A DNA stretch of 64,000 nucleotides from Arthrobacter sp. MAHUQ-56 (GTDB lineage Bacteria > Actinomycetota > Actinomycetes > Actinomycetales > Micrococcaceae), in assembly GCF_019710585.1 (NCBI RefSeq), contig NZ_JAIFZQ010000016.1, positions 62,001 through 126,000 on the forward strand. The letters are read 5' to 3'. This document shows, in pieces, positions 1 through 64,000 of the stretch. Within the stretch, counting starts at the first letter, position 1. Every line of letters begins with the position of its first letter. The position numbers were made by a program, and so were the translations under genes. The notes beneath the pieces are model-generated. The model had not been told where the DNA came from. It made no database searches and saw only the letters and a program-made list of their open reading frames with translations.

Positions 1-331
1 CGTCGGGGTCCGTGATGGACTGCAGCACCATCAGGGGTGCCAGCCGCGGGTGGCGGGCAAAGGCATCCCGGTAGGCCCGGATAAGGACCCGCAGGGCCGC
101 TTCCCAGTCCTGGTGGTCCACAGGGGGATAGGGCTCCTCGGTGATAATCCGGTGCCTCAGCAGTTCCAGGATCTCGTCCCGCCCCGTGACGTGGTTGTAG
201 ATCGAGGACTGGCTGACACCTATTTTTTTGGCGAGCTTGGGAAAACTGAAATCCCCGCTCTCATCAACCAGCTCCAGGGCGGCCGTCGTGAGGGCCTCCA
301 CGGAAATCAACGGGAGGGGCGGGCGGCCCAT
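1..331 (-). CDS. TetR-family regulator, N-terminal part (cut by window edge)
   Basis: The reverse strand from an ATG at 331 reads through to position 1 without a stop, about 110 residues. It begins MGRPPLPLISVEALTTAALE and continues through a helix-turn-helix with SQSSIYNHVTGRDEIL at roughly residues 41-56, the TetR/AcrR recognition-helix pattern. The C-terminal ligand domain starts (DWEAALRVLIRAYRDAF) and is then cut off. It is transcribed away from the permease/amidohydrolase operon that begins at 487. A perfect palindrome lies between them, so I infer that it represses that operon and itself. The ligand is unknown; the substrate of the operon is the obvious candidate. Confidence 0.85.
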   Translation of the reverse strand, partial: MGRPPLPLISVEALTTAALELVDESGDFSFPKLAKKIGVSQSSIYNHVTGRDEILELLRHRIITEEPYPPVDHQDWEAALRVLIRAYRDAFARHPRLAPLMVLQSITDPD

Positions 332-431
332 CGGTTCTCCTGACTGCAGCTCTCTGACATCGGCTCCAGCCTAGCCGCACGTCACAAAATCCCTGCAGCC
401 AAAAGACTATTGTGCTCTGGGCCACTTGGTT

Positions 432-464
432 CCATACTAAACGAAAGCCTTTCGTTTAGTATGG
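432..464. promoter_or_regulatory. Perfect 33-bp palindrome, probable TetR operator
   Basis: Arms of 16 bp (432-447 and 449-464, CCATACTAAACGAAAG and its complement) flank one central base. It lies 101 bp from the TetR start at 331 and 23 bp before the permease start at 487. Length, symmetry and AT-rich core fit a TetR dimer or dimer-pair operator. A role in controlling the divergent genes is inference. Confidence 0.75.
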
Positions 465-486
465 GCTTCCAAGAAAGGACCGAGCT

Positions 487-1944
487 TTGTCCGAGACCAA
501 AATCAAGCAAAAGACGCCGTTCGCTGACGGTGCACTCAAACGCAACGCGCTGGGAACCGGAGGGATCGCCTTCCTGGTAATCTCCGCAGCCGCACCCCTG
601 ACAGTGATGGCGGGAGTAGCCCCCGTGGCAATCGGAGTCGCGGGCATCGGCGCCCCGGCCGGTTACCTCCTGGCAGGCATAGTCCTGACCCTCTTCGCCA
701 TCGGCTTCATGGCAATGACCCGCCACGTCAAAGCGTCCGGCGGCTTCTACACCTACATCTCGATCTCCCTGGGCAAGACGGCGGGACTGGCGTCCGCCAT
801 CCTCGCGATCGTCTCCTACAACTGCCTGCAGATCGGCGTCTACGGGCTGTTCGCCGTACAGACGCACGACATGCTGCAGGTCCTTTTTGGGCTTGAGGTG
901 CCGTGGCCGGCCATAGCGCTCACCGCCGTCGCAGCTGTCTGGTTCCTCGGGTACCGGGGGATCGACGTCGGGGCCAAGGTACTCGGCGTCCTCCTTGTTG
1001 CGGAGACGGGCATCCTCGGCGTCATGGGAGTGGGCATCCTCGGCAGCGGAGGAGCGCACGGCATCAGCCTGGGATCCTTCAGCCCGGAACAGGCGTTAGC
1101 GCCAGGCGTCCTGGCGATCCTCGGCATCTGCTTCGCCGCCTTCATGGGCTTCGAGTCCACCGTGCTCTACCGCTCCGAAGCCCGCAACCCCGACAAGTCC
1201 GTCCCGCGGGCCATGTACATCGCAGTGGGCTTCATGTCCGTCTTCTATGCATTCATTGTCTGGGCGGTCATCCAGGCCTTTGGTGACGACCAAGTGGTGG
1301 AAGCCGCCGGCGAACTGTCCGGTGGCATGTTCTTCCAAACGATCGGCCACTATGTGGGCCCCTGGGCCGAGACCGCCATGTATGTGCTGATCGTCACCAG
1401 CGTTTACGCGTCACAGCTGGCCTTCCACAACGCCATCAACCGCTACGTCTACATGCTCGCGAAGGACGGGGTCCTGCCGGCCTTCCTCGGCCGCACCCAC
1501 CACCGGTTCCGGTCTCCGCACCGCGCCGGGCAGCTGCAGACCCTGCTGGCAGCCGCCGTGATCGCTATCTGCGCCATACTCAACGCCGACCCGTACCAGC
1601 AGCTCCTGATCTGGGTGAACACGCCGGGCATCTTCGGCATCGTGGGCCTCCAGGGCCTGGTTTCCGTGGCCGCGTTCCTCTACCTGCGCCGGAACCCCCA
1701 AGCTGCCGCCAACAAACTGATGGCCCCGCTCAGCCTTGCCTCGGCCATCCTGCTCTTCGGCGTCGTCCTCCTCATCGCGCTCAACATCGAGCTCCTCACT
1801 GCCGCCGACACCCTGACCAACACCATCCTGATCCTTGTCACGCCGGTGGTGTTCGCCGGCGGCCTGCTGGCCGCCCTCTGGGTGCGGCGCCGCCGCCCCG
1901 ACACTTTCGACCGAATTGGAAGCTTTGAAACACATGAATCCTGA
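487..1944 (+). CDS. APC-superfamily amino acid permease
   Basis: This 485-residue protein has about 12 hydrophobic membrane segments and the N-terminal APC pattern LGTGGIAFLVISAAAPLTVM near residues 20-39, with a helix-breaking Gly-rich stretch in the first segment. Such permeases are proton- or antiport-driven carriers of amino acids and amines in the cytoplasmic membrane. The start is a TTG at 487 with AGAAAGGA just upstream; no better in-frame ATG precedes the first membrane segment. Its stop overlaps the downstream amidohydrolase start by 11 bp, so the two are translationally coupled. The operator at 432-464 indicates TetR control. The substrate is not readable from sequence; an amide- or amine-type compound hydrolysed by the next gene would make sense. 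Confidence 0.88.
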   Translation: MSETKIKQKTPFADGALKRNALGTGGIAFLVISAAAPLTVMAGVAPVAIGVAGIGAPAGYLLAGIVLTLFAIGFMAMTRHVKASGGFYTYISISLGKTAGLASAILAIVSYNCLQIGVYGLFAVQTHDMLQVLFGLEVPWPAIALTAVAAVWFLGYRGIDVGAKVLGVLLVAETGILGVMGVGILGSGGAHGISLGSFSPEQALAPGVLAILGICFAAFMGFESTVLYRSEARNPDKSVPRAMYIAVGFMSVFYAFIVWAVIQAFGDDQVVEAAGELSGGMFFQTIGHYVGPWAETAMYVLIVTSVYASQLAFHNAINRYVYMLAKDGVLPAFLGRTHHRFRSPHRAGQLQTLLAAAVIAICAILNADPYQQLLIWVNTPGIFGIVGLQGLVSVAAFLYLRRNPQAAANKLMAPLSLASAILLFGVVLLIALNIELLTAADTLTNTILILVTPVVFAGGLLAALWVRRRRPDTFDRIGSFETHES

Positions 1945-3574
1945 CCTGATCATCCTTGCCGGCACGGTGCACACCATGGATGCAGGGTCCGGCAGCCATC
2001 CGGCACCGGAAGCCGTTGCTGTTCGGAACGGCCGCATCCACGCCATTGGAACCCGGAAGGAGGCGGCATCCTGGGGGCGGGCGGAGGAAGTCCTCGAATT
2101 CGGGGACGCCGTGCTGACCCCGGGGCTGGTGGACTGCCATGTCCACCCTGTCATGGGCCTCGACATGACCAGGGGCTGCAACCTCTCCGGCATTACCGAC
2201 CTCGCAGCCATCCGGGCGCTGCTGCGGGCAGAAGCGGACGCAACTCCCGCAGGGGACTGGGTCCGCGCGTGGGGCCTGGACCCCAACGCCTTCGGCTCGG
2301 TACCGCCCCACCGCGAGCTGATTGACGACGTCGTCGCCGGCAGGCCTGCCCTGATCCGGCTGTTCGACGCGCATTCGGCACTGGCCAGCAGCAGGGCGCT
2401 GGACATCGCCGGAATCAGCGGTCCGCACGCCTTCGACCAGGCCGCGGAAGTGGTCTGCGACGGCAACGGCAGGCCCACCGGGCTCCTGCTCGAGGCCGCC
2501 GCACTCGACCTGGTCCTGGCGCACATGCCCGCCGAGAGTTTCGAGGACCGGAAGCTGCGGCTGGGTGAGGTCCTGACCGGGTTCTCCCGGGCAGGACTGA
2601 CCGGTATCCATGTCATGGACTGCGGAGAGGGGACCCTTGACCTCCTGGCATCCCTCGAAAACGATAATGCCGGGGAGGGCCTGCCGCTGCGCGTGCGCAT
2701 CTCGCCCTGGTGCATGCCGGGCAGCGACGAGGCCAGCTGGGAGCTGCTTGCAGGGCAGGTGGGAACCATGCGGGGCCAGCGGTGGGAAATCGCCGGAATC
2801 AAGCTGTTCGTGGACGGCACAGTGGACAACGGCACCGCCTGGCTCTTCGAACCGGACAGCCACGGGCAGTCCACCACGCCATTTTGGCCACGTCCGGAGG
2901 AGTACGCCCGGGCCATCCGGTTCTTTGCCGGCCGCGGTATCCCCACCGCGACGCACGCCATCGGGGACGCGGGGGTGGCGGCCGTGCTGGGGGCCTTCGA
3001 GGCTCTTCCCGTGGACGTGCCGCCGGCACCACACCGCATCGAGCACATCGAAACGGTCCCGGACCAACTCATCAACAGGTTCGCCCGCTCGGGCCTGATT
3101 GCCAGCATGCAGCCCAGCCACTGCACCCACTACTCCAGGGCGGACCAGACCGACAACTGGTCAACACGGCTGGGGAAGGAACGGGCGGACCGGGGCTGGC
3201 GGTGCGCCGACCTCCGATCCGCTGGCGCCACGCTGGCGCTCGGCTCGGACTGGCCCGTGGCCCCGTTTGAGCCCCTCCCGATCCTCGCCGACGCCCAGTT
3301 ACGGCGAAGGTCGGGCCACCCGGACGAGCAGCCCATTGTGCCGCGGCAGGCCCTTACCGCGCTGCAGGCGCTGGAGGGGTACACCTCGCACGCCGCAAAG
3401 GCTGCGGGGGAGTGGGCGGTCTCGGGATCGGTAACCGTCGGCAAACGCGCGGACTTCACCATCTTCGACGTTGACCCGTTGTCGGCGGCGCCGGATGACC
3501 TGGCGTCGGCGCGCGTGCTCGCTACGATCGTGGACGGCCAGCCGCACCATCTCTCTGTGGGCGCAGACCGGTAG
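1934..3574 (+). CDS. Amidohydrolase family 3 (YtcJ-like) metal-dependent hydrolase
   Basis: The 546-residue protein has the amidohydrolase-3 layout. A small beta domain is followed by the first metal motif DCHVHPV (His69 and His71), the central KLFVDGTVDNGTAW segment, the metal-binding histidines in THAIGDAG and HRIEHIE, and the late catalytic aspartate in LGSDWPV. The C-terminus returns to the beta domain (GKRADFTIFDVDPLS). These enzymes hydrolyse C-N bonds in amides, formamides and cyclic substrates in the cytoplasm. ATG 1934 is chosen because upstream frame extension would run far into the permease gene. The 11-bp overlap with the permease suggests uptake and hydrolysis of the same compound. 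The exact substrate is unknown. Confidence 0.9.
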   Translation: MNPDLIILAGTVHTMDAGSGSHPAPEAVAVRNGRIHAIGTRKEAASWGRAEEVLEFGDAVLTPGLVDCHVHPVMGLDMTRGCNLSGITDLAAIRALLRAEADATPAGDWVRAWGLDPNAFGSVPPHRELIDDVVAGRPALIRLFDAHSALASSRALDIAGISGPHAFDQAAEVVCDGNGRPTGLLLEAAALDLVLAHMPAESFEDRKLRLGEVLTGFSRAGLTGIHVMDCGEGTLDLLASLENDNAGEGLPLRVRISPWCMPGSDEASWELLAGQVGTMRGQRWEIAGIKLFVDGTVDNGTAWLFEPDSHGQSTTPFWPRPEEYARAIRFFAGRGIPTATHAIGDAGVAAVLGAFEALPVDVPPAPHRIEHIETVPDQLINRFARSGLIASMQPSHCTHYSRADQTDNWSTRLGKERADRGWRCADLRSAGATLALGSDWPVAPFEPLPILADAQLRRRSGHPDEQPIVPRQALTALQALEGYTSHAAKAAGEWAVSGSVTVGKRADFTIFDVDPLSAAPDDLASARVLATIVDGQPHHLSVGADR

Positions 3575-3669
3575 ACGGCGCCGGACGCGGCCCGGCCCCC
3601 GGCAATGGGCCCCGTGCGGGCCGGTGCCCGGGGCTGGGCTTCCGCCGGCCCCGTTCCTACACTGGGGTG

Positions 3670-4110
3670 ATGATCACAGTCACCGGAAGTGTGGAAACCA
3701 ACCTGTCCGCCGAGAAGGCCTTTGCCTTCCTGAGCCAGTTCGAGAACACGAGCAAGTGGGATCCCAACACTCCGGTGATGGACAAGCTCACGCCGGGGCC
3801 GGTGGCGGTGGGCCACCGGTACCACGCGGAGTCAGAGTTCCGGGGAAAGCGGCAATCCCTGGAATACGAGGTCATTGAACTGACCGAAAACCACCTCAAA
3901 CTGCGGGGCGAGAACAAGAGTGTGACCGCCTTCGACTCCGTGGATGTCAGCCCGAACGGGACCGGCTCGGTGGTGAAGTACACGGCCGAGTTCAGCATCA
4001 AAGGCCCCGCCAGGATCATCCAGCCCCTCCTGAAGCCTGCGTTCATGTCGCTGCGGGACCCCGCCCTGAAGGGGATCCGCAACACCCTTAACGCGTTGGC
4101 AGCCGGCTGA
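3670..4110 (+). CDS. SRPBCC-family (START-like) protein
   Basis: A 146-residue protein (147 if the adjacent GTG at 3667 is used) with the pattern of polyketide cyclase/SRPBCC proteins: an N-terminal strand ending in the V-x-T-N-L-S-A-E-K-A-F-A-F motif, a conserved WDPNTP segment, and a long C-terminal helix. These proteins form a hydrophobic cup that binds lipids or small hydrophobic ligands. There is no signal peptide. It is 95 bp after the amidohydrolase and in the same direction, but no ribosome site is strong, so it may be separately expressed. The specific ligand or activity is unknown. Confidence 0.78.
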   Translation: MITVTGSVETNLSAEKAFAFLSQFENTSKWDPNTPVMDKLTPGPVAVGHRYHAESEFRGKRQSLEYEVIELTENHLKLRGENKSVTAFDSVDVSPNGTGSVVKYTAEFSIKGPARIIQPLLKPAFMSLRDPALKGIRNTLNALAAG

Positions 4111-4578
4111 CGGCGGCGAAGAACCCGCAGGTCTCCCGCCGCGGGTCGTCCCGCAGCCCGGGTGGGTTGGGCATACGATCCAGTGCTGCGCGCCGAGTCC
4201 TCCGGCCAGCGGCGCCGTTCGGCGGTCCCGCTTTGGATGGTGGCGCGGGCGAAGAGGCTTTCCGACGCCGGCATTCCCGGCGGGTGCCGGGCCCCGCCAG
4301 GTGCCGGAACCCCAAAGCGCCCCGGCGGTAGCTGGTGGACACCATCAGGGCGCCCGCCGCAACGGCGAGCCCGCCGCCGTCCTCCCTCCACCCGCGTGAC
4401 TTGTGCCCGGGGGTGCCGGGGACCCGGGGTTTTGGGCTGCCGCGGGGCCGAACGAGGAGCGTGAAGGGGACCGTCATGGTGTCAGGTTGCGGCTTCAACG
4501 CGGGTAGGCTGGCATCACCGTTCGGCAGTGGGCGGCCATGATGCTGTGGCCTGTCACAAACCCGCCGGAGGGAGACCC
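4111..4578. other. 468-bp stretch without a supported gene
   Basis: Frames across this interval are short or have the Pro/Arg-rich composition of random high-GC reading. None has a ribosome site paired with family-like sequence. It probably holds the promoter of the GAF-ANTAR gene that follows. I found no convincing RNA structure. Confidence 0.5.
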
Positions 4579-5328
4579 TTGCTCAACGCCGAAGCCCCGC
4601 ATGACGATCTCTTTGCCGATGTTGCCCGGCGCCTGCAGGATTCTTTCCTAAAAAATCCCGCAGTGGAGGCGTGCCTTCAGGAATTGGCTCCCTACGCGGC
4701 AGCCAGGCTGGGCAGCGAGGACCGGCAACTGCTGTGCGCAATGACCGTGCTCCGGCCCAAACACCCGGCAACAACGGCCGCCAGCACTCCCTGCGCCCGC
4801 GCGCTCAGCCAACTGGAGCGTAAGTACGGGGACGGCCCGGGAACCACCGCGATGCGGACCGGCGGCACCGTGCTGATAGGGGACGCCCGGCAGGACCGGC
4901 GGTGGGCCGAATACGCGCACGCCGTTGTGGGACTGGGCTGCATGTCCGTCCTCAGTATTCCCGTGGATCTTGAGGGCGCGGACGGGGTGTTGAGCCTCTA
5001 CAGCGGGCAGGCCCAGGCATACAACGCCGAAGTGGTGGCCCAGGCCGAGGCATTCGTCCTGCAGGCAGCCAAGGGGCTGACGCTCGCTTTGCGCATGGTG
5101 AAACTGGAGGAGACCAGGGACGGCCTCACCGCGGCCATGCAGACACGCACCGTGATCGACCTGGCTACGGGGGCCATCATGGCGCAGAACCGGTGCAGTC
5201 AATCCGATGCCTTCACGCTGCTTCGCAAGGCATCCAACGCAAGGAACATGAAACTCCGAGATGTTGCCGCCGCGGTGGTGTCCTCCGTGGCCGGGGCAGA
5301 AGGCGTTTCCACCTATTTCGACGAGTAG
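4579..5328 (+). CDS. GAF-ANTAR domain transcription antiterminator
   Basis: The 249-residue protein has an N-terminal GAF sensor (about residues 10-165, including GDGPGTTAMRTGGTVLIGDA and GCMSVLSIPVDL) and a C-terminal ANTAR domain with AAMQTRTVIDLATGAIMAQN near residues 180-205. ANTAR domains bind paired hairpins in nascent RNA and prevent termination; the GAF domain supplies the signal. The TTG at 4579 is preferred over an upstream GTG (4528) because GGAGGGAG lies just before it. Its 3' end overlaps the convergent gene at 5313-5603 by 16 bp. A paralogue with the same architecture is at 54196-54930. Its RNA targets are not evident in the window. Confidence 0.87.
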   Translation: MLNAEAPHDDLFADVARRLQDSFLKNPAVEACLQELAPYAAARLGSEDRQLLCAMTVLRPKHPATTAASTPCARALSQLERKYGDGPGTTAMRTGGTVLIGDARQDRRWAEYAHAVVGLGCMSVLSIPVDLEGADGVLSLYSGQAQAYNAEVVAQAEAFVLQAAKGLTLALRMVKLEETRDGLTAAMQTRTVIDLATGAIMAQNRCSQSDAFTLLRKASNARNMKLRDVAAAVVSSVAGAEGVSTYFDE

Positions 5329-5603
5329 GAGTCCGGCCCTTCGGGGTGCAGCCGGGACAGCACTGAGTCGCTGAACGGCACACGAAGCGGCAGGCCTTCC
5401 GTGGCGCAGTATTCATTGACGGCCTGTGCGAGGGCATCACGCTCCCTGGGCGGGAGTCTGGTTTCACCCGCGCAGTAGTCCCTGATAACGCGCTCGGAAG
5501 CGTCGCCGCCCAGCGAGACGAACTCCAGCCACAGCTGGCCCAGGTCCAGGTGGTGTTCCTTGATGACAGCACCCGTCAGGGCCTGCTGGTCTGCCTCGTC
5601 CAT
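5313..5603 (-). CDS. Small hypothetical protein (96 aa)
   Basis: A near-ideal AGGAGG ribosome site sits before the ATG at 5603. The product is acidic, soluble and mostly helical: MDEADQQALTGAVIKEHHL, then a segment with LPPRERDALAQAVNEYC. No membrane segment or signal is visible. I do not recognise the family; helical content and length would suit a small regulatory or scaffold protein. The final 16 bp overlap the end of the convergent GAF-ANTAR gene, so both 3' ends share a transcription-collision zone. Confidence 0.72.
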   Translation of the reverse strand: MDEADQQALTGAVIKEHHLDLGQLWLEFVSLGGDASERVIRDYCAGETRLPPRERDALAQAVNEYCATEGLPLRVPFSDSVLSRLHPEGPDSYSSK

Positions 5604-5806
5604 TGTCCCCTCCTGCGTTGGGTCCAGATTCCTTACGGCGGATTCGGAGCAGGAGACACGGGGGATGGGTGCCGGTCGAAGATTTTTATCGGGCCTGCCT
5701 CCGGTACCCCGGGCCGGTAACGCCTGAGGACCTTTGCCCCTAGCAGGAACCAAGGGAAGGGGCCAACCTGAGTGTCTGGAGCAACAGGAATCAGGAGGAA
5801 ATGAGC

Positions 5807-6091
5807 ATGGGCGCATGCGATGTCTGCGGCAGCAGCGAGGGGCGGATGTTCACCGTCACCATGGGCAGCCAGACCGGCACGTTCGACAGTTTCGAATGTG
5901 CCATCCACATGATGGCGCCGGCCTGCGAGCACTGCGGTTGCCGGATCCTGGGACATCCGATTGACAGCGAAGCCGGCATCTACTGCTGCCTGCACTGCGC
6001 GCGGGAGGCCGGAAACCCGCACCAGGCCGCCAAGGCAGAACACTCCACCGTAGCGGTGCCGGCGCAGGGTAGTGCGGCGGGCAAGGCCTGA
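5807..6091 (+). CDS. Small cysteine-rich, zinc-ribbon-like protein
   Basis: The 94-residue product has paired cysteines: CDVC near the start, then CEHCGC and CCLHC, with other Cys/His residues (ECAIHMM) between. This arrangement suits one or two structural zinc sites. The C-terminal 25 residues are low-complexity Ala/Gly. GGAGG at 5794-5798 gives proper spacing to ATG 5807 rather than ATG 5801. It lies directly upstream of a universal stress protein, separated by 15-bp tandem repeats, which suggests a shared stress role. I do not recognise a named family. Confidence 0.72.
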   Translation: MGACDVCGSSEGRMFTVTMGSQTGTFDSFECAIHMMAPACEHCGCRILGHPIDSEAGIYCCLHCAREAGNPHQAAKAEHSTVAVPAQGSAAGKA

Positions 6092-6098
6092 CTTTGCC

Positions 6099-6158
6099 TG
6101 GACCCAACGTGCCCGGACCCACGTTATCCGGACCCAAGTTGCCCGGACCCAAGTTGCC
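6099..6158. repeat. 15-bp tandem repeat, four copies
   Basis: Four head-to-tail units at 6099-6113, 6114-6128, 6129-6143 and 6144-6158. The last two are identical (CGGACCCAAGTTGCC). They begin just after the stop of the Cys-rich gene and end 29 bp before the Usp start. The array could act as a spacer in the mRNA or be a replication-slippage product. Confidence 0.85.
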
Positions 6159-6187
6159 GGTATCCAGGGAGCGGGAAGAGGAGAATC

Positions 6188-6625
6188 ATGGCTGGTAGCG
6201 GGCGCTTCAGGATAGTGGTGGGGGTGGACGGTTCGGACCAGTCCCGCGCGGCAATGGACTGGGCCATCGCGGAGTCCAGGCTGCGCGGCGGCGAGGTCCT
6301 GGCGCTGACGGCATGGAGCTTCCCCTATATCAGCGACGCCCTTGGCACAGCCTGGGACTACGAGATCTTCGAGAAGGACGCCCAGGCCATCCTCGAAACG
6401 GAGCTTGCCCGCGTGAAGGACCAGGGCGGGAACGTGACCGGCCGGGTGGTGGAGGGCAATCCGGCCGCCGCGCTGGTGGACGCCTCCAAGGACGCTGACC
6501 TGGTAGCCGTGGGATCGCGCGGCCACGGCGGATTTACCGGGATGCTGCTTGGCTCGGTGTCCCACCAGACAATCCACCTGGCGCACTGCCCCGTGCTGGT
6601 GTTCCGCGAACCCCGCGCCGATTAG
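6188..6625 (+). CDS. Universal stress protein, single UspA domain
   Basis: A 145-residue single-domain Usp. It opens with a beta strand and VGVDGSDQSRAAMDWA, and carries the ATP-binding signature G-x2-G-x9-G-S (GSRGHGGFTGMLLGS, near residues 103-117), so it belongs to the ATP-binding Usp class. Such proteins form dimers in the cytoplasm and help cells survive starvation, redox or low-oxygen stress. A GAGGAG-type ribosome site precedes ATG 6188. The stop codon is part of a 12-bp direct repeat (6623-6646). Confidence 0.92.
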   Translation: MAGSGRFRIVVGVDGSDQSRAAMDWAIAESRLRGGEVLALTAWSFPYISDALGTAWDYEIFEKDAQAILETELARVKDQGGNVTGRVVEGNPAAALVDASKDADLVAVGSRGHGGFTGMLLGSVSHQTIHLAHCPVLVFREPRAD

Positions 6626-6646
6626 GCCAGCGCGTAGGCCAGCGCG
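6623..6646. repeat. 12-bp direct repeat on the Usp stop codon
   Basis: Two exact copies of TAGGCCAGCGCG at 6623-6634 and 6635-6646, followed by a partial third copy. The first TAG is the stop codon of the usp gene. Confidence 0.8.
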
Positions 6647-6761
6647 TAGGCGTAGCATCTGCCGATCAGCATGTGGGGCGGTGGCGATCACGGCCGCCCG
6701 GGACGGCGTCCGTCAACCCGGACGTCGGGCAACCTCAAGTCCGCCCAGGACTCGTGGCCGT

Positions 6762-7151
6762 TCAGGCCGCGAGGAAGCGGGCGAAGCCAGCGTGAACCTC
6801 GTGGACGATGACCGGCCCGGTCCCGAGGAGCTGGGCCTTCGCCCGGAGCTGGGCCAGGAGGTCTTCGGTAGGCCGCCCGAATACTTCGATGGCCTTCATG
6901 GTGATCAGCGGGGCAACCGGAGGGAACTTAGCCCCCGCCACCTTCAGGTGCAGCTCCAACGAGGCAAGGTCGGTGTGAAGGTGCAGGACCTTCATGGTGG
7001 ATCCATCCTCTGAGAAATAGACGCAGTACGACAGGATCTGTGGCTCGTTCTGTTCGACAAACTCCTCCAGCCCTGCCATGGCTTCCTTGAGTTCCGCCAG
7101 TTTGCCCGGACGGACCTCGGAGGTATCCAGGTACGCGATGAAATTTGCCAT
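6762..7151 (-). CDS. Dimeric alpha-beta barrel (ABM-like) protein
   Basis: A 129-residue soluble protein starting at ATG 7151 behind AAGGAG. The order of elements, strand MANFIAYLDTSEV, helix GKLAELKEAMAGLEEFVEQN, then strands ILSYCVYFSEDGSTMKVLHLH, resembles one ferredoxin-like unit of the antibiotic-biosynthesis-monooxygenase/quinol-monooxygenase superfamily. Members dimerise; some oxidise quinols or degrade haem, and many have no known activity. It is divergent from the gene at 7261. Assignment rests on fold pattern, not specific residues. Confidence 0.7.
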   Translation of the reverse strand: MANFIAYLDTSEVRPGKLAELKEAMAGLEEFVEQNEPQILSYCVYFSEDGSTMKVLHLHTDLASLELHLKVAGAKFPPVAPLITMKAIEVFGRPTEDLLAQLRAKAQLLGTGPVIVHEVHAGFARFLAA

Positions 7152-7260
7152 TCCGTCTCCTTGGTTCTTGAAGGTAATCGGCTGACCGTGCCCTTTTCCG
7201 GGTGCGCTTCCCGCCGCGAATCTGCAAGGATGTGTGCCCAAGACCATCCCAGGAGGACTT

Positions 7261-7725
7261 ATGCCGTACACCGTGGATTTCAAGAACGTGTCCACCGCTG
7301 GTTTGGAATCCTCACCGGTTGCGGGCGCGCTGGCCGGGCTGCGGGCCAACGAGGCCCGTTACTACAAAAACAAGTACGACCACGATTTCACTGTCACGCC
7401 GGCGCAGGACGATCCGGCGACGCTCGACTACATCAGCCACATCCTTTCCGCAGAGCGCAACATTGTCATCTCCTCCAGGCCCCTTGAGGTGTCCTCCTTT
7501 GAGGTGGACGGACTGCGGATGGCATACGTGTTTTACGAGTCCGGCCTGTCGGTCAACGTCATGTACGGCCTGGACGACGGCGGCAAACGGGCGGTCGGGT
7601 TCAAGCTTTCCGACGGCATGGACATCCCGGAGGAACTGGCCGGCAGTTTCAAATTCGCCCGCCAAAAGTCCAAGCTCGCGGGCACCATCCGGGGCTCCTA
7701 CTTTGTGATCAAAGGCGAGTACTGA
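7261..7725 (+). CDS. Hypothetical protein (154 aa), unknown family
   Basis: AGGAGGAC lies six bases before ATG 7261, which is preferred over an upstream in-frame ATG at 7234. The protein is soluble and mixed alpha/beta: a helical N-terminal region with ALAGLRANEARYYKNKYDHD, a central helix-strand section (LDYISHILSAERNIVISSRP) and a C-terminal strand-rich half with LSVNVMYGLDDGGKRAVGFK. No signal peptide, membrane segment or catalytic motif is visible. I do not recognise it. The divergent neighbour is an ABM-like protein. Confidence 0.7.
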   Translation: MPYTVDFKNVSTAGLESSPVAGALAGLRANEARYYKNKYDHDFTVTPAQDDPATLDYISHILSAERNIVISSRPLEVSSFEVDGLRMAYVFYESGLSVNVMYGLDDGGKRAVGFKLSDGMDIPEELAGSFKFARQKSKLAGTIRGSYFVIKGEY

Positions 7726-7743
7726 CTGCGACCGGCCCCCGCC

Positions 7744-7953
7744 CTACTTCTGCTCGGGAATCCAATATGGCGCAGCCGCACCGGCACCCGTGAGGTTGTC
7801 ACAGCGGACAAGCTGGGCGCCGATGCGTTCGAGCGGACAATCGACGTAGGTGGTGAGGGAGTCGGGGCCCCCGGCTGTTGGTTCCACGGGTGTCCCCGCC
7901 GGCAGAAACGTGGTCAAGGCGGCAGCAAAGAGCGCCAGACTGAGATCGAACAT
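7744..7953 (-). CDS. Small putative exported protein (69 aa)
   Basis: From ATG 7953 behind AGGAGA, the product begins MFDLSLALFAAALTTFLPAG, a hydrophobic segment that could be a signal peptide or single membrane anchor. A short tail follows with two cysteines (VDCPLERIGAQLVRCDNL) that could form a disulphide outside the cell. It lies convergent to the 7261-7725 gene. No family recognised. Confidence 0.6.
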   Translation of the reverse strand: MFDLSLALFAAALTTFLPAGTPVEPTAGGPDSLTTYVDCPLERIGAQLVRCDNLTGAGAAAPYWIPEQK

Positions 7954-8142
7954 GATGTCTCCTGCTAAAGGCATAATTACAGGACCGCCCCGGTCCGGCG
8001 GTGGAAATCAGCTGCCCAGCGAGCCGTGAGTGCGCTGCAACAGCGCCCATTTTGCGCTTGCAGGCGCCAGAGTACGCCCGCCGCGAAGCCGCCGTAAGGG
8101 TGGCGCCTACCCCATTTCCACCGCGCAGGGAGTAGGTATTTG

Positions 8143-8159
8143 CAGGGGGATACCCCCTG
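8143..8159 (-). terminator. Hairpin after the SGNH gene
   Basis: A perfect 7-bp stem (CAGGGGG / CCCCCTG) with a 3-base loop, 26 bp beyond the stop of the SGNH hydrolase on the minus strand. There is no U-tract, as is common in actinobacteria. Confidence 0.45.
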
Positions 8160-8184
8160 GACCACACCGCTAGGGAACGCCTTC

Positions 8185-9000
8185 TTACGAGCCCCAATAG
8201 GAGGCGCGCCACGTGATGCCGGCCAGGGTGGCCTGGCCCTTCAAGCTGGGGTGGAAGTAATCCAGGAGGCTGACATCGCTGGCGGAGAAGGAATAGTCGT
8301 AGACGGCGCGCTTGTCCCAGCGGCAGATCTGCGCGTACTTGGCGCAAGTTTCCTCAAGCGCCACATTGAAGGCTTCTTCCCGCTGCACCACCAACTGCCG
8401 CTGTTCCTCGGTAATGGAAGCGGACAGCATGGACTGGCAAATGTTTGCGCTCGACCATACCCACTGCGCCACGGAGTTGGTGTGCAGCACGTTCCACAGC
8501 TGGTAAATGTCCGGGATGCTGCTCACGAACACGCGCGGCCGCGGACTCATCTGGTGCAGCCTCGCCAGCGACTGGTCAATGTAGGCCGTGAAGTCTGCCA
8601 CCGGTGTCATCGTCGACGCCGAGGACGTGCAGACATCGTTGGCGCCGACCAGGATGCTGACATATTCGGCTCCCTGCGACGCAGCTGTTTCCACCTGGCT
8701 GGGCAGGTCCCCGGCTTTGGCGCCGCTCTTTGCGTCATTGAAGTTGTTTCCCTTGATGGCCGGCTTCAGGGAGAGCAGCTGTTCGTAGTGGCTCTGGATT
8801 CCGTCGTAGGCGCCGGCTCCGGTAGACCAGGACTGGGCGGGATGGTCGCCGTACCAGCAACAGGCGTCTGCGGCCCGGGAAATCGAGTCACCGAGCGCCG
8901 CCATGCTTTTGGGGTAGCTGGCCGCCGCAGCGGGTTGCGCGCCCGCAAGGGCAAAGACAAAGAACAGCAGAATAAGCAGGCACTTTGCAACCTTGCGCAT
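8185..9000 (-). CDS. Secreted SGNH/GDSL hydrolase
   Basis: The 271-residue protein starts at ATG 9000 behind GGGAGG and has a clear signal peptide (MRKVAKCLLILLFFVFALAG, then AQPAAAAS). The mature part has the SGNH blocks: the nucleophile in ALGDSIS, Gly in KSGAKAGDL, the block III GAND motif (LVGANDVC), and the Asp-x-x-His block V in DYFHPS. Several cysteines suggest disulphides. These are extracellular esterases or lipases acting on lipids, acetylated sugars or similar esters. It lies downstream of the GntR gene on the same strand, 100 bp away, but looks functionally separate. The substrate is unknown. Confidence 0.9.
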   Translation of the reverse strand: MRKVAKCLLILLFFVFALAGAQPAAAASYPKSMAALGDSISRAADACCWYGDHPAQSWSTGAGAYDGIQSHYEQLLSLKPAIKGNNFNDAKSGAKAGDLPSQVETAASQGAEYVSILVGANDVCTSSASTMTPVADFTAYIDQSLARLHQMSPRPRVFVSSIPDIYQLWNVLHTNSVAQWVWSSANICQSMLSASITEEQRQLVVQREEAFNVALEETCAKYAQICRWDKRAVYDYSFSASDVSLLDYFHPSLKGQATLAGITWRASYWGS

Positions 9001-9100
9001 GTGAACCTCCCGGCGTGGGCCCGCACGACAAGGGGCTGGCATCCACGAAAAGATCTGTGTCCACAAGGTACACCCGGAGGCGGGAGAAAGCTCAGATTCC

Positions 9101-9877
9101 TCAGGGCGCTGCGGCCACTGCTGGGCCGCCGTCTTCGGGGCTGTCACCGCCGGCGGGGTGGTTGCTGGACCAGATGTCGCCCATTTCCTCGGTGGACTGC
9201 TCCACGATCCTGCTCATTGCGGCGTGGGCTGCCCCGGCATCACCGCGCTGGATGGCGCTTGCTACGTCCACGTGCAGCTGCAGTGCCTCGTGGTCGGGCA
9301 GGTGCGGCATCAGTCCGTGCTGGGTCCGCCCGGCCAGCACCTCGGCCACGAGGTTGTGCAACTGGGAGAACATCAGGTTGCCGGAGGCGTTGAGGACCGC
9401 GGCATGGAACTCGATATCCAGGCGGAGGAATTCAGGCTGGTCCCCCCGCTGCCCTGCTGCCCACAGCCGCGCGGCCATGGAGACAAGGTTGCTGGCCTCG
9501 TCCAGGGTGGCGCGTTCGGCCGCGAGGCGGGCAGCCTGCGGCTCGATGGCACCGCGCAGTTCGTTCAAGGCACGCAACTGGTCCAGCCGCTTGGCCGACG
9601 CCAGCCGCCAGCGGATCACCTGCGGGTCGTAGAGGTTCCAGCTGGCCTCCGGTTGAACGACTGTTCCAAGCCGGCGGCGGGACTCCAGCATGCCCATGGA
9701 TGCCAGGACGCGGGTGGCCTCCCGGATCACGGAGCGGGACACTTTGTGCTGGGCCTCCAGCTCGTCCAGCCGCAGGATCGAATTCGGCGCCAGCGTTCCC
9801 TCGGCAATGGCGAGTCCCAGGTTTTCGACCAGCGATGAATGCAGGTCGGGAGAGAACGCCGCCTTTGGGATCGTCAT
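9101..9877 (-). CDS. GntR/FadR-family regulator of the galactonate operon
   Basis: 258 residues: an N-terminal winged helix (NSILRLDELEAQHKVSRSVIREATRVL, about residues 32-60) and a C-terminal FCD ligand domain. The FCD metal-binding pattern is visible in FLRLDIEFHAAVLNASGN, the later segment HVDVASAIQRGD, and a final HAAMSRIVE helix. FCD regulators of this type bind sugar acids or their catabolites. The gene is divergent from the D-galactonate operon at 10014, as DgoR is in enterobacteria, so it probably represses that operon until galactonate is present. The 136-bp intergenic space must hold both promoters. The last 25 residues are low-complexity. Confidence 0.88.
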   Translation of the reverse strand: MTIPKAAFSPDLHSSLVENLGLAIAEGTLAPNSILRLDELEAQHKVSRSVIREATRVLASMGMLESRRRLGTVVQPEASWNLYDPQVIRWRLASAKRLDQLRALNELRGAIEPQAARLAAERATLDEASNLVSMAARLWAAGQRGDQPEFLRLDIEFHAAVLNASGNLMFSQLHNLVAEVLAGRTQHGLMPHLPDHEALQLHVDVASAIQRGDAGAAHAAMSRIVEQSTEEMGDIWSSNHPAGGDSPEDGGPAVAAAP

Positions 9878-10013
9878 GGATAAAGCATATGGGTTCAGGC
9901 CCGGCTCTTGTATATGTCTGCCTTATTTGTTTATGCTCGCCTAACAGAGCAGACGTAAAGAGGCGTTTGCGGCCGGTCCGCGGATCTGCGGGCCCTAATG
10001 CAAGGGAGTCGTA

Positions 10014-11312
10014 ATGAAGCGGCGTTCAATTGTGAAGTACGCGGCAGTTGCCGCGGCGATGTCGTTGGGGCTGACCGCCTGCAGCGGCGGCGGAGGTGGC
10101 AGCGACCAGGCCAAGGAATCCGGCACCGTCCGCGTCACCCTTGCCAACCACGTCTGGACGGAAGGCATCAAGGCTGCCATTCCGGAATTCGAAAAATCGA
10201 GCGGCCTGAAGGTCGAACTGACCCAGCTGGGCGAAGACCAGCTCTCGGACCAGTACAACGTCAAGCTCAACGCCGGCAGCGACGAGATCGACGTGATGAT
10301 GTACCGCCCGCTCCAGGAGGGCAAGGCGTTCGCCAAGAATGGCTACCTGGCGGACCTGACCAAGAACGTCTCTTCCGACTCGGGGTGGGACTGGAAGGAC
10401 TACCAGGAAGGGCCGGTCAAGGCCACCACCGTTGACAGCAAGGTGGTTGGCGTCCCGATCATCACCGAGCGCGAAGTCCTGTACTACCGCAAGGACCTGC
10501 TTCAGGCAGCAGGGCTCCAGGTTCCCAAGACCATGGAAGAACTTGAGTCGGCGGCCAAGGCCATCAAGGCATCCAACCCGGACACCGCGGGCTTCGTGGC
10601 CCGCACCGGCAAGTCCGCGGCGGTCACCCAGTTCTCCAGCTTCCTGTACAGCTTTGGCGGGGACTTCGTTGACTCCAGCGGCAAGGCCGCGGTCAACTCC
10701 GACGCTGCCAAGAAGGCCTACGCCTACTACGGCGGCCTGATCCGCAACTACGGCCCGGCCAACGTCAGCACGGACATGAGCTGGCCGGAGGCAATGGCCA
10801 TCTTCACCCAGGGCGGCGCCGCCTTCTACACCGAGGCCGATTCGCTCTACAAGAACGCCACCGACCCCGCCAAGTCCAAGGTTTCCGACAAGGTCGGGTT
10901 CGCGGCGCTTCCTGCCGGGCCCGCCGGTTCGAAGCCGTACAACATCCCGTCCTGGGCGCTGGGCGTGAACCAGAACTCCAGCAACCAGGACAACGCCTGG
11001 AAGTTCATCCAGTGGGCAACCAGCAAGGAACGCACCCTGGCAGCCCAGAAGGCCGGCGTTCCCGGGCCGCGGGCGTCAGTCTGGTCGAACCCGGAGGGAA
11101 CCTCCACCTACCCGAAGGACCTGGCCGACGCGATCGCCGCGAGCGCCAAGAACGGCGTGGGCCATGACCGCCCCGAGGTTGTCACGGTAGGCAAGGCCCG
11201 CGAGATCGTGGGCGCCCCGATCGTCGCCACCATCACCGGCGCGGACCCGGCCGCCGCGGCCAACGACGCGCAGACCGCCTTCCAGACGTTCCTGGACAGC
11301 GAAAAGAAGTAG
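10014..11312 (+). CDS. ABC sugar-acid binding lipoprotein
   Basis: A 432-residue family-1 extracellular solute-binding protein. Positively charged N-terminus MKRRSIVKYAAVAAAMSLGL is followed by the lipobox LTAC and a Gly-rich linker, so it is lipid-anchored outside the membrane. The rest shows the two-lobed binding-protein pattern, including SWPEAMAIFTQGGAAFYTEA and a C-terminal IQWATSKERTLAAQKAG helix. The start has AAGGGAG upstream. It is first in the galactonate operon and presumably captures galactonate or a related aldonate. A 10-bp hairpin after it probably keeps its mRNA more abundant than that of the permeases. Confidence 0.92.
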   Translation: MKRRSIVKYAAVAAAMSLGLTACSGGGGGSDQAKESGTVRVTLANHVWTEGIKAAIPEFEKSSGLKVELTQLGEDQLSDQYNVKLNAGSDEIDVMMYRPLQEGKAFAKNGYLADLTKNVSSDSGWDWKDYQEGPVKATTVDSKVVGVPIITEREVLYYRKDLLQAAGLQVPKTMEELESAAKAIKASNPDTAGFVARTGKSAAVTQFSSFLYSFGGDFVDSSGKAAVNSDAAKKAYAYYGGLIRNYGPANVSTDMSWPEAMAIFTQGGAAFYTEADSLYKNATDPAKSKVSDKVGFAALPAGPAGSKPYNIPSWALGVNQNSSNQDNAWKFIQWATSKERTLAAQKAGVPGPRASVWSNPEGTSTYPKDLADAIAASAKNGVGHDRPEVVTVGKAREIVGAPIVATITGADPAAAANDAQTAFQTFLDSEKK

Positions 11313-11343
11313 GACGCAGGCGCCGAAAGTGCCACACCAGCCC

Positions 11344-11371
11344 GCCGGGACGGCCCAAAAACCGTCCCGGC
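11344..11371 (+). other. Intercistronic hairpin between binding protein and permeases
   Basis: A perfect 10-bp stem (GCCGGGACGG / CCGTCCCGGC) with an 8-base loop. Such hairpins after binding-protein genes usually protect the upstream mRNA or cause partial termination. Confidence 0.65.
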
Positions 11372-11409
11372 GCGGCCCCGCTTCACCCCCCAAACTCCTT
11401 AGGTGAACC

Positions 11410-12363
11410 ATGTCTGTACTGAACCCTCCCCGCAGCGCGCAGCCCCGCAGCGCCCGCGGCCCCGCCGGCGCAGGAGGAAACTTCTCCGCCTGGGCCAACC
11501 GGCACCGGAAGTGGCTTTTTGCGGCACCGGCCATGATCTTCGTCGGCGTCCTGATCGTCTTCCCGCTGGCCTGGACCCTGTACCTGAGCCTCACCGACTC
11601 CCAGGGCTCCGTCAGGGCCGCCACCGAGTTCATCGGCCTGCAGAACTACCTGACCGTGCTGACTGACACGGACCGGTTCTGGCCCGCCGTGGGCCGCACC
11701 CTCTCCTTCACCGGCCTGGCCCTGGCGTTCGAGGTGGTGCTCGGCATGGGCATCGCCCTGCTGCTCTGGCGCCCCTTCCGCGGCGAAAAGTGGGTCCGCG
11801 TGGCCATCCTGCTGCCCCTGGTAGCCACCCCCGTTGCAGTCGGCATGATGTGGCGGTTGATCTTCGATCCCAACATCGGCTTCGTCAACCAGCTCCTGGG
11901 CATGGTGGGCATCCCGCCCCAGCCGTGGCTGTCCGGCCAGGACACCGCCCTGGGCACCACCATCTTCATGGACGTATGGCAGTGGACCCCCATGGTGGTC
12001 CTGATCCTGCTCGCCGGCCTGACCTCACTGTCCGACGAACCGGACGAAGCGGCCCGTGTGGACGGTGCCAACGCCTTCCAGCGGTTCTTCTACATCACCC
12101 TGCCCCTCATGATGCCCACCGTGATCGTCGCCATCCTGCTCCGGGGCATCGACGCGTTGAAAACCTTCGACATCCTGTACGCCACAAAGGGCAAGGGCGG
12201 CGGTTCCTTCCACGAGGTGGAGACGCTGAACGTCTATGCGTACGGGCTGAGCTTCGACTACAACCAGTACGGGCTCTCCTCCGCGGTGCTGATCCTCTTC
12301 TTCATGATCATCATCGGCTCCATGTGGCTGCTCACCATGCGCAAGAAAGCGGCAAGCAAATGA
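11410..12363 (+). CDS. ABC sugar importer permease (MalF type)
   Basis: 317 residues with six predicted membrane segments after a polar N-terminus. The cytoplasmic EAA loop is visible in EPDEAARVDGANAFQRFFYI, followed by TLPLMMPT. This loop docks on the ATPase subunit. The stop overlaps the next permease start (ATGA), giving coupled translation. Together with the binding protein it forms a CUT1-type importer. No ATPase gene is present in the operon, so a shared ATPase encoded elsewhere (as MsiK serves several importers in Streptomyces) must energise it. Confidence 0.92.
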   Translation: MSVLNPPRSAQPRSARGPAGAGGNFSAWANRHRKWLFAAPAMIFVGVLIVFPLAWTLYLSLTDSQGSVRAATEFIGLQNYLTVLTDTDRFWPAVGRTLSFTGLALAFEVVLGMGIALLLWRPFRGEKWVRVAILLPLVATPVAVGMMWRLIFDPNIGFVNQLLGMVGIPPQPWLSGQDTALGTTIFMDVWQWTPMVVLILLAGLTSLSDEPDEAARVDGANAFQRFFYITLPLMMPTVIVAILLRGIDALKTFDILYATKGKGGGSFHEVETLNVYAYGLSFDYNQYGLSSAVLILFFMIIIGSMWLLTMRKKAASK

Positions 12364-13241
12364 CCGTGCTGAATGAAAACACCCCTTCCACTGCAGCCGG
12401 CAACCGTCCCGCACGGCGGCGGAAGCCGCTGGCCTCCCGGGCGTACAAGGTGTTCCGGGTGGTTGCCCTCATCGTTGTGGTGCTGTTCCTGCTGGCACCG
12501 CTGTTTTGGATGCTCCTGGCCTCGCTGAAGACCAACGTGGACATTTACGACACCGCCAAAGCCTTCCTGTTCCCGCCCACCTTCGAGAACTACGCCAACG
12601 TGCTGCAGCGCAACAACTACTTCGTCTTCATCTTCAACAGCTTCTGGGTGGCGTTCGTCTCCACGGTCCTGTCGATCATCCTCGGGGTGCCAGCCGCGTA
12701 TGCCATGAGCCGCTTCACCATGCACCGCTCCGCGCTGGTGGTGCTGATGGCGCGCGTCATCCCCGGAGTTTCGCTCCTGGTGCCCTGGTACTACGTCTTC
12801 TCCAACCTGCGGATGGTGGGCAAGTTCGAGGTGCTGATCCTCAGCCACATGTTCGTCGCCCTCCCGCTGATCGTGTACATCATGATGAGCTACTTCGACT
12901 CACTGCCGCTGGAACTTGAAGAATCGGCAGAGGTGGACGGGCTCACGCCGATCGGTGCCTTCCGGCTGATAACGCTGCCGCTGGCCGTGTCCGGCATCGC
13001 GACCGCCGGCATCCTGTCCTTCATTTTCTCGTGGAACAACTTCATGTTCGCGCTGGTGCTGTCCGGAGCCAAAACCAAGACCCTGCCGGTGGCCATCTTC
13101 GACTTCGTGTCCTACGCCAGCATTGACTGGGGCGGCCTGATGGCGGCGGCAACGGTGGTCACCATCCCCATCATGATCATCGCGCTCTTCACGCAGAAGT
13201 ACATCGTTTCCGGCCTGACCGCCGGCGCCACCAAGGGTTAG
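12360..13241 (+). CDS. ABC sugar importer permease (MalG type)
   Basis: 293 residues, six membrane segments, with the EAA loop in LELEESAEVDGLTPIGAFRL followed by TLPLAVSGI. This is the MalG half of the channel. The ATG at 12360 overlaps the TGA of the preceding permease, which rules out the longer upstream extension of the frame. The next gene, dgoD, starts nine bases after its stop, so uptake and first catabolic step are co-transcribed. Confidence 0.92.
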   Translation: MTVLNENTPSTAAGNRPARRRKPLASRAYKVFRVVALIVVVLFLLAPLFWMLLASLKTNVDIYDTAKAFLFPPTFENYANVLQRNNYFVFIFNSFWVAFVSTVLSIILGVPAAYAMSRFTMHRSALVVLMARVIPGVSLLVPWYYVFSNLRMVGKFEVLILSHMFVALPLIVYIMMSYFDSLPLELEESAEVDGLTPIGAFRLITLPLAVSGIATAGILSFIFSWNNFMFALVLSGAKTKTLPVAIFDFVSYASIDWGGLMAAATVVTIPIMIIALFTQKYIVSGLTAGATKG

Positions 13242-13250
13242 GACCGCCGC

Positions 13251-14399
13251 GTGACAGTCATCAGCCGGATCGAAACATTCCTTGTCCCGCCCCGCTGGCT
13301 CTTCGTCCGGGTCGAGACCGAAAGCGGAATCGTCGGATGGGGCGAGGCCACTTGCGAAGGCCGCAGCGAGACGGTGCGCGCCGCCGTCGGACAACTCTCG
13401 GAACTGCTCATCGGCAAGGACCCCCTCCGGATCGAAGACCACTGGCAGGTCATGACCAAGGGCTCCTTCTACCGGGGCGGACCCATCCTGGCCAGTGCCG
13501 TCTCCGGCCTCGACCAGGCCCTGTGGGACATCGCGGGCAAGCACTTCGACACCCCGGTGCACCAGCTCCTGGGCGGCCACGTCCGCGACCGGATCCGCAT
13601 GTACGGCTGGGTGGGCGGAGACGAGCCCAATGAGGTGGCAGACCAGATCAGCGCGCAACTTGAGGTGGGGCTCACCGCCGTCAAAATGAACGCCAGCGGC
13701 CGGATGAGCGCCGTGGCGTCGGTGGCGGAGATCGACGGCGTCATCCGCCGTGTTGCCGCGGCGCGCCAGGTCCTGGGCGACCACCGGGACGTCGCCGTCG
13801 ACTTCCACGGCCGCTTCAGCCTGGCCAGCGCCAGGCGGGTGGCACCCCTGCTGGAACCGTTCCGGCCCTTCTTCCTCGAAGAACCGGTGGTTCCGGAAAA
13901 CACGCACCTGCTGCGGGAATTCACGTCCTCCACCACCACGCCCGTGTCCACCGGGGAACGGCTCTACAACCGGCAGGAGTTCCTGCCGGCGCTGCAGGCC
14001 GGCATAGCAGTGGCGCAGCCGGACCTCTCCCACGCCGGCGGCATCACCGAGGTCCGCAAGATCGCCGCGCTGGCCGAGGTCTACGACGTCCAGCTGGCGC
14101 CGCACTGTCCCCTGGGGCCATTGGCGCTGGCCGCCTGCCTCCAGGTCGGGTTCGCCACGCCCAACTTCCTCATCCAGGAACAAAGCATCGGCATCCACTA
14201 CAACCAGGGCGCCGAAGTCCTCGACTACGTGGTGGACAAGGCGCCGTTCAAGTTCGTGGACGGACACATCGAACGGCTCACGGGCCCCGGGCTGGGCATC
14301 GAAATCGACGAGGCCGTGGTCCGGGCAGCGGACAAACGCGGCCACGCCTGGCGCGGGCCCGTGTGGCGCCACCCCGACGGATCCTTCGCAGAATGGTGA
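13251..14399 (+). CDS. dgoD: D-galactonate dehydratase
   Basis: 382 residues, the same length as E. coli DgoD, and similar along its whole length. Recognisable blocks include PPRWLFVRVETESGIVGWGE at the start, FYRGGPILASAVSGLDQALW, the metal ligands in VAVDFHGR, FFLEEPV and STGER, the catalytic His region QPDLSHAGGITE, LAPHCPLGPLALAAC and QEQSIGIHYN. The enzyme is an enolase-superfamily Mg-dependent dehydratase converting D-galactonate to 2-keto-3-deoxy-D-galactonate in the cytoplasm. The GTG at 13251 is nine bases after the permease stop. The following aldolase and kinase complete the DeLey-Doudoroff route. Confidence 0.94.
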   Translation: MTVISRIETFLVPPRWLFVRVETESGIVGWGEATCEGRSETVRAAVGQLSELLIGKDPLRIEDHWQVMTKGSFYRGGPILASAVSGLDQALWDIAGKHFDTPVHQLLGGHVRDRIRMYGWVGGDEPNEVADQISAQLEVGLTAVKMNASGRMSAVASVAEIDGVIRRVAAARQVLGDHRDVAVDFHGRFSLASARRVAPLLEPFRPFFLEEPVVPENTHLLREFTSSTTTPVSTGERLYNRQEFLPALQAGIAVAQPDLSHAGGITEVRKIAALAEVYDVQLAPHCPLGPLALAACLQVGFATPNFLIQEQSIGIHYNQGAEVLDYVVDKAPFKFVDGHIERLTGPGLGIEIDEAVVRAADKRGHAWRGPVWRHPDGSFAEW

Positions 14400-14404
14400 A
14401 CCCC

Positions 14405-15082
14405 ATGACATCCCAGGAATCAGCTGTTACCTCCGCCGGCCTGCTGGCCGGCATCCGGCACGCGCGGCTTGTCGGTATCGTCCGCGGGAACGACGGCGAT
14501 GCTGCCGCCAAGGCGGCGCTGGCAGCGATGGAGGAAGGTTTCCAGTACGTGGAGATCGCGCTCACCACGCCCAACGCGCTGGAGGCGATCCGCGAGGTCC
14601 GCGCGGCTGCCCCCGACGGCTGCCTTGTGGGGGCGGGCACCGTCCTCAGCCAGGCCGACGTCGAACACGTCACCGCCGCTGGCGGCCAGTTCATCGTCAC
14701 CCCCTCCCTGGCCCCCTCGATCAGCGAGGCGGCCAGTGGCGGGATCCCGGTCCTGGCCGGTGCGCTCACTCCCAGCGAGGCTTACGAGGCGATGGAACGC
14801 GGCGCCACCGCCATCAAGCTTTTCCCCGCGTCCATCGGCGGGCCCCGCTATTTGAAGGCTGTCCGGGACCCGTTCCCGGACATCCCGTTCATCGCCGTGG
14901 GCGGCGTGGGGCTCGACGAAGCCACCGGCTACTGGGAAGCCGGCGCCATTGCCGTTGGACTCGGCGGTCCACTGTTCGGCAATGCGGCCTCCGGCGGCGA
15001 CCTCGCGGACATGCGGGACCGTGCGCGGCGCTTCCTCGGCCTCGCCGCCGAATTTGCAGCACGGACCGGTAACCAGGCATGA
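14405..15082 (+). CDS. dgoA: 2-dehydro-3-deoxy-6-phosphogalactonate aldolase
   Basis: 225-residue KDPG/KDPGal aldolase fold. The catalytic Glu lies in YVEIALTT, the (T/V)GAGTVL block follows, and the Schiff-base lysine is in TAIKLFPAS. The C-terminal FIAVGGVGLDEATGYWEAGA closes the barrel. It cleaves 2-keto-3-deoxy-6-phosphogalactonate to pyruvate and glyceraldehyde 3-phosphate. I chose ATG 14405; in-frame ATG 14393 and GTG 14396 overlap the end of dgoD and are alternatives. Its stop overlaps the kinase start. A second aldolase of this family, in a different operon, is at 25420-26067. Confidence 0.9.
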   Translation: MTSQESAVTSAGLLAGIRHARLVGIVRGNDGDAAAKAALAAMEEGFQYVEIALTTPNALEAIREVRAAAPDGCLVGAGTVLSQADVEHVTAAGGQFIVTPSLAPSISEAASGGIPVLAGALTPSEAYEAMERGATAIKLFPASIGGPRYLKAVRDPFPDIPFIAVGGVGLDEATGYWEAGAIAVGLGGPLFGNAASGGDLADMRDRARRFLGLAAEFAARTGNQA

Positions 15083-16089
15083 CCGCTGGGGGCGCGGCCG
15101 GTCGCAATGGGGCCCCGCACCAGGTGGACCTGCTGACCGTCGGTGAGTCGATGGTCTCGCTCCGCTCCGCTGGCCCGCTGGCAAACGGCGGAACCCTGAA
15201 TATGCAGGTGGCCGGGGCTGAATCGAATGTGGCCATCGGCGTTGTGCGCCTTGGCCATTCGTCAGCCTGGGTCGGGTCCATCGGCGCGGATCCGCACGGC
15301 GAGTTCATCGTGAAGCAGTTGCGCGGCGAGGGCGTCCGGCTGCACCACACTGTGCATCCGGAGCGGAGCACGGGCGTGATGTTCCTGGAACAGCGCACCG
15401 CCGACCTCAGCAGGGCCTTTTATTACCGGGCCGGCTCGGCCGGTGCCACCGTCTCGCGGGACCAGGTGGCTGCAGCCCTCGATGGCGGCGCCCGGATCCT
15501 GCACCTGACCGGCATCACCCCCGCCCTCAGCCCCGAGGCGCGGGACGCGGTGGAATACGCCGCCGAACGTGCTTCCGCTGGCGGAACGGTGGTCTCCCTC
15601 GACGTGAACTACCGCAGCAAGCTATGGTCCCGCGACCAGGCGCGGGCCGTCCTCGCCCCATTGGCGCGCCATGCCACCATCGTCATTGCGTCCGACGACG
15701 AACTCGACCTGGTTGCCCCGCCCCGGGATGGGAACGTGGCGGCAGGGCAGCCTGCCGGTGAGGCCTGCGCCGCCGCGATGCTGCTGGACGCCGGAGTCCG
15801 TGAAGTGGTGGTGAAACGCGGCGCTGCGGGCGCGGCAGTCTATACGGCGGACGGCTGTCTTGAAGCGCCGGCCATTGCCGTAACGTGCGTGGACACCATC
15901 GGAGCAGGCGACGCGTTCACCGCCGGCTACCTCTCCGCCCTGCTCGACGGCGAGGATGTGGCAGGCCGCCTGAAGCTGGGCGTCCTCGCCGGCGCGTTCG
16001 CCGTCAGTACGCGCGGCGACTGGGAAGGCTTGCCCCGCCCCGACGAACTTGCGCTGCTCGACCAGGCCCCGGGCAGCACCCAGCGCTGA
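15079..16089 (+). CDS. PfkB-family 2-keto-3-deoxy sugar-acid kinase
   Basis: 336 residues, ribokinase/PfkB fold. The N-terminal sugar-binding part has LTVGESMVSLRSAGPLANGG and GAESNVAIGVVRLGH; the C-terminal signature 2 is DTIGAGDAFTAGYLSALL with the catalytic Asp in GAGD. It phosphorylates 2-keto-3-deoxygalactonate with ATP at O6, placing it before the aldolase in the pathway. E. coli uses the unrelated DgoK for this step; a PfkB (KdgK-like) enzyme here is a substitution. The ATG overlaps the aldolase TGA. The gene ends four bases before the convergent permease gene. Confidence 0.9.
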   Translation: MTAGGAAGRNGAPHQVDLLTVGESMVSLRSAGPLANGGTLNMQVAGAESNVAIGVVRLGHSSAWVGSIGADPHGEFIVKQLRGEGVRLHHTVHPERSTGVMFLEQRTADLSRAFYYRAGSAGATVSRDQVAAALDGGARILHLTGITPALSPEARDAVEYAAERASAGGTVVSLDVNYRSKLWSRDQARAVLAPLARHATIVIASDDELDLVAPPRDGNVAAGQPAGEACAAAMLLDAGVREVVVKRGAAGAAVYTADGCLEAPAIAVTCVDTIGAGDAFTAGYLSALLDGEDVAGRLKLGVLAGAFAVSTRGDWEGLPRPDELALLDQAPGSTQR

Positions 16090-16093
16090 CCCG

Positions 16094-17209
16094 TCAGGTC
16101 AGTGCCGTCATGGCGAGCGCGCCCACCAGGCCCATGCCCATGACGGCGAACCCCGTGGCTACGATCACCCGCCCGGGGAAGGCCCCACGGACCATCAGCA
16201 TAGAGGGCAGGCTTAGGGCCGGCAGGGTCAGCACCAGGGCTCCCAAAGGGCCCATTCCAACCCCGGCGGCCATCAGGGCGCCGATGATGGGGATCTCTGC
16301 GGCAGTCGGGATCACGAACAGGGTTCCGGCGACGGCCAGCAGGACGGCTGCGGGCACGCCCCACGACGCGAGCGCGCCGGCCCCGGGGAACAGCCAGCCA
16401 CGGAAGCCGCCAAGGAGCATCACCACGACGGCGTACTCCGGCAGGAGGCGCGTTGCCAACCGCATGAGGGCCTTGGCGAACCTGCGCACGGCACCGGCCG
16501 CAGTCCCGGTTTCGACGGGATCGTCCTGCGGATCGGCGACGCTGGATCCTTTCGCCAGGCGGCTCACGAGCAGCGTGACGCCGAAGACAAGGATCACGCC
16601 GGTGCCGACGCGGACGGCGACGAACTGCCAGGGGAGCACGAAGGCCATGAAGGCCAGTGCTGCCGGATTGAGTCCCGGGTTGCCGAGCCAGTACGCGAGC
16701 GCGGAGCTGACCGGAACCCCTCTGCGGCGGACGTTCAGGGCAACAGGGGCCGCGCAGCATGTGCACATCATCGACGCCATTGACAGGAGCCCGCCACAGG
16801 CCGTGCCCGCCAACAAGCCACGCCTCGCCTGGAACAGTGCGAGCAGCCGGCGGGCGGGAAGAAATGCCTCTACCGCCGCGGCAACGAGCAGGCCCGCCAC
16901 AAGTGCCTGCCAAATTGACGCGGCGTAGGCGAGTGCGTATTCAACGGCCGCATTCCACGACGGGGAGGGCGGCGCACCCGCCTTGCCGGACAGGACAGAG
17001 CTTCCCAATGAGTGGCTGTCGGCCACGGCCGGGATTTTGAGGGCATAGGGGTACCACTTGGCCCAGGCGAGGGCAGCGATGGCTATCCCGGCAGTGGCGA
17101 GCGTCCCCAGGAGCAGCCCGCGCCGCCGGCCTCGCGCCGGCTCCGCGACGGGCTTCGGGTTCAGCCGGTCGTTGCCTTGGGGCCCGATGCCGATGGCAGT
17201 GTCCTTCAT
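16094..17209 (-). CDS. Permease, DUF318/ArsP-like
   Basis: 371 residues with an N-terminal Arg-rich cytoplasmic tail and about nine membrane segments. The signature is a Cys cluster in a membrane segment, MASMMCTCCAAPVALNVRRR (near residues 145-165), followed by GVPVSSALAYWLGNPGLNPA, both typical of the DUF318 permease family (predicted permeases; some members, ArsP, export organoarsenicals). The cysteines may bind metal or arsenic. Its neighbours give no hint of arsenic resistance, so the substrate is open. It is convergent to the galactonate operon. Confidence 0.82.
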   Translation of the reverse strand: MKDTAIGIGPQGNDRLNPKPVAEPARGRRRGLLLGTLATAGIAIAALAWAKWYPYALKIPAVADSHSLGSSVLSGKAGAPPSPSWNAAVEYALAYAASIWQALVAGLLVAAAVEAFLPARRLLALFQARRGLLAGTACGGLLSMASMMCTCCAAPVALNVRRRGVPVSSALAYWLGNPGLNPAALAFMAFVLPWQFVAVRVGTGVILVFGVTLLVSRLAKGSSVADPQDDPVETGTAAGAVRRFAKALMRLATRLLPEYAVVVMLLGGFRGWLFPGAGALASWGVPAAVLLAVAGTLFVIPTAAEIPIIGALMAAGVGMGPLGALVLTLPALSLPSMLMVRGAFPGRVIVATGFAVMGMGLVGALAMTALT

Positions 17210-17288
17210 GCGCGTCCCTGGACCTTTCCTCGTCGGGCCCGGCGGCAGCCGGCCCTGTCCCCAATGATCAGACCACAGCGGCTGGGGC

Positions 17289-17756
17289 TTACTCCGCCGC
17301 GCCCCACAGTGCCTTGCGGAGCAGCCGCTTTAATTCCTGCGACTCCTCCCCGGACAATGCGGTTAGCTGGTCCAGCTCCGCTGCGTCCAGCGCGGCGCGG
17401 GCCTTGGTGTGCATCTTCCGCCCCTCGGCGGTGGAGACGATGATCTTGGCCCGCCGGTCCTGCTTTCCCTGCGCCCGCTCCACGAGGCCGCGGCGCTCCA
17501 GGTCATCCACCAGCGTGACCACCTGGCTGGGGTCCAGGCTGAGGAAATCCGCCAGCTCCCGCTGCGTCGGCTCCAGCCCGCTGCATGCCAGCGTCAAGAC
17601 GGAGAAGGAACGCTCCCGCAGGCCGAAGTCGGCAAGGGCCTTGTTGTTCAGCAGCGAGCCCGCGGCGTGCAGCTTGGCCAGCAGCAGGCCCACATCGTTG
17701 CCGATCCTGGCTGCCGCAAGGCGCGGGGTCTGAACGTCTGTGCCCAAGGTGGCCAT
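17289..17756 (-). CDS. MarR-family regulator, CouR-like candidate
   Basis: 155 residues from ATG 17756, which has GGAG at good spacing; an upstream in-frame ATG at 17783 lies within the promoter region. The winged helix shows TQRELADFLSLDPSQVVTLVDDLERRGLVER (about residues 67-97) and the wing QDRRAKIIVSTAEG. It is divergent from the CoA-dependent degradation operon at 17891. In Rhodococcus jostii, CouR, a MarR protein, is divergent from an operon with the same enzyme classes and releases DNA on binding p-coumaroyl-CoA. I infer the same logic here; the effector itself cannot be seen. Confidence 0.88.
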   Translation of the reverse strand: MATLGTDVQTPRLAAARIGNDVGLLLAKLHAAGSLLNNKALADFGLRERSFSVLTLACSGLEPTQRELADFLSLDPSQVVTLVDDLERRGLVERAQGKQDRRAKIIVSTAEGRKMHTKARAALDAAELDQLTALSGEESQELKRLLRKALWGAAE

Positions 17757-17795
17757 CACAACTCCGGTACTGGTAAAAAACAATCGTTGACTTTT

Positions 17796-17818
17796 TCAAT
17801 GATCCGTAATTTCATTGA
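17796..17818. promoter_or_regulatory. Inverted repeat, probable MarR operator
   Basis: TCAATGA (17796-17802) and TCATTGA (17812-17818) form a perfect 7-bp inverted repeat with a 9-bp spacer, 40 bp upstream of the MarR start and 73 bp upstream of the SDR start. Half-site spacing of about one and a half turns suits a MarR dimer. Confidence 0.6.
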
Positions 17819-17890
17819 TTTCAACAAGGATCTCACACCCAAGTGAAACCATCCCAACGGCTTCGGCCGGCGCATGCGAAGGAGCAGGCT

Positions 17891-18829
17891 ATGAGCTTGA
17901 ACGGCAAGGTTGCTATCGTCACCGGAAGCGGGCAGGGCCTGGGCCTCGCCTACGCGAGGGAACTCGCACGCCAGGGCGCCGCCGTCGTCATCAACGACGT
18001 AAATGCGGAGACCGCTGCGCAGGCCGTCGCCCAGATCGAGGCGGACGGCGGCCGGGCCACCGCCGTCGTGGTTCCGGTAGGCACCACTGACGCAGCCAAG
18101 GCCTTGGTGGCAGGGGCCGTGGACACGTTCGGCCGGCTGGACATCCTGGTCACCAATGCCGGCATCCTCCGCGACAAGTCCCTGCTGAAGATGACGGACG
18201 AGGACTTCGACCTGGTGATCAACGTCCACCTGAAGGGCACCTTCACCTGCGTCCGCGAGGCCTTCGCCTACTTCAAGGAAAACAACATCCAGGGCCGGAT
18301 CATCACCATCGGTTCCCCCACGGGGCAGCGCGGCAACTTCGGGCAGACCAACTATGCCGCCGCCAAGGCCGGCATCGTGGGCATGGTCCGCACCTGGGCG
18401 CTGGAAATGAAGAAGGCCGGCGTGACGGTCAACAGCGTCATCCCCGTCGCGGCAACCGCGATGACCAAGACCGTGCCGTACTTCCAGAAGGCAGTGGAAG
18501 CAGAGGAGCGCGGCGAGGCCATGCCGTCCTTCTTCCGGCACGACCTCGGCTTTGGAACAGCCGACGACGTCGCGGGGCTGGTTGCCTTCCTCGCCTCTGA
18601 CGAGGCAGCCAACATCACCGGCCAGGCCATCGGTGCCGGCGGTGACCGCCTGCAGGTCTGGACCCACCCGGAGGCCACCGCCACCGAATACCGCGAGGGC
18701 GGCTGGAGCTACGAGGCGCTGTTGGACAACGCCGGCCGGCTCTTCACCGCGGACACGCTGCAAAGCTACGGGGAGGAATTCCTGCCCCTGCCCGCAGACC
18801 TCCAGCCCGAGCCCGCCGAGGCGCGCTGA
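17891..18829 (+). CDS. SDR dehydrogenase, probable beta-hydroxyacyl-CoA dehydrogenase
   Basis: 312 residues, classical SDR plus a C-terminal extension of about 50 residues. The cofactor motif is VTGSGQGLG (TGxxxGxG), followed by NAG in VTNAGILRDKS and the catalytic Ser in IGSPTGQRG and Tyr/Lys in NYAAAKAG. The acidic residue after strand 2 (NDVN) favours NAD. It is first in the operon (GAAGGAG before ATG 17891). By position and class it matches CouN of Rhodococcus jostii, which oxidises the beta-hydroxyacyl-CoA made from hydroxycinnamoyl-CoA. The long C-terminal tail is unlike FabG and may serve an aromatic acyl-CoA. Confidence 0.88.
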   Translation: MSLNGKVAIVTGSGQGLGLAYARELARQGAAVVINDVNAETAAQAVAQIEADGGRATAVVVPVGTTDAAKALVAGAVDTFGRLDILVTNAGILRDKSLLKMTDEDFDLVINVHLKGTFTCVREAFAYFKENNIQGRIITIGSPTGQRGNFGQTNYAAAKAGIVGMVRTWALEMKKAGVTVNSVIPVAATAMTKTVPYFQKAVEAEERGEAMPSFFRHDLGFGTADDVAGLVAFLASDEAANITGQAIGAGGDRLQVWTHPEATATEYREGGWSYEALLDNAGRLFTADTLQSYGEEFLPLPADLQPEPAEAR

Positions 18830-18831
18830 CC

Positions 18832-19722
18832 ATGGCCGACCGTTACGAACTGGCCATCGACCCGGCCAAGCTCGACGCCGTCGACATGCACGTCCACCTC
18901 GAAGTGGACAGCTGCGGGCACGGTTCCCTGCCGGAGGAGTTGACCGAGGCCTCGGCCAAGTACTTCAAGGCCGAGGACCGCACCCCCTCCCTGGACCGGA
19001 TCGCGGACATCTACCGCGAACTGAACATGGCCGCCGTCGTCTTCACCGTGGACGCCCGCACCCAGCTCAGGCACGAGCCCAACAGCATCCCGGAGCTCAT
19101 TGCCGGGGCTGCCCGGAACAATGACGTGCTGATCCCGTTCGGCAGCGTCGACCCGCGAACCGGCGAGGACGCCATTGCCGGCGCCAAGCACCAGGCCACC
19201 GAGCTCGGTGCCCGCGGCTTCAAGTTCCACCCCTCCCTGCAGGGCTTCGACCCGTCCAACGAACGCTTCTACCCGTTGTGGGAGACGCTCCAGGAACTGG
19301 GCCTGCCCGCCATCTTCCACACCGGCCAGAACGGCATGGGCGCGGGCCTTCCCGGCGGGTATGGCATCAAGCTCGCCTACTCCAACCCGCTGCTGCTGGA
19401 CGCCGTGGCCGCGGACTTCCCGGGCCTGCAGATCATCATGGCCCACCCCTCGGTGCCGTGGCAGGACGAGGCGAACTCCATTGCCACCCACAAGGCCAAC
19501 GTCTTCATCGACCTCTCCGGCTGGTCACCCAAGTACTTCCCGGAATCCCTGGTGAAGGGGGCCAACTCCTACCTGCAGGACAAGGTGCTGTTTGGCACCG
19601 ACTTCCCGCTGATCACGCCGCAGAAATGGCTCGGAGCTTTCGCGGACCTGCCGCTGAAGGACGAGGTCCGGCCCAAGATCCTCAAGGACAACGCCGTGCG
19701 GCTGCTGGGGCTGGGGGCCTGA
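18832..19722 (+). CDS. Amidohydrolase-2 family hydrolase, CouO-like
   Basis: 296 residues. Metal motif AVDMHVHLEVD near residue 20, then HTGQNG, AHPSVPWQDE and the late Asp in LFGTDFPL, the layout of the ACMSD/amidohydrolase-2 family. The start is two bases after the SDR stop. In Rhodococcus, a protein of this family (CouO) hydrolyses 4-hydroxyphenyl-beta-ketoacyl-CoA, releasing acetyl-CoA and the 4-hydroxybenzoate-type acid. The neighbours supply all steps before it, so the same carbon-carbon hydrolysis is the best guess. A decarboxylase role, as in ACMSD itself, is the alternative. Confidence 0.85.
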   Translation: MADRYELAIDPAKLDAVDMHVHLEVDSCGHGSLPEELTEASAKYFKAEDRTPSLDRIADIYRELNMAAVVFTVDARTQLRHEPNSIPELIAGAARNNDVLIPFGSVDPRTGEDAIAGAKHQATELGARGFKFHPSLQGFDPSNERFYPLWETLQELGLPAIFHTGQNGMGAGLPGGYGIKLAYSNPLLLDAVAADFPGLQIIMAHPSVPWQDEANSIATHKANVFIDLSGWSPKYFPESLVKGANSYLQDKVLFGTDFPLITPQKWLGAFADLPLKDEVRPKILKDNAVRLLGLGA

Positions 19723-19723
19723 G

Positions 19724-20938
19724 ATGGGGATGACGACGACGGCGGAACGCGCCTTGGGTTCCAGGCTTTACGGCACGCCGGACTGGTACGACGCAGAGTC
19801 CCTGCTCACCGACGGCGAGCGCCAGGTCCTGGCCCGGCTGCGGAACTTCCTCGACACCCAGGCCAGGCCGCTGCTGGCCGAGTACTGGGAGCGGGGCGAA
19901 TTCCCGGAGCAGCTGGCCAGGCCGCTGGTCGACCTGGACCTGATGGAACCTGCCGGACTAACTGAGGACGCCCCGGCCCGCGGGATCTACCACGGCTTCC
20001 GGATCTTCGAACTGGCCCGCACGGATGCGTCACTGGCCACCTGGTACACCGCCCAGGCCGGCCTGTTCCGCACCGCCATCCGGGTGGGAGCCTCCCCGCA
20101 ACAACAGGCCGAGTGGATGCCCAAGGTCATCGACTTCTCCCTCAAAGGCGTGTTCTCGCTGACGGAGCCGGAGCATGGCTCGGACATTGCCGGCGGCTTG
20201 GCCACCACCGCCAGGCGTGACGCCGACGGAAGCTGGATCCTGGACGGTGCCAAGCGCTGGATCGGCGGCGCCGCCACTGCGGACGTGCTGGCAGTGTTCG
20301 CCCGGGACACCGCTGACGGACAGGTCAAGGCCTTCCTGGTGGACCGGACCGCGGAGGGCGTGACCCTGGAGAAGATCCAAGGGAAGACCTCGCTGCGGAT
20401 GATGCAGAACGCCCACATCACCCTGGCGGGCGTCCGCGTCCCTGAGGCCATGCGACTGCAGAACGTGAACTCCTTCAAGGATGTTGCCGCGATGCTTCGG
20501 GCCATGCGCTCGGACGTGGCCTGGATCGCCACCGGTATCGCGGCTGGCGCGTTCGAAGCGGCGCTCGCCTACGTCAACGAGCGCCGGCAGTTCGGACGTA
20601 CCCTCGGTTCCTTCCAGCTGGTCCAGGAAAAACTGGCCCGCATGCTGGGGAACGTCACCGCCAGCCTGTCCCTGGTGGTCCGCCTCACCGATCAGCAGGC
20701 CAAGGGCATCTACCGGGACCAGGACTCAGCCCTGGCCAAGATGCAGACCTCCCTCTTCATGCGCGACACCGTGGCCCTGGCCCGCGAAGTGGTGGGCGGC
20801 AACGGCATTACCCTCGCCGCCGACGTAGCCCGCTTCCATGCCGACGCCGAAGCCGTCTACTCCTACGAGGGCACGCACGACATCAACGCCCTCATCATCG
20901 GCCGGGCCCTCACCGGCGAAAGCGCCTTTACCCGCTAA
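19724..20938 (+). CDS. Acyl-CoA dehydrogenase
   Basis: 404 residues (402 if the in-frame ATG 19730 is used). FAD-binding segments SLTEPEHGSDIAG and KRWIGGAATADV, the C-terminal helical domain with ERRQFGRTLGSFQLVQEKLA, and the catalytic Glu in YSYEGTHDINALIIGRAL are present. The Arg-Trp-Ile-Gly run resembles glutaryl-CoA dehydrogenases more than straight-chain enzymes. It would introduce the alpha-beta double bond into a saturated acyl-CoA. In a hydroxycinnamate cluster this would let dihydro compounds such as phloretate (3-(4-hydroxyphenyl)propionate) enter the route. Confidence 0.9.
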   Translation: MGMTTTAERALGSRLYGTPDWYDAESLLTDGERQVLARLRNFLDTQARPLLAEYWERGEFPEQLARPLVDLDLMEPAGLTEDAPARGIYHGFRIFELARTDASLATWYTAQAGLFRTAIRVGASPQQQAEWMPKVIDFSLKGVFSLTEPEHGSDIAGGLATTARRDADGSWILDGAKRWIGGAATADVLAVFARDTADGQVKAFLVDRTAEGVTLEKIQGKTSLRMMQNAHITLAGVRVPEAMRLQNVNSFKDVAAMLRAMRSDVAWIATGIAAGAFEAALAYVNERRQFGRTLGSFQLVQEKLARMLGNVTASLSLVVRLTDQQAKGIYRDQDSALAKMQTSLFMRDTVALAREVVGGNGITLAADVARFHADAEAVYSYEGTHDINALIIGRALTGESAFTR

Positions 20939-20982
20939 GCCACAACCCCATTACCCAAACCAACTGCAACCAGGAGGCAACG

Positions 20983-21438
20983 ATGCCCAATCTCGTCGTC
21001 GATTTCGACACCCTGCTCACCCTGTCCGGGAAGGATCTCGGCACCACCGACTACCGCCAGATCACCCAGGAACAGATCAATCTCTTTGCCGACGCCACGG
21101 ACGACCACCAGTGGATCCACACCGATCCCGAACGCGCCAAGGACGGCCCTTTCGGTGCCCCCATCGCCCACGGCTTCCTTACCCTCTCCCTGATCATCCC
21201 GTTCTGGGGCGAGCTGTTCGACGTCGAGGGCGTCACCACCAAGGTCAACTACGGCCTGGACAAGGTCCGCTTCACCTCCCCAGTGACGGTGGGTTCCAAG
21301 GTGCGCATGCAGGCCACCATCGCCGACGTCACCGAGGTCAAGGGCGGCGCCCAGATCAAGGTCAACGCCACGATCGAAATCGAAGGCCAGGAACGCCCGG
21401 CCGTCGTGGCCGAATTCCTGGCCCGCTTCTACAAGTAG
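20983..21438 (+). CDS. MaoC-like enoyl-CoA hydratase
   Basis: 151 residues, single hot-dog domain. The hydratase-2 signature FADATDDHQWIHTDPERAKD includes the catalytic Asp and His, followed by FGAPIAHGFLTLSLI. AGGAGG precedes the ATG. It would hydrate the enoyl-CoA (for example p-coumaroyl-CoA) to the beta-hydroxyacyl-CoA used by the SDR. Its place in the operon supports this. Confidence 0.9.
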   Translation: MPNLVVDFDTLLTLSGKDLGTTDYRQITQEQINLFADATDDHQWIHTDPERAKDGPFGAPIAHGFLTLSLIIPFWGELFDVEGVTTKVNYGLDKVRFTSPVTVGSKVRMQATIADVTEVKGGAQIKVNATIEIEGQERPAVVAEFLARFYK

Positions 21439-21554
21439 GCCTGCCCCTTAAACAACCAAACCCTTCAAGCAGGCCGTTTCACGCAGACGGCTTCTACAGG
21501 CAACCCCAAAAACCCCATTCCTCCATCCCATTCCCTCCGTCCCTAGGAACAGCC

Positions 21555-22880
21555 ATGTCCGGACACACCACGCTCGCCTCAGCGGGCACGGCCGCAAAGC
21601 GCAAGGAAGCGCGCACGGTCATCCTGTCCAGCTATCTGGGCAGCACCATCGAGTTCTATGACTTCCTGCTGTACGCCACGGCGGCGGCAGTCGCCTTCCC
21701 GAAGGTCTTCTTCGCCGGAACGGACGAATGGGTGGGCGTCGTCGCCGCCTACGCCACCTTCGCCGCCGGCTACGTGGCCAGGCCGCTGGGCGGCGTCATC
21801 TTCGGCCACTTCGGGGACAAGGTGGGCCGCAAGGGGATGCTGATCATCTCCATGGCCATGATGGGCATCGCCTCAACGCTCATCGGCCTGATCCCCGGCG
21901 CCGGCGTGATCGGGCCGTGGGGCGCCGTCATCCTGGTGCTGCTGCGGGTCTGCCAGGGGATCGCCGTCGGCGGTGAATGGGGAGGCGCCGCGCTCATGGC
22001 GCTGGAGCACTCCGACCCCAAGCGGCGCGGCTTCGCGGCCTCCTTCGTCAACGCCGGGGCACCCACCGGCGCAGTGCTGGGCACCGTGGTGATGGGCATC
22101 TTCTCGGCCCTGCCGCAGGACGCCTTCCTGGCCTGGGGCTGGCGCGTGCCGTTCCTGCTGTCTTTCGTGCTCCTTATCGTGGGCATGTTCGTCCGCCTGC
22201 GGGTCTCCGAAAGCCCCATCTTCGCCGAAGCCGTGGCGAAGGAAGAGGCCCAGGGTGCCAAGCGCAAGATCCCGCTGCTGGACGTGCTGCGTCGGCCCAA
22301 GGCCCTGATCATGATCATGTTCGCCGGTGCCGCCGGATTCGGCCTCCAGGTGGTGCTGCCCACCTTCTCGGTGACCTACGCTGTGTCCAAGGGCGCACCG
22401 CAGCAGGGCGTGCTGTATGCCTTCGCGGGAGCCTCGGCCATCTCCATCATCTTCGTCCTGCTGGGTGGCCGCCTGTCCGACCGCCTCGGCCGCCGCCCCG
22501 TGATGATCGCCGGACTGGCCCTGTTCATCGCCTACCTGTTCCCCATGTTCGGCATGCTCGGCTCCGGCAACGTGGCCCTGGTTTTCGTGGCCTTCACCGT
22601 GGCACTCATCCTGCACTCGTCCCTGTACGGTCCGCTGGCGGCGTTCGTCTCCGAACAGTTCGGCACCACCTCCCGCTACACCGGTGCCGCGGTGGGCTAC
22701 CAGCTGGCCACGCTCATCGGCGCAGGCTTCACCCCGGGCATCGTGGCCGGGCTCTACAAGGACTCCGGGCAGGACATCCTCCCCGTGGTGGTGTTCCTGT
22801 CGGTCATGGCACTCGTCTCGATTGTCTTCATCGCCCTGACGCGGGAATCTAAGAACAACGACCTCACCACGGTCCGTTAG
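21555..22880 (+). CDS. MHS-family MFS transporter (aromatic acid uptake candidate)
   Basis: 441 residues, 12 membrane segments, metabolite:H+ symporter type. Family marks include SSYLGSTIEFYDFLLYATAA, the loop GHFGDKVGRKGML, RVCQGIAVGGEWGGAALMAL and the second half's GGRLSDRLGRRPVMI. The frame extends far upstream to 20838, but that part overlaps the MaoC gene and is not protein-like. ATG 21555 is used. A 116-bp gap precedes it, so it may have an extra promoter. It is the likely importer for the acid activated by the next gene (CouT-like). Confidence 0.9.
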   Translation: MSGHTTLASAGTAAKRKEARTVILSSYLGSTIEFYDFLLYATAAAVAFPKVFFAGTDEWVGVVAAYATFAAGYVARPLGGVIFGHFGDKVGRKGMLIISMAMMGIASTLIGLIPGAGVIGPWGAVILVLLRVCQGIAVGGEWGGAALMALEHSDPKRRGFAASFVNAGAPTGAVLGTVVMGIFSALPQDAFLAWGWRVPFLLSFVLLIVGMFVRLRVSESPIFAEAVAKEEAQGAKRKIPLLDVLRRPKALIMIMFAGAAGFGLQVVLPTFSVTYAVSKGAPQQGVLYAFAGASAISIIFVLLGGRLSDRLGRRPVMIAGLALFIAYLFPMFGMLGSGNVALVFVAFTVALILHSSLYGPLAAFVSEQFGTTSRYTGAAVGYQLATLIGAGFTPGIVAGLYKDSGQDILPVVVFLSVMALVSIVFIALTRESKNNDLTTVR

Positions 22881-22887
22881 GAGAACC

Positions 22888-24450
22888 ATGGACAACAACG
22901 GAGTTGGCTCCTGGCTGCAGCGCCGCCGCCGGAAATCGGGTGCCCAGGCTGCACTTCTGTCCGGAGCAAGAACCCTGAGCTACGAGGAGCTCGCGGAACG
23001 TACCGACCGCCTGGCCAACGCACTCCGGGACAGGGGAGTGGCCAAGAATGACCGGGTGGCGTACCTGGGGGAGAACCACCCGTCCTTCGTGGAGACGTTC
23101 TTCGCCCGCGGGCTCCTGGGCGCCATCTTCGTGCCGCTCAACACCCGGCTCGCGCCACCCGAGCTGCAGTTCCAGCTGCAGGACTCCGGGGCCCTGCTGC
23201 TGGTCAATGCCGGTGCCCTGGAAGCGCCCGCTTCCGCCGCCGTGGAAGCCACTGGGGTGACCCACCGCCTTGTCATAGCGGCCGACGGCGGAACGGAACC
23301 TTCCGCTGCCACGCCACCGGCCGCCGTCGGGCACCCCGTAGTTGTCGACGACTATGAGGAGGCGTTGCAGGCTGCAGCGCCGGACTCCCTCGACGTCCCG
23401 GTGGAGCTCGATGACGGTGCGATGATCCTCTACACCTCGGGGACCACCGGCAAGCCCAAGGGTGCGCTGCTGACACACGGGAACATCACGTGGAACTGCA
23501 TCAACACCATCGTGGACATGGACATCAACCGCAGCGACGTGGCGCTCATGATCTCGCCGCTGTTCCACGTGGCATCGCTGGACATGGGGCTGCTGCCGAT
23601 GCTGCTCAAGGGTGCCACCGTGGTGCTGGAGGCCAAGTTCCACACCGCAAGGGTGCTGGAACTGATCCAGGAGCACAAGGTCACCACCCTCAACGGCGTG
23701 CCCACAACGTTCCAGCTGCTGTGCGAGGATCCAGGATGGGCCACGGCGGACCTCAGCTCCCTGGACAAGCTCACGTGCGGCGGCTCCGCCATTCCCCGCC
23801 CTGTCCTGGACGCGTACGAGGACCGCGGCATTGGGTTCACCAGCTGCTACGGCATGACCGAGACGGCGCCGGGGGCCACCATGCTTCCCGTGGACCGTTC
23901 CCGGGAGAAAGCCGGATCGGCGGGCCTGCCGCACTTCTTCACGGACGTCCGGATCGCCGATCCGATGGGCGGGGTTGCCGCGCCGGGCGAGGTCGGGGAG
24001 ATCCAGGTCTCCGGCCCCAACGTGATCAAGGAATACTGGAACCGCCCGGAGGCCACCGGCGCCAGCTACTCCGACGGCTCCTGGTTCCGCTCCGGCGACA
24101 TGGGCTACCGCGATGAGGAGGGCTTCCTGTTCGTCTCGGACCGGCTCAAGGACATGATCATCTCCGGCGGCGAGAACATCTACCCTGCGGAGGTGGAGGC
24201 CGTCATCGCCGAACACAGCGCCGTCAGCAGCGTAGCGGTCATCGGCGTCAGCGACGACAAATGGGGCGAGGTACCGCGGGCGGTGGTCACGCTGCGCGAC
24301 GGCGCATCACTGACCGGGGAGCAGCTGCAAAGTTTCCTGGACGGCCGGCTTGCCCGCTACAAGATCCCCAAGTCTCTGGTGGTGGTGGATGACATGCCGC
24401 GCACGGCCAGCGGGAAAATCCGGAAGATGGAGCTCCGTAAACAGCTCTGA
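22888..24450 (+). CDS. Acyl-CoA synthetase (AMP-forming), CouL-like
   Basis: 520 residues. The ANL-superfamily P-loop is ILYTSGTTGKPKGALLTH, then YGMTETAPG, the hinge-region GDMGYRDEEGFLFVSDRLKD and the C-terminal catalytic lysine in RTASGKIRKMELR. It activates a carboxylic acid to its CoA thioester through an acyl-adenylate. As last gene of the operon it supplies the substrate of all other enzymes there. The substrate pocket cannot be assigned by eye; hydroxycinnamic or phenylpropionic acids are inferred from gene content. AGGAGA precedes the ATG, and a strong terminator follows. Confidence 0.9.
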   Translation: MDNNGVGSWLQRRRRKSGAQAALLSGARTLSYEELAERTDRLANALRDRGVAKNDRVAYLGENHPSFVETFFARGLLGAIFVPLNTRLAPPELQFQLQDSGALLLVNAGALEAPASAAVEATGVTHRLVIAADGGTEPSAATPPAAVGHPVVVDDYEEALQAAAPDSLDVPVELDDGAMILYTSGTTGKPKGALLTHGNITWNCINTIVDMDINRSDVALMISPLFHVASLDMGLLPMLLKGATVVLEAKFHTARVLELIQEHKVTTLNGVPTTFQLLCEDPGWATADLSSLDKLTCGGSAIPRPVLDAYEDRGIGFTSCYGMTETAPGATMLPVDRSREKAGSAGLPHFFTDVRIADPMGGVAAPGEVGEIQVSGPNVIKEYWNRPEATGASYSDGSWFRSGDMGYRDEEGFLFVSDRLKDMIISGGENIYPAEVEAVIAEHSAVSSVAVIGVSDDKWGEVPRAVVTLRDGASLTGEQLQSFLDGRLARYKIPKSLVVVDDMPRTASGKIRKMELRKQL

Positions 24451-24459
24451 CATGCGCTG

Positions 24460-24501
24460 CACAACGCCCGCCGCGGTATCCCGGGGCGGGCGTTGTGTTT
24501 T
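24460..24501 (+). terminator. Rho-independent terminator of the CoA-dependent operon
   Basis: A perfect 13-bp stem (CACAACGCCCGCC at 24460-24472 pairing with 24485-24497) with a 12-base loop and a following TTTT tract. It also faces the end of the convergent DeoR gene. Confidence 0.88.
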
Positions 24502-24519
24502 AAGGACGATGGAGCCCTG

Positions 24520-25326
24520 TCAAGCGGCCCGTCCTAGGGCGGCCACCTGCACTGTGACTCCAAGATCGCGGATGTTCTCCTGCATCTCCTGGGGCAGTTG
24601 GTCATCGGTGACTACGCCGTCCAGCCTTTCAAGGGGTGCCACATTGAAGCGCGATACCGTGCCGAACTTGGTGCTGTCCGCCAGCAGGAAGCACGACGAC
24701 GAGGCCTCCAGGGCGGCCAGCTTCACTTCTACTTTGTCCATGACGGGCGTGGTGATGCCCCGGGCCATGTTCCACGTGCCGGTGCTGAGGAAGCACAGGT
24801 CGATGTTGATGGAGTGCACCACGTCGGCGGCGATTTTTCCGCAGCTCGAGGCGCTGGACGGATCCACCGCCCCGCCGGTATGGATGGTCTCGATGTGAGG
24901 GTACGTGAACAGGCTGGTGACCACGTAGAAATCATTGGTCACCACGGTAAGGCCCTGGCGCCCGGCGAGGTACGGCACCACCGACTGGCAGGTGGTGCCT
25001 GCGTCGAGGAAGATCACCATGCCGTCTTCCACTGACCCGGCAGCAAGCTCGGCAATGGCCTGCTTGCGCGGCAGTTCAAGCTGTGCGCGGAACTCGCGCT
25101 CGCGCGGAGGCTCCTGGCTGGTCCAGTCCGCGAGCCGGACGCCACCTTGCACTGATATCACTTGTCCCTGATCTTCCAAGGCCGTGATGTCCCGCCGGAC
25201 CGTCATATGGGAGACGTTCATGTAGTCGGTAAGGCTGCGGATACTGAGGACGCCCTCCCGGCGCAACAGGCGCAGGATTTCCTGGTGGCGCTGCTCGGGG
25301 ATCAGGGGCCGGGCGGTCGGGCTCAC
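24520..25326 (-). CDS. DeoR-family regulator
   Basis: 268 residues from a GTG at 25326 preceded by AAAGGAGA. The N-terminal HTH is RHQEILRLLRREGVLSIRSL and VSHMTVRRDITALEDQGQV; the C-terminal sugar-phosphate sensor domain has FLDAGTTCQSVVPYLAG and LLADSTKFG with the conserved D-S/T-K. It is divergent from an aldolase-transporter-kinase operon at 25420. DeoR proteins are usually released by a phosphorylated sugar, here probably the product of the operon's kinase. Confidence 0.9.
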   Translation of the reverse strand: MSPTARPLIPEQRHQEILRLLRREGVLSIRSLTDYMNVSHMTVRRDITALEDQGQVISVQGGVRLADWTSQEPPREREFRAQLELPRKQAIAELAAGSVEDGMVIFLDAGTTCQSVVPYLAGRQGLTVVTNDFYVVTSLFTYPHIETIHTGGAVDPSSASSCGKIAADVVHSINIDLCFLSTGTWNMARGITTPVMDKVEVKLAALEASSSCFLLADSTKFGTVSRFNVAPLERLDGVVTDDQLPQEMQENIRDLGVTVQVAALGRAA

Positions 25327-25370
25327 AGGCGGTTCTCCTTTGAAAATGAAGTACTTCCAGCTTAACAAGT

Positions 25371-25396
25371 TTTCACAGGGTGTTCCGCTTTGTGAA
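25371..25396. promoter_or_regulatory. Inverted repeat between DeoR gene and aldolase operon
   Basis: TTCACA (25372-25377) and TGTGAA (25391-25396) form an inverted repeat with a 13-bp spacer inside the AT-rich divergent promoter. A candidate DeoR operator, modest on its own. Confidence 0.45.
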
Positions 25397-25419
25397 TCTT
25401 TGGTCTAATCTCTTAAACG

Positions 25420-26067
25420 ATGTTAAATAAATTTGAAACTCAGGAAACGATCATCCGCACTGGAGCCCTGCTCATCGCGCGGCTTGACTCTGCCGACGAG
25501 GCCTACCGGGTGTCCGAGGCCGCCATCGCAGGCGGTATCCGTGCGGTCGAAGTCCCGCTGACCGTTCCGGGCGCCCTGGGCGTCATTGAGCGTCTGGCCG
25601 ACAAGTACGTCGACCAGGGCATCGTGGTCGGCGCGGGAACGGTGCTCGACGCCGAAGCCGCCTACGCGGCGATCTCGGCCGGAGCACGGCTGCTGGTCAG
25701 TCCGCAGCTGAATCCGAGGATGATCGCCACTGCCAACCGCTACCAGGTGGTCAGCGCGAGCGGCGCGTTCACGCCTACGGAGGTGCTTAACACCCTCGAA
25801 GCGGGCGCGGACATCGTCAAGCTCTTCCCCGCCGAGCTTGGCGGCCCTGCCTACGTAAAGACAATCCTCGCGCCGCTGCCGCAGGCGCCCGTCATGCCTT
25901 CCGGAGGCGTGAGTCCGGCCAACGTGGGCGAATGGTTCGCCGCGGGAGTCACCGCCGTTGGTGTCGGCAGCTTTGTCACCAAGGCAGCCCGGCAGGACGG
26001 CGACTACGGCAAGGTTGCGGAGGCTGCCCGCACCTTCCTCGCAGCAATTGAACAAGCCCGCCGCTAA
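25420..26067 (+). CDS. KDPG/KDPGal-type aldolase (second copy)
   Basis: 215 residues of the Eda/DgoA family: catalytic Glu in AVEVPLTVPG, GAGTVLDAEAAYAAIS, Schiff-base lysine in DIVKLFPAELGG, then MPSGGVSPANVGEWFAAGV. It cleaves a 2-keto-3-deoxy-6-phospho sugar acid to pyruvate and a triose or similar aldehyde. The start has AT-rich codons (MLNKFETQE) and only a weak ribosome site, so it may be leaderless. It differs clearly from the copy at 14405, and its operon has a different regulator, porter and kinase. The natural substrate is thus probably a different sugar acid. Confidence 0.88.
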   Translation: MLNKFETQETIIRTGALLIARLDSADEAYRVSEAAIAGGIRAVEVPLTVPGALGVIERLADKYVDQGIVVGAGTVLDAEAAYAAISAGARLLVSPQLNPRMIATANRYQVVSASGAFTPTEVLNTLEAGADIVKLFPAELGGPAYVKTILAPLPQAPVMPSGGVSPANVGEWFAAGVTAVGVGSFVTKAARQDGDYGKVAEAARTFLAAIEQARR

Positions 26068-26124
26068 GGCCGGCACCCCCAGTACCGGCAGTCGTTGCCG
26101 ACAGAACACAAAGGAGTGAGCTGC

Positions 26125-27420
26125 ATGAGCCAAGCTTCAGCAGAAATTGACGCGTCCACTGAAAAGCCCGGACGCAACGTGCGGATCAGGTGGTACCTCA
26201 TCGCCCTGCTCGTCATCGGCGGCATCGTCAACTACCTGGACCGGAACAACCTCAGCATCGCCAACACCACGATTGCCAAGGAATTCGGGCTCAACGCCCT
26301 CCAAATGGGGCTGCTGCTGTCCGCCTTCTCCTGGCCTTATGCCATTGCCAACCTTCCGGCCGGGTACCTGGTGGACCGGTTTGGGCCTAAGAAGATGTTC
26401 GCCTGGGCCGCAGGGCTGTGGTCTATCGTCTCTATGCTTTCCTCCCTGGCCAACTCCTTCGGGTTCCTTTATGCCGCCCGTGTTGCCTTGGGCGTCGCAG
26501 AGTCGCCGTTCTTCACGTCGGGGCTCAAGGTGGCTGACAAGTGGTTCAACAAAACCGAGCGTGCGCTGCCCGTCTCCATCGTTAACACCGGTTCACAGAT
26601 CGCCAATGCCATTGCGCCGCCGCTCCTGACCTTCCTCATGCTGACCATGAGCTGGCGCGGCATGTTCCTGGTCGTCGGCGCGCTCGGCATCGTCATTGCC
26701 CTGGTCTGGCTCCGCGTCTACCGCGACCCCACGCTGAAGGAACAGTTCATCATCAAGGGTGCGGAATTCGAAGCGCAGCTTCAGCCCAAGGAGAAGCAGG
26801 CCGGATGGGGCGAGCTTCTCACCAAGAAGAACACATGGTTCATGGTCATTGGCGCTTTTGGCATCTTCTACACCGTCTGGGTCTACCTCACCTGGCTTCC
26901 CAGCTACCTGCAGACCGCACGCGGATTCAGCCTTAGCCAAATCGGTTGGCTGGCAGGACTGCCGTTCCTCTGCGGCATCGCCGGCGTGCTGGCCGGCGGT
27001 ATCTTCTCAGGCAAGGCCATCGCCCGCGGCATCCCTGTCGTCCGTGCCCGAAAGATCCCAATTGTGGGCGGTGCGTTGCTCGCCGCCGCCGCCGTGCTGC
27101 CGGTGGCTTACGTGGAAAATACTGCCCTGGCAATCGTGCTGCTGTCCCTGGGCTACTTCGCGGCCCAAGTACCTATCGGTGTGCTCTGGACCCTGGCGTC
27201 GGATATTGCGGAACCCAACCAAGTGGCCTCCCTTGGCGCCATCCAGAACTTTGGCGGATTCCTGGGGGCTGCAGTGGCGCCGATCGTTACCGGCCTTATC
27301 CTTGATGCCACCGGCGGCAACTACACCATGGTGTTCCTGATTGGCGGTGTGCTGCTGATTGTGGGCGCCGTGTCATACGGCTTCTTCGTCAAGGACCGCC
27401 GCAAGCCGGTCGCGGCGTAA
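26125..27420 (+). CDS. MFS transporter, anion:cation symporter (ACS) family
   Basis: 431 residues, 12 membrane segments. The ACS pattern appears in NYLDRNNLSIANTTIAKEFG, WPYAIANLPAGYLVDRFGPK and RVALGVAESPFFTSGLK, as in GudP, GarP, ExuT and DgoT sugar-acid porters. AAGGAG precedes ATG 26125. It very likely imports the hexonate, hexuronate or shorter sugar acid handled by this operon. There is no dehydratase in the operon, so the imported compound may already be a 2-keto-3-deoxy acid, or a dehydratase elsewhere serves it. Confidence 0.9.
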   Translation: MSQASAEIDASTEKPGRNVRIRWYLIALLVIGGIVNYLDRNNLSIANTTIAKEFGLNALQMGLLLSAFSWPYAIANLPAGYLVDRFGPKKMFAWAAGLWSIVSMLSSLANSFGFLYAARVALGVAESPFFTSGLKVADKWFNKTERALPVSIVNTGSQIANAIAPPLLTFLMLTMSWRGMFLVVGALGIVIALVWLRVYRDPTLKEQFIIKGAEFEAQLQPKEKQAGWGELLTKKNTWFMVIGAFGIFYTVWVYLTWLPSYLQTARGFSLSQIGWLAGLPFLCGIAGVLAGGIFSGKAIARGIPVVRARKIPIVGGALLAAAAVLPVAYVENTALAIVLLSLGYFAAQVPIGVLWTLASDIAEPNQVASLGAIQNFGGFLGAAVAPIVTGLILDATGGNYTMVFLIGGVLLIVGAVSYGFFVKDRRKPVAA

Positions 27421-27470
27421 CGCCCGCATTCCTGGCATCCCACAAGCCACAGTTCGAGGAAGAACAAGCA

Positions 27471-28055
27471 GTGACCAGTATCCCCAAAGTGTTCTTTGTG
27501 ATCGGCCCGGCAGGCTCTGGAAAATCAAGTGTCAGCCGCCACCTTGCGGAGCGGTTCGGCGCGGCGCACATCGACAAAGACACCGCCACCATCCGCTTCA
27601 CCGAACTGCTTCTGAAACTCAACGGTTCGGACCCGAACGAGCGGGACAACAATGAGTTCTACCAAAACGTCATCATGCCGCTGGAGTACGCGTCCATCCT
27701 GGACCTGACGCGCGACAACTTGCGGGCGGGCAACTCGGTAGTGCTGGACGCTCCCTTCGGCCGGTTCTTCCCCGACGATGACTACCTAGCCAAGGTCCGG
27801 GCCGAGCACCAGTGGCCCGAGGCCGAACTCATCGTGGTCCACGTCCGGCTGGCAGGGGAGGCCCTGCGTCGGCGCCTCATCGCGCGCGGGTACCCGCGCG
27901 ATGAGTGGAAGCTGGCCAACTGGGAAACGTTCTGGTCGGGGGCCCAGGGCGACTCCTGCCGGTGGAAGGAGGCGCGCCACCTGGATTTCGATAACAGCGG
28001 CGCTGCCGTCGACGTTACTTCCTTTGCGGCGGCGGTGACCACCGGGGCTGCCTAG
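27471..28055 (+). CDS. P-loop kinase of an aldolase/porter operon
   Basis: 194 residues with Walker A GPAGSGKSS (residues 12-20), then HIDKDT, a central LDAPFGRFFPDDDY and the lid-like RLAGEALRRRLIARGYPRDEWK. This is the small-molecule-kinase P-loop fold of gluconate and shikimate kinases, but not a standard GntK (compare 50925-51473). GTG 27471 is the start. By position it should phosphorylate the sugar acid before aldolase cleavage, the step done by a PfkB protein in the galactonate operon. I do not know a characterised enzyme of this subfamily. Confidence 0.82.
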   Translation: MTSIPKVFFVIGPAGSGKSSVSRHLAERFGAAHIDKDTATIRFTELLLKLNGSDPNERDNNEFYQNVIMPLEYASILDLTRDNLRAGNSVVLDAPFGRFFPDDDYLAKVRAEHQWPEAELIVVHVRLAGEALRRRLIARGYPRDEWKLANWETFWSGAQGDSCRWKEARHLDFDNSGAAVDVTSFAAAVTTGAA

Positions 28056-28069
28056 GAGCGGGGGAAGGG

Positions 28070-28112
28070 GTGGACGACGGCGGAGAACCCGCCGTCGTCC
28101 ACTGTTCTTTTC
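28070..28112 (+). terminator. Terminator of the aldolase-kinase operon
   Basis: Perfect 14-bp stem (GTGGACGACGGCGG at 28070-28083 pairing with 28089-28102), 5-base loop, then a T-rich tail. Confidence 0.85.
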
Positions 28113-28212
28113 CCAAGCGGAGGCGCAGTTTGCCGGCCGGTATGCTTTCGCCGTCATTACCGATCGCGGTCATCAATTGGCGGGACCTGCCACCCGGTGA
28201 CAGCATGGTTAG

Positions 28213-29241
28213 ATGCTTGAGGCAACTAAACCCCGGAATTCGCCCGACAAGGCCCCCGCCAACCCCGCGCTGGAAGCGGAAAGCAGGATCGCGCGCATCG
28301 CCGTGACGGTGTTCCCGATCCTGGTGGTGGTCGCGGGAGTCGTTGGCTTCCTGCTTCCCGGCGCCTTCAAACCTTTGGGGCCGGCCGTGCCCTACCTGCT
28401 CGGCATCATCATGTTCTGCATGGGCCTGACGCTGACCCCGCCGGACTTCGCCGCCGTGGCCAAGCGCCCGTGGGCCGTGGCGCTGGGAATTGTGGCGCAC
28501 TACATCATCATGCCCGGCGCAGGCTGGCTGATCGCAGGCGCCCTGAACCTGGAACCCGAACTGGCCGTGGGGGTCATCCTGGTGGGCTGCGCGCCTTCCG
28601 GAACCGCCTCGAACGTGATGGCGTTCCTGGCCAAGGGCGACGTAGCCCTGTCGGTGGCGGTAGCGTCCGTCTCCACCCTGATCGCCCCCATCGTCACCCC
28701 GCTGCTCGTCCTGTTCCTGGCAGGCTCCTACCTTTCGATCGATGCCGCCGGCATGGTGGGGGACATCGTCAAAACCGTGCTGCTGCCGGTGGTCGCCGGC
28801 CTCCTGGCCCGGCTCTTCCTCAAGAAGCTTGTCGCCAAGGTGCTGCCGGCACTGCCGTGGGCGTCCGCCGTCGTGATCTCCCTGATCGTGGCCATCGTGG
28901 TTGCCGGCAGCGCCAGCAAGATCGTCGCCGCCGGTGCCATCGTGTTCCTCGCCGTGGTGCTGCACAACGGCTTCGGCCTCGGGCTGGGCTACCTGGCCGG
29001 GAAACTGGGCCGGCTGGACGACAAAGCCCGCCGCGCCCTGGCCTTCGAAGTGGGTATGCAGAACTCCGGCCTGGCCGCCACACTGGCCACCGCCCACTTC
29101 AGCCCCCTCGCAGCACTGCCCTCCGCCGTGTTCTCGCTATGGCACAACATCTCCGGGGCAATCGTGGCTGCCTGGCTGGCCCGCCGCCCCCTGCAGGACA
29201 CGCCCCTGCAGGACACGCCGCTTACGGACAAGCGCGCCTGA
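28213..29241 (+). CDS. BASS-family Na+-dependent transporter
   Basis: 342 residues, about ten membrane segments, bile acid:sodium symporter fold. Core motifs are IIMFCMGLTLTPPDF, VILVGCAPSGTASNVMAFLAKGD (the crossing helix and sodium sites) and LAFEVGMQNSGLAATLATAHF. Bacterial members carry keto acids such as pantoate or pyruvate, and other organic anions. The last residues hold a repeated LQDTP encoded by a 15-bp tandem repeat. It is separated from the upstream operon by a terminator, and its partners are unknown. Confidence 0.9.
   Translation: MLEATKPRNSPDKAPANPALEAESRIARIAVTVFPILVVVAGVVGFLLPGAFKPLGPAVPYLLGIIMFCMGLTLTPPDFAAVAKRPWAVALGIVAHYIIMPGAGWLIAGALNLEPELAVGVILVGCAPSGTASNVMAFLAKGDVALSVAVASVSTLIAPIVTPLLVLFLAGSYLSIDAAGMVGDIVKTVLLPVVAGLLARLFLKKLVAKVLPALPWASAVVISLIVAIVVAGSASKIVAAGAIVFLAVVLHNGFGLGLGYLAGKLGRLDDKARRALAFEVGMQNSGLAATLATAHFSPLAALPSAVFSLWHNISGAIVAAWLARRPLQDTPLQDTPLTDKRA
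29188..29217. repeat. 15-bp tandem repeat in the BASS gene 3' end
   Basis: Two exact copies of CCCCTGCAGGACACG (29188-29202, 29203-29217) encoding a repeated LQDTP just before the stop. Confidence 0.85.
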
Positions 29242-29367
29242 CCTGCACCGTCACCGCCGAATGACCCCATAAACCCTTTGTTTCCAATGCCCCGTTCTGG
29301 GTAAAGGACCCGGTAGGGGCAGCGCCGCCCGCACTGCCCCGGCCAATTCCGGACGGGAGAGGGACAG

Positions 29368-31833
29368 ATGGCTCAGATCGACCGAATAGCTGAACCATGG
29401 GGGACGCGGACGCCGTACGGCGCCGGGAATGAATGGCCGGTCAGGGTGGACACCCACCTGGCCGAGGGGGTGGCCCCGGAGGATGTGGACGCCTGGGTGC
29501 AGACGGCGTCGCTGCTGCACTCGAACGGCGACGCCATGGACATAGCAGTCAAGGACAACCGGATTGTCGGCGTCCGGGGACGGGCGGTGGACAGGGTGAA
29601 CCACGGCCGCCTGGGACCGAAGGACCTGTACGGGTGGCAGGCGAACGCATCGCCGGACCGGCTCACCAAGCCGCTGATCCGCGAGGGCGGGAAGCTGGTG
29701 GAGACGGACTGGGACACCGCCATGCAGCGCGTGGTGGACCGTTCGAAGGCGTTGCTGGCGGAGCAAGGGCCCAGCGCCATCGGCTTCTACACCACCGGCC
29801 AGCTGTTCGCCGAGGAGTACTACACGCTGGGGACCATAGCGCACGGCGGCATCGGCACCAACCACGTGGACGGAAACACGCGGCTGTGCACGGCAACGGC
29901 AGCCGAGGCGCTGAAGGAATCTTTCGGCTGCGACGGCCAGCCGGGCTCCTACACCGATGTGGACCACGCCGACGTCATCGCCCTGTACGGGCACAACGTG
30001 GCGGAAACCCAGACTGTCCTGTGGACCCGGATGCTGGACCGCCTGGCAGGGCCCAACCCGCCCAGCATCATCTGCGTGGACCCGCGCCTGACCCCCGTGG
30101 CCAAGGCCGCCACCGTGCACCTGGCACCGCGCCCGGGCACCAACGTGGCCCTGATGAACGGCATCCTGCATGAGATCATCTCCAACGGCTGGGTGGACCA
30201 GGAGTACATCCAGGCCCACACCGTGGGGTTCTCCGAGCTCGAAAAAGAGGTCAAGAACTACCCTCCGGCCGTGGTTGCGGAAATTTGCGGCGTCCCGGCG
30301 GAGCAAATCTCCGAAGCGGCCAGCATCATCGGCCACGCCAAACGGCTCCTGTCCACGGTGCTGCAGGGCTTCTACCAATCGAACCAGGGCACCGCCGCCG
30401 CGGTGCAGGTGAACAACATCAACATCATCCGCGGCATGCTGGGCAAGCCGGGCTGCGGCATCCTGCAGATGAACGGCCAGCCCACTGCCGAAAACACGCG
30501 CGAGTGCGGGGCTGACGGGGACTTGGCCGCCTTCCGGAACTGGTCCAACGACGCCCACGTCAAGGATCTCGCCCGGGTGTGGAACATCGACCCCATGTCG
30601 ATCCCGCACTACTCGCCGCCCACGCACGTCATGCAGATGATGCGGTACGCGGAGGACGGCTCCATCAGGATGCTGTGGGTCAGCGGCACCAACCCCGCCG
30701 TCTCATTGCCCGAACTGGCGCGGGTCCGCAGCATCCTGAAGCAGGAGCGGCTGTTCCTGGTGGTGCAGGACATCTTCCTGTCGGAGACGGCCCAGCTGGC
30801 CGACGTCGTGCTCCCTGCCGCCACCTGGGGCGAAAAAACGGGGACCTTCACCAACGTGGACCGCACGGTCCACCTTTCGGAAAAAGCCGTGGACCCGCCC
30901 GGTGAGGCCCGGCCCGACCTGGACATCTTCATCGACTACGCGCACCGCATGGGCCTGAAGGACAAGGACGGTCAGCCGCTGATCAAGTGGCACGACCCCG
31001 AGTCCGCCTTCGAAGCCTGGAAGGAATGCTCCCGCGGGCGTCCCTGCGACTACACCGGCATCACCTACGGCAAGCTGCGCGGCGGCTCCGGCATCCAGTG
31101 GCCGTGCAACGAGGAGAACCCGGAGGGCACCGAACGGATCTACGCTGACGGAAAGTTCTGGGCCCACCCGGAGTACTGCGAGACCTACGGCCGCGACCTG
31201 ATCACCGGCGCGCCCGTGGACCCGTCCGAGTACAAGGCCCTCAACCCGGAGGGCAAGGCCATCATCAAGGCCGCCGAATACGTGCCGCCGCACGAGCTGC
31301 CGAGCCAGGACTTCCCGCTCCAGCTCATTACCGGGCGCACGCTCTACCAGTTCCACACGCGTACCAAGACGGGCAGGGCCCCGGAACTGCAGGCGGCCGC
31401 GCCTGACGTCTGGGTGGAGTTGTCAGCGGACGACGCCGGCAGCTACGGGATTGCCGAGGGGGACCTTGCGGAGGTGGAGACACCGCGTGGTTCGGTCCGT
31501 GCGCGCGTCCGGATCAGCGGGATCAGGAACGGGGTCCTGTTCCTGCCCTTCCACTACGGCTACTGGGACACCGACGGCGGGCACCAGCCCGACGGGGCAG
31601 GAAGGGCCGCGAACGAACTGACCATCACCGACTGGGACGCCGCATCCAAGCAGCCCATCTTCAAGACGGCAGCCGCCCGCATCACCCGGATTTCCGCCGG
31701 CGACGGGCCGTCGCCAGCGCCCACCACCACGGCGTCGGCGCCCGCAGGCGGCTTCCCGGATGAGGCCAGGACCAAGGGAATCACATCCGCCTTGGCCGAC
31801 GAAGCCGGCGGCACGGAAGGAGGAGCGCGATGA
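29368..31833 (+). CDS. Molybdopterin oxidoreductase lacking Fe-S cluster ligands
   Basis: 821 residues, DMSO-reductase superfamily, close to Nas/Fdh-type catalytic subunits. In such enzymes a [4Fe-4S] motif (C-x2-C-x3-C ... C) opens the protein. Here the matching segment reads WVQTASLLHSNGDAMDI (about residues 43-59), and the fourth position is GRLGPKD instead of GRLCPKG: all four cysteines are gone. The probable Mo-ligand cysteine is kept in GNTRLCTATAAEAL. Pterin-binding regions (VQVNNINIIRGMLGKPGCGILQMNGQ, here shortened: NNINIIRGMLGKPG) and the C-terminal LITGRTLYQFHTRTKTGR are intact. A 35-residue low-complexity tail follows. It overlaps the next gene by 4 bp. The electron route and substrate are unknown. 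Confidence 0.87.
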   Translation: MAQIDRIAEPWGTRTPYGAGNEWPVRVDTHLAEGVAPEDVDAWVQTASLLHSNGDAMDIAVKDNRIVGVRGRAVDRVNHGRLGPKDLYGWQANASPDRLTKPLIREGGKLVETDWDTAMQRVVDRSKALLAEQGPSAIGFYTTGQLFAEEYYTLGTIAHGGIGTNHVDGNTRLCTATAAEALKESFGCDGQPGSYTDVDHADVIALYGHNVAETQTVLWTRMLDRLAGPNPPSIICVDPRLTPVAKAATVHLAPRPGTNVALMNGILHEIISNGWVDQEYIQAHTVGFSELEKEVKNYPPAVVAEICGVPAEQISEAASIIGHAKRLLSTVLQGFYQSNQGTAAAVQVNNINIIRGMLGKPGCGILQMNGQPTAENTRECGADGDLAAFRNWSNDAHVKDLARVWNIDPMSIPHYSPPTHVMQMMRYAEDGSIRMLWVSGTNPAVSLPELARVRSILKQERLFLVVQDIFLSETAQLADVVLPAATWGEKTGTFTNVDRTVHLSEKAVDPPGEARPDLDIFIDYAHRMGLKDKDGQPLIKWHDPESAFEAWKECSRGRPCDYTGITYGKLRGGSGIQWPCNEENPEGTERIYADGKFWAHPEYCETYGRDLITGAPVDPSEYKALNPEGKAIIKAAEYVPPHELPSQDFPLQLITGRTLYQFHTRTKTGRAPELQAAAPDVWVELSADDAGSYGIAEGDLAEVETPRGSVRARVRISGIRNGVLFLPFHYGYWDTDGGHQPDGAGRAANELTITDWDAASKQPIFKTAAARITRISAGDGPSPAPTTTASAPAGGFPDEARTKGITSALADEAGGTEGGAR

Positions 31834-32312
31834 AATTCGGACTCGTATTGAAGGAACTGCACCGCTCCGAAAACGAGCTGGCGCACCACCTGCTGGTCAT
31901 CTCGGAACGCCACAAGGTGGACCACGAGATCTACCACCTGGCCCGGGACCTTTCACGCTGGTCGCAGCAGCACGTCCGGGACATCGCGGCGCTTGCCGGG
32001 AACTACGGCGAGAACCTGGATCCGGAACCGCGCAGCGAGGCGGGGCTGATGGAGACCCTGCGGGAGAAGGGCAGTGAGATGGTGGGCCGGCGGCCGGAAA
32101 CGGGGATGCTGCTGCTGCGCGACCTGCGGGAAGTCTACCTGCAGGCGTGCGGCGTATCCGCGGACTGGGAGCTGCTGGCCCAGGCCGCCCAGGGGATGAA
32201 GGACCAGGACCTGCTGGGCTTGGCGGAGAAATGCCATCCGCAAACGATCCGGCAGATGAAGTGGGCCAACGGCAAGCTGAAGGAATCCGCCACCCAGGTG
32301 CTGGTCAGCTAA
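31830..32312 (+). CDS. Small helical partner of the molybdoenzyme (unknown family)
   Basis: 160 residues, predicted almost entirely helical, no signal peptide. The N-terminal helices are rich in His and Glu (ELHRSENELAHHLLVISERH, then HEIYHLARD), which could bind metal in a ferritin- or hemerythrin-like bundle. The C-terminal half is a second helical segment with MLLLRDLREVYLQACGVSAD. Start ATG 31830 overlaps the molybdoenzyme stop and has GGAGGAG upstream, so production is coupled. It could be a chaperone, an electron-transfer adaptor or a stability factor. I do not recognise the family. Confidence 0.75.
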   Translation: MKFGLVLKELHRSENELAHHLLVISERHKVDHEIYHLARDLSRWSQQHVRDIAALAGNYGENLDPEPRSEAGLMETLREKGSEMVGRRPETGMLLLRDLREVYLQACGVSADWELLAQAAQGMKDQDLLGLAEKCHPQTIRQMKWANGKLKESATQVLVS

Positions 32313-32358
32313 GTTCCCTGTCAGCCACGTTCCGGGTCAGCCAGGTTCCCCGTCAGCT
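32295..32358. repeat. 16-bp tandem repeat, four degenerate copies
   Basis: Units at 32295-32310, 32311-32326, 32327-32342 and 32343-32358 share the GTTCC(C/G)nGTCAGC core. The array starts inside the last codons of the 160-residue gene and ends inside the last codons of the convergent MerR gene, bridging two stop codons. Confidence 0.8.
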
Positions 32359-33102
32359 GTGTTGGCGGGCCGCCTGCAGGTGCGCCACCAGGGCCTGCAT
32401 CTGCTGGGCGGTCCAGGGCAGGGCCTTGCTCAGTTCGGCGCTGTTCTCGTTCCACATGGTGCGGGCGGCGGCTTTGGTGCCCTCGCTGCTGTGGAAACGG
32501 GAGCCCAGCTCATCCCAGCGCTGCACCAGGTCCGTGGCCTCCGGGCTGCCGGCGGGGACACCGGCGTCGACCTGGCGCAGGCCCTCCTCGACCAGGCCAG
32601 CCCACTCGGTCCGTGACTCCTCCATGGCCTCCTGCCCCAACCCGGCCCGCCGTTCGTCGAGTTCGCGGCGCTGGTCCTCGGTGAAGTAGTTCCCGAACAT
32701 CGTCATCCTTTCCAGAACGGTCATGAAATAGGCGGGCTCGGCATGCCCGTGGCTGCTGATGCGTTCCAGCAGCTCCCGGATGGTCCGCTGCAGCTGCTTC
32801 AGCTGCAGCGCCTGATCGTCCAGCGCGGCCAGCTGCCGGAGCAGCAGCCTTTGCAGGGAACCGGGACCGGCACCGTCCAGCGCGGTGGCGATGTCGCCAA
32901 GCGGCACCCCCAGGCTCCGCAGAGTCCGGATGCAGTACAACCGCCGCAGGTCCTGTTCGGTGTAGCGGCGGTGGCCGGCAGCCGTGCGGACAGTTGCCCG
33001 GAGCAGGCCGATGCTGTCGTAGTAGTGGAGCGCTCGGACCGTCACACCGGTTGCCGCCGCCAGCTCCCCGATGCTCCATAACGCTTCACCATGTTGTTCC
33101 AT
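32353..33102 (-). CDS. MerR-family regulator with TipAS-type ligand domain
   Basis: 249 residues. N-terminal MerR HTH: LWSIGELAAATGVTVRALHY, then YYDSIGLL, RRYTEQDLRRLYCIRTLRSL. A coiled-coil dimerisation helix (LAALDDQALQLKQLQRTIRELL) is followed by a TipAS domain (YFTEDQRRELDERRAG, WAGLVEEGLRQVDAG). TipAL-type activators sense bulky drugs such as thiopeptides and open suboptimal promoters. ATG 33102 is used. No obvious target operon is adjacent, so it may act on its own promoter or at a distance. Confidence 0.9.
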   Translation of the reverse strand: MEQHGEALWSIGELAAATGVTVRALHYYDSIGLLRATVRTAAGHRRYTEQDLRRLYCIRTLRSLGVPLGDIATALDGAGPGSLQRLLLRQLAALDDQALQLKQLQRTIRELLERISSHGHAEPAYFMTVLERMTMFGNYFTEDQRRELDERRAGLGQEAMEESRTEWAGLVEEGLRQVDAGVPAGSPEATDLVQRWDELGSRFHSSEGTKAAARTMWNENSAELSKALPWTAQQMQALVAHLQAARQHS

Positions 33103-33210
33103 ACCGACCACGGTAGATCCTGACGCCGCGCCAGGTTCAAGCCCGGTGGAGGGGCAGCCGCAGGGCAACAGTGGTCCGGTGAACCAGGTGCCGCAGGCGG
33201 CATTCCCCCG

Positions 33211-33510
33211 CTATCCCTCACATTCCTTGCAGTATTTCTTGCCGTCTTTTTCCCGGGCAAGCTGGCTGCGGTGGTGGACCAGGAAGCAGGACATGCACGT
33301 GAATTCGTCCGCCTGCACCGGCACCACCTGGATGAGGAGCTCCTCGTTGGAGAGGTCGGCGCCGGGCAGCTCGAAGCTGTCCGCGAGGTCCGTCTCGTCC
33401 ACGTCGGGGGTGGCCTCCCGGCGGCCGGACTTATCGGACTTCAGCTCCTCCAGGGCGACATTCGGCTCTTCCTCGGGAGTCACCCGCGGAGCGTCGTAGT
33501 CAACTGACAT
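33211..33510 (-). CDS. DUF4193 family protein
   Basis: 99 residues with the actinobacterial DUF4193 pattern: acidic N-terminus MSVDYDAPRVTPEEEPN, DETDLADSFELPGADLSNEE, VVPVQADEFTCMSCFLVHH, and a final YCKECEG. The two Cys-x2-Cys pairs likely bind zinc. The family is confined largely to actinobacteria and its role is unknown. GGAGAACCACC precedes the ATG. Confidence 0.92.
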   Translation of the reverse strand: MSVDYDAPRVTPEEEPNVALEELKSDKSGRREATPDVDETDLADSFELPGADLSNEELLIQVVPVQADEFTCMSCFLVHHRSQLAREKDGKKYCKECEG

Positions 33511-33647
33511 GTGGTGGTTCTCCTGTCGACTTTCTTTCTGGTTATCCGGGACTGGATTCTAGACTGCCGTCTTCGGAATCCGGTCCTGAACAGATCGACA
33601 ACGCAGGGCGGCCCCAACTAATTCCCTGCCAGCTTCGCGTCCGTGGA

Positions 33648-34508
33648 TCAGCTGAAATCCGTGCCTGCCAGGCGTGCACAGGCTTCCCACAGCCGCCGCC
33701 GCGCCTCCGGGTCTGAACCCATGCCGGGGGTAGGAAGTTGCTTCCGGCCTGCCCACAACTTGCCGGTGACCGCTGCCGTTTCAGGTGCCACGGCGAGCCA
33801 GAGCGGTGTGTCTGCCGCCCGCTCCGCCGTCTTTCCCAGTGTGTTCGTGATCCACCGGAACGGGCCGCCCACGTCCTGCAGCAGGCCCGTGTTCCTCACC
33901 AGCCCCGGGTGGACGGCGTTGACCACCACGCCTGTTCCGCGCAGCCGTTCGGCAAACTCCTGGGTCAGCAGGACCCGGCCCAGCATGGTGGGCGGCGTGG
34001 AACGGAGGAAGCTGTATTTTCCCTTGGCTGTCTGCAGGTCATCGAAGGGGATTCTGACGTTTCCATACTTGGACGCAATGTTGACGATCCGTGAGGGCAG
34101 GGCAGCGGTGGCACTTTTCCTGAGCTCCTCCAGCAGGAGGCCGGTAACCAGGAAGTAGGACATCACGTTGGTGGCGAAGGTGAGTTCCAGCCCTTCGGCG
34201 GTTTCGTGGCGTTCCTTCCGGAACACGCCCGCGGCGTTCACCAGTATGTCCAGCCTGCCGTGACGGGAACGGAACCCGTCCACGGCGGCGCGGATAGAGG
34301 ACTGCAGGGACAGGTCACAGGCGAGCGGCTCAAGGTCCGCGCCTGGAACGCGTGTCCGGATATCTGCCATCGCCGCCTGGGCACGCGCCTCGCTCCGGCC
34401 CACGACGACAACGGTGGCCCCTGCGCCGGCGAGGCCGGCGGCCACTGCCTGCCCGATGCCTCCGGTCGCGCCGGTCACCAATGCAATGCGTCCGTCCAGC
34501 CGTGCCAT
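33648..34508 (-). CDS. SDR-fold protein without the catalytic Tyr and Lys
   Basis: 286 residues from ATG 34508 (GGAGG upstream; ATG 34532 is the alternative). The cofactor motif VTGATGGIGQ and NAAGVFRKE are intact, and overall it resembles retinol-dehydrogenase-like SDRs. At the active site these proteins read YxxSKLAN...; here the aligned segment is RSTPPTMLGRVLLTQEF, so Tyr becomes Thr and Lys becomes Met by eye. It can probably bind NAD(P) but may not oxidise alcohols in the usual way. It lies 93 bp downstream of the 178-residue gene on the same strand. Function unknown. Confidence 0.82.
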   Translation of the reverse strand: MARLDGRIALVTGATGGIGQAVAAGLAGAGATVVVVGRSEARAQAAMADIRTRVPGADLEPLACDLSLQSSIRAAVDGFRSRHGRLDILVNAAGVFRKERHETAEGLELTFATNVMSYFLVTGLLLEELRKSATAALPSRIVNIASKYGNVRIPFDDLQTAKGKYSFLRSTPPTMLGRVLLTQEFAERLRGTGVVVNAVHPGLVRNTGLLQDVGGPFRWITNTLGKTAERAADTPLWLAVAPETAAVTGKLWAGRKQLPTPGMGSDPEARRRLWEACARLAGTDFS

Positions 34509-34601
34509 CCCGCCGCCTCCAGGTAATCCCATCCTCCGGGACTATCCCAGCACTGTTCGGAGCATGTGGCCAGAGCCTGCCGGACCGCAACCGTGGGCTT
34601 T

Positions 34602-35138
34602 TCAGGATGCCTGTGGCGTGGTGATGCCCCTGGTCACCTTGCGTATCTCCTCATGTTTCAGTCCGCTGGCGGCGGCGAGTTGGTAGTCGTCCAGGAGGCG
34701 CAGCTTCCGTGCCGTGGCGAGCACCCCGGCGCGGGTTTGTTCGACGGCGGTACGCGCCGCCTCGACGGATTCCACCTCCGCTGCAAGCGTGGTGATGGTC
34801 CTTAGATGGGCTTCGGGGGATTGCCCGGAAGGATAGAGTTCGTCCTGCGCCCCGATAACACGGACCGTTGCGGCAGGCAGTCCGGCAGCCCTGGCAAGCG
34901 GGGCTACCTTCACCCCGTCACAAAAGGCCTGGGCAACGCGTTCATTGAGCTCCAGGGAAAGCGCACGCAGCCGGCTTGACCGCAGGGAAATCATGCGTTT
35001 GTGCTGCGCCAGGAGGGACAGGAGCTCTTCCGCCCGGGCCACTGCAGGGTCCGGTGCGGGGACGCCCCGGTAGCGGTAACGGCTCCCCACAGCCGCCGAA
35101 GGGGAAATTGACCGCTCGTATGACTGTGTCCGGGCCAC
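34602..35138 (-). CDS. Hypothetical protein with two HTH-like segments (178 aa)
   Basis: Start GTG 35138 with AGGAG at good spacing. The protein is helical and basic. One segment, VAPLARAAGLPAATVRVIG (about residues 78-96), and a second near the C-terminus, DDYQLAAASGLKHEEIRKVT, both look like helix-turn-helix units, with a long helix between (LRTITTLAAEVESVEAARTA). It may be a DNA-binding protein. No characterised family recognised. It is divergent from the aminotransferase gene and shares that promoter region. Confidence 0.65.
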   Translation of the reverse strand: MARTQSYERSISPSAAVGSRYRYRGVPAPDPAVARAEELLSLLAQHKRMISLRSSRLRALSLELNERVAQAFCDGVKVAPLARAAGLPAATVRVIGAQDELYPSGQSPEAHLRTITTLAAEVESVEAARTAVEQTRAGVLATARKLRLLDDYQLAAASGLKHEEIRKVTRGITTPQAS

Positions 35139-35265
35139 CTCTGCTCCTGTCTTGGCCGCGCAACCCCGTCGTGGTCGACGGGTCCAACCAGCACGCTACG
35201 CCGCGCCAAAGCACGGGAGCCAATACCAATAACGCGTGGTGCGATAGGCAAAACTTCTGGCTGCC

Positions 35266-35307
35266 GGGTCATAAGGGCTGCTTATCCGTCCACGCACTTT
35301 AGGTCTT
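35266..35307 (+). promoter_or_regulatory. LysR (Nac-type) box, aminotransferase promoter
   Basis: GGGTCATAA begins at 35266; ATA (35271-35273) and TAT (35283-35285) are nine bases apart, the Nac consensus. GTCTT follows at 35303, 32 bases from the first A, the same distance as in the other two promoters (38760-38809, 43114-43163). It lies about 100 bp before the aminotransferase ATG. Confidence 0.7.
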
Positions 35308-35379
35308 ATCCAAGCCGGTCGTTCCTTCCTTACGCTCGAATGAACCACACTCATCCGTCCCGGAACCCTGGAAGAGACC

Positions 35380-36588
35380 ATGCCTGAATTCGTGCCCGCA
35401 TCACGTGTAACCCGTATCAAATCCTCGCCCAGTGTTGCCGCGGCCGCCCGTGTGCGGGAACTCAAGGCCGAGGGGCGCCGGATCCTGGACCTGACCGTGG
35501 GCGAACCGGATTTCGATACCCCGCAGCACATCAAGGACGCGGCGATCGCGGCCATCGGCCGCGGTGAAACGAAGTACACGTCGGTCAACGGGACGCCGAA
35601 ACTCCAGAAGGCCATCCTGCAGACGCTGGAGCGCAGGACGGGCCAGCAGTACACCCCGGCCGAAATCACCATCGGCGGCGGCGGAAAGCAGGTCATCTTC
35701 ACGGCATTCATGGCCACCCTCGACCAGGGCGACGAGGTTGTCATTCCGGCGCCGTACTGGGTCTCCTACCCGGACATGGTGCTGGCCAACGAGGGCACCC
35801 CCGTGATTGTCCCCTGCGGCGAAGAAATCGGGTTCAAGCTCACCCCCGCGGCCCTGGCTCAGGCCCTGACGGAGCGCACCAAGTGGCTCATCCTCAACAC
35901 GCCCTCCAACCCCACGGGAGCCGTCTATTCCCGGGAGGAACTGGCTGGCCTCGCCGCCGTCCTTAAGGACCACCCCTCCGTCTACGTGCTCACGGACGAG
36001 ATCTACGACGAAATCCACTTCGGCGAAGAGCCGATCACCAGCCTCGTGGCCGTGGCGCCCGAGCTCAAGGACCGGGTGCTGGTCACCAACGGCGTCTCCA
36101 AAGCCTACGCAATGACAGGGTGGCGGCTGGGGTACGCCGGCGGACCGGCGCCGCTGGTGGCGGCCATCAACAAGCTGCAGTCCCAGATGTCGTCCTGCCC
36201 GTCGTCCGTCAGCCAGGCGGCCGCTGCCGCCGCGCTGACCGGGAACCAGGCATTTGTCCGCGAAAGCGTGGAGGTCTACCGGGAGCGGCGCGATGCGGCA
36301 GTCGCCGGGCTCAACGCCGTCGAGGGCCTGCAATGCCCGACGCCGGAGGGCGCCTTTTACGCGTACGTCAACTGCGCCGGGGTCATCGGAAAGACGACGC
36401 CCGAAGGCCGGCAGATCACCAATGACGAGGACTTCACGCTCTACCTGCTGGATGCCGCCTCGGTGGCCGTCATCCAAGGCTCGGCCTACGGCCTGGGCCC
36501 CTACTTCCGGATCTCCTACGCCACCGCGCTGCCAGTGATCGAGGAATCCATCGCCGCCATCGAAAAAGCCGTCCAGGCACTGTCCTGA
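35380..36588 (+). CDS. Class I/II pyridoxal-phosphate aminotransferase (aspartate-aminotransferase-like)
   Basis: 402 residues, subgroup I-gamma-like aminotransferase fold. N-terminal LDLTVGEPDFDTPQHI, substrate-pocket GGGGKQVIF, LNTPSNPTG, the PLP-phosphate region DEIYDEIHFG and the Schiff-base lysine in NGVSKAYAMTGWRLGY are all present, as is the carboxylate-binding Arg near YFRISYA. It transfers the amino group of an aspartate- or glutamate-like amino acid to a 2-oxoacid. It forms an operon with the aldolase 32 bp downstream and is preceded by a LysR box shared with the transporter and lactamase operons. A gamma-substituted glutamate is the inferred substrate. Confidence 0.9.
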   Translation: MPEFVPASRVTRIKSSPSVAAAARVRELKAEGRRILDLTVGEPDFDTPQHIKDAAIAAIGRGETKYTSVNGTPKLQKAILQTLERRTGQQYTPAEITIGGGGKQVIFTAFMATLDQGDEVVIPAPYWVSYPDMVLANEGTPVIVPCGEEIGFKLTPAALAQALTERTKWLILNTPSNPTGAVYSREELAGLAAVLKDHPSVYVLTDEIYDEIHFGEEPITSLVAVAPELKDRVLVTNGVSKAYAMTGWRLGYAGGPAPLVAAINKLQSQMSSCPSSVSQAAAAAALTGNQAFVRESVEVYRERRDAAVAGLNAVEGLQCPTPEGAFYAYVNCAGVIGKTTPEGRQITNDEDFTLYLLDAASVAVIQGSAYGLGPYFRISYATALPVIEESIAAIEKAVQALS

Positions 36589-36620
36589 CACACCCCAACC
36601 AGTTTCCCAGGAGTAATCGC

Positions 36621-37316
36621 ATGATCCACGTCAAGACGAAATTCGACCGCCCTTCGGAGGACGCCATCCAGCGCCTTTCCAGGTTCTCCTCCGCCACCGT
36701 CCACGAAGCGCAGGGCCGCAAGGGCGCCCTGAGCTCCAGGATCAAACCCATCGACCGCAGCATGACCTTCTGCGGGCCGGCTGTCACGGTGGTGTGTGCC
36801 CCGAGGGACAACCTCATGCTCCAGGTGGCCATCCACTATGCGCAAAAGGGCGATGTTGTCCTGGTCTCGGCCGGCGAATACGAGGAAGCCGGAACGTTCG
36901 GCGACGTGCTGGGCAACGCCATGAAAGCAAAGGGCCTGGCCGCAATGGTCACCGACTCCGGCGTGCGCGACACCAAGGACCTCATCGAACTTGGCCTGCC
37001 GGTCTTCTCCGGCAGCGTCTGCATCAAGGGAACCGTCAAGGAAACCATCGGCCCCATCAACCATCCCGTAGTGTTCGGCGACGAAATCGTCTACCCGGGG
37101 GACGTCCTGCTCGGCGACGCCGACGGCGTGGTGGTGGTCCGCAAGGACGAAATCGAGGAAGTCATCCAGCTGGCGCAGGCGCGCGTCGACGCAGAGGACG
37201 ACCTCATCCGACGCTACAAACAAGGCAGCACCACCATCGAGCTGTGCAAGCTGACGGACGTCCTCAAGGCCAAGGGCCTGCTGGTGGAGGACGCCGAACT
37301 GGAGCCCGTACTGTAG
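36621..37316 (+). CDS. RraA-family 4-hydroxy-2-oxo-acid aldolase/decarboxylase
   Basis: 231 residues of the RraA/HMG-CHA aldolase fold. The metal- and substrate-binding motif is TDSGVRD with Arg116 and Asp117; GDVLGNAMKAKG and the C-terminal GDVLLGDADGVVVVRKDEIE are also typical. Characterised relatives (4-hydroxy-4-methyl-2-oxoglutarate and 4-carboxy-4-hydroxy-2-oxoadipate aldolases) split their substrates to pyruvate plus a second oxoacid and also decarboxylate oxaloacetate. AGGAG precedes the ATG. Paired with the aminotransferase, it would cleave the 2-oxoacid made from a 4-hydroxyglutamate-type amino acid. Simple oxaloacetate decarboxylation after aspartate transamination is the alternative. 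Confidence 0.88.
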   Translation: MIHVKTKFDRPSEDAIQRLSRFSSATVHEAQGRKGALSSRIKPIDRSMTFCGPAVTVVCAPRDNLMLQVAIHYAQKGDVVLVSAGEYEEAGTFGDVLGNAMKAKGLAAMVTDSGVRDTKDLIELGLPVFSGSVCIKGTVKETIGPINHPVVFGDEIVYPGDVLLGDADGVVVVRKDEIEEVIQLAQARVDAEDDLIRRYKQGSTTIELCKLTDVLKAKGLLVEDAELEPVL

Positions 37317-37341
37317 TCCGGCATCGATGCCTTTAAACCAC

Positions 37342-37374
37342 AAGGCCCGGGTTCCTTCGGGAACTCCGGGCCTT
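37342..37374 (+). terminator. Terminator-like hairpin after the aldolase gene
   Basis: AAGGCCCGGGTTCC pairs with the segment up to 37374 with one bulged T and a TTCG tetraloop. No U-tract directly follows. Confidence 0.7.
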
Positions 37375-37407
37375 ACCCCTGGCCTCTTGTCTTTGTAGAG
37401 CTGTGGG

Positions 37408-37650
37408 TCAATTGATTCCAGGCAGGCGGTAGGCCGGCGGACCTGCTTGTGAATCGTCCAGGTACCACATGGTGGAACCGCGTTTGCCGGGGGGCATCAT
37501 GCTTCCCTCGAATACGAACACCGGCTCATTAGCGGGTCCGTCCTCCGGCCGCCAGAAACCGTTGGCGGGGCAATGCGAACCGGTGCTTGCCTTCAATTGG
37601 ATTTTTCGTTCTGATGCTTTCCGGTACTGCGGTCCGGTGATCTTTTTCAT
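37408..37650 (-). CDS. Small protein with CPxxGxW and GxxMPPG motifs (80 aa)
   Basis: ATG 37650 has GGAG at good spacing. The 80-residue product has a basic N-terminus (MKKITGPQYRKASERK), then SHCPANGFWRPED, VFVFEGSMMPPGKRG and a final MWYLDD. The arrangement Cys-Pro-x2-Gly-x-Trp followed by Gly-x2-Met-Pro-Pro looks like a small compact beta domain. I have not tied it to a characterised family. It lies between the aldolase terminator and the LysR gene. Confidence 0.65.
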   Translation of the reverse strand: MKKITGPQYRKASERKIQLKASTGSHCPANGFWRPEDGPANEPVFVFEGSMMPPGKRGSTMWYLDDSQAGPPAYRLPGIN

Positions 37651-37772
37651 GGCGGGCTCCAAGGAATCTAAGGCCGAGGTAACCGCTGTTGCAGCGGACC
37701 TTTATGGTTTTATCCTAGAGCCGCAAAAATTCCTTGAATAAGACAAAACAGGAGTGCCCTGATAAGCCCTTC

Positions 37773-38723
37773 TTATGATGCATCCTGCGCATTGGCGCGA
37801 ATCGGCGAATATTTGCTGCGCAGCATTTCCTGCAGCATTTCCTTCAGCACCAGCAGGACCGCGGAGCCCGCCTCGGACAACGGCTCGTGGTCAGGAGTGC
37901 AGAGGGCGATCTTGCACTGCAGCGCGGGGTCGGTGATTCGCAGGACCCGGAAGTCCTCTTCATGGAAGAGGGCATCCGCGGCCGACTTGGGCAGGATGGT
38001 GGCCCCGAGATCCGTGCGCAGCAACCGCGTAAGGGATGGCACGGATTCCACCTCGCCCACCAGCTTGAGCTTCATGCCCTTGCCTTCGATGCCGGCCTGC
38101 ACCACCTGGCGCAGCGTGTGGATCTGTTCCGGCAGGAAGAGGCCCACGGTGGCGACTTCTTCCAGAGTGATGGTTTCCGCATCAGCAGCGACCGGCAGTT
38201 CACGCCGGGAGTTCACGATCAGGTACAGGTCCTCCACGATCAGCGTGGTGAACTGCACCCCGCGGATAGGGCCTGGCTCGTAGATAAGCGCCATGTCGAG
38301 GCGCCCATTCTTGATGGCCTCGCTGAGAACGCCCCCGTAAATCTCAGTCACATGGAGGACGATGTCCGGGTAGCGCCTGCCCACTTCGCTGATGATCTGC
38401 GGGGTCAGGCTGGAGGCCATGCTGTAGGGGGCGATGGCGATCGATACGCGGCCGGACGGGGCTGCGCCGGAGGCTGCCACGTCCAACCGGGCCTGCTCCA
38501 CCAGCCGAAGGATGGACTGGGCATGCCTGTACAGGGTGTGTCCCGCTGCAGTTGGCTTCACGCCCTGCTTGCTGCGTATCAGCAGCCGCTGCTTCAGCTC
38601 CGATTCCAGGGCGGAAACCTGCTGGCTCAGGGCTGGCTGGGCAACATGCAGCGCCGAAGCGGCTTTGGTGATGCTCCCTGAATCCACGATCTGCACAAAG
38701 TACGCAAGCTTCCGCGTATCCAT
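37773..38723 (-). CDS. LysR-family regulator, Nac-like
   Basis: 316 residues. The N-terminal HTH (GSITKAASALHVAQPALSQQ, residues about 16-35) is close to that of enterobacterial Nac, and the similarity continues through SALESELKQRLLIRSKQGV and the effector domain (GRVSIAIAPYSMASSLTP, ALIYEPGPIRGV, GEVESVPSLTRLL). Nac binds ATA-N9-TAT; three promoters around this gene carry exactly that spacing. It is divergent from the transporter operon, with one box about 40 bp from its own start, so it probably autoregulates and activates the three operons. Whether it senses a pathway compound or nitrogen state is unknown. Confidence 0.93.
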   Translation of the reverse strand: MDTRKLAYFVQIVDSGSITKAASALHVAQPALSQQVSALESELKQRLLIRSKQGVKPTAAGHTLYRHAQSILRLVEQARLDVAASGAAPSGRVSIAIAPYSMASSLTPQIISEVGRRYPDIVLHVTEIYGGVLSEAIKNGRLDMALIYEPGPIRGVQFTTLIVEDLYLIVNSRRELPVAADAETITLEEVATVGLFLPEQIHTLRQVVQAGIEGKGMKLKLVGEVESVPSLTRLLRTDLGATILPKSAADALFHEEDFRVLRITDPALQCKIALCTPDHEPLSEAGSAVLLVLKEMLQEMLRSKYSPIRANAQDAS

Positions 38724-38759
38724 GCCGCCTTCTCTCTTTGCGGCGCCCTGAATCCGTGT

Positions 38760-38809
38760 GGGTCATAACCGGATGCTATGGAGGGATACGCAACAGGTCT
38801 TTGCGTGAT
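38760..38809 (+). promoter_or_regulatory. LysR (Nac-type) box, LysR/transporter divergent promoter
   Basis: GGGTCATAACCGG begins at 38760, with ATA 38765-38767, nine bases, TAT 38777-38779. A second element GTCTTTGCGTGAT lies at 38797-38809, 32 bases from the ATA, and matches the pxp promoter element in 12 of 13 bases. The rest of the 313-bp intergenic space up to 39036 is AT-rich for this genome and holds no gene. It gives the binding-protein mRNA a potentially long leader. Confidence 0.75.
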
Positions 38810-39036
38810 GCACATCTCCGACCTTATGTTGAACCCAGAGCGCTATTTCACTGGCAGTACATTCTAACCCCAGACAGACATGCAATTTCACGATGACGTC
38901 AAACGCATTCTGCATGGAAAGGCATTTAATCGAAATAGACGCCTTCTTTTACATTTTCGAAATACGCCCACCGTAGCTTCGGAACATTCAGGATCCGCAG
39001 CCAACCGCCCGGATTCTTCTTAGGAAAGAGACGCAA

Positions 39037-40119
39037 ATGCGAGCAACCATCAAAAGGAAAATGGCGGCTGTGGCCGCGCTTTCCGCAGCAATGTTGGCAA
39101 TGTCCGGCTGCGGGGGAAGCAGCGACGCGGCCAAGGCCGGCAGCGCCACATCCGGGGAAGTAAACCTGATTGCCTACTCCGGCGTATGGCAGGACCAGTA
39201 CAACGCGGCAGTGATCGAACCCTTCAAGGCCAAGTACCCGGACATCAAGATCAACTACGCCTCCAAGCGTTCATCCGCCGAAATGCTCAGTGCCCTCCAG
39301 GGCCAGAAGAACAGCCCGACCACGGACGTCGCCATCATGGACAACTCAGTCTCCACAACTGGCAACAAGCAGGGATTGTTCGAAAAGGTCACACCCGACG
39401 CCATCCCGAACCTCGCCAACGTGCCTGAAAAGTTCCGTGACAAGGACGGATACGGTCCCGTGGCCATGCTCGATGCCGTCGGCCTGGTCTATGACACCGC
39501 CACCTTCCCCAAGGCCCCGGACAGCTGGAACGTCCTGTGGGACCCTGCGTATGCAGGAAAAATCAATGTCAACGCCCCGCCCTCGCTCCTGGGCCTGTCC
39601 CTGACGGCGATCACATCCAAGATGCAGGGTGAGGATTACACGAAGGGCATTGACGGCGCTGTTGCCCGCCTTAAGGAGCTCGCCCCCAGTGTCCAGACCT
39701 TCGCGCCCAACCCGGACGAGTACCAGAACGTCATAACGGGACAGACGGTGCTGGGACTGGGCCAGAACGCCCGGGGCCAGTTCTACAGCGACCAAAGCAA
39801 CAAGAAAATGGGCGTCACCTTCCCCAAGGAAGGCACGGTCTACCAGATCAACACCGTGAACCTGGTCAAGGACGCCCCGCACTCAGCCGCGGCCACGACC
39901 TTCATCAACTACGCGCTGTCCGCCGAAGCCCAGACGGCTTTCGCCAAGGCTCTCTTTTACGCCCCGTCCGTGACGAACGCGCACCTGCCTGCCGATGTCA
40001 AAGCACGCGTGGTGCCCACCGACGGTTCCCTGAACATCGTCCCCCTCGACGTTGATTTCCTCTCCTCGGCCCGCGACAAGTGGACCGACACCTGGAAGCG
40101 CCAGATCATCACCAAGTAG
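39037..40119 (+). CDS. Pot-type ABC transporter substrate-binding lipoprotein
   Basis: 360 residues. Charged start MRATIKRKMAAVAALSAAM, lipobox MSGC followed by GGSSDAA, so it is a lipoprotein. The mature domain is of the PotD/AfuA type (VNLIAYSGVWQDQYNAAVIE; GYGPVAMLDAVGLVYDTATF; NTVNLVKDAPHSAAATTFINYAL), the class serving polyamines, opines, 2-aminoethylphosphonate and related amines or amino acids. The ribosome site AGGAAAGAG lies before ATG 39037. ATPase and two permeases follow in order. The ligand is probably the substrate of the LysR-linked lactamase and aminotransferase genes. Confidence 0.92.
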   Translation: MRATIKRKMAAVAALSAAMLAMSGCGGSSDAAKAGSATSGEVNLIAYSGVWQDQYNAAVIEPFKAKYPDIKINYASKRSSAEMLSALQGQKNSPTTDVAIMDNSVSTTGNKQGLFEKVTPDAIPNLANVPEKFRDKDGYGPVAMLDAVGLVYDTATFPKAPDSWNVLWDPAYAGKINVNAPPSLLGLSLTAITSKMQGEDYTKGIDGAVARLKELAPSVQTFAPNPDEYQNVITGQTVLGLGQNARGQFYSDQSNKKMGVTFPKEGTVYQINTVNLVKDAPHSAAATTFINYALSAEAQTAFAKALFYAPSVTNAHLPADVKARVVPTDGSLNIVPLDVDFLSSARDKWTDTWKRQIITK

Positions 40120-40166
40120 CGCCCCGGCGCCCCTCCCCACCTTCCCCCTTCAGGAGAACTGAACCC

Positions 40167-41294
40167 GTGACTGAATCAAAACTGTCGATCGTAGATCTGA
40201 CCAAACGATACGCAGCAGGTCTGGAACCCGCCGTCGACCGCCTGAACATGGAAGTGGAGGAGGGGCACCTGGTGGCGCTCCTCGGCCCATCCGGCTGTGG
40301 CAAGACCACCACCCTCCGTATGGTGGCCGGCCTGATGGACCCCACAGCCGGTTCCATCGTGGTGGACGGCAAGGAAATCACCCACACCCCCGTCAACAAA
40401 CGGGGCATGGGCATGGTCTTCCAGTCCTATGCGCTGTTTCCGCACATGAATGTCGAGCAGAACGTTGCCTTCGGCCTGGAGATGCGCCAGGTCCCCAAGG
40501 CCCAGCAAAAGGCGCGTGTCGCCGCAGCCCTGGACATGGTCCAGTTGGGCCACCTCGGCAAGCGGCAAACCAAGGAACTCTCCGGCGGCCAGCAGCAACG
40601 CATTGCACTGGCCCGCGCCCTGGTGGTGGAACCCACCCTGCTCTTGCTGGACGAACCGTTGTCCAACCTTGATGCCAAGCTTCGCGAAACCATGCGAACC
40701 GAGATCCGGTCCATCCAGCAGCGCACCAGGGCCACCACTCTTTTCGTTACCCACGACCAGGATGAGGCCTTGGACATGGCCGACAGGATCGCAGTGATGA
40801 ACGGCGGGCTGATCGAACAGTTCGGCTCGCCCACGGAGGTGTACGAACGGCCCCGTACCCACTTCGTGGCCAATTTCATCGGCCAGGCCAATTTCCTGGA
40901 CGCACGTGTCGGCGCCGAAACCGGGCGGGCCAACCTGGCCGGTGAGAGCTATTACCGCGTGGAGGTAGAGGGCCTTGGCCAGTTCGGTGCGGTCGGTTCG
41001 GCCGGGCTGGCCGGTACCACCCACGAACTGGTTATCCGCCCCCACCGTCTCGGCGTCTCCCTCGCCCCCGGACCGGGGCCGGCTCCGCTCGCAGGAACCA
41101 TTGAACGCGTCAGCTACACGGGTGATGCGCTGGCCGTTGCAGTACGGGTGGGCGAAAAACTGCTGCAGGCCCAAATGCCCACCATCAGCGGAGACCTGCC
41201 ACGGGTCGGAGATGCCGCGTACCTGTCATGGGCGCCGGAAGACGCATATTTGCTTCCGGCTCCGGGTGCCGTCGCGGAACGGCTTGCGGCATGA
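40167..41294 (+). CDS. Pot-type ABC transporter ATPase
   Basis: 375 residues from GTG 40167 (AGGAG upstream). Walker A is GPSGCGKTTT, the Q-loop is FQSYALFPH, the signature is LSGGQQQRIALARAL, Walker B is LLLLDEPLSNLD and the H-loop is VTHDQDEAL. A C-terminal TOBE domain (IRPHRLGVSLAPG, ERVSYTGDAL) is typical of the Pot/Fbp/Ugp class. It drives import through the two permeases whose genes follow. The longer upstream frame overlaps the binding-protein gene and is rejected. Confidence 0.95.
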   Translation: MTESKLSIVDLTKRYAAGLEPAVDRLNMEVEEGHLVALLGPSGCGKTTTLRMVAGLMDPTAGSIVVDGKEITHTPVNKRGMGMVFQSYALFPHMNVEQNVAFGLEMRQVPKAQQKARVAAALDMVQLGHLGKRQTKELSGGQQQRIALARALVVEPTLLLLDEPLSNLDAKLRETMRTEIRSIQQRTRATTLFVTHDQDEALDMADRIAVMNGGLIEQFGSPTEVYERPRTHFVANFIGQANFLDARVGAETGRANLAGESYYRVEVEGLGQFGAVGSAGLAGTTHELVIRPHRLGVSLAPGPGPAPLAGTIERVSYTGDALAVAVRVGEKLLQAQMPTISGDLPRVGDAAYLSWAPEDAYLLPAPGAVAERLAA

Positions 41295-42211
41295 CCCTCC
41301 TTGAAGCTCCGGCCGCCCCTGAAAGGCCCCGTGCCAAAAACGAAGGGCAGCTCGAGAGAGCCACCGAACGGCGCAACCGCCGCACCTACCTTGCGCTCCT
41401 GCTTCCGGGCCTGCTCGGCCTGCTGGTCAGTTTCGTTTTCCCGCTGGCCTACATGGTCCGGATGTCCTTCAACCAGGGAAGCCCGGACGGCGTCATCGTT
41501 GAGACGTTCACCCTGGATACGTACATCCAACCGCTGACGGACCCCTACTACTGGAAGGTCACCCTGGACACGTTCCAGATGGGTGTCACCGTTGGTGTCC
41601 TGTGCGTCCTCGTGTCCTACCCGGTGGCCTTGTTTCTGGCCCGCAGCACCAGCAAGTACCGGGGCCTCCTCATCGCCATTGCCATCGCGCCACTGCTCAC
41701 CTCGGCAGTGGTCCGTACCTACGGCTGGATGGTGATCCTGGGAACCAATGGGCTCGTGAACTCCTCGCTCACCGGGCTGGGCCTGATCGATACCCCGCTA
41801 AAGCTCACCAACAATATGGCTGGCGTGACCATAGGCCTGGTGGAGATCTTCATGCCCTACGCCATCCTGGCCATGATCTCCGGGTTCGGCCGGCTCAGCC
41901 CCCAGCTGGAGGAAGCGGCCGGTTCCCTGGGCGCCAGCAAATTCAAGGTGTTCACCCGGGTTACGCTTCCGCTCTGCCTGCCGGGCCTGCTGACCGCGTT
42001 CCTGCTGGTCTTCGTCCTGTCCATCAGCACGTTCATCACGCCCCGCCTCCTGGGCGGCGGCAGCGTGCAGGTCCTGGCCACGGAGATCTACGATCAAACC
42101 ACCGGCCTGCTCAACTGGCCCTTCGCCGCCGCTCTGTCCGTCATCCTGCTGGTGCTTTTCGGCCTGATCATCGCCGTCTACCAGCGCCTCACCAGAAAGA
42201 TCGGAGGGTGA
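41291..42211 (+). CDS. Pot-type ABC permease (PotB-like)
   Basis: 306 residues with a polar N-terminal stretch of about 40 residues, then six membrane segments. EAA loop in LEEAAGSLGASKFKVFTRVT followed by LPLCLPG. ATG 41291 overlaps the ATPase stop (ATGA). It pairs with the next gene to form the channel. Confidence 0.93.
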   Translation: MTLLEAPAAPERPRAKNEGQLERATERRNRRTYLALLLPGLLGLLVSFVFPLAYMVRMSFNQGSPDGVIVETFTLDTYIQPLTDPYYWKVTLDTFQMGVTVGVLCVLVSYPVALFLARSTSKYRGLLIAIAIAPLLTSAVVRTYGWMVILGTNGLVNSSLTGLGLIDTPLKLTNNMAGVTIGLVEIFMPYAILAMISGFGRLSPQLEEAAGSLGASKFKVFTRVTLPLCLPGLLTAFLLVFVLSISTFITPRLLGGGSVQVLATEIYDQTTGLLNWPFAAALSVILLVLFGLIIAVYQRLTRKIGG

Positions 42212-42213
42212 CC

Positions 42214-43029
42214 ATGAGCGAGGCAAAGGTATTCAAACCGCGCTTCAACCCCGCCAAACCAGCATTCGGGCTCCTGGTGTTCCTGCTGTACCTGTTCCTG
42301 CTGGCACCGCTGCTGATTGTGTTCGTGGTGTCGTTCGCCGCCAACCAGTACCTGTCCTTCCCGCCGGAAGGGTTCACCCTGAAGTGGTATGGGATGCTGC
42401 CGCAGGAGGGCACATTCATGGAGGGCATGAAGGTCAGCCTGATCGTTGCCGTCATCGTCACGCTGATCGTCCTGGCGCTCGGAGTGCCTGCGGCCCTGGC
42501 TCTGGACCGGTTCGAGTTCAAGGCCAAGGCCGCGGTCCAGTCGTTCTTCCTGTCGCCCCTGCTGATCCCCAGCATCGTCCTGGCTTTGGGCATGGTGCTG
42601 CTCTTCGGCCCATTGAAGCTGACCAACACCTATGCCGGGATAGTCATCGGACACGTGGCCATCACCATCCCGTTCGTCATCCGGACCACCCTGATGAGCC
42701 TGGCCACCACGGATACGTCCTGCGAAGCAGCCGCCCGGATCCTGGGCGCCGGGTCGTGGACAGTATTCCGGCGTGTGACCCTGCCCATCATCCAACCCGG
42801 CGTGATCGCCGGTGGAGTCATTGCCTTCATCGTCTCCTTCGACGAAGCCGTGATCTCGCTGTTCGTGGCCGAATCCGGCCTGCCGACCCTGCCTGTGCAG
42901 GTGCTGCGTTACGTGGAAAACTCGGCGGATGCGGCGGTGGCCGCCCTGTCCGTGATCCTTATCCTGATCTCGCTGGCCGTGGTGGTGGTGGTGGAACGCG
43001 TCATGGGGCTGCGCAAAGCGCTCCGCTGA
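42214..43029 (+). CDS. Pot-type ABC permease (PotC-like)
   Basis: 271 residues, six membrane segments, with PPEGFTLKWYGMLPQ after the first segment as in PotC, and the EAA loop in SCEAAARILGAGSWTVFRRV followed by TLPIIQPG. The start is two bases after the PotB-like stop, with GGAGGG before it. A strong hairpin ends the operon. Confidence 0.93.
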   Translation: MSEAKVFKPRFNPAKPAFGLLVFLLYLFLLAPLLIVFVVSFAANQYLSFPPEGFTLKWYGMLPQEGTFMEGMKVSLIVAVIVTLIVLALGVPAALALDRFEFKAKAAVQSFFLSPLLIPSIVLALGMVLLFGPLKLTNTYAGIVIGHVAITIPFVIRTTLMSLATTDTSCEAAARILGAGSWTVFRRVTLPIIQPGVIAGGVIAFIVSFDEAVISLFVAESGLPTLPVQVLRYVENSADAAVAALSVILILISLAVVVVVERVMGLRKALR

Positions 43030-43057
43030 CGCTGCGTCCACAGACAACCCAACGCAC

Positions 43058-43097
43058 CAGTCCTGCCCGGCCCGCAACAGCGGGCCGGGCAGGACTG
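43058..43097 (+). terminator. Strong terminator of the Pot-type transporter operon
   Basis: A perfect 18-bp stem (43058-43075 with 43080-43097) and a 4-base loop AACA. It lies just before the LysR box of the pxp-like operon and so separates two transcription units. Confidence 0.85.
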
Positions 43098-43113
43098 CGT
43101 CCGGGACAGGCAG

Positions 43114-43163
43114 GGGTCATAACCGGCACCTATCCCGTGACACCGATTACGTCTTTGTGTGAT
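43114..43163 (+). promoter_or_regulatory. LysR (Nac-type) box, pxp-like promoter
   Basis: GGGTCATAACCGG with ATA 43119-43121, nine bases, TAT 43131-43133, then GTCTTTGTGTGAT at 43151-43163, again 32 bases from the ATA. Orientation is the same as at the other two sites. It lies about 180 bp before the pxpA-like ATG, between the upstream terminator and the gene. Confidence 0.75.
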
Positions 43164-43314
43164 CAAAGTCCCGGTGTCAGACTTTTTCTACAAGCCCGGA
43201 AATCCGGGCATGGGACGCAGGCCCTGGAAGCCCGTCCCCCCACTTCCGCTTTCCGGCAGCAGCCACTGTGCCCTGTTGCCAGCGCTGTGCCAATACCCCC
43301 CAAGGAGGGCTCAC

Positions 43315-44103
43315 ATGGGACCCATGGTCGATCTCGTGGCAGATCTCGGAGAAGGCTTCGGCGCCTACTCGATGGGCGACGACGCGGCCCTGCTCGAAGT
43401 GGTGTCCAGCGCCAACATCGCCTGCGGCTTCCATGCCGGAGATCCGGACATTATGAACGCCACCGTTGCTGAATGTGTACGCCGCGGCGTCAGCATCGGG
43501 GCCCACCCCAGCTTCCCGGACCTGCGGGGCTTTGGCCGCCGGGCCATGGACCTTACCGCAGACGAAGTCCGTCACGACCTCCTTTACCAGTTCGGTGCCC
43601 TGAGCGCTTTCGCTGCCTACCACGGCGCCGGCGTCGTCCACCTTGCACCGCACGGCCGCCTCGGCAATCTCGTTGCCACCCGGCCGGACTACGCCGGGGC
43701 CGTGGCCGACGCCGCCGCCCGCATCAATCCGGACCTCATCGTCCTGGCCCAGGACGGCGAACTCGCCGACGCTGCCGCAGCCCGACACCTCCCCGTCGGC
43801 ATTGTGGGGATCGCGGACCGCGCCTACCAGGCTGACGGCACCCTGGTGCCGCGCAGCCAGCCGGGCGCCGTCATCCACGATCCCTCAGTCATCGTGGAAC
43901 GCACCATCCGTATGGTCTGCGAAGGCGTCATTGAAACAGTCGCCGGAACAGACCTTCCCATCGCTGCCGACACCATCCTGCTCCACGGTGACACCCCGGG
44001 TGCCGTCCAGCTGGCCCGCCGGGTCCGTGCGGAACTGGAACGCGCCGGCGTCACCATTGCCCCGCTCGGCCAGGTCCTGGCCGCCAAAGCGAAAGCCGCC
44101 TGA
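43315..44103 (+). CDS. pxpA: PxpA-like (LamB/YcsF) subunit with altered motifs
   Basis: 262 residues. LamB/YcsF landmarks are clear: DLGEGFG, NIACGFHAGDPDIM (about residues 34-47), GAHPSFPDLRGFGRR and the final LHGDTPGAVQLARRVR. In PxpA this family has DLNxDLGEG and HVKPHGxLYN; here they read DLVADLGEG (Val8 for Asn) and HLAPHGRLGN (Ala111 for Lys, Gly117 for Tyr). In E. coli, PxpABC opens 5-oxoproline to glutamate with ATP. The changes suggest a related but different lactam or amide substrate. ATG 43315 follows GGAGG; ATG 43324 is the alternative. Confidence 0.88.
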   Translation: MGPMVDLVADLGEGFGAYSMGDDAALLEVVSSANIACGFHAGDPDIMNATVAECVRRGVSIGAHPSFPDLRGFGRRAMDLTADEVRHDLLYQFGALSAFAAYHGAGVVHLAPHGRLGNLVATRPDYAGAVADAAARINPDLIVLAQDGELADAAAARHLPVGIVGIADRAYQADGTLVPRSQPGAVIHDPSVIVERTIRMVCEGVIETVAGTDLPIAADTILLHGDTPGAVQLARRVRAELERAGVTIAPLGQVLAAKAKAA

Positions 44104-44104
44104 C

Positions 44105-44836
44105 ATGACCGCCCATCCAACCGCAGCGCAGCCTCCCGTGGAGGTGTTCGAATCCGGCGACGCAGCCCTGCGGGTCGTCGCTTCCTCCCCGGACAGGGAG
44201 GCCAACTGGGCCACCGTCCACGCCCTCGCCGCATGGCTGGACAATGCCGGTGCCGACGGCGTCCACGGGGCGGTGCCCACCTACGATTCGCTGCTGGTCG
44301 AGTTCGACCCCGCCGTCACCTCGGCGCGCCAGGTGCGGGCTTTCGTCCTCCTGGGCCTGCGCCAGCTCGAATTTGCAGGCGTCCCCGCCCGGGCCCCCCG
44401 CGAATTCCTGGTCCCCGTGGTTTACGGCGGCGAGTACGGCCCGGACCTGGAGCGCGTTGCCGAACAGCAGCAGCTCTCCGTTGATGAAGTCATCCAGCTT
44501 CACACCACCAAGGCCTACGTCATTCGCTGCCTGGGCGCCCCGGCCGGCTCGCCCATGATGGACGGCCCGGATTTCCCGTTCCCGGTGCCCCGCTTGAAGG
44601 ACCCCCGCCTGTCGGTGCCTGCCGGTGCCGTGTCAGTGGCCGGACGGCAGGCAGTCATTGCTCCGGCCATGGCACCCGGTGGCTGGTGCGTCATCGGCCA
44701 GACCCCGCTGACCGTGCTCGACGCCGGCAGCGAACCGCTGGTTCCCTACGTCCCCGGCGACGCACTGCGGTTCCTCCAGATCCATCCCGAAGACTTCGCA
44801 CAGTACGAAGGCCGCAAGCTGGAGGCAATTCGATGA
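44105..44836 (+). CDS. pxpB: PxpB-like (KipI/AHS1) subunit
   Basis: 243 residues, allophanate-hydrolase-subunit-1 domain: VPTYDSLLVEFDP in the first half, FLVPVVYGGEYGPDLERVAE in the middle, and SVPAGAVSVAGRQAVIAPAM then PGGWCVIGQTPL near the end. The segment that is usually GFxPGFxYL reads here GAPAGSPMM, so a normally constant loop has changed. It should form the ATP-dependent complex with the pxpC-like product. Start ATG 44105 is one base after the pxpA-like stop; its 3' end overlaps pxpC by 4 bp. Confidence 0.88.
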   Translation: MTAHPTAAQPPVEVFESGDAALRVVASSPDREANWATVHALAAWLDNAGADGVHGAVPTYDSLLVEFDPAVTSARQVRAFVLLGLRQLEFAGVPARAPREFLVPVVYGGEYGPDLERVAEQQQLSVDEVIQLHTTKAYVIRCLGAPAGSPMMDGPDFPFPVPRLKDPRLSVPAGAVSVAGRQAVIAPAMAPGGWCVIGQTPLTVLDAGSEPLVPYVPGDALRFLQIHPEDFAQYEGRKLEAIR

Positions 44837-45840
44837 GCCTGGTGATCCAGCAGCCAGGCAACTCCGTGGTCACGGACCTGGGGCGCTTTCGCGGACCCCG
44901 GTTCGGCCTGCCGGTCAACGGAGCCCTGGACCAGTTTTCAGCCCGCGCCGCCAACATCCTGGCCGGCAATGGTGACGATGCCCCGCTGCTGGAAGTCACC
45001 GCACTGGACTTCCGCATGCGGGCCACCACGGACCTCCTCATCGCCGTCACCGGCGCACCGCTGCGCCTCACCGTGGGCGGGCGCGAGTGCCAGCAGTGGG
45101 AGCCGGTATCCGTGCAGGCGGGTGAAACCATAGCGCTGCGCCGCATGCACGGCGGCCTCCGGGCCTATATCGCCGTCCACGGCTCAGTCGACGCCCCGGT
45201 ACTCCTGGGCAGCTGCGCGCCGGACACCGTCGTCGGATTCGGACTCCGGCTCGCCGAAGGTACCGAACTGAAGACCTCCCGCTCTGTCCCGCCCATCCGC
45301 CAGCCGTACTTCGACCTCCCGCTTTTCCGACTGGGCCTCACCCGGCCGGAATTCCACAGCACCGCAGTGGTGGAGGTGACGGATGGGCCCGATGTGGAGG
45401 AATTCGGCGACACCGCCGAACTGCTCTACAACACCGAGTACACGGTCAGTGGCCGGAGCAACCACATCGGGCTGCGGCTGGGCGGGGCACTTCCGGAACG
45501 CCAGTCCACTGCGGAGGTGCTGTCCCGGGGCGTCCCGGTAGGCGCCGTGGAGGTTCCCTCCCGGGAAGAGCTCCTGGTGCTGCACCGTGGCCGCGGCGTC
45601 ACCGCCGGCTACCCCGTCCTGGCAGTGGTCACCAGCCGCTCCCTGGACGTGCTGGCCCAGGCCCGGCCGGGCCACAAAATCACCTTCCGCAGAACCTCTG
45701 TCACCGAAGCAACAGCGAAACACCGGGCGGCGCTAAGGGAACTGGAAACACTGCGCTCCAAAGTCGGCACAGTGTTCTCACTCCTGGGCATCGGGAACCA
45801 GCCGGGCCGGCACCAGCCCTTGCCGGCCGCCGGAACCTAG
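44833..45840 (+). CDS. pxpC: PxpC-like (KipA/AHS2) subunit
   Basis: 335 residues, AHS2 domain: GRFRGPRFGLPVNGALDQFS, AANILAGN, LIAVTGAPLRLTVGG, and AYIAVHGSVDAPVLLGS. Usual AHS2 sequences carry SDRMGYRL and GQPIVLL.D.QTTGGYP; here they read SNHIGLRL and EELLVLHRGRGVTAGYP, again changes at normally constant places. With PxpA- and PxpB-like partners it should form a lactam- or amide-opening enzyme. The ATG at 44833 overlaps the pxpB-like TGA. The MHS porter gene follows after 55 bp. Confidence 0.88.
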   Translation: MSLVIQQPGNSVVTDLGRFRGPRFGLPVNGALDQFSARAANILAGNGDDAPLLEVTALDFRMRATTDLLIAVTGAPLRLTVGGRECQQWEPVSVQAGETIALRRMHGGLRAYIAVHGSVDAPVLLGSCAPDTVVGFGLRLAEGTELKTSRSVPPIRQPYFDLPLFRLGLTRPEFHSTAVVEVTDGPDVEEFGDTAELLYNTEYTVSGRSNHIGLRLGGALPERQSTAEVLSRGVPVGAVEVPSREELLVLHRGRGVTAGYPVLAVVTSRSLDVLAQARPGHKITFRRTSVTEATAKHRAALRELETLRSKVGTVFSLLGIGNQPGRHQPLPAAGT

Positions 45841-45895
45841 AAACCCTCGCTGGACCCCCAAAGCATTGTTACCATCACCTTAAGTAAGGAAAGCC

Positions 45896-47236
45896 ATGTC
45901 CACCTCTACGCATGCGGCCCAGCCGCACCAAGAGCGGCTCAGCAGCAAGCAGACCCGCAAGGTTGTCACGGCCGGCTGCGTCGGCATCTTCGTGGAACTC
46001 TATGACAACGGCATCTTCGCCTTCATGGCCGGAACGCTTGCCCTCGTCTTCCTCGCCCCCGGGAACCCGGACAACGCCCTGCTGTTCGTCTTCGCCGGCT
46101 ATGCCGTTTCCTTCTTCGTGCGCCCCCTCGGCGCCGTCGTCTGCGGATACCTGGGCGACCGGATCGGGCGGCAAAAGCTGCTGGTCTTTGTCATCCTCCT
46201 GATCAGTGTGGCCACGGCCGGTATCGGCCTGCTGCCTCCTTATGCGGCGATCGGCATTGCGGCGCCCATCCTGCTGGTGCTGCTCCGCCTGCTGCAGGGC
46301 TTCTCCGTGGGCGGCGAAGCTGCCGGCGCCATGACGTTCCTCGCCGAACACGCACCCGAAGGCAAGCGCGGCATCATCACCTCCTACGCCCAGATCGCCT
46401 CCTTCGCGGCACTGCTCACCGGCACCCTGGTTGCCTACTCCATGTCCCCGTGGCTCACCCAGGCAGCGATCGAAGGCGGCGGCTTCGGAGCGTTCGCATG
46501 GCGCATTCCGTTCCTGGTCGCCATTCCCATGGGCATCATCGGCTGGTACATCCGCAAGGCCATCAGCGACACCCCCAACTTTGAAAAGCTGAAGGAAGAA
46601 GGCGGGCTGTCCAAGAACCCGCTGAAGGAAGCGTTCGCCTCGGCCGAGCACCGCCACGCCATGCTCCTGGCACTCTTCATCCCGCTGATGAACGGCTCCG
46701 GCTACTACGTCCTGTTCTCCTATATGCCCACCTTCCTGAAGGGCAAGCAGCTCAACTTCACCATCGGTGAGGCCCTGCTGGTCACCGCCTGCAGCCTGGT
46801 GGTCATCTGCATCGCCATCCCGTTCATGGGCGCCCTTTCCGACCGTGTGGGCCGCAAGAAGGTCATTTCCGGCGCCGCCATCGCCATGGCCGTCCTGGGC
46901 ATCCCGTCCTACGCACTCATCGCCACCGGCAACATGGGCCTGGCTATCCTCGGCGCATCCATCATGGCCGTCGTCTTCGCCGGCCACACCGCGGTCATCC
47001 ACATCCTGATTGTTGAGCTGTTTCCCACCCGCGTCCGCTATTCGGCCTACGGCCTGGGCTACAACATCTCCTCGGCACTGTTCGGCGGCACGGCTCCGCT
47101 GCTGATGACCTGGCTGATTGCGGAGACCAGCAACATCTACATGCCCGCCTTCTATGCAGTCATCACCGCGCTGGGCACCCTTGCCGCCGTCAGCACGGTC
47201 AAGGACCGGGCTCACCAGCCGCTCCGCGACGCCTGA
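45896..47236 (+). CDS. MHS-family MFS transporter
   Basis: 446 residues, 12 membrane segments. Family blocks: TAGCVGIFVELYDNGIFAFM, GYLGDRIGRQKLL, RLLQGFSVGGEAAGAMTFLA, LSDRVGRKKVISGA and VELFPTRVRYSAYGLGYN. Proton symport of an organic acid is the family role. AAGGAAAG precedes the ATG. It could import the ketogluconate or idonate used by the next genes, or serve the pxp-like genes 55 bp upstream; order favours the former. Confidence 0.88.
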   Translation: MSTSTHAAQPHQERLSSKQTRKVVTAGCVGIFVELYDNGIFAFMAGTLALVFLAPGNPDNALLFVFAGYAVSFFVRPLGAVVCGYLGDRIGRQKLLVFVILLISVATAGIGLLPPYAAIGIAAPILLVLLRLLQGFSVGGEAAGAMTFLAEHAPEGKRGIITSYAQIASFAALLTGTLVAYSMSPWLTQAAIEGGGFGAFAWRIPFLVAIPMGIIGWYIRKAISDTPNFEKLKEEGGLSKNPLKEAFASAEHRHAMLLALFIPLMNGSGYYVLFSYMPTFLKGKQLNFTIGEALLVTACSLVVICIAIPFMGALSDRVGRKKVISGAAIAMAVLGIPSYALIATGNMGLAILGASIMAVVFAGHTAVIHILIVELFPTRVRYSAYGLGYNISSALFGGTAPLLMTWLIAETSNIYMPAFYAVITALGTLAAVSTVKDRAHQPLRDA

Positions 47237-47296
47237 TTTTCCCCGAGACCTTCAACTACCGGTGCAGCGCCGCGCTGCGCCTCGCAGGAGATACCC

Positions 47297-48055
47297 ATGA
47301 CTTTTTCCGACTACACCACAGCCCTCGTCACCGGAGCCTCCACCGGCATGGGCGCCGCCATCGCCGAACGCCTCAGCAAAAGGGGCCTGACCGTCCATGC
47401 CGTGGCCCGCAACGCCGACCGCCTCGCCGAACTCGCGGACCGCACGGGAGCAGTCCCGCATGTGGTGGACCTGACCGACACCGCCGCGCTGGCCGACGTC
47501 GTGCGTGACCTCAGGGTGGACGTCCTGGTCAACTGCGCCGGCGTCTCCCGGCCGGGCAACATCCTGGACTCCTCCGAGCAGGACATCGACGAACTGGTGG
47601 ACGTGAACCTCCGCGGCCTGCTACAGCTCACCCGCCTGGTGCTGCCGGGCATGGTGGAGCGGGACCTTGGCCACATCGTCAACATCAGCTCCATCGCCGG
47701 CCTGTACAACTTCTACGGCCACACGGTCTACCACGCCACCAAGGCTGCCGTGCACCAGATCTCCCGGCAGCTCCGGAACGACACCGTGGGCAAGCGCATC
47801 CGCGTCACCGAAATCTGCCCCGGCCGGGTGGAGACCGAGATCTTCGGCCGGAACATGGGCGGCAGCCCCGAGGCCATGGAAGAAGCCTGGAAGACGTACT
47901 ACGAGGGCTACGAGTCGCTGACCACGGATGACATCGTCAACGGTCTCGATTACGCCATCGAGACCCCGCGCCACGTAAATGTTGGCATGCTTGAGCTCAT
48001 GCCCACGTTCCAGGTGCCCGGCGGCCTGACCTTCGACCGTCGGGCTGAAGACTGA
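47297..48055 (+). CDS. SDR oxidoreductase, YdfG-like
   Basis: 252 residues. TGASTGMG cofactor motif, NCAGVS, catalytic Ser in NISSIAGLYN and YHATKAA with Tyr and Lys. The C-terminal part (VGMLELMPTFQVPGGLTFDRR) resembles E. coli YdfG, an NADP-dependent 3-hydroxy-acid (serine, 3-hydroxypropionate) dehydrogenase with broad range. AGGAGA precedes the ATG. Its role among ketoaldonate genes is not obvious; it may reduce or oxidise another sugar acid in the route. Confidence 0.85.
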   Translation: MTFSDYTTALVTGASTGMGAAIAERLSKRGLTVHAVARNADRLAELADRTGAVPHVVDLTDTAALADVVRDLRVDVLVNCAGVSRPGNILDSSEQDIDELVDVNLRGLLQLTRLVLPGMVERDLGHIVNISSIAGLYNFYGHTVYHATKAAVHQISRQLRNDTVGKRIRVTEICPGRVETEIFGRNMGGSPEAMEEAWKTYYEGYESLTTDDIVNGLDYAIETPRHVNVGMLELMPTFQVPGGLTFDRRAED

Positions 48056-48119
48056 CCCAGCACCGCGTTCCGCCCGCCTGCAGCTCCAACCCCCACCACC
48101 AACCGTTAGGCCCCTACCG

Positions 48120-49088
48120 ATGCAGCTAGTACAAACCGTCAGTTTCCCCGAACCCCAGCTCCTTGCCAGCCTCTCCCCGCTTCCCGAGGGACTGCACGGC
48201 GTGGTGTGGGACATGCAGGGGGCGCCGGACGAGACCCACGGAAGCATCGACGGCGTCATCCTGCCCTACATCAATGCCGGGGCCGTGCTGGGGAACCTGG
48301 GCAAGGTCCCGGACCTCAAGTTCGTCCAGACCCAGTCAACAGGGTACGACGGCGTACGCGAGGCGGCCGGGCCGGCCGCCGCAGTGGCAAACGCCTCGGG
48401 CGTCCACGCAGCCGCCACCGCGGAGCTGGCCGTGGGCCTCATCCTGGCCAAACTGCGAGGCATCGACCAGGCGGTCCGTGACCAGCAGACCGAAAACTGG
48501 GCACCGCAGCGACGCCAGTCGCTGGCCGACCGGCGCGTCCTGCTGCTGGGCGTCGGCGGCATCGGGCAGGAACTGGCCCGCAGGCTGGAGCCCTTCGAAG
48601 TCGGCATCACCCGCGTGGGCAGCACCGCCCGCACCGACGAACACGGCCACGTGCACTCCTCGGCGGACCTGGAAGCCCTGGCCCGGGACCACGACATCCT
48701 GGTTTCCGTCCTGCCGCTGAACACTGGCACCGAGCACCTGGTCAACGCGCAGGTCCTTGCCGCCCTGCCCGACGGCGCCCTGGTGGTCAACGTGGGACGC
48801 GGCCCCGTGATCGACACCGAGGCGCTCACGGCGGAGGTTGTCTCCGGCCGGCTCCACTGCGCCTTGGACGTGGTGGACCCCGAACCGCTGCCCAAGGGAC
48901 ATCCGCTGTGGTCCACGGACAATGCCTTGATCACCCCGCACGTGGGCGGCAACGCCTCCGCGTTCGAACCACGGATCCTCAAACTGCTGAAGCGCCAGCT
49001 CGAAGCCCTCGCCGCCGGCGAAACCCCGGCGAACCTTGTCCAGGAGGGCCCGTTCCAGCAGGGCCCATTCCAGGGGCCGTCCGCATGA
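48120..49088 (+). CDS. D-2-hydroxyacid dehydrogenase, 2-ketoaldonate reductase candidate
   Basis: 322 residues of the D-isomer 2-hydroxyacid dehydrogenase family. Nucleotide fold GVGGIGQELARRLEPF (about residues 142-157), then SVLPLNTGTEHLV, VVNVGRGPVIDTEAL, the catalytic Asp/Glu region LHCALDVVDPEPLP and His in TPHVGGNAS. Relatives such as GhrB reduce 2-keto-L-gulonate to L-idonate and 2,5-diketogluconate to 5-ketogluconate. The downstream IdnO and IdnD genes make this role likely. The C-terminus ends in a repeated GPFQ encoded by a 15-bp repeat. The stop overlaps the IdnO-type start. Confidence 0.87.
   Translation: MQLVQTVSFPEPQLLASLSPLPEGLHGVVWDMQGAPDETHGSIDGVILPYINAGAVLGNLGKVPDLKFVQTQSTGYDGVREAAGPAAAVANASGVHAAATAELAVGLILAKLRGIDQAVRDQQTENWAPQRRQSLADRRVLLLGVGGIGQELARRLEPFEVGITRVGSTARTDEHGHVHSSADLEALARDHDILVSVLPLNTGTEHLVNAQVLAALPDGALVVNVGRGPVIDTEALTAEVVSGRLHCALDVVDPEPLPKGHPLWSTDNALITPHVGGNASAFEPRILKLLKRQLEALAAGETPANLVQEGPFQQGPFQGPSA
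49041..49070. repeat. 15-bp tandem repeat at a gene 3' end
   Basis: Two units (49041-49055 and 49056-49070) differing at two positions, plus a degenerate third, encode the final QEGPFQQGPFQG of the hydroxyacid dehydrogenase. Confidence 0.8.
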
Positions 49089-49855
49089 GCGCGCTGTTCG
49101 ACCTGACCGGCCGCGTCGCCCTCGTCACCGGTTCCAGCCGCGGCATCGGCTCCTCCCTGGCACTGGCCCTGGCCGACGCCGGTGCCACCGTGGTGCTCAA
49201 TGGTGTCAACCCGGAGCGGCTCAAGGAAGCCGAAACGGCGCTTGCAGCCGACTTCCCGCCCGGACGCATCGCCAGCGTCGCCTTCGACGTCACCGACGGC
49301 GATGCCGCCGCCCGCAGCATCTCCTGGATCGAGGAGAACGTCGGTCCGCTGGACATCCTGGTCAACAACGCCGGCATCCAGCACCGGGTTCCCATGCTGG
49401 ACCTGGACGTGGCCGACTGGGAGCGGGTGATTTCCACCGACCTCACCAGCGCATTCCTGGTGGGCCGGGAAGCCGCCCGGCACATGATTCCACGCGGCCG
49501 CGGCAAGATCATCAACATCTGCTCTGTCCAGACGGACCTGGCCCGGCCCACCATCGCCCCGTACGTTGCGGCCAAGGGCGGGCTTCGCAACCTCACCCGC
49601 GCCATGACGGCCGAGTGGGCTGCCTCCGGCCTGCAGATCAACGGCATCGCGCCTGGGTACATCCATACCGAGATGACCCAGAACCTGGTGGATGACGAGC
49701 AGTTCAATTCCTGGATCCTGGGCCGCACCCCGGCCAACCGCTGGGGCACCCCGCAGGACCTGGCCGGCCCGGTGGTGTGGCTGGCCTCCAGCGGTTCCGA
49801 CTTCGTGAACGGCCAGACGATCTTTATCGACGGCGGAATGACGGTGGTGGTCTGA
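49085..49855 (+). CDS. idnO: Gluconate 5-dehydrogenase (5-ketogluconate reductase)
   Basis: 256-residue classical SDR. VTGSSRGIGSSLALALADAG, NNAGIQHRVPMLDL, catalytic Ser in NICSVQTDLARPTIAPYVAAKGG with Tyr and Lys, and the C-terminal GQTIFIDGGMTVVV. The RRG-free HR context and IQHR motif match IdnO/gluconate 5-dehydrogenases, which reduce 5-keto-D-gluconate to D-gluconate with NADPH. Its start and stop overlap the neighbours (4 bp before, ATG of IdnD shared with its TGA). Confidence 0.88.
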   Translation: MSALFDLTGRVALVTGSSRGIGSSLALALADAGATVVLNGVNPERLKEAETALAADFPPGRIASVAFDVTDGDAAARSISWIEENVGPLDILVNNAGIQHRVPMLDLDVADWERVISTDLTSAFLVGREAARHMIPRGRGKIINICSVQTDLARPTIAPYVAAKGGLRNLTRAMTAEWAASGLQINGIAPGYIHTEMTQNLVDDEQFNSWILGRTPANRWGTPQDLAGPVVWLASSGSDFVNGQTIFIDGGMTVVV

Positions 49856-50928
49856 TGTCCATGGATTCTGAATCCCTTCCCGCTTCGGGCCCGGCGCTGG
49901 TGGCGCACGCCGCCGGTGACCTTCGTATCGATGACATCCCGCTGGCCCGGCCTGCCGCCGATGAGGCGGTGGTGGAGGTGAGCTACGGCGGGATCTGTGG
50001 CTCCGACCTGCATTACTGGCTGCACGGCGCGGCGGGGGAGTCCATCCTGAAGGCGCCGCTGGTCCTCGGCCATGAAATTTCGGGGGTCGTGGTGCGCCCT
50101 GCAGCCGGTGGTGCAGGCCCGCAGGCCGGGACCGCGGTCGCCGTCCATCCCGCCACTCCGGGCCCCGGCGCGGCGAAATACCCTGCGGACCGGCCCAACC
50201 TCTCGCCGGGCTGCACTTACCTGGGCAGCGCGGCCCGCTACCCGCACACGGACGGGGCGTTCAGCCGCTACGTGAACCTGCCCGTGCGGATGCTCCGGCC
50301 ACTGCCGGACAGCATCGACCTGCGCACCGCCGCCCTGATCGAACCCGCCTCCGTGGCGTGGCATGCAGTGTCCCGGGCCGGCGACATCAAGGGCAAATCC
50401 GCCCTGGTGATTGGCTCGGGACCCATCGGTGCGCTGGCCGTCGCCGTGCTCAAGCGCGGCGGTGCTGCCAGGATCACCGCGGTGGACCTGCACGCCAAAC
50501 CGCTGGAAATCGCTGCGGCCGTTGGCGCCGACCAGGTGATTAATGCCGCTGACACGGCAGCGATCGAGGCTGTCGAGGCCGACGTCGTGATCGAATCCTC
50601 CGGAAACCACCACGGCCTGGCCTCCGCCGTCCGCGGCGCCGTCCGCGGCGGCACTGTGGTCATGGTCGGCCTGCTCCCCACGGGGATGCAGCCCGTGCCC
50701 ATCTCGCTGGCCATCACCCGCGAACTCGAGCTCAAGGGCTCGTTCCGTTTCAACGATGAGATCGACGACGTGATCGCCGCGCTCGCCGACGGGTCCCTGG
50801 ACATTGAGCCCGTTATCACGCACGAATTTCCGCTGGCCGACGCCCTGCATGCGTTCGAAGTGGCCAAGGACTCCACCACGTCGGGCAAGGTCCTGCTCAG
50901 CTTTGACGGTGAAGGGCCGGACCAGTGA
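49855..50928 (+). CDS. idnD: L-idonate 5-dehydrogenase without structural-zinc cysteines
   Basis: 357 residues of the medium-chain alcohol dehydrogenase family. Catalytic zinc site: GGICGSDLHYWLHG and LGHEISG; nucleotide fold VIGSGPIGALAVAVLKRGG; C-terminal GSFRFNDEIDDVI as in IdnD. In E. coli IdnD the structural zinc lobe has a cluster of cysteines (CGHCKYC...C); here that region reads PATPGPGAAKYPADRPNLSPGC, with only one Cys left. The catalytic function should remain: oxidation of L-idonate to 5-keto-D-gluconate. ATG 49855 overlaps the IdnO stop; ATG 49861 is the alternative. Confidence 0.86.
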   Translation: MSMDSESLPASGPALVAHAAGDLRIDDIPLARPAADEAVVEVSYGGICGSDLHYWLHGAAGESILKAPLVLGHEISGVVVRPAAGGAGPQAGTAVAVHPATPGPGAAKYPADRPNLSPGCTYLGSAARYPHTDGAFSRYVNLPVRMLRPLPDSIDLRTAALIEPASVAWHAVSRAGDIKGKSALVIGSGPIGALAVAVLKRGGAARITAVDLHAKPLEIAAAVGADQVINAADTAAIEAVEADVVIESSGNHHGLASAVRGAVRGGTVVMVGLLPTGMQPVPISLAITRELELKGSFRFNDEIDDVIAALADGSLDIEPVITHEFPLADALHAFEVAKDSTTSGKVLLSFDGEGPDQ

Positions 50929-51473
50929 GCGGGCGGATGCCCCCGCTGGTGGTCATGGGTGTTTCGGGGTGCGGCAAATCCACGGTGGGCGCCCTCCTGG
51001 CCGAGCGGCTGGGCGTGCCCTTCCTGGACGGTGACGATTTCCACCCGGCGGCCAACAAGGAGAAGATGGCCGCGGACGTCCCGCTCACCGACGACGACCG
51101 GGCGCCCTGGCTCGCCCGGATCGGCCAGCTCCTTGCTGGAGATGTCGACGGCGGCACGACAGTTCCGCCGGTCGTCGCCTGTTCGGCGCTCAAGCGCAGC
51201 TACCGGGACCTCCTGCGCAGCAGCGCCCCGGAGGTGGTGTTCATCCACCTCAGCGGCAGCGCTGCCACGATCGGCTCCCGGATGGACGCCAGGGCCCACG
51301 AGTTCATGCCGCGCACCCTGCTTGAGTCCCAGCTCGCCACGCTCGAGGGGCTGGGACCGGACGAAGCGCACGTGCTGGCCGACATCTCGCTGGAACCCGG
51401 CACGCTCGTCGAGACGGTCGTCCAGGCGCTTGAGGTGCGCGCGGGAGCTGTCCGCAATCCTGCGGCGCTGTAG
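50925..51473 (+). CDS. gntK: Gluconokinase
   Basis: 182 residues, GntK type: Walker A MGVSGCGKST near residues 11-20, then FLDGDDFHPAANKEKMAADV PLTDDDR (split here for length), PWLARI, ACSALKRSYRDLLR and FMPRTLLESQLATLE. It phosphorylates D-gluconate to 6-phosphogluconate, feeding the pentose phosphate or Entner-Doudoroff routes. The GTG at 50925 overlaps the IdnD stop (GTGA). It is the last gene of the cluster and makes the pathway from idonate complete. Confidence 0.93.
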   Translation: MSGRMPPLVVMGVSGCGKSTVGALLAERLGVPFLDGDDFHPAANKEKMAADVPLTDDDRAPWLARIGQLLAGDVDGGTTVPPVVACSALKRSYRDLLRSSAPEVVFIHLSGSAATIGSRMDARAHEFMPRTLLESQLATLEGLGPDEAHVLADISLEPGTLVETVVQALEVRAGAVRNPAAL

Positions 51474-51492
51474 GAACGCTACGCGACCCCGC

Positions 51493-51538
51493 ACTGCTCC
51501 TTGGGTAGGTAGACTGGTCTACCTACCCAAGGAGCAGT
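51493..51538. promoter_or_regulatory. 46-bp perfect palindrome over the TetR ribosome site
   Basis: Two 22-bp arms (51493-51514 and 51517-51538) flank TG. The core GGTAGACTGGTCTACC has the look of a TetR operator. The right arm includes the GGAG ribosome site two bases before the ATG at 51541, so in RNA the same sequence would fold into a long hairpin hiding that site. It could also act as a terminator for the gluconokinase operon. Confidence 0.85.
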
Positions 51539-51540
51539 CC

Positions 51541-52134
51541 ATGCCCACTACTGATGCAGGTCCCTCCCGCCGCCCCGCGCGCGAGCTGCTGCTGGCCGCT
51601 GCGGCACGCCTGTTCTATGCGCAGGGAGTTGCCGCGACGGGCATCGACACCATCACCGCTGAGGCGGGCGTGGCGAAAAAGAGCCTCTACAACAACTTCT
51701 CGTCCAAGGCGGAGCTGGTGGTGGCGTACCTCGAAGCCCGGCACGAGGAGTGGCTGGCCCTGTACCGGAAAAGGGTGGACACCGCAGCAACTCCCGGGGA
51801 CCGGGTGCTGGCAGTCTTCGACGCCCACGGGGACCACGCCAACTTTTCCTACGAGCACGGGTTCCGGGGATGCGGGCTCCTTAACGCCGCAGCCGAACTG
51901 CCGGTGGGCAACGCCGGGCGGCTGGCGGTGCGCAAGCACAAGGAAGAGGTCGAGGAGCTGCTGGCACAGCCAGTCCGCGAACTGCTGGCGGACGAGCCGG
52001 AACGTGCCGACGGAACGGCCAGGCACCTTTCCTTCCTGCTCGAGGGGGCCATGACGCGCGCCGGCTTGGAGGGCGGGGACAAATGCCTGCAGGACGCCAG
52101 GCTGATCGCCGGGCAGATCCTGGCAGCCCTGTAA
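51541..52134 (+). CDS. TetR-family regulator
   Basis: 197 residues. HTH in RELLLAAAARLFYAQGVAATG and ITAEAGVAKKSLYNNFSSKAELV (about residues 30-52); the rest is the helical ligand domain (GLLNAAAELP, HLSFLLEGAMTRAGLEGG), similar to TetR_C-type regulators of drug or small-molecule exporters. Its stop overlaps the start of the EamA transporter gene (TAATG), so it probably regulates that exporter and itself through the palindrome just upstream. Translation may be limited by the hairpin around its ribosome site. Confidence 0.9.
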   Translation: MPTTDAGPSRRPARELLLAAAARLFYAQGVAATGIDTITAEAGVAKKSLYNNFSSKAELVVAYLEARHEEWLALYRKRVDTAATPGDRVLAVFDAHGDHANFSYEHGFRGCGLLNAAAELPVGNAGRLAVRKHKEEVEELLAQPVRELLADEPERADGTARHLSFLLEGAMTRAGLEGGDKCLQDARLIAGQILAAL

Positions 52135-53321
52135 TGGCAAGGGCTAAAACCGGAAGCCCGGCGACCGCCGGCAACTCCAATGGGGCGCTCTGGGGCGCCC
52201 TGTTCGTCGTCGCCGCGTCCGTCCTGTGGGGCACCACCGGCACCGCGGCCACTTTCGCCCCGTCCGTAAGTCCGCTGGCCATCGGCGCCGTCGCCATGGG
52301 CATCGGTGGGCTTCTCCAGGCAGCGCTGGCGGCGCGGCTGATCAGGCTGCAGTGGCGCGGAATCAGGCAGCGTTGGCGCCTGGTGTTGCCGGCGGCCGCG
52401 GCCGTGGCCATCTATCCGCTGGCCTTCTACAGTTCCATGCACCTCTCCGGCGTGGCAGTGGGGACGGTCGTTTCCATCGGGTCCGCACCAGTGGCGGCGG
52501 CGCTCATCGAACGGTTTGCCGACCACAAGCCCCTGACGGGCCGGTGGACTGTCGGCGCTGTCCTGGGCATCGGCGGCGCGGCACTGCTGTCCTTTGCCGG
52601 ACACAGCCCGGCAGGACCCAGCTCCGCAGGACCCAGCTCTGCGGGACCCATCACCGCGGGACACGTCGGCGTAGCCGATGGCGGCACATCCGCCGCCGAA
52701 TCGGCCACCCAATGGGCCTCCACGGCCGGCATCGCCCTGGGCCTGGTGGCCGGCGGAACCTACGCGCTCTATTCGTGGGGCGCACACCGACTGATTGCCG
52801 GCGGCGTTACTTCACGGGCCGCGATGGGGAGCGTGTTCGGGCTCGGCGGGCTGCTGCTGATGCCCGTCCTCGCCCTCACCGGCGCCCCGCTGCTCGCCTC
52901 GTGGACCAACGCCTCGGTGGGGGCGTACATGGCGGTGGTGCCCATGTTCGCCGGGTATCTGTTGTTCGGTTGGGGACTGGCGCGGATCCGGGCGAGCACG
53001 GCCACCGGCATCTCCCTGCTCGAAACGGTGGTGGCGGCCGCCCTGGCAGTGCTGGTGGTGGGGGAGCGGCTTCCGGCACTTGGGTGGCTTGGCGCCGCCG
53101 TCGTTCTTGGAAGCCTGTTTATCCTCAGCCCGCTCAGCCAACCCCGGCGGACGGTTGAGTCAGCCGGTGGGCTGTTGCCGTCCGCTCCGGCCCGGGAAGG
53201 GGCGGTTGAGCAGGAGGCACCCGCCCAGCGCCAGCAGCAGGAAACCCACCACGACGGCGACCACCTCCTGGCTGCCGATGCCCGCCACGACGATCGCGAG
53301 CGCGAGCAGGCAAACAAGTGA
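52134..53321 (+). CDS. EamA/DMT-family transporter
   Basis: 395 residues with two EamA repeats of about five membrane segments (first: ASVLWGTTGTAATFAPSVSP; second from AGIALGLVAGGTYALYSWGA; final TGISLLETVVAAALAVLVVG). Between the halves is a PSSAG-type repeat loop encoded by 15-bp tandem repeats. The last 55 residues or so, after LSPLSQP, are polar and Gln/Asp/His-rich and are encoded on the strand opposite the DUF3040 gene; this tail is probably not functional sequence. The family exports metabolites or drugs. It is coupled to the TetR gene. Confidence 0.88.
   Translation: MARAKTGSPATAGNSNGALWGALFVVAASVLWGTTGTAATFAPSVSPLAIGAVAMGIGGLLQAALAARLIRLQWRGIRQRWRLVLPAAAAVAIYPLAFYSSMHLSGVAVGTVVSIGSAPVAAALIERFADHKPLTGRWTVGAVLGIGGAALLSFAGHSPAGPSSAGPSSAGPITAGHVGVADGGTSAAESATQWASTAGIALGLVAGGTYALYSWGAHRLIAGGVTSRAAMGSVFGLGGLLLMPVLALTGAPLLASWTNASVGAYMAVVPMFAGYLLFGWGLARIRASTATGISLLETVVAAALAVLVVGERLPALGWLGAAVVLGSLFILSPLSQPRRTVESAGGLLPSAPAREGAVEQEAPAQRQQQETHHDGDHLLAADARHDDREREQANK
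52601..52660. repeat. 15-bp tandem repeat inside the EamA gene
   Basis: Four units (52601-52615, 52616-52630, 52631-52645, 52646-52660) encode HSPAG-PSSAG-PSSAG-PITAG in the cytoplasmic or external loop between the two halves. Confidence 0.85.
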
Positions 53322-53456
53322 CCCGGCTATGAGCCCCGCCGGAATGCGGCGGGCAGGGTAACCGGAGAGCAGCTCCATGGCCAGGTGGGGATCGTCCGCG
53401 ATCAGTCCCAGCTCCAGCTCCTTGAGCAGCCTCCGCTCTTCTTCGGACATTGGCAT
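53160..53456 (-). CDS. DUF3040 membrane protein
   Basis: 98 residues (96 from ATG 53450). N-terminal MSEEERRLLKELELGLIADD, the DUF3040 pattern, then two membrane segments (LIAGSLVCLLALAIVVAGIG and VVAVVVGFLLLALGGCLLL). The family is a small actinobacterial inner-membrane protein of unknown role. Its last 162 bp overlap the 3' end of the convergent EamA gene. Confidence 0.88.
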   Translation of the reverse strand: MPMSEEERRLLKELELGLIADDPHLAMELLSGYPARRIPAGLIAGSLVCLLALAIVVAGIGSQEVVAVVVGFLLLALGGCLLLNRPFPGRSGRQQPTG

Positions 53457-53491
53457 TGCATGCCCCTGGATTCCATGAGACGCGGCTATCG

Positions 53492-54085
53492 CTATTGACC
53501 GTAGGAGCGTTCCCGCGCAGAGTCAAGGGCCCCGGGTGCGCCTGGCTGCTGCCCGTCCGGGACGTCATACCGCAGCTCGTTGCCCATGACCCGGACACCC
53601 TTCGTGGGGACGTGCGGGGTCCGCTTGGCCGGCGGCATCAGGTGCTCCACTGGAGTGTCCGCAAGGAGCAGGCAATGGTCTGCGATGAGTCGGCGGTGGC
53701 ACCGCCACCAAACTGTTTCGCTGCACATGATGGCGGTCTGCTGGTCCTGCGCCTCCGTCAGCAGCCCGGCCACGGCGGCCGCGAAGCCGGGCGAGCGCAT
53801 GTAGCCCGCGTACGCCCTGAACGACTCGTTGCGCAGCGCCGTGTCAGGGGAGTCGGGTGGAAGCTTGCGGAAACCGCCCAGCCGGCGTTCCCAGCGGTAG
53901 CTGATGCCGGCGGCCGGGAGCCACTCGGCCATGCTGTCCTTGCCGAAATGCGGATACTTGCGGCTGCCGGGACCGATCCGGACGTCCACCAGGGACGCCA
54001 CGCCCGCCGCGGTGAGCAGCGCCGTGAACTCCTCCCGTGAGGACGTGCCGTGACCTATCGTGAACAGGGCCTTCATCAAAGCCAT
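53492..54085 (-). CDS. DUF488 family protein
   Basis: 197 residues (194 from ATG 54076). TIGHGTSSREEFTALL at the start, LVDVRIGPGSRKYPHF, RWERRLGGFRK and the Cys motif IMCSETVWWRCHRRLIADHC are DUF488 landmarks. Family function is unknown; the conserved Cys and His residues suggest redox or metal binding. It is divergent from the GAF-ANTAR gene at 54196. Confidence 0.9.
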   Translation of the reverse strand: MALMKALFTIGHGTSSREEFTALLTAAGVASLVDVRIGPGSRKYPHFGKDSMAEWLPAAGISYRWERRLGGFRKLPPDSPDTALRNESFRAYAGYMRSPGFAAAVAGLLTEAQDQQTAIMCSETVWWRCHRRLIADHCLLLADTPVEHLMPPAKRTPHVPTKGVRVMGNELRYDVPDGQQPGAPGALDSARERSYGQ

Positions 54086-54195
54086 GTTAGGCGCGTGCCG
54101 AAATTCATGGTGCCACGTCGCACGGAGGAACCCTGCATCGCGGGGATGACGTTTTGTGGCGCGCGGCGGCCCGGCGATCTCGCATATATTGGGGC

Positions 54196-54930
54196 ATGGC
54201 CACCCCCGCTAGCGACGACGAGTTCGTCCAACTGCACGACCTCATCATTGGCAGCACGAACGTGGGTGGGTTCCTGACGGAGCTGTCCATCGTGGCGGCG
54301 TCCACGCTCAGCGACGCCTCGGGCGTGTTCATCGAGTGCGGGGTGACCCTTCGCCGGCGCAAACGCACCGCCACCATCGCGGGCAGCAGCGAACGCGCCG
54401 CGATGCTGGACAAGCTGGAACAGGCCCTCGGGGACGGGCCCTGCATTGCCTCCCTGGAGAGCATGACGCCGGTGGTCCTGGGGGACGTGGCCACTGACAC
54501 CCGCTGGCCGGAGTACCAGAAAGTGTTGGCCGACAACGGCTGCCGGAGCGTGCTGGGCGTTCCGCTGGCATTGGACGAGAACCAGTCCGCCGCCCTGAAC
54601 TTCTTTTCCTCGGAGCCGAACGTCTATGCCCCGGCGGTGGTCACCCGGGCCGAAGGGTTCGCGCATCTGGCCGGCCGTGCGTTGCGGTTGGCCCTGAGGA
54701 TCGCGGATGCCCAGAACCTGGCCGACGATCTTCGGGCCGCCATGCAGAGCCGCACCACGATCGACCTCGCCTGCGGGGTGATCATGGCGCAGAACCGGTG
54801 CACCCAGGACGAAGCGATGGCCCTGCTGACCAAGGCATCGAGCCACCGGAACCAGAAACTGCGGGACCTGGCGGGTGACGTCCTTGGCAGGGTCAGCAAC
54901 GGAGCGGTGAACACGCACTTCGATCCCTGA
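54196..54930 (+). CDS. GAF-ANTAR domain transcription antiterminator (second copy)
   Basis: 244 residues: GAF domain about residues 15-165 (ALGDGPCIASLESMTPVVLG, GCRSVLGVPLAL) and C-terminal ANTAR (AAMQSRTTIDLACGVIMAQN near residue 185, then RNQKLRDLAGDVLGRV). It is clearly a paralogue of 4579-5328, with the ANTAR part most alike. ATG 54196 has a Gly-rich upstream (GGGG) but no ideal ribosome site. It should bind hairpin pairs in RNA in response to a GAF signal. Confidence 0.87.
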   Translation: MATPASDDEFVQLHDLIIGSTNVGGFLTELSIVAASTLSDASGVFIECGVTLRRRKRTATIAGSSERAAMLDKLEQALGDGPCIASLESMTPVVLGDVATDTRWPEYQKVLADNGCRSVLGVPLALDENQSAALNFFSSEPNVYAPAVVTRAEGFAHLAGRALRLALRIADAQNLADDLRAAMQSRTTIDLACGVIMAQNRCTQDEAMALLTKASSHRNQKLRDLAGDVLGRVSNGAVNTHFDP

Positions 54931-55007
54931 GCCGCCGCCCGGGAACCTCGGGCCATTCCTCCGGGCTTGATGGGGGCGGCGCGCGGCCGGGACGCGGTTC
55001 GCGGGAA

Positions 55008-55055
55008 CGGGACACCGCGGGGACGGAACACCGCGGGGACGGAACACCGTGGCGT
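55008..55055. repeat. 16-bp tandem repeat, three copies
   Basis: Units at 55008-55023, 55024-55039 and 55040-55055 share CGGAACACCG. They lie between the GAF-ANTAR stop and the malQ start, in otherwise gene-free DNA of 257 bp. Confidence 0.85.
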
Positions 55056-55187
55056 CCCGTCCGGGTTTCACCCCGGCGGCGCCCTGCAATAATCTGAACC
55101 AACGGCTGTGCACCGGGGTGGCGCCCGCTGTGCAGCAGGCAGCACTGTAAGTTTCGGGACCATCACAGACGAACGAGGCGGACACCC

Positions 55188-57389
55188 ATGACGGCAACAG
55201 ATCAGCAGCACGCATCACGACCGGAAGTGCCCGCAGACCCTCCTGCCGCCCATGAGCCCGTGGATCCGCACCTGCTGCAGCAGCTGGCGGACGCGTACGG
55301 GGTGGGCACCTCCTTCCAAGGCTGGGACGGGCTGCCGCATTCCGTGGCGGAGGAGACGCTGGTCAAGGTGCTGGCTGCCCTGGGCGTCGAGGCGCGCACC
55401 AACAGCGAGATCGAGGCAGCCTTGGCGGAGGCGGAACTGGCGCCGTGGCGCCGGATGCTGCCGCCCGCCGTCGTCATCCAGCAGGGTGAGCCGGCGCAGG
55501 TGCCGGTCCATGTGCGGGACGGGGCCACCGCCAGCCTGACTGTCACCCTCGAAGGGGGAGCGGGATCACGGGAGGCAGTCCAGCAGGACATCTGGGTGCA
55601 GCCCAGGGAGGTCGACGGCGTCTCCACCGGAAGAGCCACCTTTTCCCTTCCGCAGGACCTGCCCTTGGGCTGGCATACCCTGCACGCGGAGTCGGAGGGG
55701 GCCACAGCCACCGCCGCCCTGGTGGTGACGCCGGCGCGGTTGGCAACAGCCAAACCGCTGGAGGAACGCCGGGGCTGGGGGCTCGCCACGCAGCTGTATT
55801 CGGTCCGGTCCAAACGCTCGTGGGGCATCGGGGATTTCGCCGACCTTGCGGACCTGGCAGCGATCAGCGGGTCGCGCGGCGCCGACTACGTGCTGGTCAA
55901 CCCGCTGCATGCGGCGGAGCCGGTTCCGCCGGTCCAGCCCTCGCCTTACTCGCCCTCCACGCGCCGGTTCTTCAATCCGCTGTACATCCGCATCGAGGCC
56001 GTTCCCGAGCTCGCCTACCTCCGCCCACGCAAGCGGGCAGCGCTGGAAAAGCTCCACGCCGAAGTGGCCGTGCTGAACAAGGAGGGCGGACGGCTGGACC
56101 GGGACGCCGTTTACGCCGCCAAGCTCCAGGCGCTGGAGATGCTTTACCACACACGGCGTTCCCCGGCCCGGCAGGCCGCCTTCGACGAGTTCTGCCGGAT
56201 TTCCGGCAAGGGGCTGGACGACTTCGCGCTGTGGTCCGCCATCCGTGAAGACCTTGCCCCTGGCGATCCGCTGTGGACCGACCCGGCCTGCGCGATTGGC
56301 ACCCGGGAGGCGGAGGCGCTCCGGGAGAAGCTGGCGGACAGGATCGGGTTCCACCGGTGGCTGCAGTGGATCTGCGACGAGCAGCTCGAGTACGCCCAGC
56401 ACGCCGCACTGCGCTCCGGGATGCGCCTTGGCGTGGTGCACGACCTCGCAGTGGGGGTTGACCACAGCAGCGCCGACGCCTGGACGCTGCGCAGCGTGCT
56501 GGCCCCGGCCACCAGCGTGGGCGCGCCGCCGGACATGTACAACCAGCAGGGCCAGGACTGGGGACAGCCGCCATGGCACCCCACCCGCCTGGCCGAGGCC
56601 GGCTACGCACCGTTCCGCGACATGCTGGCCACGGTGCTGCGGCACGCCGGCGGCATCCGCGTGGACCACATCCTGGGCCTGTTCCGGCTCTGGTGGATCC
56701 CCGCCGGGAACGCCCCCGGCGACGGCGCCTACGTCCGCTACGACCACGAGGCCCTGATCGGCATCCTCGCCCTCGAGGCGCACCGCGCCGGCGCCGTGGT
56801 CATCGGGGAGGACCTGGGCACCTTCGAGCCGTGGGTGCGGGACTACCTTGCCGCGCGCGGCATCCTGGGAACGTCCATCCTCTGGTTTGAGTACGACGGC
56901 GATTCGCCCCTTGCGCCGGAGAAGTACCGCACGCAGGCGCTCGCCAGCGTCAACACCCACGACCTGCCCCCCACCGCCGGCTACCTCGCCGGGGACCATG
57001 TCGCACTGCGGAGCCGGTTGGGCCTGCTGGAACGGTCCGAGGCGGAAGAGCGGGCTGAGCACAATGCTTCCCTGGAGAAGATGTTCGCCCTCCTGCGCGA
57101 GCGCGGTTACCTGCCTGGAGGGTCAGCCGACGGGGACGAACACACCATCGAAGCCCTGCACCTGCTGCTGGCGCAGGCGCCGTCGGTGCTCCTGGGCGTG
57201 GCGCTGGTGGATGCGGTGGGGGAGCGGCGGGTCCAGAACCAGCCCGGAACCACTGCGGCCCTTTATCCAAACTGGCAGGTGCCCTTGGGCGGCCCGGACG
57301 GCAAACCCGTGTACCTTGACGACCTTCCCGCCAACGGGCGGTTCAATGCGCTGCTCGGGGCGGTAGAGGGTGCCATGCACGGCCAATAA
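55188..57389 (+). CDS. malQ: 4-alpha-glucanotransferase (amylomaltase)
   Basis: 733 residues, GH77, with the extended N-terminal region (about 160 residues) seen in actinobacterial MalQ. Catalytic core motifs: RSWGIGDFADLADLA-like KRSWGIGDFADLADL, LVNPLHAAEP, SPYSPSTRRFFNPLYI, the nucleophile region GIRVDHILGLFRLWWIP, the acid in VIGEDLGT, and VNTHDLPPTAGY. It transfers maltodextrin segments in the cytoplasm. ATG 55188 follows a GAGGCGG site. Convergent with the secreted amylase gene, with a shared terminator between. Confidence 0.94.
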   Translation: MTATDQQHASRPEVPADPPAAHEPVDPHLLQQLADAYGVGTSFQGWDGLPHSVAEETLVKVLAALGVEARTNSEIEAALAEAELAPWRRMLPPAVVIQQGEPAQVPVHVRDGATASLTVTLEGGAGSREAVQQDIWVQPREVDGVSTGRATFSLPQDLPLGWHTLHAESEGATATAALVVTPARLATAKPLEERRGWGLATQLYSVRSKRSWGIGDFADLADLAAISGSRGADYVLVNPLHAAEPVPPVQPSPYSPSTRRFFNPLYIRIEAVPELAYLRPRKRAALEKLHAEVAVLNKEGGRLDRDAVYAAKLQALEMLYHTRRSPARQAAFDEFCRISGKGLDDFALWSAIREDLAPGDPLWTDPACAIGTREAEALREKLADRIGFHRWLQWICDEQLEYAQHAALRSGMRLGVVHDLAVGVDHSSADAWTLRSVLAPATSVGAPPDMYNQQGQDWGQPPWHPTRLAEAGYAPFRDMLATVLRHAGGIRVDHILGLFRLWWIPAGNAPGDGAYVRYDHEALIGILALEAHRAGAVVIGEDLGTFEPWVRDYLAARGILGTSILWFEYDGDSPLAPEKYRTQALASVNTHDLPPTAGYLAGDHVALRSRLGLLERSEAEERAEHNASLEKMFALLRERGYLPGGSADGDEHTIEALHLLLAQAPSVLLGVALVDAVGERRVQNQPGTTAALYPNWQVPLGGPDGKPVYLDDLPANGRFNALLGAVEGAMHGQ

Positions 57390-57414
57390 CGGGACCTTGC
57401 CCAAGCAACGCGGC

Positions 57415-57462
57415 ACACAAGCAACGCGGCCCCGCCTTCATGACGGGCCGCGTTGCTTGTGT
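57415..57462. terminator. Bidirectional terminator between malQ and the amylase gene
   Basis: A perfect 18-bp stem (57415-57432 with 57445-57462) and a 12-base loop, lying 25 bp beyond each stop codon. Confidence 0.9.
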
Positions 57463-57487
57463 CCTTGTCCCTGGCTGGGCAGTACAC

Positions 57488-60400
57488 CTAGCCCGCAGTG
57501 ATCACGTGGGTGAAGTGGTCATACCGGAAGGTGACCGGGCCGCCGTCGTGCTCAAACACGATATTGGCGCCGGGGGAAGCTCCCCCTGCCCCGTAGCTGA
57601 CGTCCCAGGTGCGGTTGAGGGCCGCCTTGAACTCGTAGCTTCCCGCGGGCAGGTCGGGCACGGCCAGCTTCCACACGAGGTCTGCCGGGTCCAGAGTGAG
57701 CTGTGCCTGGTCACAGGCAGGTTCCCAGTCCGAGGCGCAGCCCAGTTCGCTGTCCATGCTGCCAGCTGCGGCCACTGCCTTGGGCTGCTGCGACGCGTAC
57801 ACGGCGCTGAGGAGATGGGTGCTGTTGTCGTAGCGGAAGGTCACCGGGCCACCCGGGTGGTCCAGGACGATGTTCTGGCCGTTGGGCTGGCCGTCGGCAC
57901 CGTAGTTCTCATCCCAGCCGCCGTTGAGCGCGGCCTTGTACTCGTACTGCCCGGCCGGCAGGTCCACGGTCAGCCGCCAGATCCGGTCGGCCGGGTCGAG
58001 CACCATCTGCGCCTTGCCGCAGGACGGATCCCACTGCGCGCTGCAGCCCATCGCCTGGTTGAGGGACCCGGCCACCGCTACGGAGTCAGGCTGCGGTGCC
58101 TCACCCACGGTGACCGTCCGGGTCCCGCTGGTGACGTTGAAACCGGGGCCGGCCATGGCTGCCCGGTACCGGACGGCGGTGCCGTCCGCCAGGGCTGACA
58201 CGTCGTCGGTGGCCGAGTACACAGGCGAAGAGTCATCCGTGCCCACGCCGGTCCACGCTCCGCCGTCCACGCTGCGCTCGAACGACACCACATGGCTGGA
58301 CTTCTCCGGATCTGCTGTGGCGCTGAGTTCCACCTTGCCCTTCACGCTGCTGCCTTCCACAGGTTTCTGGAGGGTCAGGACAGGCGCTGGGACACTCGCG
58401 GTCCGGGTTTGGCTGGTGGCAACATGCCCGCCGTTGTCCAGCACGGTGGCCCGGTATTCCAGCGGAGTCCTTGCGTCCAGGGAGGCAACATCGTGGAACA
58501 CCTGGTACGGGGCGGTGTCATCCGTACCGATCGGCTTCCAGTCCCCGCCTGCTGTCCTTGCTTCGAAGGTGACCTCGTAGAACGAAGCACCGTCGACGTC
58601 GGCCGCCACGTTGATGCGCCCGTTGTCACCCGCAGCCGCCGCCGGCTGCTGGAGGGCGACGGCGGGGGCTTCCTTGGAGTGCGGGATCCGGCCTGACGAT
58701 TCGTAGACGACGGCGGAGAGCGGCGGGACGGTTACGGTGAGTTTGGCGTCCTCGGAGGTCTTCACCTCGTCGGCGCCCTGGCCGTAGATGCGCGTGTAGC
58801 TGCGCTTGCCGATGTAGGTGGGGATGGCCGCGGTCTGGGCCCGCCCGCTGTTGTTCAGGGCCACCACGTACTCGCGCTGGTCCTTCGCATCGGTCCGGGA
58901 AAAGGCGTAGATGCCGGGGCCCTCCGCGGCGTAGCGGTGCTGGTGGGCGCCGTTCCGCAGCGCCGGATGCTCCTTGGTGAGGGCAGCCAGTTCGCGGATC
59001 TTTGCGTACAGCGGGTGCCCTTGATTGAAGTTGTCCGTGGCGTGGGTGGCGTCCGTGCCCAGCAGGTCGTCGTCCAGGTAGTCCGGAACCTTGCTGGCGA
59101 AGAGGGTCTGCCGTGCGTCCTGGTCGCCGCCGGGGCCGGTGAAGCCCTGTTCGTCGCCGTAGTAGACCACCGGGTTGCCGCGGGAGAAGTACATCAGCTC
59201 ATGCGCGAGTTCGTCGCGGGCCACCTTCTCCGCATCACTGGCGGCGGGATTGTCCTGGGCGATGAAGCTGCCGATGCGGCCCATGTCGTGGTTGCCCAGG
59301 AAGGTGGGCAGTTCGTAGACGTTGGAATCGGAGTCGGTGTACCAGTCGTCGCCGGCGAAGAAGGCCTGCAGCGACTGTGCGTCCTGGCTCTTGGAGGCAA
59401 AGTTGCGGGCGGCGTCCTGGAAGGGGAAATCCAGGACCGCCTGCATGTTGTTGCGCGTGGTGAACTGCGAGGTGAAGCTCTTGGTGGTGTCGAAAACCTC
59501 GCCGAACATGAAGAACTCGTCCTTGCCGTGCTCCCTGGCGTACGCCAGGACGTTGGGGCCGAACTCCTGCCAGAACTCGTTGTTGACGTGCTTCATGGTG
59601 TCGATCCGGAAGCCGTCCACGCCGAAGTTGCCGATCCAGGACTTGTAGATGTCCTCCATGCCTTTCACCACGGTGGGGTGCTCGGTGAAGAGGTCATCAA
59701 GGCCGAAGAAATCCCCATACATCGAGTCCTCGCCAGTGAAGGTGGTATCGCCCCGGTTGTGGTACAGCGTGGGGTCGTTCAGCCAGGCGGGAACCTTGAG
59801 GTTCTCTTCGCCCGGTGCCGGGACTGGTTTATAGGGGAAGGACGTGTTGACGTCCAGTTGCGGGAACGTCCCGGTGCCGGCGTAGTCACGGTCGTCGAAC
59901 GCCTGGCCTGATGCAGTCCTGTAGGGGACGGCATCCTTTGAGACATAGCCCTTGCGCGCTCCCTCCTGGTACCCGATGACGTCCGCGGTGTGGTTGGTGA
60001 TGATGTCGAAGTAGACCTTCATGCCGCGGGCATGGGCCTCGTCGATGAGGGCCTTGAGTTCATCATTGGTGCCCAGGTGCGGGTCGATCTGGGTGAAGTC
60101 GGTAACCCAGTAACCGTGGTAACCGGCGGACTTGTCCGCCGGCTGGACCGCCTTGTTCTTGAAGCTTGGGGTCAGCCAGATGGAGGTGGTGCCCAGGCCC
60201 TGGATGTAGTCGATCTTCTCCCGCAGGCCGGCCAGGTCCCCGCCGTTGTAGAAGCCCTTCCTGGTGGGGTCGAAACCGGAGACCATCGGGTCTGAGCCGA
60301 GGCCGCCCCGGTCATTTGCGGTGCTGCCGTTGTCGAAGCGGTCTGCCATGACGAAGTAGAAGTTCTCGTCCGTCACAGGGCCGCGCAGTGAGTGCAGTGC

Positions 60401-60622
60401 CGCCGTGACTGCCGGATCCTTGGTGCCGGGACCCTTGGGGTCCGGCGCGGCGGCGGCAGGGAGGACGGCGGCGGAGACGGCCACGGCGGCTGCCACGAGG
60501 CCGGCCGCCGAACGGACCGCGGCGCGGCCTGGGATCAGGCGCCGGGGCGCAGGGTGTGTTCCTGCCGGCCTGGCCGGCAGTTGGGCGCGTAGGGGAGCGC
60601 CGGGAGGGGTGCGGAATAACAA
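57488..60622 (-). CDS. Secreted GH13 alpha-amylase/pullulanase-type enzyme with two X25 modules
   Basis: 1044 residues from a TTG at 60622 with AGGAAGG eight bases upstream. N-terminal Arg-rich stretch and hydrophobic AGLVAAAVAVSAAVLPAAAA form a long signal peptide. The GH13 barrel follows: DIITNHT, GFRIDTMKH (nucleophile Asp), MFGEVFD (acid Glu), FLGNHDMGR. Next come Ig-like or linker segments and, at the end, two copies of a module of about 95 residues (VAGSLNQAMGC... and AAGSMDSELGC...), like the X25 domains of bacterial pullulanases. It digests starch or related glucans outside the cell; MalQ handles the products. A LacI-type operator lies upstream. Confidence 0.9.
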   Translation of the reverse strand: MLFRTPPGAPLRAQLPARPAGTHPAPRRLIPGRAAVRSAAGLVAAAVAVSAAVLPAAAAPDPKGPGTKDPAVTAALHSLRGPVTDENFYFVMADRFDNGSTANDRGGLGSDPMVSGFDPTRKGFYNGGDLAGLREKIDYIQGLGTTSIWLTPSFKNKAVQPADKSAGYHGYWVTDFTQIDPHLGTNDELKALIDEAHARGMKVYFDIITNHTADVIGYQEGARKGYVSKDAVPYRTASGQAFDDRDYAGTGTFPQLDVNTSFPYKPVPAPGEENLKVPAWLNDPTLYHNRGDTTFTGEDSMYGDFFGLDDLFTEHPTVVKGMEDIYKSWIGNFGVDGFRIDTMKHVNNEFWQEFGPNVLAYAREHGKDEFFMFGEVFDTTKSFTSQFTTRNNMQAVLDFPFQDAARNFASKSQDAQSLQAFFAGDDWYTDSDSNVYELPTFLGNHDMGRIGSFIAQDNPAASDAEKVARDELAHELMYFSRGNPVVYYGDEQGFTGPGGDQDARQTLFASKVPDYLDDDLLGTDATHATDNFNQGHPLYAKIRELAALTKEHPALRNGAHQHRYAAEGPGIYAFSRTDAKDQREYVVALNNSGRAQTAAIPTYIGKRSYTRIYGQGADEVKTSEDAKLTVTVPPLSAVVYESSGRIPHSKEAPAVALQQPAAAAGDNGRINVAADVDGASFYEVTFEARTAGGDWKPIGTDDTAPYQVFHDVASLDARTPLEYRATVLDNGGHVATSQTRTASVPAPVLTLQKPVEGSSVKGKVELSATADPEKSSHVVSFERSVDGGAWTGVGTDDSSPVYSATDDVSALADGTAVRYRAAMAGPGFNVTSGTRTVTVGEAPQPDSVAVAGSLNQAMGCSAQWDPSCGKAQMVLDPADRIWRLTVDLPAGQYEYKAALNGGWDENYGADGQPNGQNIVLDHPGGPVTFRYDNSTHLLSAVYASQQPKAVAAAGSMDSELGCASDWEPACDQAQLTLDPADLVWKLAVPDLPAGSYEFKAALNRTWDVSYGAGGASPGANIVFEHDGGPVTFRYDHFTHVITAG

Positions 60623-60732
60623 GGGTGAGACCTTCCTGGGAAGCAGCGCTGCTGTACAGGCTTGACGTTGATGTCGGGATGCGGCAGGAGGGTTCGAAGG
60701 ACAGCGCGTGGTCCTGTGAACCAAGTCACAAC

Positions 60733-60746
60733 TGTAAGCGCTTGCA
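60733..60746 (-). promoter_or_regulatory. LacI/MalR-type operator before the amylase gene
   Basis: TGTAAGCGCTTGCA fits the LacI/CcpA-family consensus (central CG, flanking AAG/CTT half-sites). It is about 110 bp upstream of the TTG start, which suits maltose-type or carbon-source repression. The regulator gene is not in the window. Confidence 0.65.
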
Positions 60747-60796
60747 CTGAATTACTCCAGTGTTTAGGGAAGGTACTGCGCTGTGGCAAGAACTGT

Positions 60797-61843
60797 TCAG
60801 GTGGCCGGTATCAGCGCGGTGGGTGAAGGCGTCCGGAGGTTGTGCAGCACCGGCCCGGGAAGGCCTGTGGCCGGGTCCAGGGCAAACGTGGCGATGTTGT
60901 CGGAGCGCTCATGCGCAACATGCAGCCAGTTTCCCCGGACCAGGTGGTGCCGGGGCCAGTTCCCGCCGCTGTTGAAGTCCTTGACGGGGATGAGTTCGGT
61001 GCCGTCGGCGGCCACCTCCAGGACACTGATGATGTTGGATCCGCGCACGCCCGCGTAGGCGAACCCATGGTGTGGGCCGAGGCAGATTTCCGCGGCCGAA
61101 TCGCCGTCCTGGCTGCCGCCGGCGGTGGCCGGTCCGCGGAAGACCAATTCGTAGGTGCCTGCCTCGGGCCGGACCACAAAGACCTCCACTGAGTACTCGG
61201 ACAGCACAAAGACGTTGCCGTTGGGATGTTCCACCATGTGCCGGGGGCCGCTGCCGTAAGGGAGGACCACCTCATGGTCGGCCACCAGCCCGGCGCCCGG
61301 TTCGTAGTTCCAAATGCGGAGGGTGTCATGGCCCAGGTCCGTCGTCATGATGCGGCCATCCTGCAGCATCAAGCTGGCATGGGCACGGCTTTGCCGGGGC
61401 TCGCCCGGTGCAAGGCCGGCGTGTGGGTCAACCGACGGTGCGGCCGGGAACCGCCCGGTCATGCCGCCGTCGGCGTCCAATTCGTACAAGAGGACCTGGC
61501 CGTCGCCCCAGCACGTGGCCGCCAGGAAGCGCGCGCCGGGATCGACGGCAACGTGGCAGGTGGCGTCACCAGCCTGCTGCGGTTCACCAAAGGGTTCCAG
61601 GCCAGACTCCCCTGTCCGGCGGTAGGCCTGCACTTTCCGGCGCTGTTCGGCCGCTGCATACACAACGGGCAGGGTTGGGTGGACGGCAAGGAACGACGGC
61701 GACTGGGCCTTGGTTGCCGTGCCCAGCCACTCGAGCCTGCCGTCCTGGTGTGCCCGGACGGCGCCGATACCTTCGGCGCGGCCGCCGCCATCGGGGGTGT
61801 AGGTGCCGATCCACAGAATGTCGTCGCCGGTGCCGGATGTCAT
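60797..61843 (-). CDS. Beta-propeller lactonase (6-phosphogluconolactonase type)
   Basis: 348 residues, COG2706/Pgl fold of seven blades: repeated SPSFLAVHPTLPVVYAA, CHVAVDPGARFLAATCW, HASLMLQDGRIMTTDLG, GPRHMVEHPNGNVFVLSEYS and WPRHHLVRGNWLHVAHE. ATG 61843 is used (upstream start 61873 lacks a ribosome site). It may hydrolyse 6-phosphogluconolactone or a related sugar lactone. Gluconokinase and idonate genes 10 kb away would produce 6-phosphogluconate directly, so a link is only possible. Confidence 0.85.
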   Translation of the reverse strand: MTSGTGDDILWIGTYTPDGGGRAEGIGAVRAHQDGRLEWLGTATKAQSPSFLAVHPTLPVVYAAAEQRRKVQAYRRTGESGLEPFGEPQQAGDATCHVAVDPGARFLAATCWGDGQVLLYELDADGGMTGRFPAAPSVDPHAGLAPGEPRQSRAHASLMLQDGRIMTTDLGHDTLRIWNYEPGAGLVADHEVVLPYGSGPRHMVEHPNGNVFVLSEYSVEVFVVRPEAGTYELVFRGPATAGGSQDGDSAAEICLGPHHGFAYAGVRGSNIISVLEVAADGTELIPVKDFNSGGNWPRHHLVRGNWLHVAHERSDNIATFALDPATGLPGPVLHNLRTPSPTALIPAT

Positions 61844-62055
61844 GCTCCCATCCTGCCAATAAGGTCTGCGCATTCCTGCTCATCAGCCATTCCTGTTTCG
61901 CGCCGGGGGAAGCTAGCATGGGCTTTCCAGCAACGGCAGAAGGAGGTGGGTCCGATTACCGCTTCATCAATCCCGGATACCTCTTCCCGCTGCCGCCCGG
62001 AGAGCTTGGCTTAAGCAGCGTGAGGGTGCCCGGCAGCCCACTGAAAGGCGCTGTT

Positions 62056-63081
62056 ATGCCCCCTGCTGAATCGTCACCTGCCCCGGATTCGCCGGCATCT
62101 GCGGCTCGCTCCACGGACCCCTCTCTGTCCACACGTCCGGCCGCGGCCAGGACGCCGGCGCCTGCGCCCTCCGTTCCGCCCATGCCCCGGGCTCCGGCCA
62201 CACCCCAGGCTCCGCCCACGCCCCGGGCTCCGGCCACACCCCGGGCTCCGGCCACGTCTGCAGTTCTGCCCGAGCCGATGCCTTATTCCCGGATCGTCTC
62301 GCAATTGCGTTCTGCCGGCTGTGTCTTCGCCGAGGAGGAAGCCAGGCTCCTGCTGGCTGAAGCTCCTGGGCCTGCGCAACTCGCGGAAAATGTCCGGCGC
62401 CGGATCGGCGGCGTCCCGCTCGAATACATCCTGGGCTGGGCGGAATTCGCAGGCCGGAGGATCGTGGTTGAGGCAGGAGTGTTCGTGCCGCGGCGGCGGA
62501 CCGGACTGCTGGTCCATGAAGCCGTGGCCCTGCTGACAGCGGAAGCCGGCCCCTCAGCCCCGATTGTTGTGGACCTTTGCTGTGGATCCGGGGCAGTGGG
62601 AGCCGCAATCCTGTGCAGGTTGCCGCGAGCAGAACTGCACGCCGCCGACATTGACCCCGCCGCCGTTGCCTGCGCGCGACGGAATGTTGAGCCGCTGGGA
62701 GGACAAGTACACGAGGGCGACCTGTTCAAGGCCCTCCCGCCAGGACTGCGCGGACGAGTCCAGTTAGTGGCCGTCAACGCTCCCTACGTGCCGACTGAGG
62801 CCATCCGGACCATGCCACCGGAGGCGCGCCTGTACGAGCCTGCTCTCTCGCTGGACGGCGGCCCGGACGGCCTGGACTTCCATCGGCGGCTTGCTGCCGA
62901 GGCTACCGAATGGCTCGCACCTGGAGGGCGTCTGCTCATCGAAACGAGCGAGCGCCAGGCTGCCGGGACCGCCGCAATCCTGGTGGCAGAAGGGTTTGGT
63001 GTAAGGACGGTCCGATCAGAGGAACTTGACGGAACCGCGGTTGTCGGAACGGTCGCTGGGCCTGCCGCAACTTGCCTGTAG
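62056..63081 (+). CDS. PrmC-related protein N5-glutamine methyltransferase
   Basis: 341 residues. The first 75 are Pro/Ala-rich, with PRAPATP repeats encoded by 18-bp tandem repeats. The catalytic part starts near MPYSRIVSQLRSAGC: PrmC-like helical domain with RIGGVPLEYILGW, FVPRRRTGLLV, SAM-binding VVDLCCGSGAVGAAI, DIDPAAVACARRN, and NAPYVPTEAI. The last motif replaces the NPPY of PrmC, as in the actinobacterial PrmC-related subfamily (TIGR03704). It should methylate a glutamine of an unknown protein. ATG 62056 is used; ATG 62278 would omit the repeat region. Confidence 0.87.
   Translation: MPPAESSPAPDSPASAARSTDPSLSTRPAAARTPAPAPSVPPMPRAPATPQAPPTPRAPATPRAPATSAVLPEPMPYSRIVSQLRSAGCVFAEEEARLLLAEAPGPAQLAENVRRRIGGVPLEYILGWAEFAGRRIVVEAGVFVPRRRTGLLVHEAVALLTAEAGPSAPIVVDLCCGSGAVGAAILCRLPRAELHAADIDPAAVACARRNVEPLGGQVHEGDLFKALPPGLRGRVQLVAVNAPYVPTEAIRTMPPEARLYEPALSLDGGPDGLDFHRRLAAEATEWLAPGGRLLIETSERQAAGTAAILVAEGFGVRTVRSEELDGTAVVGTVAGPAATCL
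62185..62256. repeat. 18-bp tandem repeat inside the methyltransferase gene
   Basis: Four units (62185-62202, 62203-62220, 62221-62238, 62239-62256) of the type CCCCGGGCTCCGGCCACA encode the Pro/Ala-rich N-terminal region. Confidence 0.88.
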
Positions 63082-63120
63082 AGGCAACGTGCGCTCCAGA
63101 TTCGGCCCAGGGGTTCCCCT

Positions 63121-63162
63121 GGTCAACTGCACGGGGTCAATTGCACGTGGTCAACTGCACGG
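63121..63162. repeat. 14-bp tandem repeat, three copies
   Basis: Units at 63121-63134, 63135-63148 and 63149-63162 (GGTCAACTGCACGG). They lie between the methyltransferase stop and the convergent membrane-protein gene, and the last copy contains that gene's stop codon. Confidence 0.88.
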
Positions 63163-63744
63163 AATGGTGTGGACGGCAGGCCAGACGGGGTCAACACCTC
63201 CGACAAGGCTCAGCACACCCGTGTCGCCGTCCCACCGCAGCGTATAGGAGCCGTCGGCTACTGGTTCATAGCCGTCATCCGTGGTCCAGGAGCTTGCCCG
63301 GGTTCCGATTCCGCCGAAGCCGACTCCGTACACTGTGCCGCCGCCGGCGAAGAGGAACGAATGCTCCCGCACCACCGCGCGGCAACCGTTCCCGCCAGGA
63401 GGCTCCAAGAGCCGGTAGCTGGCGCTCAGGTCGACAAACGCAGCGCCCATGCAGACGAGGACCACGCCACAGCTGAGGATGCTGCGCAGCAGACGAACAC
63501 GCGCCGCAATCGGAGGCGCAGCGGTGCGGCGGGCTGCTCGCCAAGACACCACGCGGAGCACCACCGAAACGGCCAGCATGATGCCACGGACAGCCCAGAA
63601 CGCCAACACGGTCCCGCCGATAACTAAAAGCAGCCCGCAAAGATGCGCAACGGCAGCCATGGCGGCAAGCGCCAGGCATGCGACCTCCAGCCGGCGCAGT
63701 ACGGGCGCGTATAAGGCGTCCTTAAGTATTCCCCCTGTCCCCAT
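63151..63744 (-). CDS. Hypothetical membrane protein (197 aa)
   Basis: From ATG 63744, three membrane segments can be seen: VACLALAAMAAVAHLCGLLL, VLAFWAVRGIMLAVSVVL and ILSCGVVLVCMGAAFVDLSA. The last 85 residues are polar and Gly-rich (FAGGGTVYGVGFGGIGT, then DGSYTLRWDGDTGVLSLVGG) and contain strands, with cysteines at the end, so they are probably outside the cell. No ribosome site clearly supports the start. I do not recognise the family. No gene is seen between here and the right window edge. Confidence 0.65.
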   Translation of the reverse strand: MGTGGILKDALYAPVLRRLEVACLALAAMAAVAHLCGLLLVIGGTVLAFWAVRGIMLAVSVVLRVVSWRAARRTAAPPIAARVRLLRSILSCGVVLVCMGAAFVDLSASYRLLEPPGGNGCRAVVREHSFLFAGGGTVYGVGFGGIGTRASSWTTDDGYEPVADGSYTLRWDGDTGVLSLVGGVDPVWPAVHTIPCS

Positions 63745-64000
63745 GGGCTGTGAGTCTAGCCGTGCCGATTGCCCTCCGGCGCCACTGGGCCGGAACGTCG
63801 CTCGCGCCAGAGCTGGGCCCATTCCCGCCGAGAGTTGGACGAGGCGGTATCTGGCGGGACCTGGTTGCCACCGCTCAAGCCCGGTCTACACGGCCCCGTC
63901 CGAGCAAGCCGGCAAGGGCCGACGGGCAGTGAGGGCCGCCGGGCACTTTCCGAACGAAACGGCTGCCCTGAAATGCCCTACCTGGTCACCAGAACCCTTG

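Follow-up and report, generated by a model that had tools for sequence, protein, structure and literature searches.

A PxpABC-like complex of Arthrobacter sp. MAHUQ-56, altered at conserved positions and putatively specialised for a ring other than 5-oxoproline

Does a complex that has the three subunits of the ATP-dependent 5-oxoprolinase PxpABC, and is altered at conserved motifs in each of them, still act on 5-oxoproline? The question was raised by a locus of Arthrobacter sp. MAHUQ-56, which was analysed within a stretch of 64,000 nucleotides of contig NZ_JAIFZQ010000016.1 (the window). On balance, we think it probable that the complex is an ATP-dependent opener of cyclic amides, derived from PxpABC and specialised for a ring other than 5-oxoproline, which would feed an aminotransferase pathway. 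The strongest evidence for this reading is the gene context.

Architecture and altered residues of the three subunits

The coordinates and translations confirmed the three genes and the motifs that the first-pass annotation had reported. The pxpA homologue (43315..44103, + strand) encodes 262 aa with the LamB/YcsF fold (PF03746, 294 bits), the pxpB homologue (44105..44836, + strand) encodes 243 aa with a CT_C_D domain (PF02682, 164.5 bits) and the pxpC homologue (44833..45840, + strand) encodes 335 aa with a CT_A_B domain (PF02626, 212.7 bits). A single base separates pxpA from pxpB, pxpB and pxpC overlap by 4 bases, and all three reading frames are open and intact. A LamB_YcsF, a CT_C_D and a CT_A_B domain on three neighbouring subunits make up the PxpABC architecture, as in the 5-oxoprolinases of E. 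coli, B. subtilis and C. glutamicum. The CT subdomains of urea carboxylase and urea amidolyase also correspond to PxpB and PxpC, but in the window the subunits are separate, have a PxpA partner and lack a fused biotin carboxylase. The folds had been described as otherwise intact, and this held for PxpA, the sole subunit that was modelled: its AlphaFold model had a mean pLDDT of 85.1 and best matched the PDB entries 2dfa, 1v6t, 2xu2 and 1xw8.

The wide residue comparison revealed changes at conserved positions of PxpA (N8V, A54C, K111A, Y117G, E164V, F166I and C222L), PxpB (F142C, F145A, P147A, F149S, Y151M, Y186A and L214P) and PxpC (Q14T, G20R, G118S, R211H, Q240E, P247L, D253G, G258A and I263L). 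None of the canonical PxpA residues N8, K111, Y117, E164, F166 and C222 is kept in the window, and the changes at A54, E164, F166 and C222 are additional to those listed in the first-pass annotation. Five of the conserved PxpA residues that are replaced relative to the known 5-oxoprolinases lie near barrel-strand ends, while the catalytic-looking PxpA motifs are kept and ATP-driven ring opening is assumed for both. Window PxpB reads GAPAGSPMM in the GFxPGFxYL region, and F145 and Y186, which it replaces, are both kept in the aligned B. subtilis KipI chain 2zp2. PxpC has lost the R211/D253/G258 set; the SDRMG motif that had been named as its hallmark reads S(N/D)R-x-G in most rows, and the telling change is that from R to H.

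That the motif positions are conserved elsewhere was borne out by the wide alignment, in which N8, K111 and E164 were each 100% conserved, and the positions replaced in the window clade 94-100% conserved, among 65 canonical PxpA rows that had been selected for K111 and in which one gene was entered twice (L001 and L096). Since the rows were picked by K111, the conservation of this residue was judged from the gene-linkage table described below. Copies of the window (L002, L005, L009 and L010) and of L001 (L004 and L008) were excluded from the tallies, as were rows under the length limits, and the wide residue comparison also excluded L003 and L095. The same gene stands twice in L001/L096, L012/L098, L015/L092 and L018/L097, and row counts are not species counts.

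The complex could still be a 5-oxoprolinase, with changes that are neutral or tune its kinetics and neighbours that merely use the glutamate released from 5-oxoproline. The identical set of subunits fits this explanation, as do 35 PxpA columns, the H and D motifs among them, that are ≥97% conserved and identical in both groups. Window PxpA also scored above the cut-offs of the NCBIfam subfamily models NF003814 (319.4 vs 226 bits) and NF003816 (225.5 vs 213 bits), although below those of three equivalog models. We nevertheless consider it unlikely, given the replacement of residues that are so highly conserved in canonical PxpA. PxpB and PxpC remained under the cut-offs of the NCBIfam equivalog TIGR00370 (119.3 bits, cut-off 145.55) and the 5-oxoprolinase model NF045499 (140.3 bits, cut-off 500), respectively, and the same genome already holds a second, canonical PxpABC locus (L096; PxpA state NKYC). 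Five of the replaced PxpA residues are, moreover, also replaced in proteobacterial loci with similar neighbours.

Gene neighbourhood and its conservation

The gene neighbourhood differs from that of the known 5-oxoprolinases. The most constant partner, found in 46 of 51 orthologous loci, is an aspartate-type aminotransferase (PRK06107; 35380..36588, + strand; 710.8 bits vs cut-off 617), which in the window keeps the FRIS Arg motif that we take to bind the alpha-carboxylate. It is followed by a homologue of the RraA-family CHA aldolases/oxaloacetate decarboxylases (36621..37316, + strand; 224.9 bits vs cut-off 179; 40/51 loci), in which the D-x20-R-D stretch is present, and by a NAC-like LysR regulator (37773..38723, - strand; 309.3 bits vs cut-off 309), which in the majority of the 51 loci is encoded on the strand opposite to pxpABC. 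The interval between regulator and pxpA holds an ABC transporter with a binding protein, an ATPase and two permeases (39037..43029, + strand), an optional insert; inspection by eye showed it in 15 of the 51 loci, with permeases only in L090.

On the other side of pxpABC lie an MFS transporter of the metabolite/H+ symporter type (45896..47236, + strand; 334.1 bits, under the cut-off of 443.45) and a short-chain dehydrogenase, SDR1 (47297..48055, + strand; best match YdfG, under the cut-off), which occurs in 38 of the 51 loci and has 54-62% identity to the SDR of seven linked proteobacterial loci. Next come a 2-hydroxyacid dehydrogenase (48120..49088, + strand; 28/51 loci), the gluconate-5-dehydrogenase-like SDR2 (49085..49855, + strand; under cut-offs; 26/51 loci; 50-54% identity to SDR2 of L133, L147, L152 and L153), an L-idonate 5-dehydrogenase-like zinc alcohol dehydrogenase (49852..50928, + strand; 237.8 bits, under the cut-off of 469; 26/51 loci) and, as an open reading frame, a gluconokinase-like kinase (50925..51473, + strand; 10/51 loci) with 50% and 42% identity to the annotated gluconokinases of L153 and L151. 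The sugar-acid genes were detected in no more than about half of the 51 loci, a set with many cut members, and stand without PxpABC in L152; they may be a separate pathway that often adjoins pxpABC.

The same genes could also serve a lactone, for example ascorbate, which would be opened to 2-keto-L-gulonate and passed through the neighbouring dehydrogenases, SDR2 and gluconokinase to 6-phosphogluconate. The hydroxyacid dehydrogenase, the idonate dehydrogenase-like enzyme, SDR2 and gluconokinase fit the 2-keto-L-gulonate/idonate route, which is reported from fungal work (PMC5306355 and PMC5814732), and the Streptomyces loci have an extra AKR whose best matches, under the cut-off, are 2,5-diketogluconate reductases. 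This explanation leaves the aminotransferase of 46 loci without a role, and the caprolactamase-like genes that replace PxpABC in a further locus (see below) point to an amide; we regard a lactone as quite improbable.

The altered PxpA state V8, A111 and G117 is common to all 51 orthologous loci, which come from Arthrobacter, Streptomyces, Saccharopolyspora and others, and so cannot be put down to chance. Comparison of the window with six relatives gave dN/dS values of 0.07-0.27 for PxpA, PxpB and PxpC, and window pxpABC is under purifying selection. From the fixed motif and these values it follows that the genes are not decaying. At least one further PxpA match was listed in all 11 family genomes that have the close ortholog, and the aminotransferase or SDR1 was found in 50 of the 51 loci, the remaining one being a 3.2 kb contig. 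The first-pass annotation had argued against decay, and the fixed motifs, the dN/dS values, the 35 shared PxpA columns and the further PxpA matches are all in agreement with it. Decay, or chance copying beside a sugar-acid operon, is hardly credible and already contradicted by the selection values, the open frames, the constant partners and a core that recurs across three proteobacterial classes, even if one degraded relative exists. This is the Pseudonocardia plasmid copy L128, in which the PxpBC search gave no match and the C-terminal motif is lost; it contributes a single row to the clade tallies and was not counted as a working locus. A phylum-wide protein search (E 1e-69, 396 genomes) returned a match in the window's own genome only, which makes close orthologues rare among the genomes sampled.

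Proteobacterial loci with the same partners

The core of aminotransferase, LysR-type regulator (often called NAC), PxpABC and SDR1 is found again among Alpha-, Beta- and Gammaproteobacteria, in clusters of Bradyrhizobium, Microvirga, Shinella, Burkholderia, Paracoccus, Sinorhizobium and others whose subunits are annotated as 5-oxoprolinase. Some of these clusters also have RraA, the hydroxyacid dehydrogenase, the idonate dehydrogenase, SDR2 and gluconokinase, and all enzyme types of the window are represented in the Shinella locus. The Shinella locus L153 is closely related to L157 (aminotransferase 95%), which is filed as Roseateles with the remark 'unverified organism'. Unlike the window, the proteobacterial clusters often have an amino-acid-type ABC transporter and mostly their own BC/BCCP genes, their PxpBC group with E. 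coli, and N8, A54 and the PxpC positions of the window clade are still canonical.

K111, Y117, E164, F166 and C222 of PxpA were lost in 11/11 linked proteobacterial loci, as in the window clade. Of the 62 conserved PxpA columns, the clade was changed at 7 and the linked loci at 7, with 5 columns common to the two sets (hypergeometric p 6e-5, with columns treated as exchangeable). Among non-clade loci of at least 6 kb, K111 was absent from 11/11 with the aminotransferase or SDR1 and present in 17/19 without them (Fisher p 1.4e-6, shared descent ignored). Eight of the 11 linked loci had been found through SDR1 similarity when their PxpA state was not yet known; they were picked from 25 listed matches, partly for other Pxp matches in those records. 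The sister loci of the clade, L093 and L094, lack K111, yet neither SDR1 nor the aminotransferase was matched in them at the cut-offs used, and nor was either gene in 2/55 clade loci of at least 6 kb (by elimination L091 and L128). With its PRK06107-type aminotransferase, SDR1 and five-residue loss in PxpA the window fits the proposed group, which was defined from the same data.

The parallel changes in the three subunits had been read as selection for a new substrate. For PxpA this is supported, since the proteobacterial loci with this kind of gene cluster have lost the same five residues. The reading did not extend to the other subunits: the PxpB overlap (columns 142, 145 and 186) was not significant (p 0.19), and the linked proteobacterial loci showed none of the PxpC changes. 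Being confined to the actinobacterial clade, these changes may concern activation chemistry instead of the substrate. PxpBC of the clade and of the linked proteobacterial group descend from different lineages (AU p 0.0023), and one kind of gene cluster thus holds two PxpABC lineages. A single origin of all complexes lacking K111 was rejected by this test of PxpBC and not by PxpA (AU p 0.208).

Of the 11 linked proteobacterial loci, 9 have a biotin carboxylase gene, so some of the parallel change may relate to the use of ATP. The complex could accordingly be a biotin-dependent N-carboxylase instead of a phosphorylating hydrolase, in which PxpBC would be the carboxyltransferase for a BC-BCCP protein of the AccA3 type supplied in trans and PxpA would hydrolyse the carboxylated ring. 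PDB entry 9yx5 lists PxpB-like and PxpC-like chains together with mycobacterial AccA3, and a homologue of the AccA3-like protein of L093 (79% identity) lies on another contig of the window's genome. No biotin carboxylase gene was matched in the window, however; one was found in 1/51 clade loci (L047, ∼9 kb from pxpC), and the E. coli record has none beside pxpABC. We therefore hold such an N-carboxylase to be possible but somewhat doubtful. It concerns the mechanism and is compatible with the substrate of the cyclic-amide reading. The biotin carboxylase of L093 was rejected as a dedicated partner; it is a close match of mycobacterial AccA3 (827 bits) and was treated as housekeeping. As far as its accessible parts go, PMC11001197 bears on AccA3 and PII, not on the cluster.

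Proposed pathway and its possible extent

For the cyclic-amide opener that we favour, we infer the ring opening, the order of steps, the substrate and the properties of the pocket from families, residues and neighbours. By analogy with the family, PxpB and PxpC would spend ATP to activate the ring, which PxpA would then hydrolyse. The amino acid released would then be transaminated by the PRK06107-type aminotransferase, and its carbon skeleton would pass to the RraA-type aldolase/decarboxylase and the SDRs and, where they are present, further to the ketoaldonate/idonate-type dehydrogenases and gluconokinase. Judged from residue types, the putative pocket would take a ring compound that is probably larger and less charged than 5-oxoproline. 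Diketopiperazine, hydantoin, hydroxypyroglutamate and an iminosugar-lactam were considered as candidate substrates. Among the annotated neighbours there was no recurrent peptidase or carbamoylase, an M24 peptidase-like gene being present in L091 only.

If the complex has the proposed function, the label '5-oxoprolinase subunit' would be wrong for a set of proteins from Actinomycetota and three proteobacterial classes, which K111, Y117, E164, F166 and C222 of PxpA would simply set apart, soil and rhizosphere bacteria would have a pathway with a defined enzyme set for another ring nutrient, and the two kinds of complex would offer a natural comparison for ring recognition by PxpABC. A search of the literature on the cluster, PxpABC variants, biotin links and cyclic-dipeptide enzymes found no description of the gene cluster.

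Quite tentatively, both PxpABC lineages, and with them a caprolactamase-like enzyme, might each belong to one cross-phylum pathway that degrades a nitrogen-containing ring related to sugar acids, for example a cyclic amide that opens to an alpha-amino sugar acid, which would be converted by transamination to a 2-ketoaldonate and then via idonate and 5-ketogluconate to 6-phosphogluconate. With the same reserve, and as part of that pathway, the altered PxpA residues could be a signature that tells such complexes from true 5-oxoprolinases. In L148 and L149 (Agrobacterium/Rhizobium), hydantoinase/oxoprolinase genes stand in the place of PxpABC, beside the NAC regulator and an aminotransferase with 66-67% identity. 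They resemble the HyuAB/caprolactamase-type ATP-dependent lactam hydrolases, which have no sequence similarity to PxpABC according to PMC8453981. In the NCBIfam and Pfam scans, none of the three window proteins matched the HyuA/CapA-type family. The L148 pair, the one that was scanned, scored 531 bits against caprolactamase CapA and 236 bits against CapB, both under the cut-off. Unlike the window, both loci have another SDR, and a gene of the aldolase/citrate-lyase family replaces RraA.

A divergent PxpABC complex

The PxpABC-like operon proposed in the first-pass annotation was found on the plus strand as pxpA (43315-44103), pxpB (44105-44836) and pxpC (44833-45840), all three clear matches to their Pfam domain families, and the altered motifs quoted for all three subunits were present in the sequences. 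PxpA passed two NCBIfam subfamily models (NF003814, 319.4 vs 226 bits; NF003816, 225.5 vs 213 bits) and scored below the cut-offs of three equivalog models; PxpB (119.3 vs 145.55 bits) and PxpC (140.3 vs 500 bits) scored below their equivalog cut-offs. Judged by sequence, the complex is a divergent member of the PxpABC family. Because of its hallmark residues and the two equivalog cut-offs tested, which its scores did not reach, filing it as a 5-oxoprolinase is unwarranted. These results lower the identity (that it is a 5-oxoprolinase), not the likeness (that it works like one). No description of the cluster was found in the literature searched, a body thin in subscription papers.

The predicted PxpA structure, based on a six-row alignment, had a mean pLDDT of 85.1, with residues 11-20 being poor. 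It matched the solved LamB/YcsF proteins 2dfa, 1v6t, 2xu2 and 1xw8 with TM-scores to the query of 0.78-0.85; by these matches the LamB/YcsF fold is retained, which agrees with the earlier statement of intact folds as far as PxpA is concerned. In the model, residues 8, 164 and 222 lie within strands, 111 and 166 just past a strand, and 117 is helical. These positions, which are secondary-structure assignments and not distances, suggest that the altered residues are on the open face of the barrel.

A single pattern scan of named genomes gave 51 loci of this actinobacterial clade, each locus encoding a PxpC relative. V8, A111 and G117 were present in PxpA of all 51, residue 222 was L in 41 and Q in the other 10, and the PxpB and PxpC motifs were likewise kept among the rows listed, variant forms such as GGPAASAM for GAPAGSPM occurring in Streptomyces, Amycolatopsis and Saccharopolyspora. 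Simple Nei-Gojobori estimates of dN/dS against six relatives were 0.07-0.27 for PxpA, PxpB and PxpC. The fixed motifs and these ratios bear out the proposal that the changes do not reflect decay, and on such sequence grounds the altered PxpA motif is neither decay nor chance.

PxpA matches occurred in 177 of 197 genomes of the family, and a 70-100% identical PxpA in 11 of the 197 including the window's own, every one of which lists at least one further PxpA match. Among 396 genomes of the phylum, the window's own was the sole one to pass E 1e-69, so the subfamily is patchy. This genome holds three PxpA genes: the window copy, a canonical gene accompanied by PxpBC and a biotin carboxylase (L096), and a solitary copy with no PxpBC match within 19 kb. 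The solitary copy (L003, L095; G000:C8:186586-187299) has SGG for the HGD motif of the C-terminal region and GQA for the GES of DLGES in an open frame, and may be catalytically changed or dead. Another genome carries two clade-type pxpABC sets ∼14 kb apart (L091 and L092, G186 contig C2); the surroundings of one of them resemble those in Streptomyces and include an M24 peptidase-like gene. Real decay is exemplified by L128 (NZ_CP052772.1, 14001-14654): on this Pseudonocardia plasmid a PxpA of the clade type is degraded, transposase genes lie near it, and no PxpBC match was found. The contig L071, filed under Sporosarcina beigongshangi, has 63% G+C and shares 89% identity with the Micrococcaceae locus L014 across 3.8 kb; it is probably contamination of that assembly.

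A recurring gene neighbourhood

Upstream of pxpABC lie an aspartate-type aminotransferase (35380-36588; 710.8 bits vs cut-off 617) and an RraA-family protein (36621-37316), which passed the CHA aldolase/oxaloacetate decarboxylase model PRK09262 (224.9 bits vs cut-off 179) and contains a D-x20-R-D stretch, which we take to mark active aldolases. RraA is followed by a NAC-like LysR-type regulator, an optional ABC transporter, pxpABC, an MFS transporter, the short-chain dehydrogenase SDR1, a 2-hydroxyacid dehydrogenase, a second short-chain dehydrogenase (SDR2, gluconate-5-dehydrogenase-like), an idonate-dehydrogenase-like ADH and a gluconokinase-like gene; the names of the five enzymes from SDR1 onward are best matches, below cut-off where scored. 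Many of the 51 loci end at contig ends; the partner counts found were aminotransferase 46, RraA 40, SDR1 38, hydroxyacid dehydrogenase 28, SDR2 26, idonate-type ADH 26, gluconokinase 10 and biotin carboxylase 1. Aminotransferase or SDR1 was present in 50 of the 51, the remaining contig being only 3.2 kb. Streptomyces and Amycolatopsis loci contained an additional AKR (best matches 2,5-diketogluconate reductases) and more SDRs.

The core set of aminotransferase, PxpABC, SDR1 and a regulator of the LysR type, in most cases named NAC, was found in plasmid-borne loci of Bradyrhizobium, Microvirga, Sinorhizobium, Paracoccus, Rahnella (core genes only, within 22.7 kb), Burkholderia and Shinella, and in one filed as Roseateles. 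The 11 linked proteobacterial loci, i.e., those with aminotransferase or SDR1 nearby, include unannotated stretches of Variovorax, Rhizobium lusitanum and S. fredii NGR234, where genes were called by homology only and presence or absence was set by chosen thresholds; nine of the 11 have a biotin carboxylase. In seven linked loci compared, identity to the window proteins was 54-62% for SDR1, 45-65% for the aminotransferase where read, 27-37% for PxpB and 28-32% for PxpC; RraA was 61-63% identical in Paracoccus and Shinella and 30-34% in Microvirga and Burkholderia. Shinella adds a CHA-aldolase homologue, hydroxyacid dehydrogenase, L-idonate 5-dehydrogenase, SDR2 and gluconokinase, giving all window enzyme types. 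The Roseateles-filed locus (L157, NZ_CP084753.1) is a near relative: its aminotransferase and its hydroxyacid and idonate dehydrogenases are 89-95% like those of Shinella. The plasmid is marked unverified, and its betaproteobacterial name may be wrong. The sugar-acid part can also occur by itself: in the 18.7 kb listed for S. meliloti GR4, RraA, SDR2, hydroxyacid dehydrogenase and idonate dehydrogenase accompany an amino-acid-type ABC transporter, and PxpABC is absent.

Residues lost in both groups

The altered PxpA positions proved well conserved in a wide alignment: in 65 comparison rows selected for having K111, the residues N8, A54, K111 and E164 were invariant and Y117, F166 and C222 94-98% conserved. 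Of 62 conserved columns, seven were altered in the clade and seven in the 11 linked rows, and five (111, 117, 164, 166 and 222) were common to both (p 6e-5). Most of the residues that replaced these five are smaller or carry no charge, a pattern suggestive of a pocket with more room and less charge. PxpB columns 142, 145 and 186 were altered in both groups, an overlap that was not significant (p 0.19), and no PxpC column was altered in both.

Outside the clade, K111 was missing in 11 of 11 loci of at least 6 kb with aminotransferase or SDR1 and kept in 17 of 19 without either (Fisher p 1.4e-6, with related loci treated as independent). The samples come from similarity searches and plasmid records, are non-random and include doubled or closely related rows; 8 of the 11 linked loci were retrieved via SDR1 similarity, blind to PxpA state. 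Of the 55 clade loci of at least 6 kb, 53 were linked, the other two being, by elimination, L091 and the degraded L128. The two of the 19 that lack K111 are the sisters of the clade, L093 (9063-11640) and L094 (9322-11951), whose PxpABC carries V8, A111 and G117 and adjoins an MFS transporter gene, aminotransferase and SDR1 both being absent at the cut-offs used; a third context is possible.

Trees were built with seven linked loci included. With the motif columns blanked, joined PxpABC paired the clade and L093/L094 at 100/100 and put the linked set beside E. coli at 100/99. In PxpBC the proteobacterial set again fell beside E. coli (100/100), and placing every complex that lacks K111 in a single clade was rejected (AU p 0.0023), so two PxpBC lineages serve one core gene set. 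PxpA alone rejected neither arrangement (p 0.208 and 0.149), and its changes reflect either convergence or a specialised PxpA with switched partners.

Proposed ring activation and related genes

As summarised in two papers, ATP is spent on 5-oxoproline by PxpB/PxpC and the ring is opened by PxpA (PMC13274462, PMC8453981). By analogy, PxpB/PxpC of the window would spend ATP on another ring, which its PxpA would open. Activation could be by phosphorylation or by carboxybiotin; most of the linked set has its own biotin carboxylase, and the actinobacterial clade is without one. The chain listing of PDB entry 9yx5 contains PxpB- and PxpC-like chains with mycobacterial AccA3, and an AccA3-type homologue is encoded on another contig of the window's genome. 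PxpC changes of the clade (among them Q14, G118, R211, Q240, P247, D253 and G258), absent from the linked set, could mark an altered activation step; however, E. coli has the canonical residues and yet no biotin carboxylase beside its pxp genes.

In plasmid loci of Agrobacterium fabrum (L148) and Rhizobium sp. BT03 (L149), the aminotransferase is 67% and 66% identical to the window's and is followed by NAC, hydantoinase/oxoprolinase (HyuAB) genes where PxpABC is expected, an SDR and an aldolase/citrate lyase family gene. The Agrobacterium pair scored 530.9 bits (CapA) and 235.8 bits (CapB) against caprolactamase models, both under cut-offs of 1000. Equivalence to the PxpABC clusters is drawn from aminotransferase, regulator and gene order, the SDRs being only 33-36% like SDR1. 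The arrangement would fit an ATP-dependent amide-opening step before the aminotransferase, and this cluster merits separate study.

Other PxpA-like genes were also met. One (L129, CP049029.1, 6001-8848; K111 kept, A at 117) adjoins allantoinase PuuE, ureidoglycolate lyase and purine permease, with no pxpBC in the stretch listed, a context that hints at lone YcsF proteins with another role. One in Phaeobacter (L135, NZ_CP021050.1, 6001-6765; K111 kept, G at 117) adjoins TRAP transporter and intradiol dioxygenase genes, again with no pxpBC in the stretch listed. PxpA-like sequence in the short records OR850151.1 and OR851095.1, filed as Staphylococcus and Salmonella phages, is likely host DNA.
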